Source of the DNA: a virus
Direction: 5' to 3' (one strand)
IMG/VR virus record: IMGVR_UViG_3300012001_000023
Coordinates: 1 to 35,793 of that record
DNA length: 35,793 nucleotides
The position numbers and the translations under genes were made by a program. Position 1 is the stretch's first letter. Every line of letters starts with the position of its first letter. The notes beneath the pieces were generated by a model. The model made no database searches, had not been told where the DNA came from, and saw nothing but the letters and a program-made list of their open reading frames with translations. This document shows, one piece after another, positions 1 to 35,793 of this stretch.

Positions 1-49
1 AAATGATTCAGGAACAACGTACAGCTAGGGTTGAAGCAAAAGGTGGACA
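1..49. repeat. Terminal direct repeat, left copy (circular overlap)
   Basis: Bases 1-49 match 35744-35793 except for one missing G (GG against GGG near base 12) and a G/T difference at base 29. A head-to-tail overlap of this kind is what an assembled circular or circularly permuted genome leaves at its ends. The two differences are probably errors at low-quality contig ends, not a biological repeat. Confidence 0.85.
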
Positions 50-261
50 TAAACTGGAATCAGGAACTCGTGAAGGAAATCTTGTGGCGACCAGCGCAGA
101 AAGTAATCTTAGGAAAGGAAAGCACCACACAGTTAAAGAAAGGCGACCTTGATACGATACTTGACCACTTGAATCGCCATCTCGGGGAGAAGTTTGGACT
201 AGAACATATACCACTTCCGAGTTACGAATCAGAAGAGGAATACGTTAAGGCGACAATATGA
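1..261 (+). CDS. ninB: NinB-like recombination protein, C-terminal part (gene split by the contig ends)
   Basis: This is the 3' part of the gene that begins at 35565. Joining the ends through the terminal overlap gives a 146-residue protein, the same length as lambda NinB. The reading frame is open from base 13 to the TGA at 259-261. In this copy of the overlap a single G is missing near base 12, which shifts the frame at the junction; the other copy (35744-35793) is intact, so I treat the shift as an assembly or sequencing fault. NinB proteins bind single-stranded DNA and act in phage recombination. The Trp-Arg/STTQL/IPLP pattern in the C-terminal half and the upstream RTGRQN motif fit that family. 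It follows the annealing protein, exonuclease and SSB-like genes, which fits a recombination role. The next gene starts inside its stop codon (ATGA). Confidence 0.7.
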
Positions 262-395
262 ACGAATACCCTAAACGAGTAGAAGTCCGATGCTACCACT
301 CAGAGAAAGGAACAGAGCAACCGTTGTGTGTTAATTGCAAAGGGATTCAAGAGGTTTATGAGAAACAATACCAGACCTTACTTAACTCTAACTAA
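258..395 (+). CDS. Small cysteine-containing protein, 45 aa
   Basis: The ATG at 258 overlaps the TGA of the NinB-like gene (ATGA), so the two are probably translationally coupled. The 45-residue product has Cys12, His14 and a C-V-N-C pair at residues 24-27, which could bind one zinc ion. No family is recognised. It ends with TAA at 393-395, ten bases before the next gene. The overlap with the upstream gene is the main reason to believe it is real. Confidence 0.5.
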   Translation: MNEYPKRVEVRCYHSEKGTEQPLCVNCKGIQEVYEKQYQTLLNSN

Positions 396-404
396 CCATC
401 ACAT

Positions 405-1052
405 ATGAAATACGCACAAAAACTTCCAGCAAAAGTAGAAAAAGACCTCGATACGTACATCGAGCGCATAAAGAATATCAAATGGTTCAAGCCATCAGCA
501 GACCTCAAGCGTGAGACAGTAGATACCGCAGTGAAAGCCGCACTCTCCGCGTTCGGAGTCGAAGCGTCTATCGAATATCGCTCCCTCAAGACCGAAGCAG
601 ACTATGATGCCGCTCGGGATGCCGCTCGGGATGCCGCTCGGGATGCCGCTTGGGGTGCCGCTCGGGATGCCGTTTTGGATGCCGCTTGGGATGCCGCTCG
701 GGATGCCGCTCGGGATGGCGCTTGGGATGCCGCTTGGAGTGCCGCTTGGGGTGCCGCTCGGGATGCCGCTTGGGGTGCCGCTCGGGATGCCGCTTGGGGT
801 GCCGAAGATATTCTCGCGTCCCATACCGATACCTACAAGCTCAAGACGCCATTCGTCCGTCTCGTCGACATCTGGGAAATGGGGATGTACCCGTGCGGAG
901 TGATTGACGGAAAGTTCGTGGTGTACACGCCAGTTGATTTTGATGAAGAGAAAATTGCGCCAGTTCCTACTTCAGAACTCGAACGACGTGTGGCGCGACT
1001 CGAAAGTATTATTGAGCATCATCGTCTTTGTGGAGACACTGAACTGCTATGA
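405..1052 (+). CDS. DAA(R/W) tetrapeptide-repeat protein, 215 aa
   Basis: The protein has three parts: a charged N-terminal region (about residues 1-67), sixteen tandem four-residue units of the form (D/G/S)-A-A-(R/W) at about residues 68-131, and a C-terminal part with a WEMG-(M)-YPCGVIDGKF-type segment near residues 157-170. The units alternate Arg and Trp and would give a long alanine-rich helix with striped faces. Similar DAAW/DAAR repeats occur in phage and bacterial proteins of unknown function. The end of the protein (ELERRVARLESIIEHH) looks like a short coiled coil. It lies in the plus-strand accessory block and overlaps the next gene by 4 bases. No function is assigned. Confidence 0.75.
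   Translation: MKYAQKLPAKVEKDLDTYIERIKNIKWFKPSADLKRETVDTAVKAALSAFGVEASIEYRSLKTEADYDAARDAARDAARDAAWGAARDAVLDAAWDAARDAARDGAWDAAWSAAWGAARDAAWGAARDAAWGAEDILASHTDTYKLKTPFVRLVDIWEMGMYPCGVIDGKFVVYTPVDFDEEKIAPVPTSELERRVARLESIIEHHRLCGDTELL
606..797 (+). repeat. 12-bp tandem repeat, 16 units
   Basis: The unit is GATGCCGCTYGG with a few variants (GGTGCC, AGTGCC, GATGGC, GCCGTT). It encodes the DAA(R/W) segment. Because the unit is a multiple of three, other frames are also open here (for example MPLG repeats on this strand and GIPS repeats on the other), which creates spurious overlapping ORFs. Confidence 0.95.
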
Positions 1053-1396
1053 CCACCCACCCCACCGCCTTGGAAACCGCATTGAAGGAGTTTGATGATA
1101 AGTTCGTCGACCACTCTATTGAATGCTCAATGGATAACTCTCATGGACGCGTTCTCAAACATGCTAAATGCTATCTGAAAGATTCTGACTATTCCGAAGT
1201 AGAGCCATTCCTCACCTCCTTTGCGACCACTCTGCTTTCTGAGGCGAGAGCGAAGACGATGGTGGAGGAACTAAATGTAAGAGGAAGTGTCTTTTTGAAT
1301 GGAGTGGATGTCGCTTCTTACAAGAGGCAAGGATATACGGAAGCCCTCACCGCAGTCTCGAATCGCTGGGATGAACGTTATCCGAATAGTAAATAG
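1049..1396 (+). CDS. Hypothetical protein, 115 aa, FREKF-type paralogue
   Basis: The ATG at 1049 overlaps the stop of the previous gene (ATGA). The product starts MTTHP and carries an EFDDKF motif followed by an EVEPFL motif. The same two motifs recur at 2017 (KFREKF, DIESFI) and 2352 (EFREKF, EVESFL), so the three appear to be diverged copies of one phage accessory family. No enzymatic motif is seen. The function is unknown. Confidence 0.7.
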   Translation: MTTHPTALETALKEFDDKFVDHSIECSMDNSHGRVLKHAKCYLKDSDYSEVEPFLTSFATTLLSEARAKTMVEELNVRGSVFLNGVDVASYKRQGYTEALTAVSNRWDERYPNSK

Positions 1397-1398
1397 AC

Positions 1399-2013
1399 AT
1401 GAAAACAATCCTCCACCTCTGCGCCGACACTGGGTCTGATACGCGATTCTACAGCTTCGACCCCGAGTACAAGATAATCCGTGTCGGTAGTGACATCGGG
1501 GTGGAGAATTACCACGCGCCAGAAGGAGTGTACGGTATCTTCGCGAACCCTCCCTGCACTGAGTTCTCTACGGCTCGGAGCTACGGTAAGGCTCGGCTAG
1601 GCGACGACGGCTTGCGACTCGTTCGAGAGTGCCAGCGCATCATTAAAGAAGCTGGAGACGTGAAGTTCTGGGTGATAGAGAATCCTGCGACGGGACGACT
1701 CAAAGATTTTCTTGGTGAGCCTACAATGACCTACGAACCGTGGCACTACGGAAGCCCTTGGACAAAGAAGACGGCACTCTGGGGCAAGTTCAACATTCCG
1801 CTGCGAAAGTATATGAAGTGGGAAGACGTACCAAAGATACCTGAGTTGTATGTGCGACCTGGGCGCGGCAAGCCTTCGCTCGCGTCTATGCACAAAAGTG
1901 CGTACAGCCTCATTGAAGAGTTCCACACACTACCGAAGCCCGAGACAGACATGGAGTTCCGCTCGATATGTTCCCAGAAGTTCGCAGAAGCCTTTTACCA
2001 AGTTAACAAATAA
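1399..2013 (+). CDS. C5-cytosine DNA methyltransferase-like protein, 204 aa
   Basis: The product resembles the small phage-type relatives of Dcm-like methyltransferases. The catalytic motif IV is visible as ANPPCTEFS (about residues 49-57, nucleophile Cys in PPC), and motif VI appears as WVIENPATG with ENP in place of the usual ENV. The motif I region (LHLCADTGSDTRFYSFDP) is poorly conserved: the usual FxGxG is absent. At 204 aa it is much shorter than typical bacterial C5 enzymes and has no evident target-recognition domain. It may modify phage DNA against host restriction, or it may be a diverged relative with weak activity. It stands alone, without a restriction endonuclease partner. The start 3 bases after the previous stop has no Shine-Dalgarno sequence. 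Confidence 0.7.
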   Translation: MKTILHLCADTGSDTRFYSFDPEYKIIRVGSDIGVENYHAPEGVYGIFANPPCTEFSTARSYGKARLGDDGLRLVRECQRIIKEAGDVKFWVIENPATGRLKDFLGEPTMTYEPWHYGSPWTKKTALWGKFNIPLRKYMKWEDVPKIPELYVRPGRGKPSLASMHKSAYSLIEEFHTLPKPETDMEFRSICSQKFAEAFYQVNK

Positions 2014-2016
2014 ACC

Positions 2017-2355
2017 ATGACAACCCCCTCACCAGAACCATGGGTGGAGAAGTTTCGGGAGAAGTTTCCCGTTGTAAATGCCGCTCACGAAAGTATTGCG
2101 TTCTTTGCTAAGGACTTGCGACCTGACATCGAATCCTTCATCCACACCACTGTCCTAGAAGCGAAGAAAGAGGCGTATGAGAGTGTGTTGAGAGAGATAG
2201 AGGGGATGACGAGAACACCAAGAGAGTGTGATGAGAAAAGAGACGGAAATGTTTGTAACGGTTGTGAGTCAATGATGAGTTGCGAAATGGTTGAGCAAGA
2301 TAGGCAGTACAACAAATCTCTCTCCGACCTCCGCGATAAAATAACAAAACTATGA
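2017..2355 (+). CDS. Hypothetical protein, 112 aa, FREKF-type paralogue
   Basis: The product has WVEKFREKF near its N-terminus, a DIESFI motif, and a C-terminal cluster of five cysteines (CDE, CNGC, CEM) that could bind metal. It belongs with the genes at 1049 and 2352 by shared motifs and position. It overlaps the start of the next gene by 4 bases (ATGA). No function is assigned. Confidence 0.65.
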   Translation: MTTPSPEPWVEKFREKFPVVNAAHESIAFFAKDLRPDIESFIHTTVLEAKKEAYESVLREIEGMTRTPRECDEKRDGNVCNGCESMMSCEMVEQDRQYNKSLSDLRDKITKL

Positions 2356-2693
2356 ACAACTCAGACATTGTGCAGGAGTTTAGGGAGAAGTTCGTGTCAG
2401 AACAAAAAAACATTAACGGAGGTCTTGCTTATCTTGAGTGGCAACATTGTGAGCCTGAAGAGGTTGAATCCTTCCTCCTAGAAAAGCTCGCCGACAAAGA
2501 TAAAGAAATCGCACGCGCGACAAAACTACTGGAGCTTGCAAGATGCCCTGATACAGATTGCGACAATAATGGCACGATTGCAGTTCGCGTATCAGACGAT
2601 GAGTGGGAGCCACAACAGTGCCAATGGTGCGATGAAAAAAGACAACTACTAGCCGCCCGCGCAAAGAACCTACCAGCCCTAAAAGACTCTTGA
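2352..2693 (+). CDS. Hypothetical protein, 113 aa, FREKF-type paralogue with a CxxC pair
   Basis: The product begins with VQEFREKF and has EVESFLLEKL, matching the two preceding paralogues. The C-terminal half contains CPDTDC and QCQWC, arranged like a small zinc-binding knuckle of the kind seen in many phage accessory proteins. The ATG overlaps the previous stop. The function is unknown. Confidence 0.65.
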   Translation: MNNSDIVQEFREKFVSEQKNINGGLAYLEWQHCEPEEVESFLLEKLADKDKEIARATKLLELARCPDTDCDNNGTIAVRVSDDEWEPQQCQWCDEKRQLLAARAKNLPALKDS

Positions 2694-2696
2694 TAT

Positions 2697-2933
2697 ATGA
2701 AAAAAGAAAAGACGATAGAAGAATTAGCGAAAGATATTGCAATCGTAGCTTACCCCGATACAAGGGACTTAGTAGAACGACGCGCATTGCTTGTCCTTAA
2801 AACTCACCAGCAGTATATTGCCGCCGAAGTAGCAAGGTTTATCAAAAGCAAGAGCGAACAAGTAACAAAACACCTATGGTATGTAAGTGATGAATGCTTG
2901 GAAGATGTAGAAAGATTTTTTACACCTCTCTAA
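2697..2933 (+). CDS. Hypothetical protein, 78 aa
   Basis: This short charged, mostly helical protein starts 3 bases after the previous stop and has no Shine-Dalgarno sequence. The C-terminal ECLEDVERFF faintly recalls the EVESF motif of the upstream paralogues. No family is recognised. Confidence 0.55.
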   Translation: MKKEKTIEELAKDIAIVAYPDTRDLVERRALLVLKTHQQYIAAEVARFIKSKSEQVTKHLWYVSDECLEDVERFFTPL

Positions 2934-2935
2934 CC

Positions 2936-2977
2936 CTATGACCTCCCACCCCAACATGAGGACAACGCAGGAGGTGA
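2936..2977 (+). repeat. 42-bp dispersed inverted repeat, copy 1
   Basis: The sequence matches the reverse complement of 32419-32460 with a single mismatch (A for G) and covers the start codon and the first 13 codons of the gene at 2938. The flanks diverge sharply. Confidence 0.9.
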
Positions 2978-3087
2978 AAGGTTGGATTGAAATAAACCCA
3001 GATACAATGGGAATAATGCAAGTTTCTACGAAAGAACTTAGAACTCCATTTATTTGTGTCCACTGCACAATAACCTATACCCTATGA
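2938..3087 (+). CDS. Small protein, 49 aa, sharing its N-terminus with the gene at 32264-32458
   Basis: The frame from the ATG at 2938 to TGA 3085-3087 encodes a 49-residue protein beginning MTSHPNMRTTQEV. The first 13 residues are almost the same as those of the minus-strand gene starting at 32458, and the DNA is 41/42 identical over 2936-2977. It ends with a CVHC pair. The next short frame starts inside its stop (ATGA). It could be a real mini-protein or the remnant of a duplicated gene. Confidence 0.5.
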   Translation: MTSHPNMRTTQEVKGWIEINPDTMGIMQVSTKELRTPFICVHCTITYTL

Positions 3088-3180
3088 CTTCCCCCCAGAG
3101 TGTGCGACTGTGAACATTGCCACCCAACACACGATTACTTCCAAGCATTATTCGACAAGCAATATCTATCACTTGTATGA
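3084..3180 (+). pseudogene. Possible frameshifted small gene (C6 run)
   Basis: The ATG at 3084 overlaps the previous stop but its frame closes after nine codons at 3113. One frame over, 3100-3180 is open and encodes a peptide with CDCEHCHPTH, ending in the ATGA overlap with the next gene. Removing one C from the CCCCCC run at 3091-3096 would join both pieces into a 31-residue protein that keeps the pattern of stop-start overlaps on each side. Either a recent indel or a sequencing error is possible. Confidence 0.35.
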
Positions 3181-3311
3181 ACACCACCACCCTCCAGCAA
3201 CTCCACTTACTCCTCCAAGAATACGAGTCATACTTCTCAACCCGCCTATTACTAGCAGACCTTCAGAAGTTAAAAGACGTTATTAGAATCGTAGAACAAT
3301 ATCCTTTATGA
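3177..3311 (+). CDS. Small helical protein, 44 aa
   Basis: The ATG at 3177 overlaps the preceding frame's TGA, and its own stop overlaps the next ATG (ATGA at 3308). The product is leucine- and glutamine-rich, with a predicted coiled-coil character (LQQLHLLLQEYESYF, LLADLQKLKDVIRIVEQ). It is unrecognised. The chained overlaps support it as a real gene. Confidence 0.45.
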   Translation: MNTTTLQQLHLLLQEYESYFSTRLLLADLQKLKDVIRIVEQYPL

Positions 3312-3472
3312 ACCTACCATTAAAAATCAAACAAGACTTCTTCGACCCCGAGTCGAGACAGGACGAGATAATCGGCAAAGTAAACCAAATCATCTCCTTC
3401 TTAGAAGAAGCCTACAAAGCCTATTGTGAGGCATCAAATAAGTATCACGGAGAATATGGGAATGTTTATTAA
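3308..3472 (+). CDS. Small acidic helical protein, 54 aa
   Basis: The start overlaps the previous stop as ATGA. The 54-residue product (MNLPLKIKQDFFDPESRQDE onward) is predicted helical and has one Cys. No family is recognised. It ends with TAA at 3470-3472. Confidence 0.5.
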   Translation: MNLPLKIKQDFFDPESRQDEIIGKVNQIISFLEEAYKAYCEASNKYHGEYGNVY

Positions 3473-3487
3473 CAAGTAACTAAAACT

Positions 3488-3617
3488 ATGAACCTCCTCT
3501 GCCTACTAGGTTTTCATCGCTGGATTTGGTTCTCCGACTCCTGCCTATAAAGGCGACAAGCAAGGAAGGTTTTGCTCTCGCTGTCTGAAGGATAATGAGG
3601 ATGTGGTGGTGATATGA
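3488..3617 (+). pseudogene. Frameshifted zinc-ribbon mini-gene
   Basis: The ATG at 3488 opens a frame encoding MNLLCLLGFHRW and stops at 3548-3550. The +1 frame continues with GDKQGRFCSRCLKDNE and ends at TGA 3615-3617. Phage mini-proteins with an LLGFHxW start and a later FCxRC pair are familiar in outline, so the two pieces probably belong to one gene interrupted by a single-base indel between about 3525 and 3550. A sequencing error is equally possible. Confidence 0.4.
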
Positions 3618-3698
3618 AATCCGTTCTTCCGATTAACAATTGTTAACCTATAGAACGAGATTTGGGTTATCGCTTCCTTCCTACCCTCTCCTTCACGT

Positions 3699-3704
3699 TA
3701 TAAT
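3699..3704 (+). promoter_or_regulatory. Candidate -10 box (TATAAT)
   Basis: A perfect TATAAT lies 27 bases before the ATG at 3732 in a stretch without other genes (3618-3731). No good -35 is seen at the matching distance, so this is only a candidate for a local promoter of the last plus-strand gene. Confidence 0.3.
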
Positions 3705-3731
3705 CATTAAGGACACGTTCTTTTCATTGAA

Positions 3732-4226
3732 ATGCGAAACTGTTGGTGCTGCACCAAGTACAGAACCCCTCTCGGCGTGCACGGCGAGAACAATTGGCAC
3801 TTCTGCTCAAAGGGCTTTAATCATCTGTGGATAGTACCTCTATTTAATAAAAAACGTGCTAGATTTCTTATAGGCGACCCCATCAGTTCTACCATAAACA
3901 GAGAAGACATCCGGCCCCCCCCGCACGGATACACTCCTACTGGAACTGAACAACAAAAACTGCCTCCTAAATGGCAGTTTGCCTTTCATACTATGAAAAA
4001 CCGACACAACGCTTTAGTACTATGTGCAAAATGTGGCTCCCAAATAGAAAGGAGTACATGGGAGGATGATACCCGTAAGTTTACTTGCCACGAGTGCAAG
4101 AAAGAAAGAAAACGCCAGTCTGCAATGAAGAAAGTTACCCCTCCCACCGACCACTCTATCTTTTGGGAAAGCGTTAAGAGTAGAGTAGCCGCCAGCAAGT
4201 CCACCAAGTCTGGTGCTCATTCTTGA
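3732..4226 (+). CDS. Zinc-ribbon protein, 164 aa, last gene of the plus-strand arm
   Basis: The N-terminus has CWCC and later FCSKG. A second cysteine set, LCAKCGSQ and TCHECKKER (about residues 97-125), forms a typical four-Cys zinc ribbon. The C-terminus is basic. Such proteins often bind nucleic acid, but no family is recognised. The gene is preceded by a noncoding gap with a TATAAT, and its last 53 bases overlap, tail to tail, the lysin gene on the other strand. No terminator is visible between the converging genes. An eight-C run at about 3915-3922 lies within the frame. Confidence 0.55.
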   Translation: MRNCWCCTKYRTPLGVHGENNWHFCSKGFNHLWIVPLFNKKRARFLIGDPISSTINREDIRPPPHGYTPTGTEQQKLPPKWQFAFHTMKNRHNALVLCAKCGSQIERSTWEDDTRKFTCHECKKERKRQSAMKKVTPPTDHSIFWESVKSRVAASKSTKSGAHS

Positions 4227-4536
4227 AAGCGTGTGCCATTTTAGTAAGTGAGTACTTGGGGTCGAAGGCTTGAGCTTTCGTCATGCCATGAGCCGTCAGG
4301 TGCCACTGAGCAACGCCGTAGTCGGCGGTCTTTGATACTGCGCGTGGATTCCAGTGACTCTCGCACCTGATGGTGTGCATCATCTGGCTCGTGTCCTCTT
4401 TCGATAGCCCAGCGTCCTGCGCGGCATTAAGCGCAATCTCTTTGAGAGAAGGTGTGTGAACCTCTACTGCTGGCACCGTCAATATACTCGGGTCTTTGTT
4501 AGGAACGAGCAGAAATGCTAGAAGAAATGCAAGCAT
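4174..4536 (-). CDS. Lysozyme-like (SLT-fold) lysin, 120 aa
   Basis: The first 11 residues (MLAFLLAFLLV) are hydrophobic and may act as a signal-arrest segment. The rest has the pattern of a transglycosylase/lysozyme fold: IRCESHWNPRAV with the likely catalytic Glu59, followed by YGVAQWHL (residues 73-80, the equivalent of the GLMQ motif) and a Trp-rich end. It should cut peptidoglycan for release, working with the holin just upstream. It is short for the family and is the last gene of the minus-strand arm. A second lysin of similar fold lies at 5029. Its 3' end overlaps the convergent plus-strand gene by 53 bases. Confidence 0.7.
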   Translation of the reverse strand: MLAFLLAFLLVPNKDPSILTVPAVEVHTPSLKEIALNAAQDAGLSKEDTSQMMHTIRCESHWNPRAVSKTADYGVAQWHLTAHGMTKAQAFDPKYSLTKMAHAFKNEHQTWWTCWRLLYS

Positions 4537-4560
4537 AGGCTTGCATAAAGGAAGTTGTCC

Positions 4561-4794
4561 TTAGGCGTTAATCGTACCAAACATCGCTTTTCCAGTCTTA
4601 GTCTGAATGTTGTTTTCAATGAGGTTGAGAACAAAGACAATCACTACCGTGACGCTAGCTGGGAAGTATCCTGAGAGAGCACCACCTGCACCGAGAGCGA
4701 CGACTACCATAGGGATAATAGCGAACATAGCACCGTAGAATAAGGTCTGCGCGAACGCGACGAGCTTCGGGTTGATTTGTGTGTTCATACCCAT
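4561..4794 (-). CDS. Putative holin, 77 aa
   Basis: The product (MGMNTQINPKLVAFAQTLFY onward) has two hydrophobic segments of about 20 residues (around 13-37 and 42-60) and a short charged tail, which is the layout of small phage holins. I chose the ATG at 4794 because GGTGG lies 7 bases upstream; a longer start at 4827 is possible. It sits between two lysin genes, which supports a role in timing lysis by membrane permeabilisation. Confidence 0.65.
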   Translation of the reverse strand: MGMNTQINPKLVAFAQTLFYGAMFAIIPMVVVALGAGGALSGYFPASVTVVIVFVLNLIENNIQTKTGKAMFGTINA

Positions 4795-4860
4795 AACAAT
4801 ACCACCATCGGTGCTGATTTCCATACCCAAATGATAGCATGTGGTGACAACGACAAACAC

Positions 4861-5028
4861 CCCTCATAAGGGGGTATTTCTTCCGAGGCTGTCGTCCTAC
4901 CAAGCTAGCAGGTAGACGATGCGCCAGGTTCAGGCTATTTTACGGTGCCTATGAACGCTTGAGAACCTTCAAGGTTCGTGTGGTGGTCTTTGTGACCTAC
5001 CACCTATGCCGTAGGGGGTTGGGGGATA
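4861..5028 (-). other. Noncoding region with several hairpins between lysin and holin
   Basis: No convincing gene is present on either strand. Four dyads follow each other: ACCCCT/AGGGGGT near 4860-4876; a 9-bp stem with a bulged C (arms 4892-4901 and 4911-4919, loop of 9); a palindrome GAACCTTCAAGGTTC at 4963-4977; and a 9-bp stem with a bulged T (4980-4988 and 4994-5003, loop of 5). None is followed by a clear U tract on either strand. This may be a structured leader of the holin mRNA or a protein-binding region. Confidence 0.5.
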
Positions 5029-5649
5029 TTACAGAAGCCACATGGGGCTACTTTGAAGAAGGAACTGCTTGTACCGTCCTCCGCTGTATGCACACCACCA
5101 ATTTATATGCCCGAGTTTGTACATCTTTATCATCCACTCGACTGCCTTATCAGGATTCGCAAGGACATATTCTACTGATGGGAAGTCAGCACCTACTCCG
5201 ATGTGGAATCTATCGTTTATCTGGCAAATCCCCCAGTCGGTAGAACCAACAGTTCCATCAGCACGTCGATTGATATTCTTCGCCGTGTTGTAGAACTCAC
5301 TTTCGCCCATTATCACGGAGCAAATGATGTCTTTCGGCATGTGCATTACGCCATCTACATCGACTGTCTTTTCAAATGGAAGCCCTGCATTATCGCAAAG
5401 CACCCGTACTGAATGGTAGGCGTGCTGCGGAGTATCGAATAGGAGCACTGTAGGAGCCTCTACAACAGGCAAAGTGGTATGAGTTATCGTCTCGGGGGCT
5501 ACAGGCGGCGTACCAGGGGTAGGTACAGATGCCGGAACGTAAGGGAGTTTGGGGGTCGAGGTGATTGAATCGGTGGATGTCATTGGGTACAATTTTAGCA
5601 TAATCGCGTCGATAAGTTTCCCGAGGAAGGTGAGTAGGTTTTGTATCAT
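5029..5649 (-). CDS. Lytic transglycosylase/lysozyme-like lysin with N-terminal membrane segment, 206 aa
   Basis: The ATG at 5649 overlaps the stop of the HNH gene (ATGA), which decides the start over one 21 bases upstream. Residues 1-21 form a hydrophobic segment, then a Pro/Thr-rich linker runs to about residue 70. The catalytic domain follows: MGESEFYNTA with likely catalytic Glu116, STDWGICQIND (136-146), and a C-terminal WWCAYSGGRYKQF. The WGICQIN motif is characteristic of lysozyme-like transglycosylase folds. It may be membrane-anchored or secreted and release host peptidoglycan. Two lysins in one cluster is unusual for a genome of this size. Confidence 0.75.
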   Translation of the reverse strand: MIQNLLTFLGKLIDAIMLKLYPMTSTDSITSTPKLPYVPASVPTPGTPPVAPETITHTTLPVVEAPTVLLFDTPQHAYHSVRVLCDNAGLPFEKTVDVDGVMHMPKDIICSVIMGESEFYNTAKNINRRADGTVGSTDWGICQINDRFHIGVGADFPSVEYVLANPDKAVEWMIKMYKLGHINWWCAYSGGRYKQFLLQSSPMWLL

Positions 5650-6035
5650 ACAGAGGAAGGATACACCCATTTGTCAGTCTCCCATGTCGGCCTATTCTGC
5701 ACCTTCTTGAGCCAGTACGACGCGTCCACTACCACTGTTTCATTAAGTGATTTATAGTTTTGCAAATGTCCGACAAGTCGGTGGCAATTACTCTCCATTC
5801 CTTCACAGAGCGTGATGAGGTTGCCCAAATTTGTTTCCATCGAAGGCATGGTCGCAAAACTTTGTTTGTGGTGCACTTGCAGGTACTTATCTCGTCCACA
5901 CGCTTCGCAAGTTGGATGTGTCTTTAGATATTCAGCACGAACGGACGGCCACTGGTTAGAACGTGCCGCGCCAAAGGTACGGTTTTGGAAGAGCGAAAGG
6001 AAACGAAGCCAGAGGACGTAGAGGTATTCAAACAT
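5646..6035 (-). CDS. HNH endonuclease, 129 aa
   Basis: The protein has a basic, partly hydrophobic N-terminus and a clear HNH core: CEACG (Cys43, Cys46), LQVHH (His55-His56), NLGNLITLC (Asn72, Cys77), and NCHRLVGH (Cys84, His85). The Cys pairs bind zinc and the HH/N/H residues form the beta-beta-alpha metal finger that cuts DNA. In many phages such genes work with terminase, but this one sits in the lysis block, so it could also be a free-standing homing-type nuclease. It overlaps both neighbours by a few bases. Confidence 0.85.
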   Translation of the reverse strand: MFEYLYVLWLRFLSLFQNRTFGAARSNQWPSVRAEYLKTHPTCEACGRDKYLQVHHKQSFATMPSMETNLGNLITLCEGMESNCHRLVGHLQNYKSLNETVVVDASYWLKKVQNRPTWETDKWVYPSSV

Positions 6036-6843
6036 GGAATAGTTGTCTTACATAACTCGCAATCCAGCTAATAATATTCATGTCCACCGTCTGAGGCACT
6101 TCTCCTGGAAGCAGTACGTCGATTGTGAACATGCAAGTTCCAGGGACAGCCATGGTCGCATTGAAGATTTCCCGTGTCATATACACATACCCCTTGTCGC
6201 CGTAGTTCTCTCCTTGAAGCATTTGGCATACGAGATAGGTTACTCCGTCAATAGTCTTCCATCCTTCCGCGACCCAGTTGTGCCACGATGCGAACTGCAA
6301 GTTGTAATCAGGTGAGGGAAGTATCCCGTTCGGCCCCACAGCCCCGAACTGGAGCCAATACGGGCTTCCTATAGATACGGCACGTTTCTCAGTCGAGGTA
6401 GAAATCATGGCGAGGCGTACCGCATCGAAGGAGTCAATCGCGCCGCTTGCTTGAATGTTGAAATACGCTGGGTGTTTCCCTGTGATGATATTCCCCTGAG
6501 TGTCTTGTACACCGTGGTCAATGATTGCCTGGAGAGCTACACGCACGTCCCCGCCGCCGTTCGCGTTCGCGTGGGTGAAGGATTCCGTATAGGAAGGATT
6601 GTAGAGTACTCCATCCTCGTTGATACAAAGCTGGTTGTTGGCAACGTCCGTACAGCCATAGGGCATCGCGAGGAATGGTGGTGTGAAAGCCGTCGAGCCT
6701 GTCTCCTGATTCGGAATCCAGAGAGTAGAAGACACGGAGTAGTTCTCCGCGAACGCTGGTACCACGCCCATATACACCCTCTTGGTCTTGAAAAGAGAAT
6801 AGTCCTTACTGGATTTCTTTAGAGGTCGTGTGCCGTTTTTCAT
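6028..6843 (-). CDS. Papain-like (C1/C39-type) fold protein, 271 aa
   Basis: The start at 6843 was chosen because an ATG lies 5 bases after the previous stop; an upstream TTG is less likely. Residue 64 is a Cys in PYGCTDVANNQ, His188 sits in SWHNWVAEGW, and residues 211-222 read GENYGDKGYVYM. These match the order of papain-family landmarks: nucleophile Cys, catalytic His, and a WGxxGYxx-like strand. The usual Asn of the triad (N-S-W-G) is not obvious; QMLQG occupies its place, so activity is uncertain. It lies between the tail-tip and lysis genes and could be a virion peptidase, a tail protein or a cell-wall peptidase. The assignment is from motif order only. Confidence 0.45.
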   Translation of the reverse strand: MKNGTRPLKKSSKDYSLFKTKRVYMGVVPAFAENYSVSSTLWIPNQETGSTAFTPPFLAMPYGCTDVANNQLCINEDGVLYNPSYTESFTHANANGGGDVRVALQAIIDHGVQDTQGNIITGKHPAYFNIQASGAIDSFDAVRLAMISTSTEKRAVSIGSPYWLQFGAVGPNGILPSPDYNLQFASWHNWVAEGWKTIDGVTYLVCQMLQGENYGDKGYVYMTREIFNATMAVPGTCMFTIDVLLPGEVPQTVDMNIISWIASYVRQLFHV

Positions 6844-6848
6844 AAGAA

Positions 6849-7241
6849 TCAATGCCCCGTGAGTTTGAGCCAAACTTGTATAACGGTCATACAGATAATC
6901 AGCCCCGAACCTATCGTGAGGATTCGTGTCTGCGCGGTATTTATTTCTCGCATGCGCTTCTCGAAGTCTTCGTGAGATTTCTCGTTTTGTCCAACGTGGT
7001 TGTTGAAATCTATAATCGTAACGTGCAGGTCTTCTCTGTCGGCAAGCTTGCTTACCGTAACTTGTAAGGTAGCAACATCTTTGACTAGCCCGACGATCAA
7101 ATCATGGTCGCCTGAGTATTGCGGGACTATCGGAAGAATCGGGGCAATCGGTGCGACAGGAGCAATCGGTGCGATGGGGTTAGCGACGAGCTTCTCGATA
7201 GCCCTTGTTAACGATTCAAGTTGAGTTTCAATCTTGGTCAT
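6849..7241 (-). CDS. XhlA-like coiled-coil membrane protein, 130 aa
   Basis: Residues 1-20 are helical. A Pro-Ile/Ala-Pro repeat (PIAPIAPVAPIAPILPIVP) follows at about 22-40, then a long heptad-rich helix, and a single C-terminal membrane segment (ILTIGSGLIICMTVIQVWL). Coiled coil plus one C-terminal membrane helix is the layout of XhlA-type proteins that assist holins, and of some spanins. It is one of the few genes here with a strong ribosome site: AGGAGG lies 10 bases before the ATG. Confidence 0.5.
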   Translation of the reverse strand: MTKIETQLESLTRAIEKLVANPIAPIAPVAPIAPILPIVPQYSGDHDLIVGLVKDVATLQVTVSKLADREDLHVTIIDFNNHVGQNEKSHEDFEKRMREINTAQTRILTIGSGLIICMTVIQVWLKLTGH

Positions 7242-7342
7242 ACCCCTCGTTCCTCCTGCGGAGAATACCTATGCTCGGCATCGTTCATAAACGCATTATA
7301 ACAATGGTTTTTGTTGCACATGAGCCAATTCACGAACCGCAT
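7238..7342 (-). CDS. Possible small protein, 34 aa
   Basis: The frame from the ATG at 7342 to the TGA overlapping the next ATG (ATGA at 7238-7241) encodes MRFVNWLMCNKNHCYNAFMN and 14 more residues. The stop-start overlap supports it. The strong AGGAGG for the next gene lies within its end. An alternative frame in the same stretch (7362-7409, MKKIESQIEYTYKVD) is also open, so the coding content of 7242-7434 is uncertain. Confidence 0.35.
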   Translation of the reverse strand: MRFVNWLMCNKNHCYNAFMNDAEHRYSPQEERGV

Positions 7343-7434
7343 GGGGAAAACTATTCCCTTCTCAATCGACTTTGTAAGTATACTCTATCTGTGATTCTAT
7401 TTTTTTCATATCGTCATTATGAGTTCGAGGTCTT

Positions 7435-8316
7435 TCATACCATAAACATTAGGAACGAGGCGTTTGTGGTGGCTGTAATCGTCGGAGTCCACGTTCCACT
7501 TGCTGTGAAAGTCCAGATGTCGTTGCCTCCTGAGGTTGTGTGAGTGCCTCCAGTTGCAGAAGCAATTGTTCCTATTGGCGCAGCAATTATGACGATGCCT
7601 GAGCCTCCATTACCACCAGCAGCGAAGGCGTTTGAACCTCCACCTCCTCCACCACCAGTATTTGTTGTCCCAGAAACACCCGTCGCAGTTACGTTACTAT
7701 TCCCTCCCGCACCTCCTCCGCCATTGCCGCCCGCTCCAGCAGTTACAGTACTTGCTCCACCTCCACCGCCAGCATACGTCACTGAGGCTCCTGAGATAGA
7801 GTTTGCACGACCAGCTCCTCCTGCGCCTCCTGCGGTTCCACTCACACCATTTCCTCCAACGGCACTTGCTCCTCCACCACCTCCAGCTTCTTCTCCAGTT
7901 CCTGAAGCAGCGTTTGAACTTCCTCCAGCATTACCGAAACCAGTACCTCCTCCTGAATTTCCTTGGGTAGCTGCACCGCCAAGTTGAGGAGAAACAGCTG
8001 CACAGGCTCCACCTCCTGAACCGCCAGCGACACCTGTACCGGTTGTACCTCCAGTGAAGAAGCTTCCTCCACCTCCACCTCCAACAGCAGTCATAGTGTT
8101 AAATACCGAATTGTTACCGTTGACACCAATAGCAGCCGAAGAGTTACCTGAACCTCCCGCACCTCCACCGCCGACTGTCACGGTATACCCTGTTGCAGTT
8201 GCAACTGCATAAGCAGCATTTTCGAGAAGTCCTCCTGCACCACCGCCACCACCACCACCGTCACCAGCACCACCTCCGGCACCTCCAGCGACTACAAGTA
8301 CATTTACTGTTGCCAT
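7435..8316 (-). CDS. Glycine-rich tail-tip/adhesin-like protein, 293 aa
   Basis: About residues 10-240 are dominated by runs of Gly with Ala, Ser and Asn. This type of polyglycine-II-like sequence is known from phage adhesin tips and glycine-rich fibre-end proteins. It starts MATVNVLVVAGG, which is typical of that class. It lies directly after the long collagen-like fibre gene (6 bases apart) and probably caps the fibre and contacts the host surface. The opposite strand shows a long proline-rich open frame, which is only the shadow of the glycine codons. Confidence 0.7.
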   Translation of the reverse strand: MATVNVLVVAGGAGGGAGDGGGGGGGAGGLLENAAYAVATATGYTVTVGGGGAGGSGNSSAAIGVNGNNSVFNTMTAVGGGGGGSFFTGGTTGTGVAGGSGGGACAAVSPQLGGAATQGNSGGGTGFGNAGGSSNAASGTGEEAGGGGGASAVGGNGVSGTAGGAGGAGRANSISGASVTYAGGGGGASTVTAGAGGNGGGGAGGNSNVTATGVSGTTNTGGGGGGGSNAFAAGGNGGSGIVIIAAPIGTIASATGGTHTTSGGNDIWTFTASGTWTPTITATTNASFLMFMV

Positions 8317-8322
8317 ATATTT

Positions 8323-11046
8323 CTATGCATTCTGTCCTACGATGAAGCCATCGTAGGTATCAGCCCCTGTTCTTATGAATCCAAAAGTGTCTCTCTTGTT
8401 CAGTGTTGCGGTGAGTGTTGGTGCTGCACCTCCTGCCCAGCGAACTGTCGCGAACCACGCAGTGATAGTTGACACTGTAGTACCACCTTGAAGAATTGAG
8501 ACGATGAATGGCTGATTGTTTGTTGCTCCTGTAATCGTAAACGTGATAGCTGTACCAGAGGCGTTGCCAGACACGATGTGCATATTGTTTGAAGTACAAT
8601 TAAGTGCCACGGTCTGTGCGCCTGAAGCAGGGGCGTAGGTTGCTCCTACGGTGTCTCTTCCTGCTTCTGTTACTTTGCCAGTCATTGTGCCTCCTGCGAG
8701 AAGTAGCTTTGTCTGTACACCTCCTACTGTTGGCTCATTCGTACTTTCAATATCTGTAGCCCAGAGTTTTGTCATTCTAGTACCTGTTACTCCGAGGATA
8801 CCTGCTACCACTGAAGCTGCGGGAAGTCCTGTGGTGTTGGTGAGGACACCAGAAGCAGGAGTGCCGAGGGCTGGGGTGGTGAGGATGGGAGAGGTGAGGG
8901 TCTTGTTAGTGAGGGTCTGTGCCGTCGTTTGGTCTACTGTGACCGCTGTATTTATAGCGATTGAATTACCTGTGATTGCAATACCATTTCCAGCAGTGAA
9001 AGAACCTTGCCCAGCGGTCTGAACAAAAGTAAGAGAAGTAGTCCCCATTGTTGGAGCAATAATTCCGTTGTATGCCCATGTAGTAGTTGAGAGAGTATTC
9101 CCTGCGGTGACGAACAGAGAATCGCCAGTGTTTATTTGAGAGCTTTGATTGAAGTCAGTAGCACGAGTAAGAACGTAGACTACGAGTGCTGTTCCTAGAG
9201 TTGTGACCGTGTAAATACCATTGTTTGCTGTTGTGACTTCGTTTTTTACGAGGATTCTGTCTCCGAGGGCTACTGCGACCCCGTCCACACTCAAAGCTCC
9301 TACCGCTACGCCCGTAAGAGTTGCTCCGACACCTGATGACCCGTTGCTATAAGTATTTGTAGGAAGTGCTGTGATAGTTGCAAGCCGTGCTGCTTCTTTG
9401 AAGTCTTGCCCGAGAATTGCCGCGTCTACATACGCGGTGGTAGCTACCTTTGTCGAGTTGTCTGCTGGTGCTTGAGTCGTCGCGGTAGAAGAACCAAGGA
9501 CTGCGGTAGTGAGAGTTGGGCTTGTTGCAAAGACGGCCGAACCACTTCCTGTTTCGTCAGTGAGTGCTGTTGCGAGATTTGCAGAAGTGAACGAGCCAAG
9601 AGAAGTAGCATTTCCTGAAGAAGTAACTGCGCCAGTGAGGTTGGCATTGGTCGTCACGGTCGCCGCGTTGCCTGTAGTGTTCTGATTGAGAGTCGGGAAG
9701 TCTCCTGCTACTGCGATAGATGGGACTCCTGTAGTTGTTGTGTTTTTAAGAATACCTGTCGTAAGTCCCGCTAGAGATGTTCCGTTTATCTTTGTGACTG
9801 TGGCAGTAAGTACTCCTGTGCTACCAGAAGCAGTAGCGTCTCCTGTAATACTTATAGTCTGGTCACCTGTGTTGGTGCCACTGTTCGTACCCGTGATATC
9901 GGAAGTCATCGCCACCGTTCCGTCTTTGTCGGGGAAAGTCCACGTCCTAGCAGCTGTTGTGGCATTCGTTAAGAAGTTTATGAACGTGTTTGCGGCGTTC
10001 TTGAAGTTTATCTTGAAAAGAGTGAGTCCTGAGTAGCCACCTGTTGCGTCTTTACCAGACGTGTATTGAAGATTCGCTGTATCAGAAAGGCCTGTAGAAG
10101 CGATAGCGATGTTTGCAGAACCGTCAAACGAAGTCCCAGCAATAGTCCTAGCGGTTGCCAGCTTAGGTGCTGAAACGATTGTAATAACAGGTGTTGTCGT
10201 TGTGGTTGCTACGGTTGCGTTAGCATCGGCAGAGGTGACTGAGGTAACGGTACCTGTTCCCGTGACAACGGCATACTTCAATCCTGTTGGTTGTGTAGAA
10301 TCTGCTGTGAGGACTTGACCATCTGTACCGACTGGAAGACGAGCGTCTACTGTAGAGTGCGTGAAAATATCACCTTTAGTAGTAAGAGGGGAAGCACCGC
10401 CAGAGACAGCAATGTTTATAGTCGCATTATCATCTGCACCAGTTGTTGTAATCGTCGCTCCTGTGAAGTTTAGAGCTGGTGCGCGTCCTACGGGTACGCC
10501 AGCATTTTTAACAAGAAGTTGATTCGGGCCGCCCATCTGTACACTTGCACGAGCGTTACTCGCCATTGTCTTTTCATGTCCAGAAAGTCTATCTTCAAGT
10601 CCATCGACTGCTCCGAGTTTCAGTTTAGTCTTTGATTTGTGGATTTTGGCGACAATATCTTCTGGCTTTAGAAGTGTGCCGTCCCTGCCGTCTACGCCAT
10701 CTCGCCCATCCTTACCATCTCGCCCATCTTTTGGAATCGGGAAATCTAGTCCAGCTACTGGAGTACGCCCGTCTTTCCCATCTTTAGGTATCTTAAAATC
10801 AACTCCTGCAATTGGAGTATGTCCATCGAGTCCATCGAATCCGTCCCTTCCGTCTTTTGGAATCGGAAAGTCTACACCAGCAACAGGAGTTTTCCCGTCC
10901 CTGCCGTCCGCCCCTCTCTCGCCACGCATCGCATCAAAGAACTTCTTATGTGCGTCTTCGTGCGCCTTAGATTCTGTATCTTCCTTTTTAGCAGGAGATT
11001 TAATAAACGACTCTAGTGGAGGTCGTGTGTCTTTAGCTTTAGCCAT
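8323..11046 (-). CDS. Tail fibre protein with collagen-like repeats, 907 aa
   Basis: Residues about 40-130 contain Gly-X-Y collagen-like triplets, including three copies of TPxAGxDFxIPKDGxDG. The middle carries repeats common in phage fibres ([35 protein letters not shown]). The last 200 residues form a Thr/Ala-rich beta-structured end. Trimeric fibres of this kind recognise host surface polysaccharide or protein. It is the first gene behind late promoter A (motif 11070-11082), with its ATG exactly 36 nt from the start of the motif and no Shine-Dalgarno sequence. Confidence 0.85.
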
Positions 11047-11082
11047 GTTCTAAATCTACACGGCGGTTGTGTACCAATACAA
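11044..11082 (-). promoter_or_regulatory. Late promoter A (leaderless type)
   Basis: Read on the minus strand, TTGTATTGGTACA (11082-11070) is followed by TAGATT at -12 to -7 relative to the ATG at 11046. The -35-like TTGTAT and the -10 are 18 bp apart. The motif starts one base after the TAG stop of the upstream gene. The predicted transcription start falls on or next to the start codon. Confidence 0.7.
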
Positions 11083-11083
11083 G

Positions 11084-14000
11084 CTAGTTACCGTGGGCTT
11101 CGTTCCATATGGAGGTGAGTTGGGATTTGGTTTTGATTTGGTCTACTGAAAAGGCAATAATATTGTTTGATGGATTTTTCGTTGTCCACGGATGATAGTT
11201 GTCTTTTATATTCTTGAAGACAATTCCATCGTATCCTTCTTTTTTCGCTTGTTCTATCGTCTTTTCAAGAGAGATATTCCACTCACCTTTTGCAATATCT
11301 ATTACCTTTGGCTTATTCAGTGTAACCGTTCTTTCTACAACCATTGGAACAGAGTTTTGACTATCAAACGCAGGTTTGTCGGAATAGGATTTCGCAACTC
11401 TTGCATCATCTGTGAAAGAAAGTCCATCGTAAACCCCCTTTCCAGTTTTGAACCCGCCACCAGTAGTCCCATTCAATTCGTTCCACAAAGTATTATCTGG
11501 TGTTAAATTGGGTGCGTCCTTGAAGTAACCTTTTTGATTCGGATTAAACTCCTCCGCAAATCTCGCGTCAGGTGTCCCGTGATATACAGTTACAGTTATT
11601 GGCTTACCGTCCTCGGCAACTTTTAATTTACTTCGCGCAAATTCAATATTAAGACCTGAACCTTTAATATACTCCTCCGCAGTCTTATACTTCTGTGCTT
11701 CGGCGGTGAGGGGGTCTTTAGGTGTTATCGGGGCTGTACGGGCAGATTTAGTATTAGGAACATACTTCATCTCTCCTGTCTTTAGATTTTTAACATACTG
11801 GTCGCCTGTTTTTGGATTGACCGTAGTATTGGTCGCTTCCATATTCTTCGTTTCGTTTAATCCAAGAGTAGATTCTCGTGCGCTTGTGGGGAGGGCGATA
11901 GTCTGACCTGGAATGGCGTTAGGGTTTCCTTCTTTGAGTGCTAGCTGTCCTGCGTTTTTACCTTGTAGATAGTCCTGTATTTCCTGCTCTGAATAGCCCG
12001 ATTGACGAGCTGCGTTTATATCGAAATTGCTCTGCTTAGCGAGAGCGTTTAGGTCTACTGTCTTGAGTTGATTTGATTCACCCAGCGCGGAGCCATCATT
12101 GACAGCACCACTACCGCCGCCATTATTCCCAAGACCTGACTCTGAAAGACCGCCGCTAAGACTATTAGTATCACGGGTAAGATTAGTTCCATTACCGCCG
12201 ATGCTATCATTTCCACCTGGAATTGTCAATCCCTGCTTTTGCGCTTCTGCCGCGATTGCCGCACCTCGTTTTATACCAAGTCGCATGAACGCTTGACCTG
12301 TATCTGACGCGAGGAACTTACTCGCACCTGCCATACCGACATCTGCCCCGATGAGTTGCAACCCTCCAACGACATCTCCTGTAAATATCTTCCATGCTCC
12401 TGCGGCGAAGATGCCACCCTCTGCGAAAGGTTTAAGTCTAAGTGCTTGTTTTACAAGATACTGGTCGGAAGCACCCTTAGAATAATCAAGAAGTTTCTGT
12501 GTACCCTCTGAGAGTGTTCCGAGGTCTTTAATCTGCTGTATCTCAGGTGCTCCTGCGCCGAGAATTGCCTGTACCTTGTCATCACGAGTACCGAAGCCCC
12601 ACTTCTTAAGTGCTGAGTTAATTTTAGCAGGAGTGAAGTTACCTGTGTTCGGGTCTTTCGCTGCGTCAAATATGTTCTGTAGGAAGTTTGCTTTTATATC
12701 TGCCGCGCCCTGTTCTCCTGCCATTTCCATGATTCTAGGAATATCACTCGTCGCCATTGTCGGACGGATAAGAGATTTCACTATCAAATCCTGTTGTCCG
12801 TTCTCTACAAGTTTTTGTACCTTTCGAGCATAGGCGGTACTGAGTGCTCTATATCCATCTGCCGCGCTCGCATTTGCTGAATCGTAGAGTTCCAAGAGTC
12901 CTGGCTTACCTTGAACCTTAAGAGTCTGTCGTGTGTCGTCTTTCAATGCACCATAGAGTCCTTTGAGTGTGTTCCCTATAGAACCTGCCTCGGGGTCGCC
13001 AAATGCTTTAGCGTTCTTTTCTCCGACTGATGATAGGACATCTTTGAGTGTGTTGAGTGTAGGGGCTTTGAATCCATTTGCACCATTCAAGACATCGAGT
13101 TTGTCCTGAAGATATTTAAGTCCTGTAGTATCACCAGTGCTTTTCATCTTTTCTATGGCATCACTAAGAAGCTGAGTTGAGTTGCCAGTCTGCGCGGCAA
13201 CATCTCCACCAAGAACTTCTCTATAAGTATTGAAAAGAGCATCGGTCTGAGCTTTCATCGCATCTCCGTATGCTTGCGCTCCTTTAGCGATATTCTCACC
13301 AGCAGTTGCGAGGTCTGTTGTACCCATTGTCTCTTTTACTGTAGTCGCCGCGAGGTCTTGCATTTGAGTCTGTGCTTTCATTAGTCGTGCGGCGAATTGC
13401 GTATCTCCAGCTCCAGTAGCGGCAAGAGCGTCTCCGAGGTTTATGAACTGGTTATTTGTATACGCTGATGGTGAGAGTTCGATACCTGTTCGAGCAGTTG
13501 CACCAGCGAGTTCAGAGTTCTGAGCACCACCGAATACCATATCGCCAATCTTCCCAGCCGTTGCAGTTATAGGTGAAGCAAGTGTCCCAGCGAGAGAAGC
13601 CGCGCCAGAATTGAGTGCACTTATTCCTGTATCAACTGCTGACCGAGCCGCGCCGACTTGTGGCATTACATTGAGTCCCGTACTTGCGTAATTAGCAGCA
13701 TTCTCTGCGGCTAGTGCGGCTTTACTTTCTGTAGCCATATCAACTGCGCTCGCTCCCATCTTTGCCAACCCTTCACCACCTGCTGCGAGTCCCAGAATGT
13801 CTGTTATCACTCCAGCAGGGTCGTTACCGAAAGCATTTGCAACCTTTCCGAGATTCCCATAACGAGTTGCGAGAGCATCTCCGATAGCGTTTGCGGTCTG
13901 TTGGCTTGAATCGGGATTCCCCGCGTTCATTCCTGTTAGATTTTCTGCACCACCGATTATTCCCTGCCCGACAGCACCTACAGTATTTATAGGGTGCGCC

Positions 14001-14803
14001 ACTGCACCGACAATTCCACTTGCGAGTCCGTAAAGTGAAGATGGGACGTTTCCGAGAGTCTTTAGACCTCCGACAAATAGATTGTCATTCGCTGATACAG
14101 GGAAAGAGGCACCGTAAGTAGGAAGTGCGCTTGAAGTCTGTGCCGCTGGCGCACCTGTAGTCTGTCCAGAAACAGTTTGTTGCAGCGCACTTGTAAACTG
14201 TTGCGCTCTTTGACCGCTGATATGAATAAACTGCCCTGGATTATTGGGGTCTGGTTTTGCTCCGTTCCACAAAGCATCTATTGAATCTGGCGTGAGACCT
14301 TGATTCTTGTATGCAAGTATTTGATGGTATGCGACATAGTTCTGATTCTCTGGAGTCATAGGAGCGTTTGCGCTTCCGAGAAACTTTGCAGCTGCGGTTT
14401 GCCAATTAGCTGGTGTCTGTCCTTGCGGTACAGGTTTGCCACCGTTATTCCATTGAAATGCACCCATAGATGCCCCGTTATCGCCAATGGCATTGTAGTT
14501 CATAGTTCCACCTGTCTCCACCGATGCTATGGATTTCATGACTGACACAACACTAGGGTCTAATTGAGTCCCATCTGATAGCGTTACATTCCCTTGAGTA
14601 GAAGAAGGCTGTACGGGGCTTGCAGGGGCTTGTGAAGTGGCTACAGGAGCCTGTGGAGCGACTGGTTGCGGAGCTGGCTGAGGAGCAGTTAACATCGTCA
14701 ACCCAGTCGGGGTCGATTCTGCCATAGATGGTTGCGCCTGAATGTTATTCACTGTTCCGTTTGTTGGTGGAGCAGAAGGATTATTTTGTGCGAGTGGCGG
14801 CAT
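11084..14803 (-). CDS. Internal virion protein: lytic transglycosylase plus ADP-ribosyltransferase-like domain, 1239 aa
   Basis: The N-terminus (1-75) is Pro/Gln/Ala-rich. Residues 80-210 hold an SLT-like domain with SIASVETGGT (likely catalytic Glu96) and GASMGAFQWN. A long Ala/Gly-rich, mostly helical region with possible membrane-interacting stretches follows. Residues 1071-1239 resemble ADP-ribosyltransferases of the phage polyvalent-protein type: VYHGTPD, GLSFTDDARVAKSY, YDGIVFKN and a final IIAFSVDQIK. A likely course is ejection with the DNA, opening of peptidoglycan by the first domain and modification of a host target by the last. The large middle part and the position between neck and fibre genes fit an ejection protein of podovirus type. 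Confidence 0.75.
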   Translation of the reverse strand: MPPLAQNNPSAPPTNGTVNNIQAQPSMAESTPTGLTMLTAPQPAPQPVAPQAPVATSQAPASPVQPSSTQGNVTLSDGTQLDPSVVSVMKSIASVETGGTMNYNAIGDNGASMGAFQWNNGGKPVPQGQTPANWQTAAAKFLGSANAPMTPENQNYVAYHQILAYKNQGLTPDSIDALWNGAKPDPNNPGQFIHISGQRAQQFTSALQQTVSGQTTGAPAAQTSSALPTYGASFPVSANDNLFVGGLKTLGNVPSSLYGLASGIVGAVAHPINTVGAVGQGIIGGAENLTGMNAGNPDSSQQTANAIGDALATRYGNLGKVANAFGNDPAGVITDILGLAAGGEGLAKMGASAVDMATESKAALAAENAANYASTGLNVMPQVGAARSAVDTGISALNSGAASLAGTLASPITATAGKIGDMVFGGAQNSELAGATARTGIELSPSAYTNNQFINLGDALAATGAGDTQFAARLMKAQTQMQDLAATTVKETMGTTDLATAGENIAKGAQAYGDAMKAQTDALFNTYREVLGGDVAAQTGNSTQLLSDAIEKMKSTGDTTGLKYLQDKLDVLNGANGFKAPTLNTLKDVLSSVGEKNAKAFGDPEAGSIGNTLKGLYGALKDDTRQTLKVQGKPGLLELYDSANASAADGYRALSTAYARKVQKLVENGQQDLIVKSLIRPTMATSDIPRIMEMAGEQGAADIKANFLQNIFDAAKDPNTGNFTPAKINSALKKWGFGTRDDKVQAILGAGAPEIQQIKDLGTLSEGTQKLLDYSKGASDQYLVKQALRLKPFAEGGIFAAGAWKIFTGDVVGGLQLIGADVGMAGASKFLASDTGQAFMRLGIKRGAAIAAEAQKQGLTIPGGNDSIGGNGTNLTRDTNSLSGGLSESGLGNNGGGSGAVNDGSALGESNQLKTVDLNALAKQSNFDINAARQSGYSEQEIQDYLQGKNAGQLALKEGNPNAIPGQTIALPTSARESTLGLNETKNMEATNTTVNPKTGDQYVKNLKTGEMKYVPNTKSARTAPITPKDPLTAEAQKYKTAEEYIKGSGLNIEFARSKLKVAEDGKPITVTVYHGTPDARFAEEFNPNQKGYFKDAPNLTPDNTLWNELNGTTGGGFKTGKGVYDGLSFTDDARVAKSYSDKPAFDSQNSVPMVVERTVTLNKPKVIDIAKGEWNISLEKTIEQAKKEGYDGIVFKNIKDNYHPWTTKNPSNNIIAFSVDQIKTKSQLTSIWNEAHGN

Positions 14804-14806
14804 ATT

Positions 14807-16387
14807 TCATTTTCCAGTCAATAGGTTTGCCCAGGAACTTCCTATAGAACCACCTGTTGATACTGGCTGCTGCGGAGCACCAGCGAAGTTGGACGTGATG
14901 CTGTTTATCTGATTGCCGATTTGTGAAATAGCAGTCTTCCCATAGGTATGGATTGCCGTACCGAGTTGACCCATTTGACCTGGGCTAAGATTGTCTGGGA
15001 TAAGATTCGCCGCTTCTTGCGTGCTACCAGCAACCGAACCACCACGCGAGATGACTGTTGAAAGATTTGTACGGAGTTCCTGAATACCCGCTTTGAAAGC
15101 CGCCATAGCACCTGGAGCCATTACACCTGCGTTTATTTTATCTTGAATCTGGTTTACAAATGGAACACCGCTTTGATTGAGTCCGTACTGATTCATAAGA
15201 TTAGTCACATTTGAGAACACTGAGTCAACCGTATTGAAAGCAGTTTGAGTAGTGTTGTACGAGCTGACCTGAGTAGAAAGAGCGTCTGAATTAGCTTTCC
15301 CAAGAGACGCCGCAAGACCGCTCACCAGACTTATAGAACCGTCGGAGTTTTGTGTAGTGATGCCTGCACTGTTTGTCTTGTCCCAAATACCTGTCCCACC
15401 ACCTGGGGTTGTGTATGTTGAAAGGTACTGTGCTCGATACTGTGGAGAATTGGATACTGCGTTTTGAGCTATCTGTTGATTCTGTTGGGGTGATAATTTC
15501 GGGTCGTATGCAGGTATATTTGCGCCTTGATAATAATCCTGATTCTTACTATACGAGTTAATTGCATTAACATTTACAAGACCACCAAGTCCACTGTAGG
15601 TTTCCTGACCTGTAACGGGAGAGACGAGCGAAGAGCCTGGAGCGACTGACTGTGGAGAATATGCACTGATAAGTGTCGAGAGTGGATTGACCTGATTCGC
15701 ATAGGCATTTTGTGCACCCTGATACCTTAAAGCATCGGCGGCTTGTTGTGCGGCGTTCTGTTGCTGGTTCTGCGATATGACTGTTTGAAGGTCGCCCATG
15801 GTTGCTCCAGGAAGGGCATCTCGGTTATTTATTTGATTGCCAATCATCACATTTCTCGCTTGGTCTGCCTGTACTGCTAGTCCCGCTTGTTGTTGGGCAA
15901 GATTATAGGGAGAGTTCCCACGTAACGCCGCCATTTGCTGGATGTATTGTGCAAGTTGGTTCTGTTGTCCATTTATATCAGAAATGGTCGGAGAAGAGGC
16001 CAGATGCCCTGTAGTCGCGCCTGAAGTATCGACATTGAAACTAGTGGGACTTGTTACGTTTCCACCTGACGCTGATGCTGTGCCACCATTTGAAAGTTGT
16101 GTTGGTGAAGAAAGGTAGTCTGAAAGACTCCCTGTGGTACCCGTAGGATTCTGCGAACCGAATACTGCTGGAGTTCCTGTACTTGTCTGTGGTAGTGGGA
16201 GCGAGGGACTCGAATTACCTTGTGGGAATGCAGTATTAAATGTAGAGGCCGGTAGACCAGTTGCGAAACCGAGGGCGGCATTACCCGACGCTGGTGCTGG
16301 CGCGGGAGCTGAAGTTACACTTGGAGCCAGAGAAATAGGAGCAATTGTCCCTGCATTTCCTCCCATTGATAGATTTAGACCTGCCAT
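14807..16387 (-). CDS. Gln/Ala-rich internal virion or tail protein, 526 aa
   Basis: The start MAGLNLSMGG at 16387 lies exactly 36 nt from late promoter B and has AGGA 5 bases upstream. A longer reading would translate the promoter itself. The protein is low-complexity at the N-terminus, with helical, Gln-rich stretches (QNQQQNAAQQAADALRYQGA) and a helical C-terminus. No domain is recognised. Its position before the SLT ejection protein suggests a second ejected core protein, comparable in role to the internal proteins of short-tailed phages. Confidence 0.6.
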   Translation of the reverse strand: MAGLNLSMGGNAGTIAPISLAPSVTSAPAPAPASGNAALGFATGLPASTFNTAFPQGNSSPSLPLPQTSTGTPAVFGSQNPTGTTGSLSDYLSSPTQLSNGGTASASGGNVTSPTSFNVDTSGATTGHLASSPTISDINGQQNQLAQYIQQMAALRGNSPYNLAQQQAGLAVQADQARNVMIGNQINNRDALPGATMGDLQTVISQNQQQNAAQQAADALRYQGAQNAYANQVNPLSTLISAYSPQSVAPGSSLVSPVTGQETYSGLGGLVNVNAINSYSKNQDYYQGANIPAYDPKLSPQQNQQIAQNAVSNSPQYRAQYLSTYTTPGGGTGIWDKTNSAGITTQNSDGSISLVSGLAASLGKANSDALSTQVSSYNTTQTAFNTVDSVFSNVTNLMNQYGLNQSGVPFVNQIQDKINAGVMAPGAMAAFKAGIQELRTNLSTVISRGGSVAGSTQEAANLIPDNLSPGQMGQLGTAIHTYGKTAISQIGNQINSITSNFAGAPQQPVSTGGSIGSSWANLLTGK

Positions 16388-16423
16388 AATCCTATTGTGT
16401 ATTAGAGTGCTGTACCAATACAA
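16385..16423 (-). promoter_or_regulatory. Late promoter B (leaderless type)
   Basis: TTGTATTGGTACA (16423-16411, minus strand) directly follows the TAG stop of the upstream gene. The ATG is 36 nt from its first base. The -10 position holds CACAAT, the weakest of the set. AGGA lies between the -10 and the ATG. Confidence 0.65.
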
Positions 16424-16708
16424 CTACGCCGTGGCAAGGATATAATGCCATGCGTGTCCAACATAGTCGTACCAGTAGAGACGATAGACGGTTCCGTTTG
16501 TGTAAATCTTTATTTGGTCGTAGGCACTCGTTGGAGTAAGTGTTGGAGCGACTGAAACCACCTCGAATAGACCGAAGATGTCATTGAGATTCGTTCTAGA
16601 CGCAAGGTTGCCGTCGTGACGGTGCATGCGAAGTTGCTGTTGCATCTGCGCCATCTCTCCTTCGAGTTGCGCTAGCTGTGCTTGAATTGCGGTGAGGTCT
16701 TGTGGCAT
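16424..16708 (-). CDS. Small coiled-coil virion protein, 94 aa
   Basis: Residues 1-28 are a Gln-rich heptad region (QAQLAQLEGEMAQMQQQLRM), followed by HRHDG, a motif frequent just after the coiled coil of small tail-associated phage proteins. The remainder is a compact beta-rich segment with YWYDYVGHAWHYI. Its place between the propeller-like and core proteins suggests a structural role. No Shine-Dalgarno sequence is seen. Confidence 0.5.
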   Translation of the reverse strand: MPQDLTAIQAQLAQLEGEMAQMQQQLRMHRHDGNLASRTNLNDIFGLFEVVSVAPTLTPTSAYDQIKIYTNGTVYRLYWYDYVGHAWHYILATA

Positions 16709-16715
16709 ATTGACA

Positions 16716-18149
16716 TCATTCAGAAATATCGTAGTACATCAAAATTCTATTCAATCCCAATCCTGCAAATCCAAGTACGACATACAGTTGCGCCATCTGA
16801 AGTTTCTGTCCTCCGAAGTCGAAGTCGAACCATGTCTTAGTTCCTGTGGTACTCATATTAGAAGCAGTTGCAATTATCGTATTACCATTTTCGTCATTAT
16901 TTATACCGACTTGTCCTGCGCTCGTGCTTGCCGTTACTCCTGTCGTAAACACTCGAATCTTATGCACTGAAATAGGTCGAGGAAACTCGTAGCGGTTTGA
17001 ATAGAACACTCCACCACTCCCTGCTGTCGTCATGTCGAGAATCTCAAACTTGTTCACAGCACCTCCTGTTTGGTAGAAGACACCAAGCGCACCCGCGCCT
17101 ATATCAGTGACGAGACTTATGTTTGTCCCAACTGCTGACCCCACGATTGCTTGGAAGCATGGATAAAATACTTTGAGAGCACGCATCCATAGATTGTTTG
17201 CTTGTGAGACTTCTCCATAAGCAAAGACAGTCTTGTTATCTATGAAATAAAGAACATTCCCTATATTTGTGATGTGCGCTTTGTATGGTAAGAATGCAGA
17301 ACTATAATTTATAGTCAGGAACTGATGTATCATCTGTATCCCTGCTCCTGTCCATATTCCAATTCCACGAGACATGCCGACGAAGACTGTCTCTCCTATT
17401 GAGTGGAAAGACATCGCCAAATCATTCACCGGGACACTTCGTGAAGGAAGCACAGAGAATCCATCAAAGAGCCAGACAAAATCTCTCGCCGAGTTAGTCT
17501 GAAACACATTTTGTCCTACAGAAGTTGAGATAAGCATCGACCCTGTACCTGGGTCTATTCCAAAAGCATAAATGACTTGCCCTGCACCTAAGTCTAGTTT
17601 AATAGCAGTTGCCGTCGTTCCATCCCAGCTTCTTACATACTGACCATCAGCTATAAACAATATGTTCTTGTATACGATGAGTGGGTGTGGAAACGCATTC
17701 AATGCTCCCATACTTTTTGTTGTACCCCACCACACTTCATCAATAGTTGTTGTGCCGTTCCACAATGTCACGTTAGATGTTGTAGATGCGTAATATGAAC
17801 CTTGGAAAGCAACTAAATCTGACAGAACTGCATTATAAGTACCACTTCCTGTCACTTGTTTTGTTACTACTGACCCCGTGAGTGTGTAGAAGTTTGCACT
17901 ACCGTCTATAAAATATCTCCTGACTGATGACAATAATGTCCCGCCGTTTGAACACGATGCAATAAACTGCCCTGCGACGTTCGTGGAAGCGTCTGTTGGA
18001 GTAGGAACGCTGTACACAACTCCCTGTTTGATATTGAGATTCAGTCCTGTAGAAAGTGGAGAAAAACCTCCGTCTTGTGCGTAGTCTGAACTAGAACTCC
18101 CTTTAGCGAAGTCTGCCGCGCTTATTGTGAGTACTTGTTTTCCAATCAT
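16716..18149 (-). CDS. Beta-propeller-like tail/neck protein (P22 gp10-like in size and place), 477 aa
   Basis: The sequence is built of repeating short beta strands with Gly/Thr/Tyr/Trp turns (for example YFIDGSANFYTLTG, LFIADGQYVRSWDG, YFIDNKTVFAYGE), which is the look of a propeller. P22 gp10, a DNA-stabilisation tail-hub protein, is a propeller of nearly the same length (about 470 aa) and follows the neck adaptor, as here. The similarity is structural and contextual, not proven by sequence. It probably forms part of the short tail that closes the portal after packaging. Confidence 0.5.
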   Translation of the reverse strand: MIGKQVLTISAADFAKGSSSSDYAQDGGFSPLSTGLNLNIKQGVVYSVPTPTDASTNVAGQFIASCSNGGTLLSSVRRYFIDGSANFYTLTGSVVTKQVTGSGTYNAVLSDLVAFQGSYYASTTSNVTLWNGTTTIDEVWWGTTKSMGALNAFPHPLIVYKNILFIADGQYVRSWDGTTATAIKLDLGAGQVIYAFGIDPGTGSMLISTSVGQNVFQTNSARDFVWLFDGFSVLPSRSVPVNDLAMSFHSIGETVFVGMSRGIGIWTGAGIQMIHQFLTINYSSAFLPYKAHITNIGNVLYFIDNKTVFAYGEVSQANNLWMRALKVFYPCFQAIVGSAVGTNISLVTDIGAGALGVFYQTGGAVNKFEILDMTTAGSGGVFYSNRYEFPRPISVHKIRVFTTGVTASTSAGQVGINNDENGNTIIATASNMSTTGTKTWFDFDFGGQKLQMAQLYVVLGFAGLGLNRILMYYDISE

Positions 18150-18152
18150 GGA

Positions 18153-18932
18153 TTATCTACCCCAGTTATCGTCGTATGCGTAAGCGAGGGTCGGGCGTTC
18201 GTCTAACTCTTTACGACCATAGGCTTGTCGAAGTCGTATTTCCCAGTCTTGGAGTGACTGCATAAGCTCTGCTACCTGAGGAAGCTGTCGAGACTGAGCG
18301 TATTCCTTAGCGGCTCCCTCGGCAATCATTATGTGAAATGGAGCGTCGATTCCTGGCGAGACTGTTCCTGCTGTAAGCTGTGCTGAAGTAAAGGGTACAA
18401 CATCGCGCATAAACTCCACGCGCATCAGAGCACCTGAGGCAACGTCTGAAGCAATAGCAGTCGGGTAAATAAGAATCGAGTTTGATTGCACATCGTGTCG
18501 GGGTGCGTATTTTGTATAGTTTGCATCCGTGATTGTATCGTTTCCAAGACCATAAGGAATCGCACCAGCATCGAGTGGCTCTGATTTGTAGTACGTCGAG
18601 CCTCCATCGTATGAAATATCTAGACGTTTAATCTTGAGTGGAAGGATTGTCTGTCCAGTTGTGGATGCGCCACCTTCTTTTCCAAGAAGTGTCCATGAAG
18701 CTGTCCCATATGAGTAATCCCGCTGTCCTGCTACGAGTAGTCGTGTGGCGATAGGATACGTTCCTGTTATAGTCGAATCGTCAAAATCACTCATGTCCAT
18801 CGACTCAAGAATCATCGTGATAATTTTCTGATACCAGTTGTTGATATTTATAAGCAAATTAGCGTCTGGGTAAGACGTTGAATCGCTCTGAGTCAGAAAG
18901 CGTGATTGTATTGCTATGTCGCCGAGTACCAT
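18153..18932 (-). CDS. Head-tail adaptor (neck) protein, 259 aa
   Basis: The N-terminus MVLGDIAIQSRFLTQSDS followed by DANLLININNWYQKIITMIL resembles podovirus adaptor proteins that begin with a helical bundle docking on the portal. A beta-rich middle and a helical C-terminus (AEGAAKEYAQSRQLPQVAEL) complete the pattern. It is preceded by late promoter C, but with a leader of about 47 nt between the predicted start of transcription and the ATG. Confidence 0.55.
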   Translation of the reverse strand: MVLGDIAIQSRFLTQSDSTSYPDANLLININNWYQKIITMILESMDMSDFDDSTITGTYPIATRLLVAGQRDYSYGTASWTLLGKEGGASTTGQTILPLKIKRLDISYDGGSTYYKSEPLDAGAIPYGLGNDTITDANYTKYAPRHDVQSNSILIYPTAIASDVASGALMRVEFMRDVVPFTSAQLTAGTVSPGIDAPFHIMIAEGAAKEYAQSRQLPQVAELMQSLQDWEIRLRQAYGRKELDERPTLAYAYDDNWGR

Positions 18933-18978
18933 GGGTTATTTTGACGAGCCGAGTATAGTTTCCTCTGCTATACAAGCT

Positions 18979-19015
18979 CAGTTTCAATGTACACGCGCAC
19001 GCTGTACCAATACAA
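18979..19015 (-). promoter_or_regulatory. Late promoter C (no ATG at the fixed distance)
   Basis: TTGTATTGGTACA (19015-19003, minus strand) lies one base after the TAG stop of the methyltransferase gene, and TACATT occupies the -10 position. At 36 nt there is GAG instead of ATG; the downstream gene starts at 18932. Confidence 0.65.
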
Positions 19016-19016
19016 C

Positions 19017-19487
19017 CTACTTAACGCCCTCGCAAATCGTCTGCCAGCCGACTTTGAAGAACGCATACGGTGAGTCCTCTACAATCTCAGTTTCAAAGTA
19101 TTTCCGCATCTGTAGAAGCAGAATATCCTTATTGAATATCTGGTGGTGGTTCTGTAATGCTCGGTCATCGGCTCCGAAGACTACTTGATTGAGTAGGTCG
19201 AGCGATATTTCTCCCTTACCATATAGCTCAAGAGCCTTTTCAGTGTCAGGAACCGTCACTGTTATCTTTCCGCCGACTTTTAGGACTCTGTGCCACTCTG
19301 CAAGCACGTTCTCATTGTTGGCAAAGTGTTCGAGCAGGTGTCCAGCGTATATCTCATCAACCGAATCGTTCTCATAAGGAAGCGCGGAAGCGTCAGCAAC
19401 TACGTCAGGTTTAACCGCAGGGTCGCGGTCTATATTTATGAAGTCTCTGAGCGGTAAATCGTTGCACCCTATATTTATACGAATCAT
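19017..19487 (-). CDS. SAM-dependent methyltransferase (type 11-like), 156 aa
   Basis: The SAM-binding motif is INIGCNDLPLRDFINIDRDP (residues 4-23), followed by DASALPYENDSVDEIYAGHLLEHF, the usual motif II-III region of small class I methyltransferases. It overlaps the stop of the glycosyltransferase gene by 4 bases, so the two are probably made together. A sugar or glycan substrate is plausible from context but not shown. Confidence 0.8.
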   Translation of the reverse strand: MIRINIGCNDLPLRDFINIDRDPAVKPDVVADASALPYENDSVDEIYAGHLLEHFANNENVLAEWHRVLKVGGKITVTVPDTEKALELYGKGEISLDLLNQVVFGADDRALQNHHQIFNKDILLLQMRKYFETEIVEDSPYAFFKVGWQTICEGVK

Positions 19488-20227
19488 GGGTTTATCCTAT
19501 TATCTTTTAAGATTTTCTCGAACAAGAATCTGATTGGCGAGAATCCCCACTTGCTTTCAAAGTAAGCCTCATTCTCTTTTATCGCTACACTCTGTTTTCC
19601 TTTTTCACCCTCGGAATATCGTGTCGCACCTTCGACATGGAAGAACTGCAATCGTGGAGTAATTATAAGCCTCTTGCCCGCCTGTTTCCACCGCCAGAAA
19701 AGGTCAATGTCTTCTATGCCACCATGCTTATACGCGGGGTCGTAGAGTCCGTGCTCTCGAAGTAACGAAGCGTGGACAGTAAAGAATCCTCCGCTGAACA
19801 TAAAGTCATCGAGCTTCCCACCTTCGGAGACATATCGGTCTGTCCTTTTGGGGTAGTCTCTTGTCCTATAGCCCAATCCTGCAACTGCGTCTGCGTTGAA
19901 CTCGTCAAAGCACCTGAGCACCTCTTCTTTCCAGCCTTTATTTGCCTCTATATCGTTGTTTGCGTAGGTAATGAGACATTCATCCTTTTCATTGTCTAAG
20001 ACCCACTGTAAGCCAAAATTGGCACTCCCAGCGAACCCTCTGTTGGTTTCTAGCGGTAACCATACGTCCGAGAGTCGTCTTAACCTATCACTCTTGCGTG
20101 GAGAGCCATCATCTACCGAAACTACGATGCAATCTGCCGTGTCTTTGAAAGACTGAACAGCGTTTATCGCCAGTTGCTCTATCTGAGGTGAAAGTATGTA
20201 ATGATTTATGACAACGTAGTGTTTCAT
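19484..20227 (-). CDS. GT2-family glycosyltransferase, 247 aa
   Basis: This is a GT-A fold enzyme with SVDDGSP (37-43), NRGFAGSANFG (62-72), the metal-binding region ANND (89-92), and GGIEDIDLFWRW (169-180), where the ED pair is the usual catalytic position. It would transfer a sugar from a nucleotide donor. It starts inside the stop of a 55-residue gene (ATGA) and overlaps the methyltransferase. Located in the middle of the structural genes, it may decorate capsid or tail proteins or modify the host envelope. Confidence 0.85.
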   Translation of the reverse strand: MKHYVVINHYILSPQIEQLAINAVQSFKDTADCIVVSVDDGSPRKSDRLRRLSDVWLPLETNRGFAGSANFGLQWVLDNEKDECLITYANNDIEANKGWKEEVLRCFDEFNADAVAGLGYRTRDYPKRTDRYVSEGGKLDDFMFSGGFFTVHASLLREHGLYDPAYKHGGIEDIDLFWRWKQAGKRLIITPRLQFFHVEGATRYSEGEKGKQSVAIKENEAYFESKWGFSPIRFLFEKILKDNRINP

Positions 20228-20391
20228 GCAAGATTTAGTGGCGGTTTACGCTTCCCTGGTACGAATCCGTTTGCTACTGCCCTCTTCCAGCTATTTGGGT
20301 GTGTCCCCCATGTTCCGCTCAGTGTAGGACATGAGTGTTTATGGCTGTTAGGGTGTTGCCCTAGGGGATATTTCTTTGTATCAGTAGTCAT
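20224..20391 (-). CDS. Small basic protein, 55 aa
   Basis: The ATG at 20391 lies within the last codons of the large glycosyltransferase gene and the TGA overlaps the next ATG, so it is enclosed in a coupled chain. The product is rich in Lys, His, Pro and Trp (NSWKRAVANGFVPGKRKPP at its end) with a single Cys. No family is recognised. Confidence 0.55.
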   Translation of the reverse strand: MTTDTKKYPLGQHPNSHKHSCPTLSGTWGTHPNSWKRAVANGFVPGKRKPPLNLA

Positions 20392-22756
20392 TTTCTATCA
20401 TTTGATTTGATAAGTATTTTGCACCCAACATAAATACGTTATTCCACTTACGAGCGATGTTCGTCCAAGAGAAAGTATCAGTCCAGTCGTCTACTTTCCC
20501 ACTATCCATCTTCACAGGGTTCTTGAGCTGCGACACGACAGCATCCACCCATTTCTTTTGTGCTTCTTCATCATCGAGTCCGAAAGTAAACTGATATGGT
20601 TTTATCCAGTCGTCTTTTGTTTTCTTTGAGTGAACACGAGTACCGAACTTATTTGTCTCCGCGAGCGCACCAAAGTCTGTTGTAACGGGGTAGCAATTAG
20701 CGGCTTGGGATTTCTTCACGCTGATGCAGTCAATCTCTGCGAACTCTGTTGGATAGACGAAGACAGAAGCCTTCTGATACAACTTCCCGACTTCTTCTTG
20801 TGAGATTCTTCCAAGAGTTTTAATCCCTACCTTATCCATTTCTTTAATCGTCTCATTCATCCAGTCCATCATCTTTAGATTCCCTGCGTAGGCGTTCTTG
20901 AATCCGTCCCAGCCGTATGCCCAGTGGAGTTTAGCCTTTGGTACTCGCTTCTTTACTTCCTTGAAGAGTTTAGGAAGAACATCGAGACTGCGGTCAGGGC
21001 TTGAGGTGTTGATGATTAACATGGGGTCTTTCTTTTCACTTGTAGGATAGGACTGGAACCCGTTACCAATCACCGTGATTTTATCGTCGGGGATATCCGG
21101 ATAGATAGAGCGATGGAACTTCGTTTTGACGAATACTTTATCTATCTTCGCTAGACGCTCCGGCGTGAACTCTCCAGCCGTAGTCATGTCATGTAGGTCA
21201 ACGTAGAGTCTCGTGGTGTTTATATCGTAGTCTGCAATCTTTGGCATACGCCAGAGAATAGTTACGTCTTGTTTGTCGCGTGTGTTCCATTCCCAGAATG
21301 GTTTGTATGTTACACCACCGCTTTTGACTTCCTTATGCCCGCAGTTGTTGTACACCGTTACATTCCATCCGAGTTTCGTCCATTCTTCTGCCAAGTGGAC
21401 GACTGCTTCCTCCGAGCCACCGATGCCCTCGGTCTTAAACGTCTCACCGTTCCATCTCTGAGCAGTATTTCCACAGTAATAGACCAAATCCTTTCCTGTT
21501 GAGGTAGTTTTGATGAACTTTGTGTTGCGGATAACACAAACCGCTGGATGTGAACGTAAATCCACTGGGAGTTTATCCATTTCTTCCTTGAGACGCTTCT
21601 TGCTCTTGATTTTCCCCAGTGCTTTCACCTTTTCGAGAGCTTCACCGAGCTTCTTCTTGTCTGCTTTCCCTTCACGAACCATTTTCTTTAGACTTGCATC
21701 CTTCGGGTAAATCTTCGCGCACCCTTCGAGTAACGGAAGCATCAAATCAGGTCGGTTCTTGTTAAAGTAGACCTTCGCCAAGAGCATCATCGGGTTGTAG
21801 TCGTAGTCCCGAGGGTTATACACAATCATCTTCTGAAACTGTGGACGGCGTTTGAGTCCTGTAATGGAGTAGTATTCTGCTTTCTCCATGTTCCCTATAT
21901 TGAAGTAGAGTCTTGCGAGAGTGAAATACGCATCAGGCAACTCAGGTTTCAATCCAATAGCAACAAAGAGATTCTTAATCGCGTTCATCGCGTCTCCTTT
22001 TCGATTGTAGACCTCGGAAAGTCTCTGGTATGCCAAATACTTCTCATCATCTGAGAGTGAGCGTGTGAGGAATAGCTCAAATGATTCTATTGCTTTCACA
22101 AAGTCATTCACCATGAGATACGCATTACCAAGATTCCACTGAGAACGTGGGTCGTCTGGTAGTTCTTTAGCCGACAACTCAGCGATGACGACGTTACGCT
22201 CTGCACTTTCTTTAGAACGTGCTTCCGTTGTTATGTGCAGTCGCTCGATACCGCTAATGAGTTTGATATTCACTTCACGATTCTCTTGTAGGTCTTCGTG
22301 GACACGACCTTTCCAAGTAACACACCCGTTGTTCTTCACTATCATTGTCTTGCGATGGACAACCGTCGGGCGTTTGAACTCGTCCCAGTCGTAGAGATAT
22401 TCAACTCCAAACCCGTCTACATTAGGATTGCTTTCGATGGTTGATTTTAGTTTCTCAAGTCCACGCCACATATCGTCTGAGTCGCTCCACATGATATGTG
22501 TATAGTCAGCAGGGACTTGTGAGAAGTTGAAGTTACGCGCTGCGCTGAAATCCTTTATCCATTCAAAGTCTGAGAGATGCCCCTTGAAGTGTTTAACTAC
22601 TTCGGCTACGGCTTTGTTCGATGGTTTATTAGGTTCGTGAGTCCTTGTAACGAAAATACCGTCAACGTGCTTCGACATATTCGCCAGACAGCGATTGAGA
22701 AGTAGTGCTTCTTCGTCTGTACCTTTTACTATCAAACAAAGAGCAATCTTAGTCAT
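20381..22756 (-). CDS. Fused glycosyltransferase: GT2-like domain, TPR repeats, GT4-like domain, 791 aa
   Basis: Residues 1-190 are a GT-A domain (IALCLIVKGTDEEALL; DFSAARNF; IMWSDSDDMW at 88-97, the Asp-rich metal site). Residues about 200-400 are TPR-like helix pairs (SQWNLGNAYLMVNDFVKAIE; DAYFTLARLYFNIGNMEKAE). Residues about 430-770 are a GT-B domain with GIGGSEEAVVHLAEEW, NGF near the centre, and a late SVFVYPTEFAEIDCISVKKSQA that matches the nucleotide-sugar-binding E-x7-E region of GT4 enzymes. The fusion suggests two successive sugar transfers on one glycan or protein. It is the longest gene of the glycosylation island. Confidence 0.85.
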   Translation of the reverse strand: MTKIALCLIVKGTDEEALLLNRCLANMSKHVDGIFVTRTHEPNKPSNKAVAEVVKHFKGHLSDFEWIKDFSAARNFNFSQVPADYTHIMWSDSDDMWRGLEKLKSTIESNPNVDGFGVEYLYDWDEFKRPTVVHRKTMIVKNNGCVTWKGRVHEDLQENREVNIKLISGIERLHITTEARSKESAERNVVIAELSAKELPDDPRSQWNLGNAYLMVNDFVKAIESFELFLTRSLSDDEKYLAYQRLSEVYNRKGDAMNAIKNLFVAIGLKPELPDAYFTLARLYFNIGNMEKAEYYSITGLKRRPQFQKMIVYNPRDYDYNPMMLLAKVYFNKNRPDLMLPLLEGCAKIYPKDASLKKMVREGKADKKKLGEALEKVKALGKIKSKKRLKEEMDKLPVDLRSHPAVCVIRNTKFIKTTSTGKDLVYYCGNTAQRWNGETFKTEGIGGSEEAVVHLAEEWTKLGWNVTVYNNCGHKEVKSGGVTYKPFWEWNTRDKQDVTILWRMPKIADYDINTTRLYVDLHDMTTAGEFTPERLAKIDKVFVKTKFHRSIYPDIPDDKITVIGNGFQSYPTSEKKDPMLIINTSSPDRSLDVLPKLFKEVKKRVPKAKLHWAYGWDGFKNAYAGNLKMMDWMNETIKEMDKVGIKTLGRISQEEVGKLYQKASVFVYPTEFAEIDCISVKKSQAANCYPVTTDFGALAETNKFGTRVHSKKTKDDWIKPYQFTFGLDDEEAQKKWVDAVVSQLKNPVKMDSGKVDDWTDTFSWTNIARKWNNVFMLGAKYLSNQMIENDY

Positions 22757-22913
22757 GTGGTATTTCTTTAGGCTCTTTCACTTTCTCGTACCATTCTTGA
22801 CCGCACCCAGGACACTCCCACGTCCTAATCTTCTTATCTACCATGATTGTAACCGAAGAATAAGTGGTTCTTCTAGAAAATCTAGTTCCACAATCACAAG
22901 TAATTTCTTTCAT
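22749..22913 (-). CDS. Zinc-ribbon mini-protein, 54 aa
   Basis: The ATG at 22913 overlaps the previous TGA. The product has CDCG at 6-9 and CPGCGQEW at 34-41, a classical two-pair zinc ribbon. It overlaps the following glycosyltransferase start by 8 bases. It resembles its upstream neighbour (22910-23068) in layout, including a shared EKxKEPxEI tail, so the two look like a duplication. Confidence 0.65.
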   Translation of the reverse strand: MKEITCDCGTRFSRRTTYSSVTIMVDKKIRTWECPGCGQEWYEKVKEPKEIPHD

Positions 22914-23068
22914 ATCTCAATAGGTTCCTTAGCTTTCTCGGTAAATATCTGTCCACACTTAGTGCAGTACCAATCCCAGTATCGAGTATACGGATATTCT
23001 TTCCCGATGAATGAATGGTTATGGGTAGCTTCGTACTTCTCACCGCAAGGACAGGAGATAATTTTCAT
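22910..23068 (-). CDS. Zinc-ribbon mini-protein, 52 aa
   Basis: The ATG overlaps the stop of the gene at 23065 and its own TGA overlaps the next start. The product has CPCGEKY near the N-terminus and CTKCGQIF at about residues 36-43. It is a paralogue of the next gene by motif spacing and the EKAKEPIEI tail. A nucleic-acid or protein-binding role is possible. Confidence 0.65.
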   Translation of the reverse strand: MKIISCPCGEKYEATHNHSFIGKEYPYTRYWDWYCTKCGQIFTEKAKEPIEI

Positions 23069-23373
23069 AGTTTGTCGGCTAGAGTAAATTGTCTAAAAGT
23101 ATTTGCAAACCATCTCGCACCTTGTTTCTTATTCAGACCACCCGACTTGAGCCACACCAAATCTTGTTCAAACAACTGAGAGCCGAGCATCTTTGAAAGT
23201 GTCTCAGGGATTTCATACAGGACACGACCATCGAACATCTCGGTGGATGCAAAGTCATCTTCTACTAATCCGCGACGGGATTTTATTTCTTCTTGTGAAA
23301 GTGCGTACTCTTCGGGGAACAAAGTTATGTAATCTCCGACAACCTTTTTGATTCTTTGTTTAGTTTCGTCCAT
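23065..23373 (-). CDS. Hypothetical protein, 102 aa, after the capsid terminator
   Basis: The product is charged at the N-terminus (MDETKQRIKKVVGDYITLFP) and ends in WLKSGGLNKKQGARWFANTF. No family is recognised. It is the first gene after the capsid terminator and probably has its own promoter in 23380-23440. By position it could be a minor head protein. Confidence 0.5.
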   Translation of the reverse strand: MDETKQRIKKVVGDYITLFPEEYALSQEEIKSRRGLVEDDFASTEMFDGRVLYEIPETLSKMLGSQLFEQDLVWLKSGGLNKKQGARWFANTFRQFTLADKL

Positions 23374-23440
23374 GTGAGGAAATGGTTATACTTCCATAAT
23401 ACACTATCGGCCATATGTAAAGTGAGTTATCAACACAACG

Positions 23441-23470
23441 AAAAAACGCTCCGCCACCACGGGGAGCGTT
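23441..23470 (-). terminator. Rho-independent terminator after the capsid gene
   Basis: On the minus strand AACGCTCC pairs with GGAGCGTT (arms 23463-23470 and 23445-23452, loop of 10 bases), followed by TTTT from 23444 to 23441. It lies about 20 bases after the capsid stop codon and should end or reduce transcription into the glycosylation genes. Confidence 0.8.
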
Positions 23471-23489
23471 CGTTCGTCTTTTACGTTGC

Positions 23490-24416
23490 TTACGCGGCGT
23501 TCAAGAAACCGTCGGCAAAGAAGTTCGAGTCCTGGTTGCGAGTCTCAAGAGTGAGTGCCGCATATACAGCCCGAGGGATGTATGCGCCACCGACCGAGAG
23601 GTCAGTCAACACAGTAGGAGCTTCGAGGAATGCCACTTTGAGCTTCTCTGGGCGAATTGCCAAGATACGACCCGTAGCGTCACCACTCTGCTGGACGTAA
23701 CGGTGCTTGTGTATCGTGAGTGTACCCATCGACGTTTCGTAGGTGGTTACAGTCTTAACGATACCCTTGATGTCAGGCGAGTTAACGACAACGTTCGTCT
23801 TTGCGATGAAGTTATCAGTAACGCGCTTCATGATGCCACCGACGAAAAGGTCAGTAGCAACATCACCGTTAGAGTTCGACCAGTTTGCTTGCATGAGGCC
23901 ATCAAGAACGGTTGCGCTAAACACAGTGCCAGAAGTCTGCGACGTATGGTTAGTGCTGAGGCTAGTAGCGGCAATAATACCGTTCATAGCCTGTGTCGTT
24001 CCTGAAATACCAGATGCCAAAGCACCACGGACAAGGTCGAACTCTACACCGTTGGTGAACTCCATCATGCCCTTTGCGAGCTGACGGTCGAGTTCATTCT
24101 CACCAGTGTAGTGCTGGACTGCTGTCTGTGGGCGAGTCACGCGGATTGGCACGGCAACTTCCTGCACGAGGTTCGTGAGGAGGGTTGGAGTCGTGCGAGC
24201 TGAGTAGGTGAAGTCTGCACCTTGCTCAACAGCAAGACTCGCTGCCGTTGCGAGGGTATCAACTCCGTAGGAGTGAATCATCGCAATAGCCTTCGTCTTG
24301 CCAAGCATAGCGTAAATACCATCTTCACGAGCCGAGATGATTTCAACGGATTCGCGGACAATGTCCGTCTCAATCATTGAATCACCGTAGGTCTGAAGGA
24401 CGTTTGATACAGCCAT
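23490..24416 (-). CDS. Major capsid protein, 308 aa
   Basis: The gene lies just after the scaffold gene and ends at a strong terminator, which is typical for the most abundant virion protein. The sequence (MAVSNVLQTYGDSMIETDIV; AVEQGADFTYSARTTPTLLT; LAIRPEKLKVAFLEAP) has the Ala/Thr/Val-rich character and an N-terminal helix as in HK97-fold capsids. The RPEKLKVAFLEAP segment matches the late strand (P-domain) of many podovirus-like capsid proteins. There is no Shine-Dalgarno sequence before the ATG. Confidence 0.8.
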   Translation of the reverse strand: MAVSNVLQTYGDSMIETDIVRESVEIISAREDGIYAMLGKTKAIAMIHSYGVDTLATAASLAVEQGADFTYSARTTPTLLTNLVQEVAVPIRVTRPQTAVQHYTGENELDRQLAKGMMEFTNGVEFDLVRGALASGISGTTQAMNGIIAATSLSTNHTSQTSGTVFSATVLDGLMQANWSNSNGDVATDLFVGGIMKRVTDNFIAKTNVVVNSPDIKGIVKTVTTYETSMGTLTIHKHRYVQQSGDATGRILAIRPEKLKVAFLEAPTVLTDLSVGGAYIPRAVYAALTLETRNQDSNFFADGFLNAA

Positions 24417-24438
24417 ATTTGTGTACGGCTATCCTAGA

Positions 24439-25017
24439 CTAATTACCACCGTTGATTCCGCGAGCGAGTGCCATCGCAACGTCGTCAGTCGTTGAACCGC
24501 GTGCGTTAGCAATAGCAATAGCGTTGTCGGTAGTGGTTTTCGTCTCCGATAGTCGTGAACTAGAGGAGACAACAGAACGCTTCTGTTCTGCCTCGTCTGC
24601 TTTGATAACTTTCCCAAAGAGTGTCTTGAAGTCCTCTGAAGCCGTAACCTCGGAAGGGTCTGAACCCATCTTTTTAATGATAGATTCGTAACCCTTAAAT
24701 TGCGGATTCTCTGAGAAGAACAGTCGGTCTTTGAGTGATTGAACATCGGACTTCAATGAATCGGCGGAGTCGTTCTGCGACGTAACAGGTAGGGTTGCCC
24801 GTACCTCTGTCGCAATATCCTCCTTCCGCTTTCCGACAAAGTCTTTTGTATCTTTGAGGGATTTGAGAGCGGTTGCTGAGTCCTTATAGTCACTTCCGAG
24901 ATATTTGTTCAATTCGGCAAGTGTCAATGCAGGTGAATCAACCGTCTCTCCACCGTCTGATGACTCCACGTGGGCGTCACCAACTAAGGTTTCTGAGCTA
25001 AGGTATTCTTGAGTCAT
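24439..25017 (-). CDS. Scaffolding protein, 192 aa
   Basis: The acidic, Ser/Asp/Lys-rich, mostly helical protein lies directly before the capsid gene. It lacks hydrophobic core patterns, has a coiled-coil middle (DSLKSDVQSLKDRLFFSEN) and a basic/Ala C-terminus, as scaffolding proteins do. It is assumed to guide prohead assembly and then leave. No sequence motif proves it; length, composition and position decide the call. Confidence 0.6.
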   Translation of the reverse strand: MTQEYLSSETLVGDAHVESSDGGETVDSPALTLAELNKYLGSDYKDSATALKSLKDTKDFVGKRKEDIATEVRATLPVTSQNDSADSLKSDVQSLKDRLFFSENPQFKGYESIIKKMGSDPSEVTASEDFKTLFGKVIKADEAEQKRSVVSSSSRLSETKTTTDNAIAIANARGSTTDDVAMALARGINGGN

Positions 25018-25043
25018 AGTGAATGTGTTTTGTTGTCACTAAT

Positions 25044-25070
25044 AAGAGGGGCTATCGACCTTCCAGCCCC
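25044..25070 (-). terminator. Hairpin before the scaffold gene (possible attenuator)
   Basis: GGGGCT and AGCCCC (arms 25065-25070 and 25048-25053, loop of 11) form a stem on the minus strand, followed by TCTTATT. A second small stem (CCGAG/CTCGG) lies just before it. The U tract is imperfect, so partial termination or transcript-end protection is more likely than full stop. Confidence 0.4.
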
Positions 25071-25097
25071 GAGTGAGGAATCTCGGAGCAACAAGGT

Positions 25098-25397
25098 CTA
25101 TCCTCTGTCCATATAGGTGTCTTCAGTTGGTAACGGGTTCTGAATGTTAGTGTCTCGTGCTTCGATTGCACCGTATACGTCAATCTTCAGCCACTCGTAA
25201 ATCAAATCTGATGCCATCTTTCGAGCTGCAATCTGTGTGGCGATAGTCTCTAACTTCTCAGTGTCGAGGTTGTTGATGTTCTGAAGGTCAATGACACGGA
25301 GTTTGAGTTTGCCATGTACCAAATCCCAACCCTTTCCCTCCGTCATCGCGCGGATTTCTTCACCGTCAGTCATTATTTGAGCAGTTTCCTTGTCCAT
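25098..25397 (-). CDS. Hypothetical protein between portal and scaffold, 99 aa
   Basis: The protein is acidic and helical (MDKETAQIMTDGEEIRAMTE; IATQIAARKMASDLIYEWL). It starts 4 bases after the portal stop. Genes of this size and place in podovirus-like genomes sometimes encode portal-associated proteins, but no motif is recognised. Confidence 0.55.
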   Translation of the reverse strand: MDKETAQIMTDGEEIRAMTEGKGWDLVHGKLKLRVIDLQNINNLDTEKLETIATQIAARKMASDLIYEWLKIDVYGAIEARDTNIQNPLPTEDTYMDRG

Positions 25398-25400
25398 AAA

Positions 25401-27278
25401 TTATCTACCAGTCATGGCGTGAGTGTTAATCTGTTGCGCTTGAATCCTTCCTGGCTGTGGAGTAGGAAGCGGTGCGCCCTGTGATGCCATAGAACCTGGC
25501 ATTGGAACCTGTTGCTGTCCACCTTGCACCATATTCTGCTGTGGCTGTGGTGTGGCTTGCGGAGCCGAGAGTCCCATGAGGTCAAAGGTCTGTTTGATGA
25601 TTGCATCCTTGAACTCAGGTGCGAAGTTGAGCATGGAGATGAGGTTTTGGATGGTAACCGAGACATCCATTTCGTCATTGGTGACAAAGGTAACGGTTTC
25701 GAGTTCGTCTGCGATAACATCCTTGGCGAGTTCGAGGAATAGGTCGCCTTTCATCAGTTTATCCTTCGCTGATTGCATAGCCGTAGCGATTTCCTGCTGA
25801 GAAGGTAAATAGCCTTTAGCATAGTGGTCATCGAGGGCTTCCATTGTCTTTGAAAGTACAATGCGGTCTGCCAACTCCTTGAATGAGTCATCATCTGCGG
25901 TGATACGGACAAGTTGTCCGACTGTAAGCTCTTTAGCGATGATAGGAAGTGCATGGCGGTCTATCCAGCGTCGTAGGAACTCCCCAACACCACTCTTAAT
26001 GATTGAGAAACCACTCTTTGCGTTCTGATTCTGAATCGCGGCGTTCGTAGCTGGCGTAGAAGCTGGAAGAGCTTCGCCCGTAACCACTTCAAAAGCATTT
26101 GTAAGTCTTTCTGAGAGCGAGTTGATGACGTTTTCATCAGTGTATGAGCCTTGTGAGACTTCTTGGACAACAAACTGTTGCAGGTCGTCCATGTTGTTTA
26201 GCACCACAGCACCATTTGACGGCAACTGTGAGAGCATCTGAGGCGTAACACCTGCACCTTTCTTAATCTTGAACAGTCCTAATTGAGATACACGAGAACG
26301 GTTGATACGGATATTGAAAACGATGTTGGCGTAGACCTGAAGTGTGAGGACTTTCTCTGCAATTCCACGACCATACCAACGGTTCGGGACACGGGTGTAC
26401 CATGCTTCCTCGTAAGGTTTGAGTGAGTTACCCTCTGCGTCGGTTTTATTATTCAATTCGATAAGATGGCAACGCTCTTTGCCTGGAGAATCCACTCCTG
26501 AGACGACGATATGCCCAGGAACTTCGGTTGTCTCGTCTTCAGTGAGTCCCGTAATGAGAGATTTAGGAATCATGCCCCAGCACTCATAGAGGTCGAGCAT
26601 CTTTACGTTTGAGTTGATTTGAGACGCACGATTCATCCAGTATGGGTCTGTTCGAGGGAGTCCCTCGGTTACGTTCTCGCCAATCTTCTCGGTATTCATC
26701 CATCCCGTCATTTGAGCAATCTGCTCTGGGAACATTAGTGAGCGTTCAGTGAAGCGATATGCCTCTTGAATCGAAGGAGTCGTAGGGTCGATGTAGATGT
26801 TTAGAAGGTCAACATACTGCAACACCATTTTGCCGTTCTCTTCGTAGGTCTTCCACACAGCAGTTCCGTCGATAGCCAACATTCTCTCAAAGTCATTGAG
26901 CTTCTGTTCAAAGTAAATCTTCCCTAGTTTGTCTTGGACTGCGGCGCGAGTAACGTCGGTAAGCTCATATCCATTCGGAGTCTTGGAACGGAAACCAATG
27001 TCCTTCTGGTCGAGGTCTATGTTCTTCACAACCGCTTCGACGTTGATTTCCGTAAGTGGATACCAAATCTTCTCAAGTCCCGTGAGCTGGTCTTTAGGAT
27101 TATCAAATACTCCGTAGTAGTTCTTACGAAGAATACGAATGAGCTGGCGCATCTTAAACGATACGCGGTCAGTAATAAAAGCGTTGGAGATTTCCCATCG
27201 GGTCTTTTCGCCTTTGATGATTTCAATAGCTCGCTGCTCGATAGTGGTCGAGGACAGTTTCTTTTTGCTTCTTGCCAT
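25401..27278 (-). CDS. Portal protein, 625 aa
   Basis: The position after the large terminase and before scaffold and capsid, and the length of about 600-700 aa typical for podovirus portals, support the call. Features include a helical N-terminus (MARSKKKLSSTTIEQRAIEI), YVDLLNIYIDPTTPSI and WYGRGIAEKVLTLQVYANIV, which fit the wing and stem region, and a Gln/Pro-rich end. The ATG at 27278 is exactly 36 nt from promoter D, has no Shine-Dalgarno sequence, and the longer upstream reading would translate the promoter. It forms the dodecameric DNA channel at one capsid vertex. Confidence 0.8.
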   Translation of the reverse strand: MARSKKKLSSTTIEQRAIEIIKGEKTRWEISNAFITDRVSFKMRQLIRILRKNYYGVFDNPKDQLTGLEKIWYPLTEINVEAVVKNIDLDQKDIGFRSKTPNGYELTDVTRAAVQDKLGKIYFEQKLNDFERMLAIDGTAVWKTYEENGKMVLQYVDLLNIYIDPTTPSIQEAYRFTERSLMFPEQIAQMTGWMNTEKIGENVTEGLPRTDPYWMNRASQINSNVKMLDLYECWGMIPKSLITGLTEDETTEVPGHIVVSGVDSPGKERCHLIELNNKTDAEGNSLKPYEEAWYTRVPNRWYGRGIAEKVLTLQVYANIVFNIRINRSRVSQLGLFKIKKGAGVTPQMLSQLPSNGAVVLNNMDDLQQFVVQEVSQGSYTDENVINSLSERLTNAFEVVTGEALPASTPATNAAIQNQNAKSGFSIIKSGVGEFLRRWIDRHALPIIAKELTVGQLVRITADDDSFKELADRIVLSKTMEALDDHYAKGYLPSQQEIATAMQSAKDKLMKGDLFLELAKDVIADELETVTFVTNDEMDVSVTIQNLISMLNFAPEFKDAIIKQTFDLMGLSAPQATPQPQQNMVQGGQQQVPMPGSMASQGAPLPTPQPGRIQAQQINTHAMTGR

Positions 27279-27314
27279 GTTGGTACTGTATATGTCGAAC
27301 GTGTACCAATACAA
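27276..27314 (-). promoter_or_regulatory. Late promoter D (leaderless type)
   Basis: TTGTATTGGTACA (27314-27302, minus strand) begins immediately after the TAG stop of the large terminase gene. TACAGT occupies -12 to -7 relative to the portal ATG at 27278. No ribosome-binding site separates them. Confidence 0.7.
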
Positions 27315-28781
27315 CTAGGAGTAGTCTGTTGAGTACAAACCAAATCCTTTTGGACTCTCTTCTTCTGCACGTTCGGCTATAAATCTCTGATACTGCTCTG
27401 CGTCGATAACATCGTCGTGCGCTCCAATCGGAAACTTTAAGAGCTGTTCTTCGAGGTCATCACATTCGCCTTCGATGTGGTAGATACTTCCTGCTTCATA
27501 CGGAGCAACAAGAGACTCAATACGAGACTCTTTCATAACTCCACCGTGTTTCAACGGGACGATATACGGATATTTCCCACGCTTCCTGCATTCCTCTTGG
27601 AAGAAAGGTTCTATGGCTTGTGTGTATGCTGTAGTCTCCACGCCTATCTTTTCAAATCCTTCGTCATGAAGTACGAATAGCAAGTCGATAAGCCCTCTTG
27701 GAGATATACGGTATTTCTTTCCCGACAAGTGCCAGAAGTTCTCTGAATTGACATAGTTTCTAACAACACCTGTATCGTCTGAAGTGGCATCTTTTGAAAG
27801 TGCAGTATCTATTGTGGCAAACTTCCTCGTATTCATGTCGTTCACTTGAGCGCGAGTCTTGTACTTGAACATACTCTTCTTAAACTTCTGCGCTTCACTT
27901 GCTATAGGTTCGTTGAGCATTTCTGCTGAATAAACTAACGAGCCAAGCTGTCGCTTCTTATCCTCAAGCGAGACTTTCTTTCCATCCATATCGCTATCGA
28001 ACATAACGTACTTTGAAGGCCATGTTGGTAGTCCGTCTTTCTCCACTGGGACATTACGAACCTTGAGTCTCGGGTCTGTCTTGGCACGTTCAAAGAGAGT
28101 AGCGACACTTCCATACTCAGTAATGAAGTTTCCCAAGTAAAGGATTATCGCCTGTGAATCAAGTCCTGCCTTAAACTCGTCTATGTGGCTTATAACGCTC
28201 TGTGTGTGAGCCTTTGAGTCCTTAGTCTCATTCGTCTCGAAGTCGTCTAGGAGAAGGAAGTCAGGGCGCTGCGATCCATGCAACCGACCTCGAACACTCT
28301 TACCAGTCGAGTGTGCCTCGACTCGGACACCGTTCGTCGTGACAAAGTTGTTGATACGCTTCTGCGTTACTTCATCGCTGTCTCGTTTAGCATTGAATAG
28401 CTCCCCGAAGTCTGCGAGAAGTTTCCCGTTAGTCTGAAGTGAGAGGACAACATCGAATAGGATGCGCTCGGCGTTTGTTATGGAAAATGAGTCGACGTTT
28501 AGATAGCGGCGTTTGTTATATACGATGAGCCACACTAGAAATACTTTAGCGATACTTGTCTTAGCTGATTCACGGAAGGCTATCAGTGCCAGTTCCCGGT
28601 ACTCTCCTAACATGAGCTTTGCAATATCATCGAACCATTCGTAGTGAAATGGGGCGAAAGGATACTTCGCATACTCAGTGAAGTAGTACACAAAGAATAT
28701 AGAAAAGTCCTTTGAGCAGATGTATGTGCGCTCTGCTGGAGTTCCGCTAATCGCTTTATCCAGTAGTTTCCTGTTCAACAT
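27315..28781 (-). CDS. terL: Terminase large subunit, 488 aa
   Basis: The ATPase domain shows a deviant Walker A, FRESAKTS (69-76), preceded by ELALIA, and Walker B FLLLDDFE (175-182). The nuclease domain has ATIDTALSKD (Asp324 as the first metal ligand) and GAHDDVIDA near residue 460. This is the packaging motor that cuts concatemeric DNA and pumps it through the portal. The protein starts within the end of terS (26-base overlap), as is common. The R-E-S-A-K-T-S variant is of the type seen in podovirus-like large terminases. Confidence 0.92.
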   Translation of the reverse strand: MLNRKLLDKAISGTPAERTYICSKDFSIFFVYYFTEYAKYPFAPFHYEWFDDIAKLMLGEYRELALIAFRESAKTSIAKVFLVWLIVYNKRRYLNVDSFSITNAERILFDVVLSLQTNGKLLADFGELFNAKRDSDEVTQKRINNFVTTNGVRVEAHSTGKSVRGRLHGSQRPDFLLLDDFETNETKDSKAHTQSVISHIDEFKAGLDSQAIILYLGNFITEYGSVATLFERAKTDPRLKVRNVPVEKDGLPTWPSKYVMFDSDMDGKKVSLEDKKRQLGSLVYSAEMLNEPIASEAQKFKKSMFKYKTRAQVNDMNTRKFATIDTALSKDATSDDTGVVRNYVNSENFWHLSGKKYRISPRGLIDLLFVLHDEGFEKIGVETTAYTQAIEPFFQEECRKRGKYPYIVPLKHGGVMKESRIESLVAPYEAGSIYHIEGECDDLEEQLLKFPIGAHDDVIDAEQYQRFIAERAEEESPKGFGLYSTDYS

Positions 28782-29121
28782 GAAATAGTTTATCTATCGC
28801 TGCCTTGTCTTCTTCGGAGAGCGCACCTACTGCCACACGAGCATTTAGCTCTACACTCTGAGGAGCCTTCCCCATTACTCTGTCGTGTATTTCCTTGATA
28901 GCTTGGACATCAGAATCTAAAGCTTTTGCTACAAGAACGGGTGAAATAAGAGGAAGCGAATCAGCGAGAGTAGCTTTGTATTCTTCTACTATCTGCTTGA
29001 TAGCTTTCTTCTCGATTATCTTTTCAGGTGTATCTTTTGGTCTTCCAGGCCCTCCTATCTTGCCCTCAGCGAAAGTACCGTCTGGATTCCTTTTAATTCC
29101 ATTTACATCGTTTTCTTCCAT
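28756..29121 (-). CDS. terS: Terminase small subunit, 121 aa
   Basis: The N-terminus has RNPDGTFAEGKIGGPGRPKDT, a basic Gly/Pro-rich motif frequent in small terminases and their relatives. Two helical segments follow (IIEKKAIKQIVEEYKATLAD; VQAIKEIHDRVMG), consistent with a DNA-binding and oligomerisation role. I chose the ATG at 29121; a GTG at 29136 is possible. TATTAT lies exactly at -12 to -7 from this ATG. It precedes and overlaps terL. Confidence 0.75.
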   Translation of the reverse strand: MEENDVNGIKRNPDGTFAEGKIGGPGRPKDTPEKIIEKKAIKQIVEEYKATLADSLPLISPVLVAKALDSDVQAIKEIHDRVMGKAPQSVELNARVAVGALSEEDKAAIDKLFHVEQETTG

Positions 29122-29135
29122 GCCATAATAATACA

Positions 29136-29258
29136 CTACTTCTGTGTGACGCGAAGTGCTTTGCGTATGTTCTTCTGCTTAGATGCTTTAGAGAATGAGG
29201 TTACTTTGTAGTTCTCATCTTTCTTGGGTACACCTCCGACTTCGCAAGTCTTTTTCAT
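29136..29258 (-). CDS. Small basic protein, 40 aa, first gene of the late block
   Basis: The ATG at 29258 lies exactly 36 nt from the start of promoter E, the same distance as for three large late genes, which is the main evidence that it is translated. The product (MKKTCEVGGVPKKDENYKVT then a Lys/Arg-rich half) is basic and helical and may bind nucleic acid. It ends 15 bases before the terS ATG. Confidence 0.6.
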   Translation of the reverse strand: MKKTCEVGGVPKKDENYKVTSFSKASKQKNIRKALRVTQK

Positions 29259-29578
29259 AACACAATACTATCTCGATACACTGTACCAATGCAACAGGTT
29301 TCTTCATGAGTCAACTTTGAACAGAACTTACATCGTTCGTGTTTTGCATAGGAGACTCCGCAGGTGCAATTGTGTGTGGATTCTTTATTCCGATACTGGG
29401 TCTTGGCGTACTCTTGGGATTTGTCTCTGTTCTTGGGAGTGATGTATCGGTGGAGCGTACTTCTACCAATACCCCAGTTCTCCGCTATATCGCTTACAGT
29501 GAAGATGTTTACACTGTGGGATATTTCTACACGGATTCTTAAGAAGTCAGTTGATTGAGTGTCAAGTTTACGTTCCAT
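29255..29578 (-). CDS. HTH and zinc-motif DNA-binding protein, 107 aa
   Basis: A helix-turn-helix is visible in FTVSDIAENWGIGRSTLHRY (about residues 26-45), the form found in site-specific DNA-binding proteins. A C-terminal Cys set (CTCG, CKFC, CC) suggests a zinc site. It is the last gene before the late block and its end contains late promoter E, so it is a candidate late-gene regulator or a packaging-site binder. Both are inferences from position. Confidence 0.6.
   Translation of the reverse strand: MERKLDTQSTDFLRIRVEISHSVNIFTVSDIAENWGIGRSTLHRYITPKNRDKSQEYAKTQYRNKESTHNCTCGVSYAKHERCKFCSKLTHEETCCIGTVYRDSIVL
29256..29294 (-). promoter_or_regulatory. Late promoter E (leaderless type)
   Basis: TTGCATTGGTACA (29294-29282, minus strand) differs from the others at one position. 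TAGTAT, the best -10 of the set, lies at -12 to -7 from the ATG at 29258. The motif lies inside the 3' end of the HTH gene at 29255-29578. It should drive the packaging genes. Confidence 0.7.
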
Positions 29579-29712
29579 TTGTGTTTTTTTGCTTGCCGTG
29601 ACGCTTCTTGGTCACAGGACTGACAGTAGTTTCCTCTCTGTATAAAACTTTCAATATCAAAAGCCACTTCATGAAGGCACGAAACGCAGTAGTCTCTTAT
29701 CTCGTATTCCAT
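29539..29712 (-). CDS. Zinc-ribbon protein, 57 aa
   Basis: The product MEYEIRDYCVSCLHEVAFDI and onward has CVSC at 9-12 and CQSC at 30-33, a four-Cys zinc ribbon, and a basic C-terminus. The ATG at 29712 was chosen over one 15 bases upstream because GGTG lies 9 bases before it. It overlaps the HTH gene by 40 bases. Confidence 0.55.
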   Translation of the reverse strand: MEYEIRDYCVSCLHEVAFDIESFIQRGNYCQSCDQEASRQAKKHKWNVNLTLNQLTS

Positions 29713-29713
29713 T

Positions 29714-29851
29714 TTACAAATCACCATTTAGATACGGCGTACAAGACTTACACTCCATGATTCCTTTGGCACTGTTCGCGTAGGCTGGCGACGGTCTCAT
29801 TTTATTGCACGAGCGACAAAGGAAGGGTAGAGCTTTCTTAACAGGTTTCAT
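29714..29851 (-). CDS. Zinc-ribbon mini-protein, 45 aa
   Basis: The frame encodes MKPVKKALPFLCRSCNKMRP and a CKSC pair near residue 34. It ends one base before the next start. The CxxC-x(~20)-CxxC spacing is that of small treble-clef or ribbon fingers. Confidence 0.6.
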   Translation of the reverse strand: MKPVKKALPFLCRSCNKMRPSPAYANSAKGIMECKSCTPYLNGDL

Positions 29852-29888
29852 ATATCTAGTATTGCATGTTTATTTGTCTTCGGAATGA

Positions 29889-29897
29889 TTATCCACA
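29889..29897 (+). promoter_or_regulatory. DnaA-box-like sequence TTATCCACA
   Basis: This is an exact match to the bacterial R1-type DnaA box in the short gap between two minus-strand genes. A second copy is at 33072-33080. Two boxes 3 kb apart may be chance, but they flank the replication gene. Confidence 0.35.
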
Positions 29898-29898
29898 G

Positions 29899-30420
29899 CT
29901 AAGATTCTAGGTACTCTTCAATTTCTTCCCACGTTCCCGTTTTGTACAGCTCTAGAAGAGTCTCGTAAAATATAACGTCTGCCTTTATGTATTTGTTCTT
30001 GAGAGCGTAGAGTTCTCGTACCTGTTTCGCTCCGTAGTCTCGCAACTGATTCTGGTAGTACTGGATTCCGTTCCCTGAAGCGTGTATGTTCTCGTAATAA
30101 GACTGGCAATGTAGATTCTTTGGATGGTAACGAAGTCTCGCACCGCAGATTGAATTACTCATACCATGTCCACAGTGAGCACCCGAGCCTTCGACTTTCC
30201 GACCAGAGGTGTAGCAGATGAAATTGTCTCTTTCTTTTATTCGGTCGGCTACTATCTTCCAGAGCTTTAATTTGAGTTTAGAGATGCTTATTTTCTTCTT
30301 TAGTACCTTCTTACCTTTTACTACCTTACGAGCCTTGGCGACCCCTTTTTGAGCCTTGGAGAGGTCGTTCACGATACATATGGCTTCTAGAATGTTCTCA
30401 TCGAGTTGGATTGTCTTCAT
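29899..30420 (-). CDS. ninG: NinG-like nuclease with altered zinc ligands, 173 aa
   Basis: The layout follows lambda NinG (Rap) relatives: a basic N-terminal helix, then a core with ICYTSGRKVEGSGAHCGHG, SNSICGARLRYHPKNLHCQS, and YYENIHASGNGIQYY. Typical members have C-x-x-C at CYTCG and PQCYNCN; here these read CYTSG and CQSYYEN, so three expected zinc cysteines are missing while the His and fold residues remain. NinG-type nucleases cut recombination intermediates. The loss may mean a zinc-free variant or an inactive protein. It overlaps the next upstream gene's stop by 4 bases. Confidence 0.65.
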   Translation of the reverse strand: MKTIQLDENILEAICIVNDLSKAQKGVAKARKVVKGKKVLKKKISISKLKLKLWKIVADRIKERDNFICYTSGRKVEGSGAHCGHGMSNSICGARLRYHPKNLHCQSYYENIHASGNGIQYYQNQLRDYGAKQVRELYALKNKYIKADVIFYETLLELYKTGTWEEIEEYLES

Positions 30421-30728
30421 ACGAACTTAAACTGTCCCCTCCATTGTCCGTTTTCGTCTTTGATGGGAGGAAGGGAGTCGTCTATCACACGCACCTTTGG
30501 CTTCTCATGTCCTGCTTTGATTTGGTACATCGCTCCACCGTGTTCGTCGTAGGTTACTTGGAGGACACCACCTTCTTCGGCGTTTTCCTGTAGTCTGCGA
30601 GAAATTGCTTTGGGGTTTGCGAGAGTCCCGTTCTTATTGGCAAAGCTCATTCTTTCTAGGACAGACGCGGAGTAGACTGAGGGGTTTTCTTTTAGAAACG
30701 ATGTGATGTTTTGTTCAGCGGATTTCAT
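30417..30728 (-). CDS. Winged-helix-like hypothetical protein, 103 aa
   Basis: The first 75 residues have a helix-helix-turn-helix-wing order (NITSFLKENPSVYSASVLER; LANPKAISRRLQENAEEGGV; LQVTYDEHGGAMYQI), the general look of a small winged-helix DNA-binding domain. The tail is Pro/charged. A regulatory or replication accessory role is possible. It overlaps both neighbours by 4 bases. Confidence 0.5.
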   Translation of the reverse strand: MKSAEQNITSFLKENPSVYSASVLERMSFANKNGTLANPKAISRRLQENAEEGGVLQVTYDEHGGAMYQIKAGHEKPKVRVIDDSLPPIKDENGQWRGQFKFV

Positions 30729-30892
30729 ATATTTCTTTTACAAGATTCGCACTTACCTTCATAAATAATCTTTACTTCTTTTTTGCATATCGGACACTTC
30801 TTCATTCCGTTTGCGTCTGGTACTACTCCGCGCTCGATAAGTTCGGCACGGATTTTCGAGGTTATCCCTGCAAGTCTTTCGCGCTCGGTCAT
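30725..30892 (-). CDS. Zinc-ribbon mini-protein, 55 aa
   Basis: The 55-residue product begins MTERERLAGITSKIRAELIE and carries KKCPICKKE (Cys33, Cys36) and KCESCKRN (Cys48, Cys51). It is chained by ATGA overlaps on both sides. Confidence 0.65.
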   Translation of the reverse strand: MTERERLAGITSKIRAELIERGVVPDANGMKKCPICKKEVKIIYEGKCESCKRNI

Positions 30893-31308
30893 ACGCGAAA
30901 CTTGTTAGCGAGCATTTTCACACCATCATCAATATCATCGGGGTGTTTAGTGTCTAATTCTGGAATAGGTACATTTTTCCCTATTTCAGACTGGCGCTTA
31001 TTCGCTACGAGAAATGCAATACGTTCTTTTGTCTTTCCTATAGTCTTTTGTAGTTTTGTGTCAATCCCTTTCTCTCTTAATTCTGCATAGTCATCAGAAC
31101 CGAGTTTATATCCACGATTCCAACCCATAGTCCTATGCGCATCTTCTACAACGTGGTGTATTTTGTCTCCTGACATAGAACCCCCCTTGAGAATGGTCTT
31201 ACTACCAGTCATGTGAGCGTATATAGCTTTCTCAAGTTCATCTTCTTCGACTGGAATGTAATCCTCAGCGTCAAACCCGTAAATTGCTTTGAAATATAAT
31301 TTTGTCAT
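30889..31308 (-). CDS. Hypothetical protein, 139 aa
   Basis: A soluble mixed protein (MTKLYFKAIYGFDAEDYIPV; EKAIYAHMTGSKTILKGGSM; ELREKGIDTKLQKTIGKTKE). No family is recognised with confidence. It follows the replication gene by 10 bases without a Shine-Dalgarno sequence. The position suggests a helper in replication, such as a loader or regulator, but there is no sequence proof. Confidence 0.6.
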   Translation of the reverse strand: MTKLYFKAIYGFDAEDYIPVEEDELEKAIYAHMTGSKTILKGGSMSGDKIHHVVEDAHRTMGWNRGYKLGSDDYAELREKGIDTKLQKTIGKTKERIAFLVANKRQSEIGKNVPIPELDTKHPDDIDDGVKMLANKFRV

Positions 31309-31318
31309 AATTATTTGT

Positions 31319-32068
31319 TTACCATAGAACCTTTGATAATTTTTCTTCCTGCACGTTCTTTTTCTTTCGATAAGCGTTTCCTAGTTTTACCCAGTTCTGC
31401 ATAAGTTCATAGGGTGTTGTAATTTGCGATATGTATAGATTTTGTTGATTTATTTCTGGTAATAACTTCACGGCGGAAACAACTCTTTCTAGCCCATATT
31501 CTTCTAAGAGGTAATCACATGCTTTCCTTTGAGTTGTGTTGTCGTAGTGTTTCTTATTCTTCGGGTCTACCACCTCAAAGGATTTTATTATCTCTGCTCC
31601 TAGAGAATTATGAACAATCTTTTTCTTCTCTCCTTTAGGAGAGGTTTCTTTTGTATTAGTTTCTTTGTTTCTTTTGTTGGTATGCGTTTGACTACCAGAT
31701 TTGGTATGCGTTTGACTACCCCCCAGTATGCGTTTGACTACTGGGGGTATGCGTTTGCATACTACCCACTCATCGTAATTCTGATTAAACTTTAAGCCCT
31801 TTTCTCTCTTAAGGAGTATGCGTTTGACTACCAGCGACTTTACCGCTTTTGCTACGTTCCCGTGTTTCATCTCTGTTGCCTTCTCGAACTGACTAAGAGA
31901 AATCCAGTCCCAGTCCTTCTTTCTAGTACCTTCCGCCCAGCCCCAAGTTTTGCGCCACACAACCCACACAATACGCATTTCACTTGAAGGAATAGACAGG
32001 GTAGACAACTTCTCTACTAGCTCATTCGCTATGGATATATACCCGTTTTTGAGTGCAGGATTAGCCAT
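31319..32068 (-). CDS. Lambda-O-like replication initiator, 249 aa
   Basis: The N-terminal domain (residues 1-95) matches phage O proteins: NGYISIANELVEKL, VWRKTWGWAEGTRKKDWDWI, SLSQFEKATEM and NVAKAVKSLVVKRI, the winged-helix that binds iterons. Residues 105-150 are a polar linker encoded by the iteron and AT-rich DNA. The C-terminal domain (about 165-249) would contact the host or a phage helicase loader. I chose the ATG at 32068; an in-frame ATG at 32092 lies inside a stem. As in lambda, the origin is inside the gene. No helicase or loader gene is recognised downstream. Confidence 0.8.
   Translation of the reverse strand: MANPALKNGYISIANELVEKLSTLSIPSSEMRIVWVVWRKTWGWAEGTRKKDWDWISLSQFEKATEMKHGNVAKAVKSLVVKRILLKREKGLKFNQNYDEWVVCKRIPPVVKRILGGSQTHTKSGSQTHTNKRNKETNTKETSPKGEKKKIVHNSLGAEIIKSFEVVDPKNKKHYDNTTQRKACDYLLEEYGLERVVSAVKLLPEINQQNLYISQITTPYELMQNWVKLGNAYRKKKNVQEEKLSKVLW
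31590..31831. other. Probable replication origin: five iterons plus AT-rich block
   Basis: The 15-mer TATGCGTTTGACTAC occurs at 31681, 31705, 31727, 31748 (variant, TATGCGTTTGCATAC) and 31817, with 21-24 bp spacing for the first four and 69 bp for the last. An inverted repeat CCCCCAGTA/TACTGGGGG frames the third copy. A pyrimidine-rich AT block (31600-31680) and a palindrome CTCTCCTTTAGGAGAG (31628-31643) lie on one side. This is the same plan as the lambda origin inside gene O. Confidence 0.8.
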
Positions 32069-32072
32069 AGAC

Positions 32073-32148
32073 TTGCAACGCAAAAGGAACATACCACTGG
32101 ACGAGGCTCGCGAAAGCCTTGGAATGATATGTTCCTTGTGCGCAACAA
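32073..32148 (-). other. Long imperfect inverted repeat at the start of the replication gene
   Basis: The arms 32073-32093 and 32128-32148 match at 17 of 21 positions, and an inner stem AGGCT/AGCCT (32104-32119) shares nearly the same centre. In the minus-strand transcript this would be a long hairpin ending 4 nt before the ATG at 32068 and burying an alternative ATG at 32092. Confidence 0.6.
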
Positions 32149-32184
32149 ATGCTGTGCTGTTGTTTCGCGATTAAGTCCATACAA

Positions 32185-32213
32185 TAAATATACCACGAAC
32201 AACTATCCGTCAA
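32185..32213 (-). promoter_or_regulatory. Candidate promoter for the replication gene
   Basis: On the minus strand TTGACG (32213-32208) and TATTTA (32190-32185) are separated by 17 bp. The predicted transcript would carry a leader of about 110 nt containing the long inverted repeat. The rest of the gap 32149-32263 shows no gene. Confidence 0.4.
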
Positions 32214-32263
32214 TCACGTTATCCCCTGTTTTATCTCAGTCAGCACACTGTGGGGGGAGGGGG

Positions 32264-32458
32264 TCATGACCTGTGTTCTTGAAACTCTACTAATTCTTTT
32301 ATTACCGCCTTGTAAAGAAATGCGGGCATCCATCTCGGCTTTTGTTTTACTACAAGCCAGAAGTTTTTATCAAGCATCCTTGCGTGATTCTCTGCCATTT
32401 GCTCTACATAGGAGTCCATCACCTCCTGCGTTGTCCTCACGTTGGGGTGGGAGGTCAT
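32264..32458 (-). CDS. Hypothetical protein, 64 aa, duplicated N-terminus
   Basis: It begins MTSHPNVRTTQEV, nearly the same as the plus-strand gene at 2938, then continues as a helical basic protein (ENHARMLDKNFWLVVKQKPR). It starts inside the end of the kinase-like gene. No family is recognised. Confidence 0.6.
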   Translation of the reverse strand: MTSHPNVRTTQEVMDSYVEQMAENHARMLDKNFWLVVKQKPRWMPAFLYKAVIKELVEFQEHRS

Positions 32459-32460
32459 AG
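32419..32460 (-). repeat. 42-bp dispersed inverted repeat, copy 2
   Basis: This is the counterpart of 2936-2977 with one mismatch, on the opposite strand, covering the start codon and first 13 codons. Confidence 0.9.
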
Positions 32461-32898
32461 AATATCTATCAAGTACTTATCAAGAGGCAATTCAATGACT
32501 TCTTCATTTGGTAATACTGTATTGAACTCACCCCAGTTATTAGACATAAGTTTTATGAAGTCCTGAGTATTGCCCCTATCTTTGTATCGCTTCAGATACA
32601 CTGTTTTGCTATCTATTGAGTGGGAACCTTCTCGAAGAATTGGACTCGGAATAACTGTTGTGAACTCTACTCCATTGTCTAGCAGATGCTGTCTCAGTTC
32701 TTTATGACAACTTAGCAAGACAGTATAGCCATTATCTGCCATATGTTTTGCGCACCGCGCATATACTTCCCAGTCTTTATTAAAGGGAGTGCTTTCTAAA
32801 TCGACGACTCCCAATAATTCCTTTGCACAAGTTGACTTACCTATACCTGCGAATCCGCATATTACCTTCTTCACTTCAGATGATAGTTTGGGGGTCAT
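32455..32898 (-). CDS. P-loop nucleoside/nucleotide kinase-like protein, 147 aa
   Basis: A Walker A, CGFAGIGKST (14-23), is followed by VVDLEST and FNKDWEVYARCAKHMADNGY. A Walker-B-like strand YTVLLSCHKELRQHLLDNGV and VIPSP complete the pattern of small phage kinase-like P-loop proteins. The substrate is unknown; nucleotide metabolism is a reasonable guess. It overlaps the ribbon-helix-helix gene start (ATGA) and is the second gene of the minus-strand arm. Confidence 0.7.
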   Translation of the reverse strand: MTPKLSSEVKKVICGFAGIGKSTCAKELLGVVDLESTPFNKDWEVYARCAKHMADNGYTVLLSCHKELRQHLLDNGVEFTTVIPSPILREGSHSIDSKTVYLKRYKDRGNTQDFIKLMSNNWGEFNTVLPNEEVIELPLDKYLIDIL

Positions 32899-33026
32899 AC
32901 TAGGTCATTTAGAAAGTCTCGTAATACTTGTGCTTGGCTCACCTTAAACTTTCTAGCCATTTTGATTAGTCTCTTTTCCTGTTCGGCGGTCATGCGAAGA
33001 ATAAACGACACGGGATATAATTTCAT
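32895..33026 (-). CDS. Ribbon-helix-helix regulator, 43 aa
   Basis: The 43-residue product (MKLYPVSFILRMTAEQEKRL onward) has the beta strand followed by two helices of Arc/CopG proteins (VSFILRMTAEQEKRLIKM; VSQAQVLRDFLNDLV). Such dimers bind short operators. It is the first gene of the minus-strand arm and sits next to the divergent promoters with the repeated GCGATATC, so autoregulation is likely. The -10 box ends 8 bases before the ATG, so the transcript is essentially leaderless. Confidence 0.7.
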   Translation of the reverse strand: MKLYPVSFILRMTAEQEKRLIKMARKFKVSQAQVLRDFLNDLV

Positions 33027-33034
33027 ATAGGAGA

Positions 33035-33063
33035 ATAGTAGCACCAATATATAGATATCGCAA
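33035..33063 (-). promoter_or_regulatory. Early leftward promoter
   Basis: On the minus strand TTGCGA (33063-33058) and TACTAT (33040-33035) are 17 bp apart. The GCGATATC element overlaps the -35. The ATG at 33026 lies at the predicted transcription start or 2 nt after it. Confidence 0.6.
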
Positions 33064-33112
33064 TAGGTAGTTTATCCACAGGTACGTTATGCACTACTTG
33101 ACACGCGATATC
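33054..33112. promoter_or_regulatory. Shared operator pair GATATCGC / GCGATATC
   Basis: The 8-mer is at 33054-33061 (as GATATCGC) and 33105-33112 (as GCGATATC), in mirror orientation, one in each of the two divergent promoters at or just after the -35 box. A repressor bound to both would shut both arms. Confidence 0.5.
33072..33080 (+). promoter_or_regulatory. DnaA-box-like sequence TTATCCACA
   Basis: An exact R1-type DnaA box lies between the divergent promoters, where bound DnaA could affect both. Confidence 0.4.
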
Positions 33113-33126
33113 ACATAGTATAGGAT
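33098..33126 (+). promoter_or_regulatory. Early rightward promoter
   Basis: TTGACA (33098-33103), a 17-bp spacer and TAGGAT (33121-33126) form a strong sigma70-type promoter. It drives the recombination arm. The transcript would begin near 33133, about 155 nt before the first ATG at 33289. Confidence 0.7.
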
Positions 33127-33202
33127 AGCAACAGACACGAGGAACGCCCATCTTGCTCCGGCTCGGTGAAGCGACACTTACGGTCAGAGAGGTGCAACAT
33201 AC

Positions 33203-33270
33203 TCTCGCACGAGACAATTATTCACTAGAGTCTCTTGTTCTGCTCTTGCCTCTAGTGAGGGCAGAACAAG
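33203..33270 (+). ncRNA. Structured leader with interlocked inverted repeats
   Basis: A small stem TCTCG/CGAGA (33203-33214) is followed by two perfect but interlocked inverted repeats: TCACTAGAG (33222-33230) with CTCTAGTGA (33250-33258), and CTTGTTCTGC (33234-33243) with GCAGAACAAG (33261-33270). The order of arms is 1-2-1'-2', so the two stems exclude each other or form a pseudoknot. A frame starting with TTG at 33153 also runs through this region and cannot be excluded. Confidence 0.55.
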
Positions 33271-33288
33271 CGAAGAACCAAAACACTT

Positions 33289-33402
33289 ATGCACAACGAC
33301 CCTTGGGACATCGAAGAATCACAGGAAGCAATAGACAAGAAGTTTGAGAAGCAGGAAGAGGAAGCTAATGCAGATTACTCGGAACCTGAAACAGACTACT
33401 AA
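33289..33402 (+). CDS. Small acidic protein, 37 aa
   Basis: The ATG at 33289 opens a 37-residue highly acidic helical protein (MHNDPWDIEESQEAIDKKFE onward) ending in TAA at 33400. It is the first ATG-started gene of the plus arm, and its codons follow the phage's acidic-helix style. No family is recognised. Anti-host DNA-mimic activity is a possibility for such early acidic proteins, but nothing in the sequence proves it. Confidence 0.5.
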   Translation: MHNDPWDIEESQEAIDKKFEKQEEEANADYSEPETDY

Positions 33403-33412
33403 CTTTACTTAT

Positions 33413-33688
33413 ATGGAAATGACCACTTGCGAGTTCGCAGACACACCAGAGGCATACAAGTGCCAGACCGAGGAACAGTGTGATGAGTGCTTCATGATTG
33501 ACCACAAGAAAGAGTGCCCAGGATGTTCGGCTTACGAGCATGACGAATCGCCAGTAAACGTATCAAAGGAATTAGAGAGTGCGTACGAAGAGTACAAGAA
33601 AGCTCTCATAGACTTGCAGATAGCGGTTCTCGAATTGAAAGGAATCATGATTGAGACGAACGAAAAGATTGCTAACCTAATTGACTAA
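33413..33688 (+). CDS. Hypothetical Cys-rich and coiled-coil protein, 91 aa
   Basis: The start at 33413 follows the previous stop by 10 bases. The N-terminal half has eight Cys-type positions (CEF, KCQTEEQCDEC, ECPGC), a possible zinc knot. The C-terminal half is a coiled coil (LESAYEEYKKALIDLQIAVL). No family is recognised. Confidence 0.6.
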   Translation: MEMTTCEFADTPEAYKCQTEEQCDECFMIDHKKECPGCSAYEHDESPVNVSKELESAYEEYKKALIDLQIAVLELKGIMIETNEKIANLID

Positions 33689-33689
33689 C

Positions 33690-33767
33690 ATGGAAACTTT
33701 CCTCCCCCTCGCGCTCGTAGCCGGATATGCACTGTACGTCAGTTTCAAGGAAGTAATGAGTTGGTAA
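33690..33767 (+). CDS. Small membrane peptide, 25 aa
   Basis: The frame encodes METFLPLALVAGYALYVSFK plus five residues, a single short hydrophobic helix. It starts 1 base after the previous stop and ends 2 bases before the next gene. The tight packing supports it, but it is too short to assign. Confidence 0.4.
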   Translation: METFLPLALVAGYALYVSFKEVMSW

Positions 33768-33769
33768 AT

Positions 33770-33988
33770 ATGAACTTAATATCGACACAGATAGGTTTCG
33801 CAGAACGTGTCCGACCTCAAGGAAGCATGGGAGTCTCGTGGCAGTCCTTTCTCCAGGATAAAATCGAACAAGAAGAGGCTATGAACTGGCAGGAAAAAGA
33901 AATAGCACGAGAGATGAGGTTCCGCGAAGTTAGAGAACCGAGTATGTGGCAGAAGTTCAAAGCAATCGTTATTGGATTCATCCCTTAA
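33770..33988 (+). CDS. Hypothetical protein, 72 aa
   Basis: The start MNLISTQIGF at 33770 is 2 bases after the previous stop. The product has a charged helical centre (KIEQEEAMNWQEKEIAREMR) and a hydrophobic end (FKAIVIGFIP), so it may be tail-anchored or amphipathic. It stops one base before the annealing protein starts. Confidence 0.5.
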   Translation: MNLISTQIGFAERVRPQGSMGVSWQSFLQDKIEQEEAMNWQEKEIAREMRFREVREPSMWQKFKAIVIGFIP

Positions 33989-33989
33989 T

Positions 33990-34691
33990 ATGGCAACAAA
34001 AACAATCGTAAAGCACACACTACCGACCCTCTCCGACTTGTACGAAAACAAGGAGTCAATGGTGAAGCGTAATCAGCTCAATCTTATACTCAATGCCGAG
34101 CCTAAGAAAGAATGGGTACGCGTCCACCCGATGACAAAGCAAAACTACTTGCCGATTGACCGTGTGGAGTATCTTCTAACGATGATTTTCGGCTCGTGGA
34201 ATGTCGAAGTGAAGAATGTCCAACTTATAGCAAACAGCATCGCCGTAACTGTCCGTGTCCATGTCAACAATCCCGTTACAGGGCTCGCCGAGTTTCAAGA
34301 TGGAGTGGGAGCCGTACCTATTCAGATTAAAAAGGATTCAGGCGGTGCGATTGACTTTGCAAACATGAACTCTATGGCAATTCAGATTGGAGCACCTGCC
34401 GCCGAGAGCTATGCTTTCAAAGATGCCGCTGAGAAGTTTGGCAAAATCTTTGGAAAGGATATTAACCGAAAGAACAGCGCAGAGTATGTTGACCGTATTA
34501 CTCAAATGATTGAGGACTCTACAGATGTAGACTTGGCGCAGGAACTCGTCGAGGAGATTGACGCGTGTACCACTGAGGAACAGTTGAAAAAGGTGTGGGA
34601 AGAAAATCAGGGACTTGGACGACGGTTTGGAAAGGCAGTTACGGCACAGCGCGACTTTATCCGAAGTGTCGCTAAATCTGAAATCGTATGA
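33990..34691 (+). CDS. Rad52/Sak-like single-strand annealing protein, 233 aa
   Basis: The central part YLPIDRVEYLLTMIFGSWNV, the strand ITVRV-like IAVTVRVHV, and the segment NSMAIQIGAPAAESYAFKDA with AAEKFGKIFGKD fit the Rad52/Rad22-type phage recombinase fold, where the last segment is the conserved A-x-x-x-A-x-K-x-A-x-K-x-x-A-like helix. The C-terminus is acidic/helical. It is directly followed by an exonuclease, the usual partner in phage recombination. It would anneal single strands during replication and repair. The ATG at 33990 has no Shine-Dalgarno sequence. Confidence 0.75.
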   Translation: MATKTIVKHTLPTLSDLYENKESMVKRNQLNLILNAEPKKEWVRVHPMTKQNYLPIDRVEYLLTMIFGSWNVEVKNVQLIANSIAVTVRVHVNNPVTGLAEFQDGVGAVPIQIKKDSGGAIDFANMNSMAIQIGAPAAESYAFKDAAEKFGKIFGKDINRKNSAEYVDRITQMIEDSTDVDLAQELVEEIDACTTEEQLKKVWEENQGLGRRFGKAVTAQRDFIRSVAKSEIV

Positions 34692-35314
34692 TGAAGATTT
34701 GGGACGTTGTACAGAAATCAGAAGAGTGGCTTGCACTTCGCCGAGAGTACCCACAGACAGCGTCAGAAGCAGAGACTATAAGAGTCGGGGGAAAAGGTCT
34801 TGAAACACTGATATTCAAGAAGATGTCCGAGAAGTATTCGTCAGGAGAGGCACTACGTTTCTCTAACCCTGATACAGACCGAGGTGAGGACTCAGAACCA
34901 ACCGCAAGGGCACTATACTGCCTTGAGAGAGGCGTAGAAGTAAAAGAGATAGGATTCATCACAAACGATGAAATCAGTCCTGTAGCGGGCTGTAGCATAG
35001 ACGGAATGGTCGGTGAAGAAGGTTTATGGGAAGGCAAAGGATTCGGAGATGCAAAGCATTTCAAGATGACAATTCGAGGTATAGAAATCGAGAAAGATTA
35101 TATGTCTCAAATGCAAATGCAGATGCTTCTTACTGGACTTCCGTGGTGCGACTTCTCAGCATATTGTCCGAATCATATTCCTTCTCTTTTGACCCAACGT
35201 GTATATGCCGACGCGAAGATACAAAAAGAAATCCTCGAAGGATTGAAAAAAGGCGAAGAGATAATCAAGGAAATCGAAGAGAAACGTAAAGAAATACTAG
35301 CTAACATTAAATAA
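34688..35314 (+). CDS. YqaJ/lambda-type exonuclease, 208 aa
   Basis: The PD-(D/E)XK nuclease core is visible: RGEDSEPTARALY (Glu70 helix), GCSIDGMV (Asp105), GLWEGKG (Glu115-Gly-Lys117) and a later YMSQMQMQML helix (Gln141, Gln145) as in YqaJ/lambda exonuclease. The N-terminal QKSEEWLALR matches the conserved start of this family. It overlaps the annealing-protein gene by 4 bases, forming a two-component recombination system that degrades one strand of double-stranded ends. Confidence 0.85.
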   Translation: MMKIWDVVQKSEEWLALRREYPQTASEAETIRVGGKGLETLIFKKMSEKYSSGEALRFSNPDTDRGEDSEPTARALYCLERGVEVKEIGFITNDEISPVAGCSIDGMVGEEGLWEGKGFGDAKHFKMTIRGIEIEKDYMSQMQMQMLLTGLPWCDFSAYCPNHIPSLLTQRVYADAKIQKEILEGLKKGEEIIKEIEEKRKEILANIK

Positions 35315-35316
35315 AT

Positions 35317-35562
35317 ATGGCATTCACAAAATACAACATTAGCGTTCCACAGAAGTACACAAAAAATAACGAGGAGAAAACGTATTGGGCTAACGTGGGG
35401 ACATTGACCGAGTTTACAAAAGACGATGGGAGTATAAGTCGTATTGTCGAGATTCCCGCAATCGGGTTGAAGGCTAATGCTTTCCCTATAGAGCGTAAGG
35501 AGGAGACACGACCAGCAATGAATCAGAGCGAAGAAATCGACACGTCGGCTATACCATTTTAG
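35317..35562 (+). CDS. SSB-like mini-protein, 81 aa
   Basis: The protein lies directly after the exonuclease. It has beta-rich segments (KYNISVPQKYT; TYWANVGTLTEF; SRIVEIPAIG) and ends in EEIDTSAIPF. The last residues recall the acidic (D/E)-x-IPF tip with which SSB proteins recruit repair enzymes. At 81 aa it is too short for a standard OB-fold SSB but could be a shortened one or a tip-carrying adaptor. The call rests on the tip and context only. Confidence 0.5.
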   Translation: MAFTKYNISVPQKYTKNNEEKTYWANVGTLTEFTKDDGSISRIVEIPAIGLKANAFPIERKEETRPAMNQSEEIDTSAIPF

Positions 35563-35564
35563 CC

Positions 35565-35793
35565 ATGCAAAGTATCCCTTGCAAAATCGAGAATGGACAG
35601 CCCGTATTCTATAGCGGTACTCTCTCTCGTTTTGTCGAGGGGAAAGAGGGGAAGACTTGCGACCTTGTTCTTCGAGAAGTGAAGCGTACAGGCAGACAGA
35701 ATCGAGCGATGCACAAGTGGTTTTCACTCGTAGCCGAGGCACTAAATGATTCAGGGAACAACGTACAGCTAGTGTTGAAGCAAAAGGTGGACA
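35565..35793 (+). CDS. ninB: NinB-like recombination protein, N-terminal part
   Basis: The ATG is at 35565, two bases after the previous stop. Residues 1-76 are encoded here, with the family motif RTGRQNRAMHKWFS (about residues 40-53), where the QN region is the hallmark of NinB-type proteins. The frame is intact through the terminal overlap and continues into 50-261 at the left end, giving 146 residues in total. It completes the recombination set of the plus arm. Confidence 0.75.
   Translation, partial: MQSIPCKIENGQPVFYSGTLSRFVEGKEGKTCDLVLREVKRTGRQNRAMHKWFSLVAEALNDSGNNVQLVLKQKVD
35744..35793. repeat. Terminal direct repeat, right copy (circular overlap)
   Basis: This 50-base copy matches 1-49 and preserves the NinB-like frame, so it is probably the correct version of the junction. 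Confidence 0.85.

What the first reader, a model, noticed from the sequence alone, without database searches (positions are those of the whole stretch)
11084..14803. Virion protein fusing a lytic transglycosylase to an ADP-ribosyltransferase-like domain
Residues 80-210 look like an SLT domain (Glu96), and residues 1071-1239 show VYHGTPD, SFTDDARVAKSY, YDGIVF and a final AFSVDQIK, the order found in ART domains of phage polyvalent proteins. A cell-wall enzyme and a host-modifying enzyme on one ejected protein would deliver a toxin with the genome, in the way T4 Alt is injected.
Basis: partly seen in the sequence, partly recalled or inferred. Interest (0 to 1): 0.72.

Follow-up and report, generated by a model that had tools for sequence, protein, structure and literature searches.

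The report
Phage ejection protein with ADP-ribosyltransferase tail
A short-tailed phage's probable DNA-injection protein, which carries a cell-wall-cutting enzyme at its front end, has an ADP-ribosyltransferase domain attached to its back end that its relatives lack, so it may deliver a host-modifying enzyme with the phage DNA; this is a new example of the known 'polyvalent protein' strategy.

Summary
The gene at 11084-14803 (on the minus strand, 1239 aa) has an SLT/lysozyme-fold domain with an invariant Glu96 near its N-terminus and a PF18760 'ART-PolyVal' domain at residues 1064-1225. Profile, homologue and structure-model evidence agree on both. Syntenic relatives in other uncultivated phages share the SLT domain and the ~870-residue body but stop at about residue 947. 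The window protein adds 292 residues carrying the ART, while the neighbouring genes on both sides stay the same. One relative (L033) instead has a different long C-terminus with a ParB-like motif. The gene lies in the head/tail module of a short-tailed phage, between an ejection-type protein and the fibre gene. The best reading is a T7-gp16-like ejection protein: SLT acts in the wall, and the C-terminus delivers an ART to the cytoplasm. This works like the polyvalent proteins of Iyer et al. 2017, who already reported lysozyme and ART domains in such proteins. It is not an Alt relative (R-S-E clade). Virion packaging, ejection and enzymatic activity are inferred. The window copy has Ser at two aromatic positions otherwise conserved in its subfamily, so activity is uncertain. 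New member of a known kind.

The parts
11084..14803 (-). 1239-aa SLT-body-ART protein (P0001), the finding
   Evidence: single open frame; PF18760 hit; syntenic homologues L003, L008, L010, L033, L034
14174..14566 (-). SLT/lysozyme-fold domain, residues 80-210
   Evidence: homologous to PF01464 members; AF2 model pLDDT 90, Z 11.5 to lytic transglycosylase Cj0843
14516..14518 (-). codon of Glu96, predicted catalytic acid of the SLT domain
   Evidence: invariant in 7 aligned sequences
11963..14563 (-). conserved SLT + body shared with ART-less homologues, residues 81-947
   Evidence: 40% identity over residues 81-947 to residues 57-887 of the 889-aa L010 protein
11087..11962 (-). C-terminal extension absent from homologues, residues 948-1239
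   Evidence: no aligned residues from 961 on in L010 or L008, essentially none in L003; neighbouring genes orthologous on both sides
11129..11614 (-). ART-PolyVal domain, residues 1064-1225
   Evidence: PF18760 E 5e-9; ART-fold matches only among those shown
11579..11581 (-). codon of His1075 (YHGT, strand 1), invariant ART residue
11384..11386 (-). codon of Tyr1140 (A..Y after strand 2), invariant in the subfamily
11228..11230 (-). codon of Asp1192 (GYDG), invariant in both ART alignments
11768..11770 (-). Met1012 preceded by GGAGAG: weak candidate internal start for a free ART fragment
   Evidence: sequence reading only
14807..16423 (-). 538-aa upstream protein, likely partner ejection protein
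   Evidence: orthologues at the same place in L003, L004, L010 (33-35% identity)
8323..11046 (-). collagen-like/fibre protein directly downstream
   Evidence: phrog_8745 and phrog_9017 tail fibre; orthologue downstream in L003 and L010
16716..18149 (-). 477-aa tail-module protein, syntenic in homologous phages
   Evidence: 31-33% identity to L010 and L004 counterparts
23490..24416 (-). major capsid protein, SU10/LUZ24-like short-tailed phages
   Evidence: PF17236 E 3e-39; tblastn to phages such as Bjorn and HTVC106P
25401..28781 (-). portal and large terminase
   Evidence: phrog_332/1216 and phrog_38

Best explanation
The gene encodes an internal, ejected protein of a short-tailed phage that works like T7 gp16. 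During infection the N-terminal SLT domain opens the peptidoglycan, the helical body helps build the DNA conduit, and the C-terminus reaches the cytoplasm. This phage has extended that C-terminus with an ART-PolyVal domain, which would then use NAD+ to ADP-ribosylate a host macromolecule at the moment of DNA entry. Shown here: both folds, the conserved Glu96 and His1075/Tyr1140/Asp1192, and that the ART is an accessory add-on to a body shared with ART-less orthologues in conserved synteny. Inferred: virion location, ejection, topology, catalytic activity and host target.
For: Domain calls: PF18760 and SLT homology plus models. Gene order TerL-portal-scaffold-MCP-(GTs)-tail proteins-P0003-P0001-fibre matches the place of ejection genes and the N-terminal SLT of T7 gp16 (PMC8954989). 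Orthologues without ART end at residue ~947 with the same neighbours. The same ART subfamily lies beside virion/head genes in other contigs: next to a virion structural protein in L022, next to head closure Hc3 in L026, between terminase and portal in L024. It is also in a multidomain polyvalent-type protein, L020. ART and lysozyme domains in injected polyvalent proteins are predicted by Iyer et al. 2017.
Against: No sequence match to the T7 gp16 family (phrog_342) or any characterised ejection protein. No clear transmembrane helices. No relative in 50,697 phage records, so no proteomics can be borrowed. Ser1129 and Ser1148 replace residues that are aromatic in all ten ART relatives, and Asn1214 sits where PARPs have Glu988. 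Most orthologues lack the ART, so it is not needed for ejection itself.
Confidence: 0.6

Rival explanations
1. The C-terminal domain keeps the ART fold but is a degenerate or non-catalytic remnant, retained as a binding or spacer module on the ejection protein.
For: Window-only Ser1129 and Ser1148 at positions that are F/Y and Y in all ten relatives; Asn1214 at the PARP Glu988 position. The Pfam score for the whole protein is just under the cut-off.
Against: All other subfamily-invariant polar residues are kept (His1075, Asp1079, Arg1081, Tyr1140, Asp1147, Gln1149, Asp1192, Asp1201, Tyr1203). The frame is intact, and GC3 equals that of the rest of the gene. The subfamily as a whole has Val/Ile at the Glu988 position, so its absence is not a defect of this copy.
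Confidence: 0.22
2. The protein is not ejected: it is a tail-tip or lysis-associated wall enzyme, and the ART acts only when made inside the infected cell, possibly as a shorter product from an internal start such as Met1012.
For: Two more SLT-like ORFs (4174-4536 and 5029-5670) sit in the adjacent region. Met1012 is preceded by GGAGAG, although the spacing is short.
Against: Those two ORFs look like the lysis genes and leave the SLT of P0001 to entry. P0001 and its orthologues stay fixed between ejection-type and fibre genes. GGAGAG is also simply the Gly-Glu codons.
Confidence: 0.13
3. The fusion is an artefact: a chimeric assembly or merged neighbouring genes.
For: Only one of the homologues carries the ART; the ART segment is the lowest-GC stretch of the large genes.
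Against: A single open frame of 1239 codons. Genes on both sides are orthologous to those flanking the ART-less version. GC3 is unchanged across the junction. Leader and spacing look like other PF18760 proteins.
Confidence: 0.03

Closest known systems
Phage polyvalent proteins with ART-PolyVal/Tox-ART-HYD2 domains (Iyer et al. 2017), e.g. N4-like vRNAP of Roseovarius Plymouth podovirus 1 (CBX87992)
   Same: Same ART family (PF18760); large protein in the virion gene module; combination with a wall-degrading domain already described in the class; predicted injection
   Different: No RNA polymerase, metallopeptidase or LPD detected; only two recognisable enzymatic domains, carried on a gp16-like ejection body; the ART is appended rather than embedded
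T7 gp16 ejection protein (SLT domain at N-terminus)
   Same: Size (1239 vs ~1318 aa), N-terminal SLT, last of the ejection-type genes, before the fibre gene
   Different: No detectable sequence homology to phrog_342; T7 gp16 has no ART
T4 Alt (head-packaged, injected ART)
   Same: Proposed early delivery of an ART with the genome
   Different: Alt is in the R-S-E Alt/VIP2 clade, has no wall enzyme and is a head protein of a contractile-tailed phage
ART-less and ParB-motif orthologues L003, L008, L010, L034 and L033
   Same: SLT domain, body, gene order
   Different: C-terminus ends at residue ~947 or earlier, or (L033) is replaced by other domains

Membership tests
ART-PolyVal (PF18760) / Tox-ART-HYD2 | Profile match over the curated cut-off | tested here: met
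   37.4 bits vs 31.2 for the domain alone; 30.2 for the whole protein
ART-PolyVal (PF18760) / Tox-ART-HYD2 | His in strand 1 | tested here: met
   His1075 in VYHGT, invariant in both alignments
ART-PolyVal (PF18760) / Tox-ART-HYD2 | Tyr in strand 2 | tested here: inconclusive
   The strand position itself is Ser1129. The prototype CBX87992 has Phe there, and its only Tyr between the His and GYDG is in A..Y, which aligns with the invariant Tyr1140. The mapping is my inference
ART-PolyVal (PF18760) / Tox-ART-HYD2 | Asp in strand 5 | tested here: inconclusive
   Asp1192 (GYDG) is invariant in all 18 sequences compared; that this is the Asp meant in the paper is inferred. The PARP Glu988 position is Asn1214
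ART-PolyVal (PF18760) / Tox-ART-HYD2 | NAD+-dependent ADP-ribosyltransferase activity | not testable with these tools
   needs a biochemical assay
Transglycosylase SLT (PF01464) | Direct profile match | tested here: not met
   No PF01464 hit to the window sequence; homologues L005, L006 and L033 do match
SLT / lysozyme superfamily fold | Lysozyme fold with catalytic Glu and GLMQ-like motif | tested here: met
   Z 11.5 to Cj0843, Slt and gp144 also matched; Glu96 and GAFQ conserved
Phage polyvalent protein | Two or more unrelated enzymatic domains in one polypeptide, in a virion-gene context | tested here: met
   SLT + ART in one ORF between structural genes
Phage polyvalent protein | Packaged and injected with the genome | not testable with these tools
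   No isolate or proteomics
T7 gp16 family (phrog_342) | Sequence homology | tested here: not met
   No hit at E<=1; homologues without PHROG hits too
T7 gp16 family (phrog_342) | C-terminal transmembrane helices | tested here: inconclusive
   Only one segment above hydropathy 1.3, at residues 260-278
T4 Alt / VIP2 ART clade | R-S-E active site | tested here: not met
   His1075 instead of Arg, no Glu at the strand-5 position

The most novel reading that the evidence does not exclude
In this group of short-tailed phages the SLT ejection protein is a delivery chassis. Its C-terminus, which the ejectosome places in the cytoplasm, carries exchangeable effector modules (ART in the window phage, a ParB-like module in L033, none in others), so swapping the C-terminus swaps what is delivered at DNA entry.
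Probability: 0.35. Interest if true: 0.62.

Novelty: new member of a known kind. Interest (0 to 1): 0.42.

Why it matters
Comparing orthologues with and without the add-on gives a natural experiment for the polyvalent-protein hypothesis: one ejection body, same synteny, with or without a cytoplasm-facing ART. It would let one test whether an effector can ride on the C-terminus of a gp16-like ejectosome protein, which is so far mostly a prediction. The case itself fits an idea already published.

Tried and rejected
Whole-protein searches found nothing in viral contigs, phages or PDB by sequence, so the domains were searched separately. PF18760 search over the homologous records found no second ART gene there, but these are contigs that may be fragments. 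The genome-contig hit L012 was a chance match in a non-coding frame; it was used only as a handle for a phylum search, which found one strong PF18760 member in 398 genomes, L019. A recent foreign origin of the ART from base composition was considered and not supported: GC falls to 0.41 but GC3 is unchanged. Profile searches of PDB sequences found no ART relative and only weak C-type lysozyme matches. I first took Asn1214 as evidence of a dead enzyme, then dropped that as a main argument because the whole subfamily has Val/Ile there. No literature was found joining 'internal virion protein', 'transglycosylase' and 'ADP-ribosyltransferase'.

Full report
What is there. The window is a 35.8-kb virus record, linear, possibly a fragment. 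ORF 11084-14803 is on the minus strand and codes for 1239 aa without a stop. It lies in a late-gene block read on that strand: large terminase 27315-28781, portal 25401-27314, a scaffold-like ORF at 24439-25017 (assigned by position only), major capsid 23490-24416 (PF17236, E 3e-39), a glycosyltransferase/methyltransferase island, tail-module genes, a 538-aa Gln/Ser-rich protein (14807-16423), the protein of interest, and a collagen-like fibre gene (8323-11046). The capsid protein is related to those of short-tailed phages such as Pseudomonas phage Bjorn and Pelagibacter phage HTVC106P.

SLT domain. Relatives L005, L006 and L033, 41-44% identical over this stretch, match PF01464 over its cut-off. 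In an alignment of seven sequences Glu96, the GA[FY]Q motif and a Trp are invariant. An AlphaFold2 model (pLDDT 90, pTM 0.84) aligns best with the soluble lytic transglycosylase Cj0843 (Z 11.5, 3.3 A, 123 residues), then Slt, phiKZ gp144, MltE and other lysozyme-superfamily enzymes. Foldseek alone was weak. The domain call stands.

ART domain. PF18760 (ART-PolyVal) matches residues 1064-1225 at E 8.7e-7 in the whole protein and 5e-9 in the domain alone, the latter over the curated cut-off. Ten relatives from viral contigs form a clear subfamily; nine of the eleven sequences match PF18760, best E 1.1e-18. A model of moderate confidence (pLDDT 70, core above 80) matches only ART-fold proteins among the top 50 rows of both structure comparisons: PARPs, tankyrases, diphtheria toxin, NatT and MbcT. 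None of the Foldseek E-values passes 0.001 and Z is below 8, so the structure search alone would not be proof. Together with the profile the call is firm.

Active site. Iyer et al. 2017 (PMC5512222) define this clade by His in strand 1, Tyr in strand 2 and Asp in strand 5. His1075 is invariant. In the paper's prototype CBX87992 the only Tyr between the His and the GYDG motif is the one in 'ARDY', which corresponds to the invariant Tyr1140; Asp1192 of GYDG is invariant in both of my alignments. On that mapping, which is mine, the triad is present. However, the window copy alone has Ser1129 and Ser1148 where the ten relatives have Phe/Tyr and Tyr, and Asn1214 where they have Val/Ile and PARPs have Glu988. 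Activity is therefore plausible but not secured.

An add-on to an ejection protein. Orthologues were found in other uncultivated phages: L003 (806 aa), L008 (879 aa), L010 (889 aa), L034 (570 aa), L004 (cut by the contig end) and L033 (1419 aa). Residues 81-947 of the window protein align at 40% identity with residues 57-887 of the 889-aa L010 protein; the ART-bearing stretch beyond has no counterpart in L010 or L008 and essentially none in L003. The upstream 538-aa protein and the downstream fibre gene have orthologues at the same places in L010 and L003. The ART is thus a C-terminal extension inserted without disturbing synteny, which also argues against a misassembly. GC3 is the same on both sides of the junction, so it is not visibly recent. 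L033 has a different long C-terminus containing a ParB-like 'DGNHRATAY' motif that matches the ParB-fold protein SbnI at E 0.0098, though not a Pfam model.

How it most likely works. [quoted passage not shown] The window protein has the same polarity and gene position but no detectable homology to gp16, so I say it works like gp16, not that it is gp16. An ART on its C-terminus would then reach the cytoplasm together with the first phage DNA. The same ART subfamily sits next to a virion structural protein (L022), next to head closure (L026), between terminase and portal (L024), and in a multidomain polyvalent-type protein with helicase and RadC domains (L020). This supports a virion-borne role. 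Packaging, ejection, topology, activity and target are inferred.

Comparison with what is known. Iyer et al. 2017 already describe injected polyvalent proteins in which lysozyme and ART domains occur, including N4-like virion RNA polymerases, and a later survey finds ARTs in about 3% of podoviruses (PMC9503650). The T4 Alt comparison is only functional, since Alt is R-S-E. The find is a new member of a known kind with a tidy comparative setting; the chassis idea is its most novel reading.

Limits. No phage with this protein is in the collection of cultured phage records, so virion content cannot be checked. Orthologue numbers are small (six), from contigs that may be fragments.

Noticed in passing
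4174-4536 and 5029-5670, minus strand: Two further SLT/lysozyme-like ORFs, one over the PF01464 cut-off (E 7e-5), the other weak (E 0.046) with a hydrophobic N-terminus; probably the lysis genes.
   Followed up: partly
19017-22756, minus strand: Island between capsid and tail genes with a methyltransferase, a family-2 glycosyltransferase and a 791-aa glycosyltransferase-TPR-glycosyltransferase fusion; L010 also has a methyltransferase-like and a glycosyltransferase-like ORF there.
   Followed up: no
606-804: Array of about 16 copies of a 12-base unit (GATGCCGCTCGG) inside ORF 405-1052, giving an Ala-Ala-Arg/Trp-Asp repeat protein.
   Followed up: no
L033:5974-10230: Orthologue of the finding with a long, different C-terminus carrying a ParB-like DGNHR motif and an 'EVQSDLFQKG' stretch.
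   Followed up: partly
L027:3880-6381: Protein with three ART-PolyVal domains in one polypeptide (PF18760, E 2.9e-39).
   Followed up: no
L020:1-12441: Open frame of at least 4147 aa with Strawberry-notch-type helicase domains, ART-PolyVal and RadC domains, a typical giant polyvalent protein.
   Followed up: no
L008:5790-7979: The protein upstream of the ejection gene (same place as the window's 14807-16423) has an N-terminal LysM-like stretch matching endolysin PHROGs (E 7.8e-9).
   Followed up: no
11768-11770, minus strand: Met1012, in front of the ART domain, is preceded by GGAGAG; most other gene starts checked lack such a motif. Could be chance from Gly-Glu codons.
   Followed up: partly
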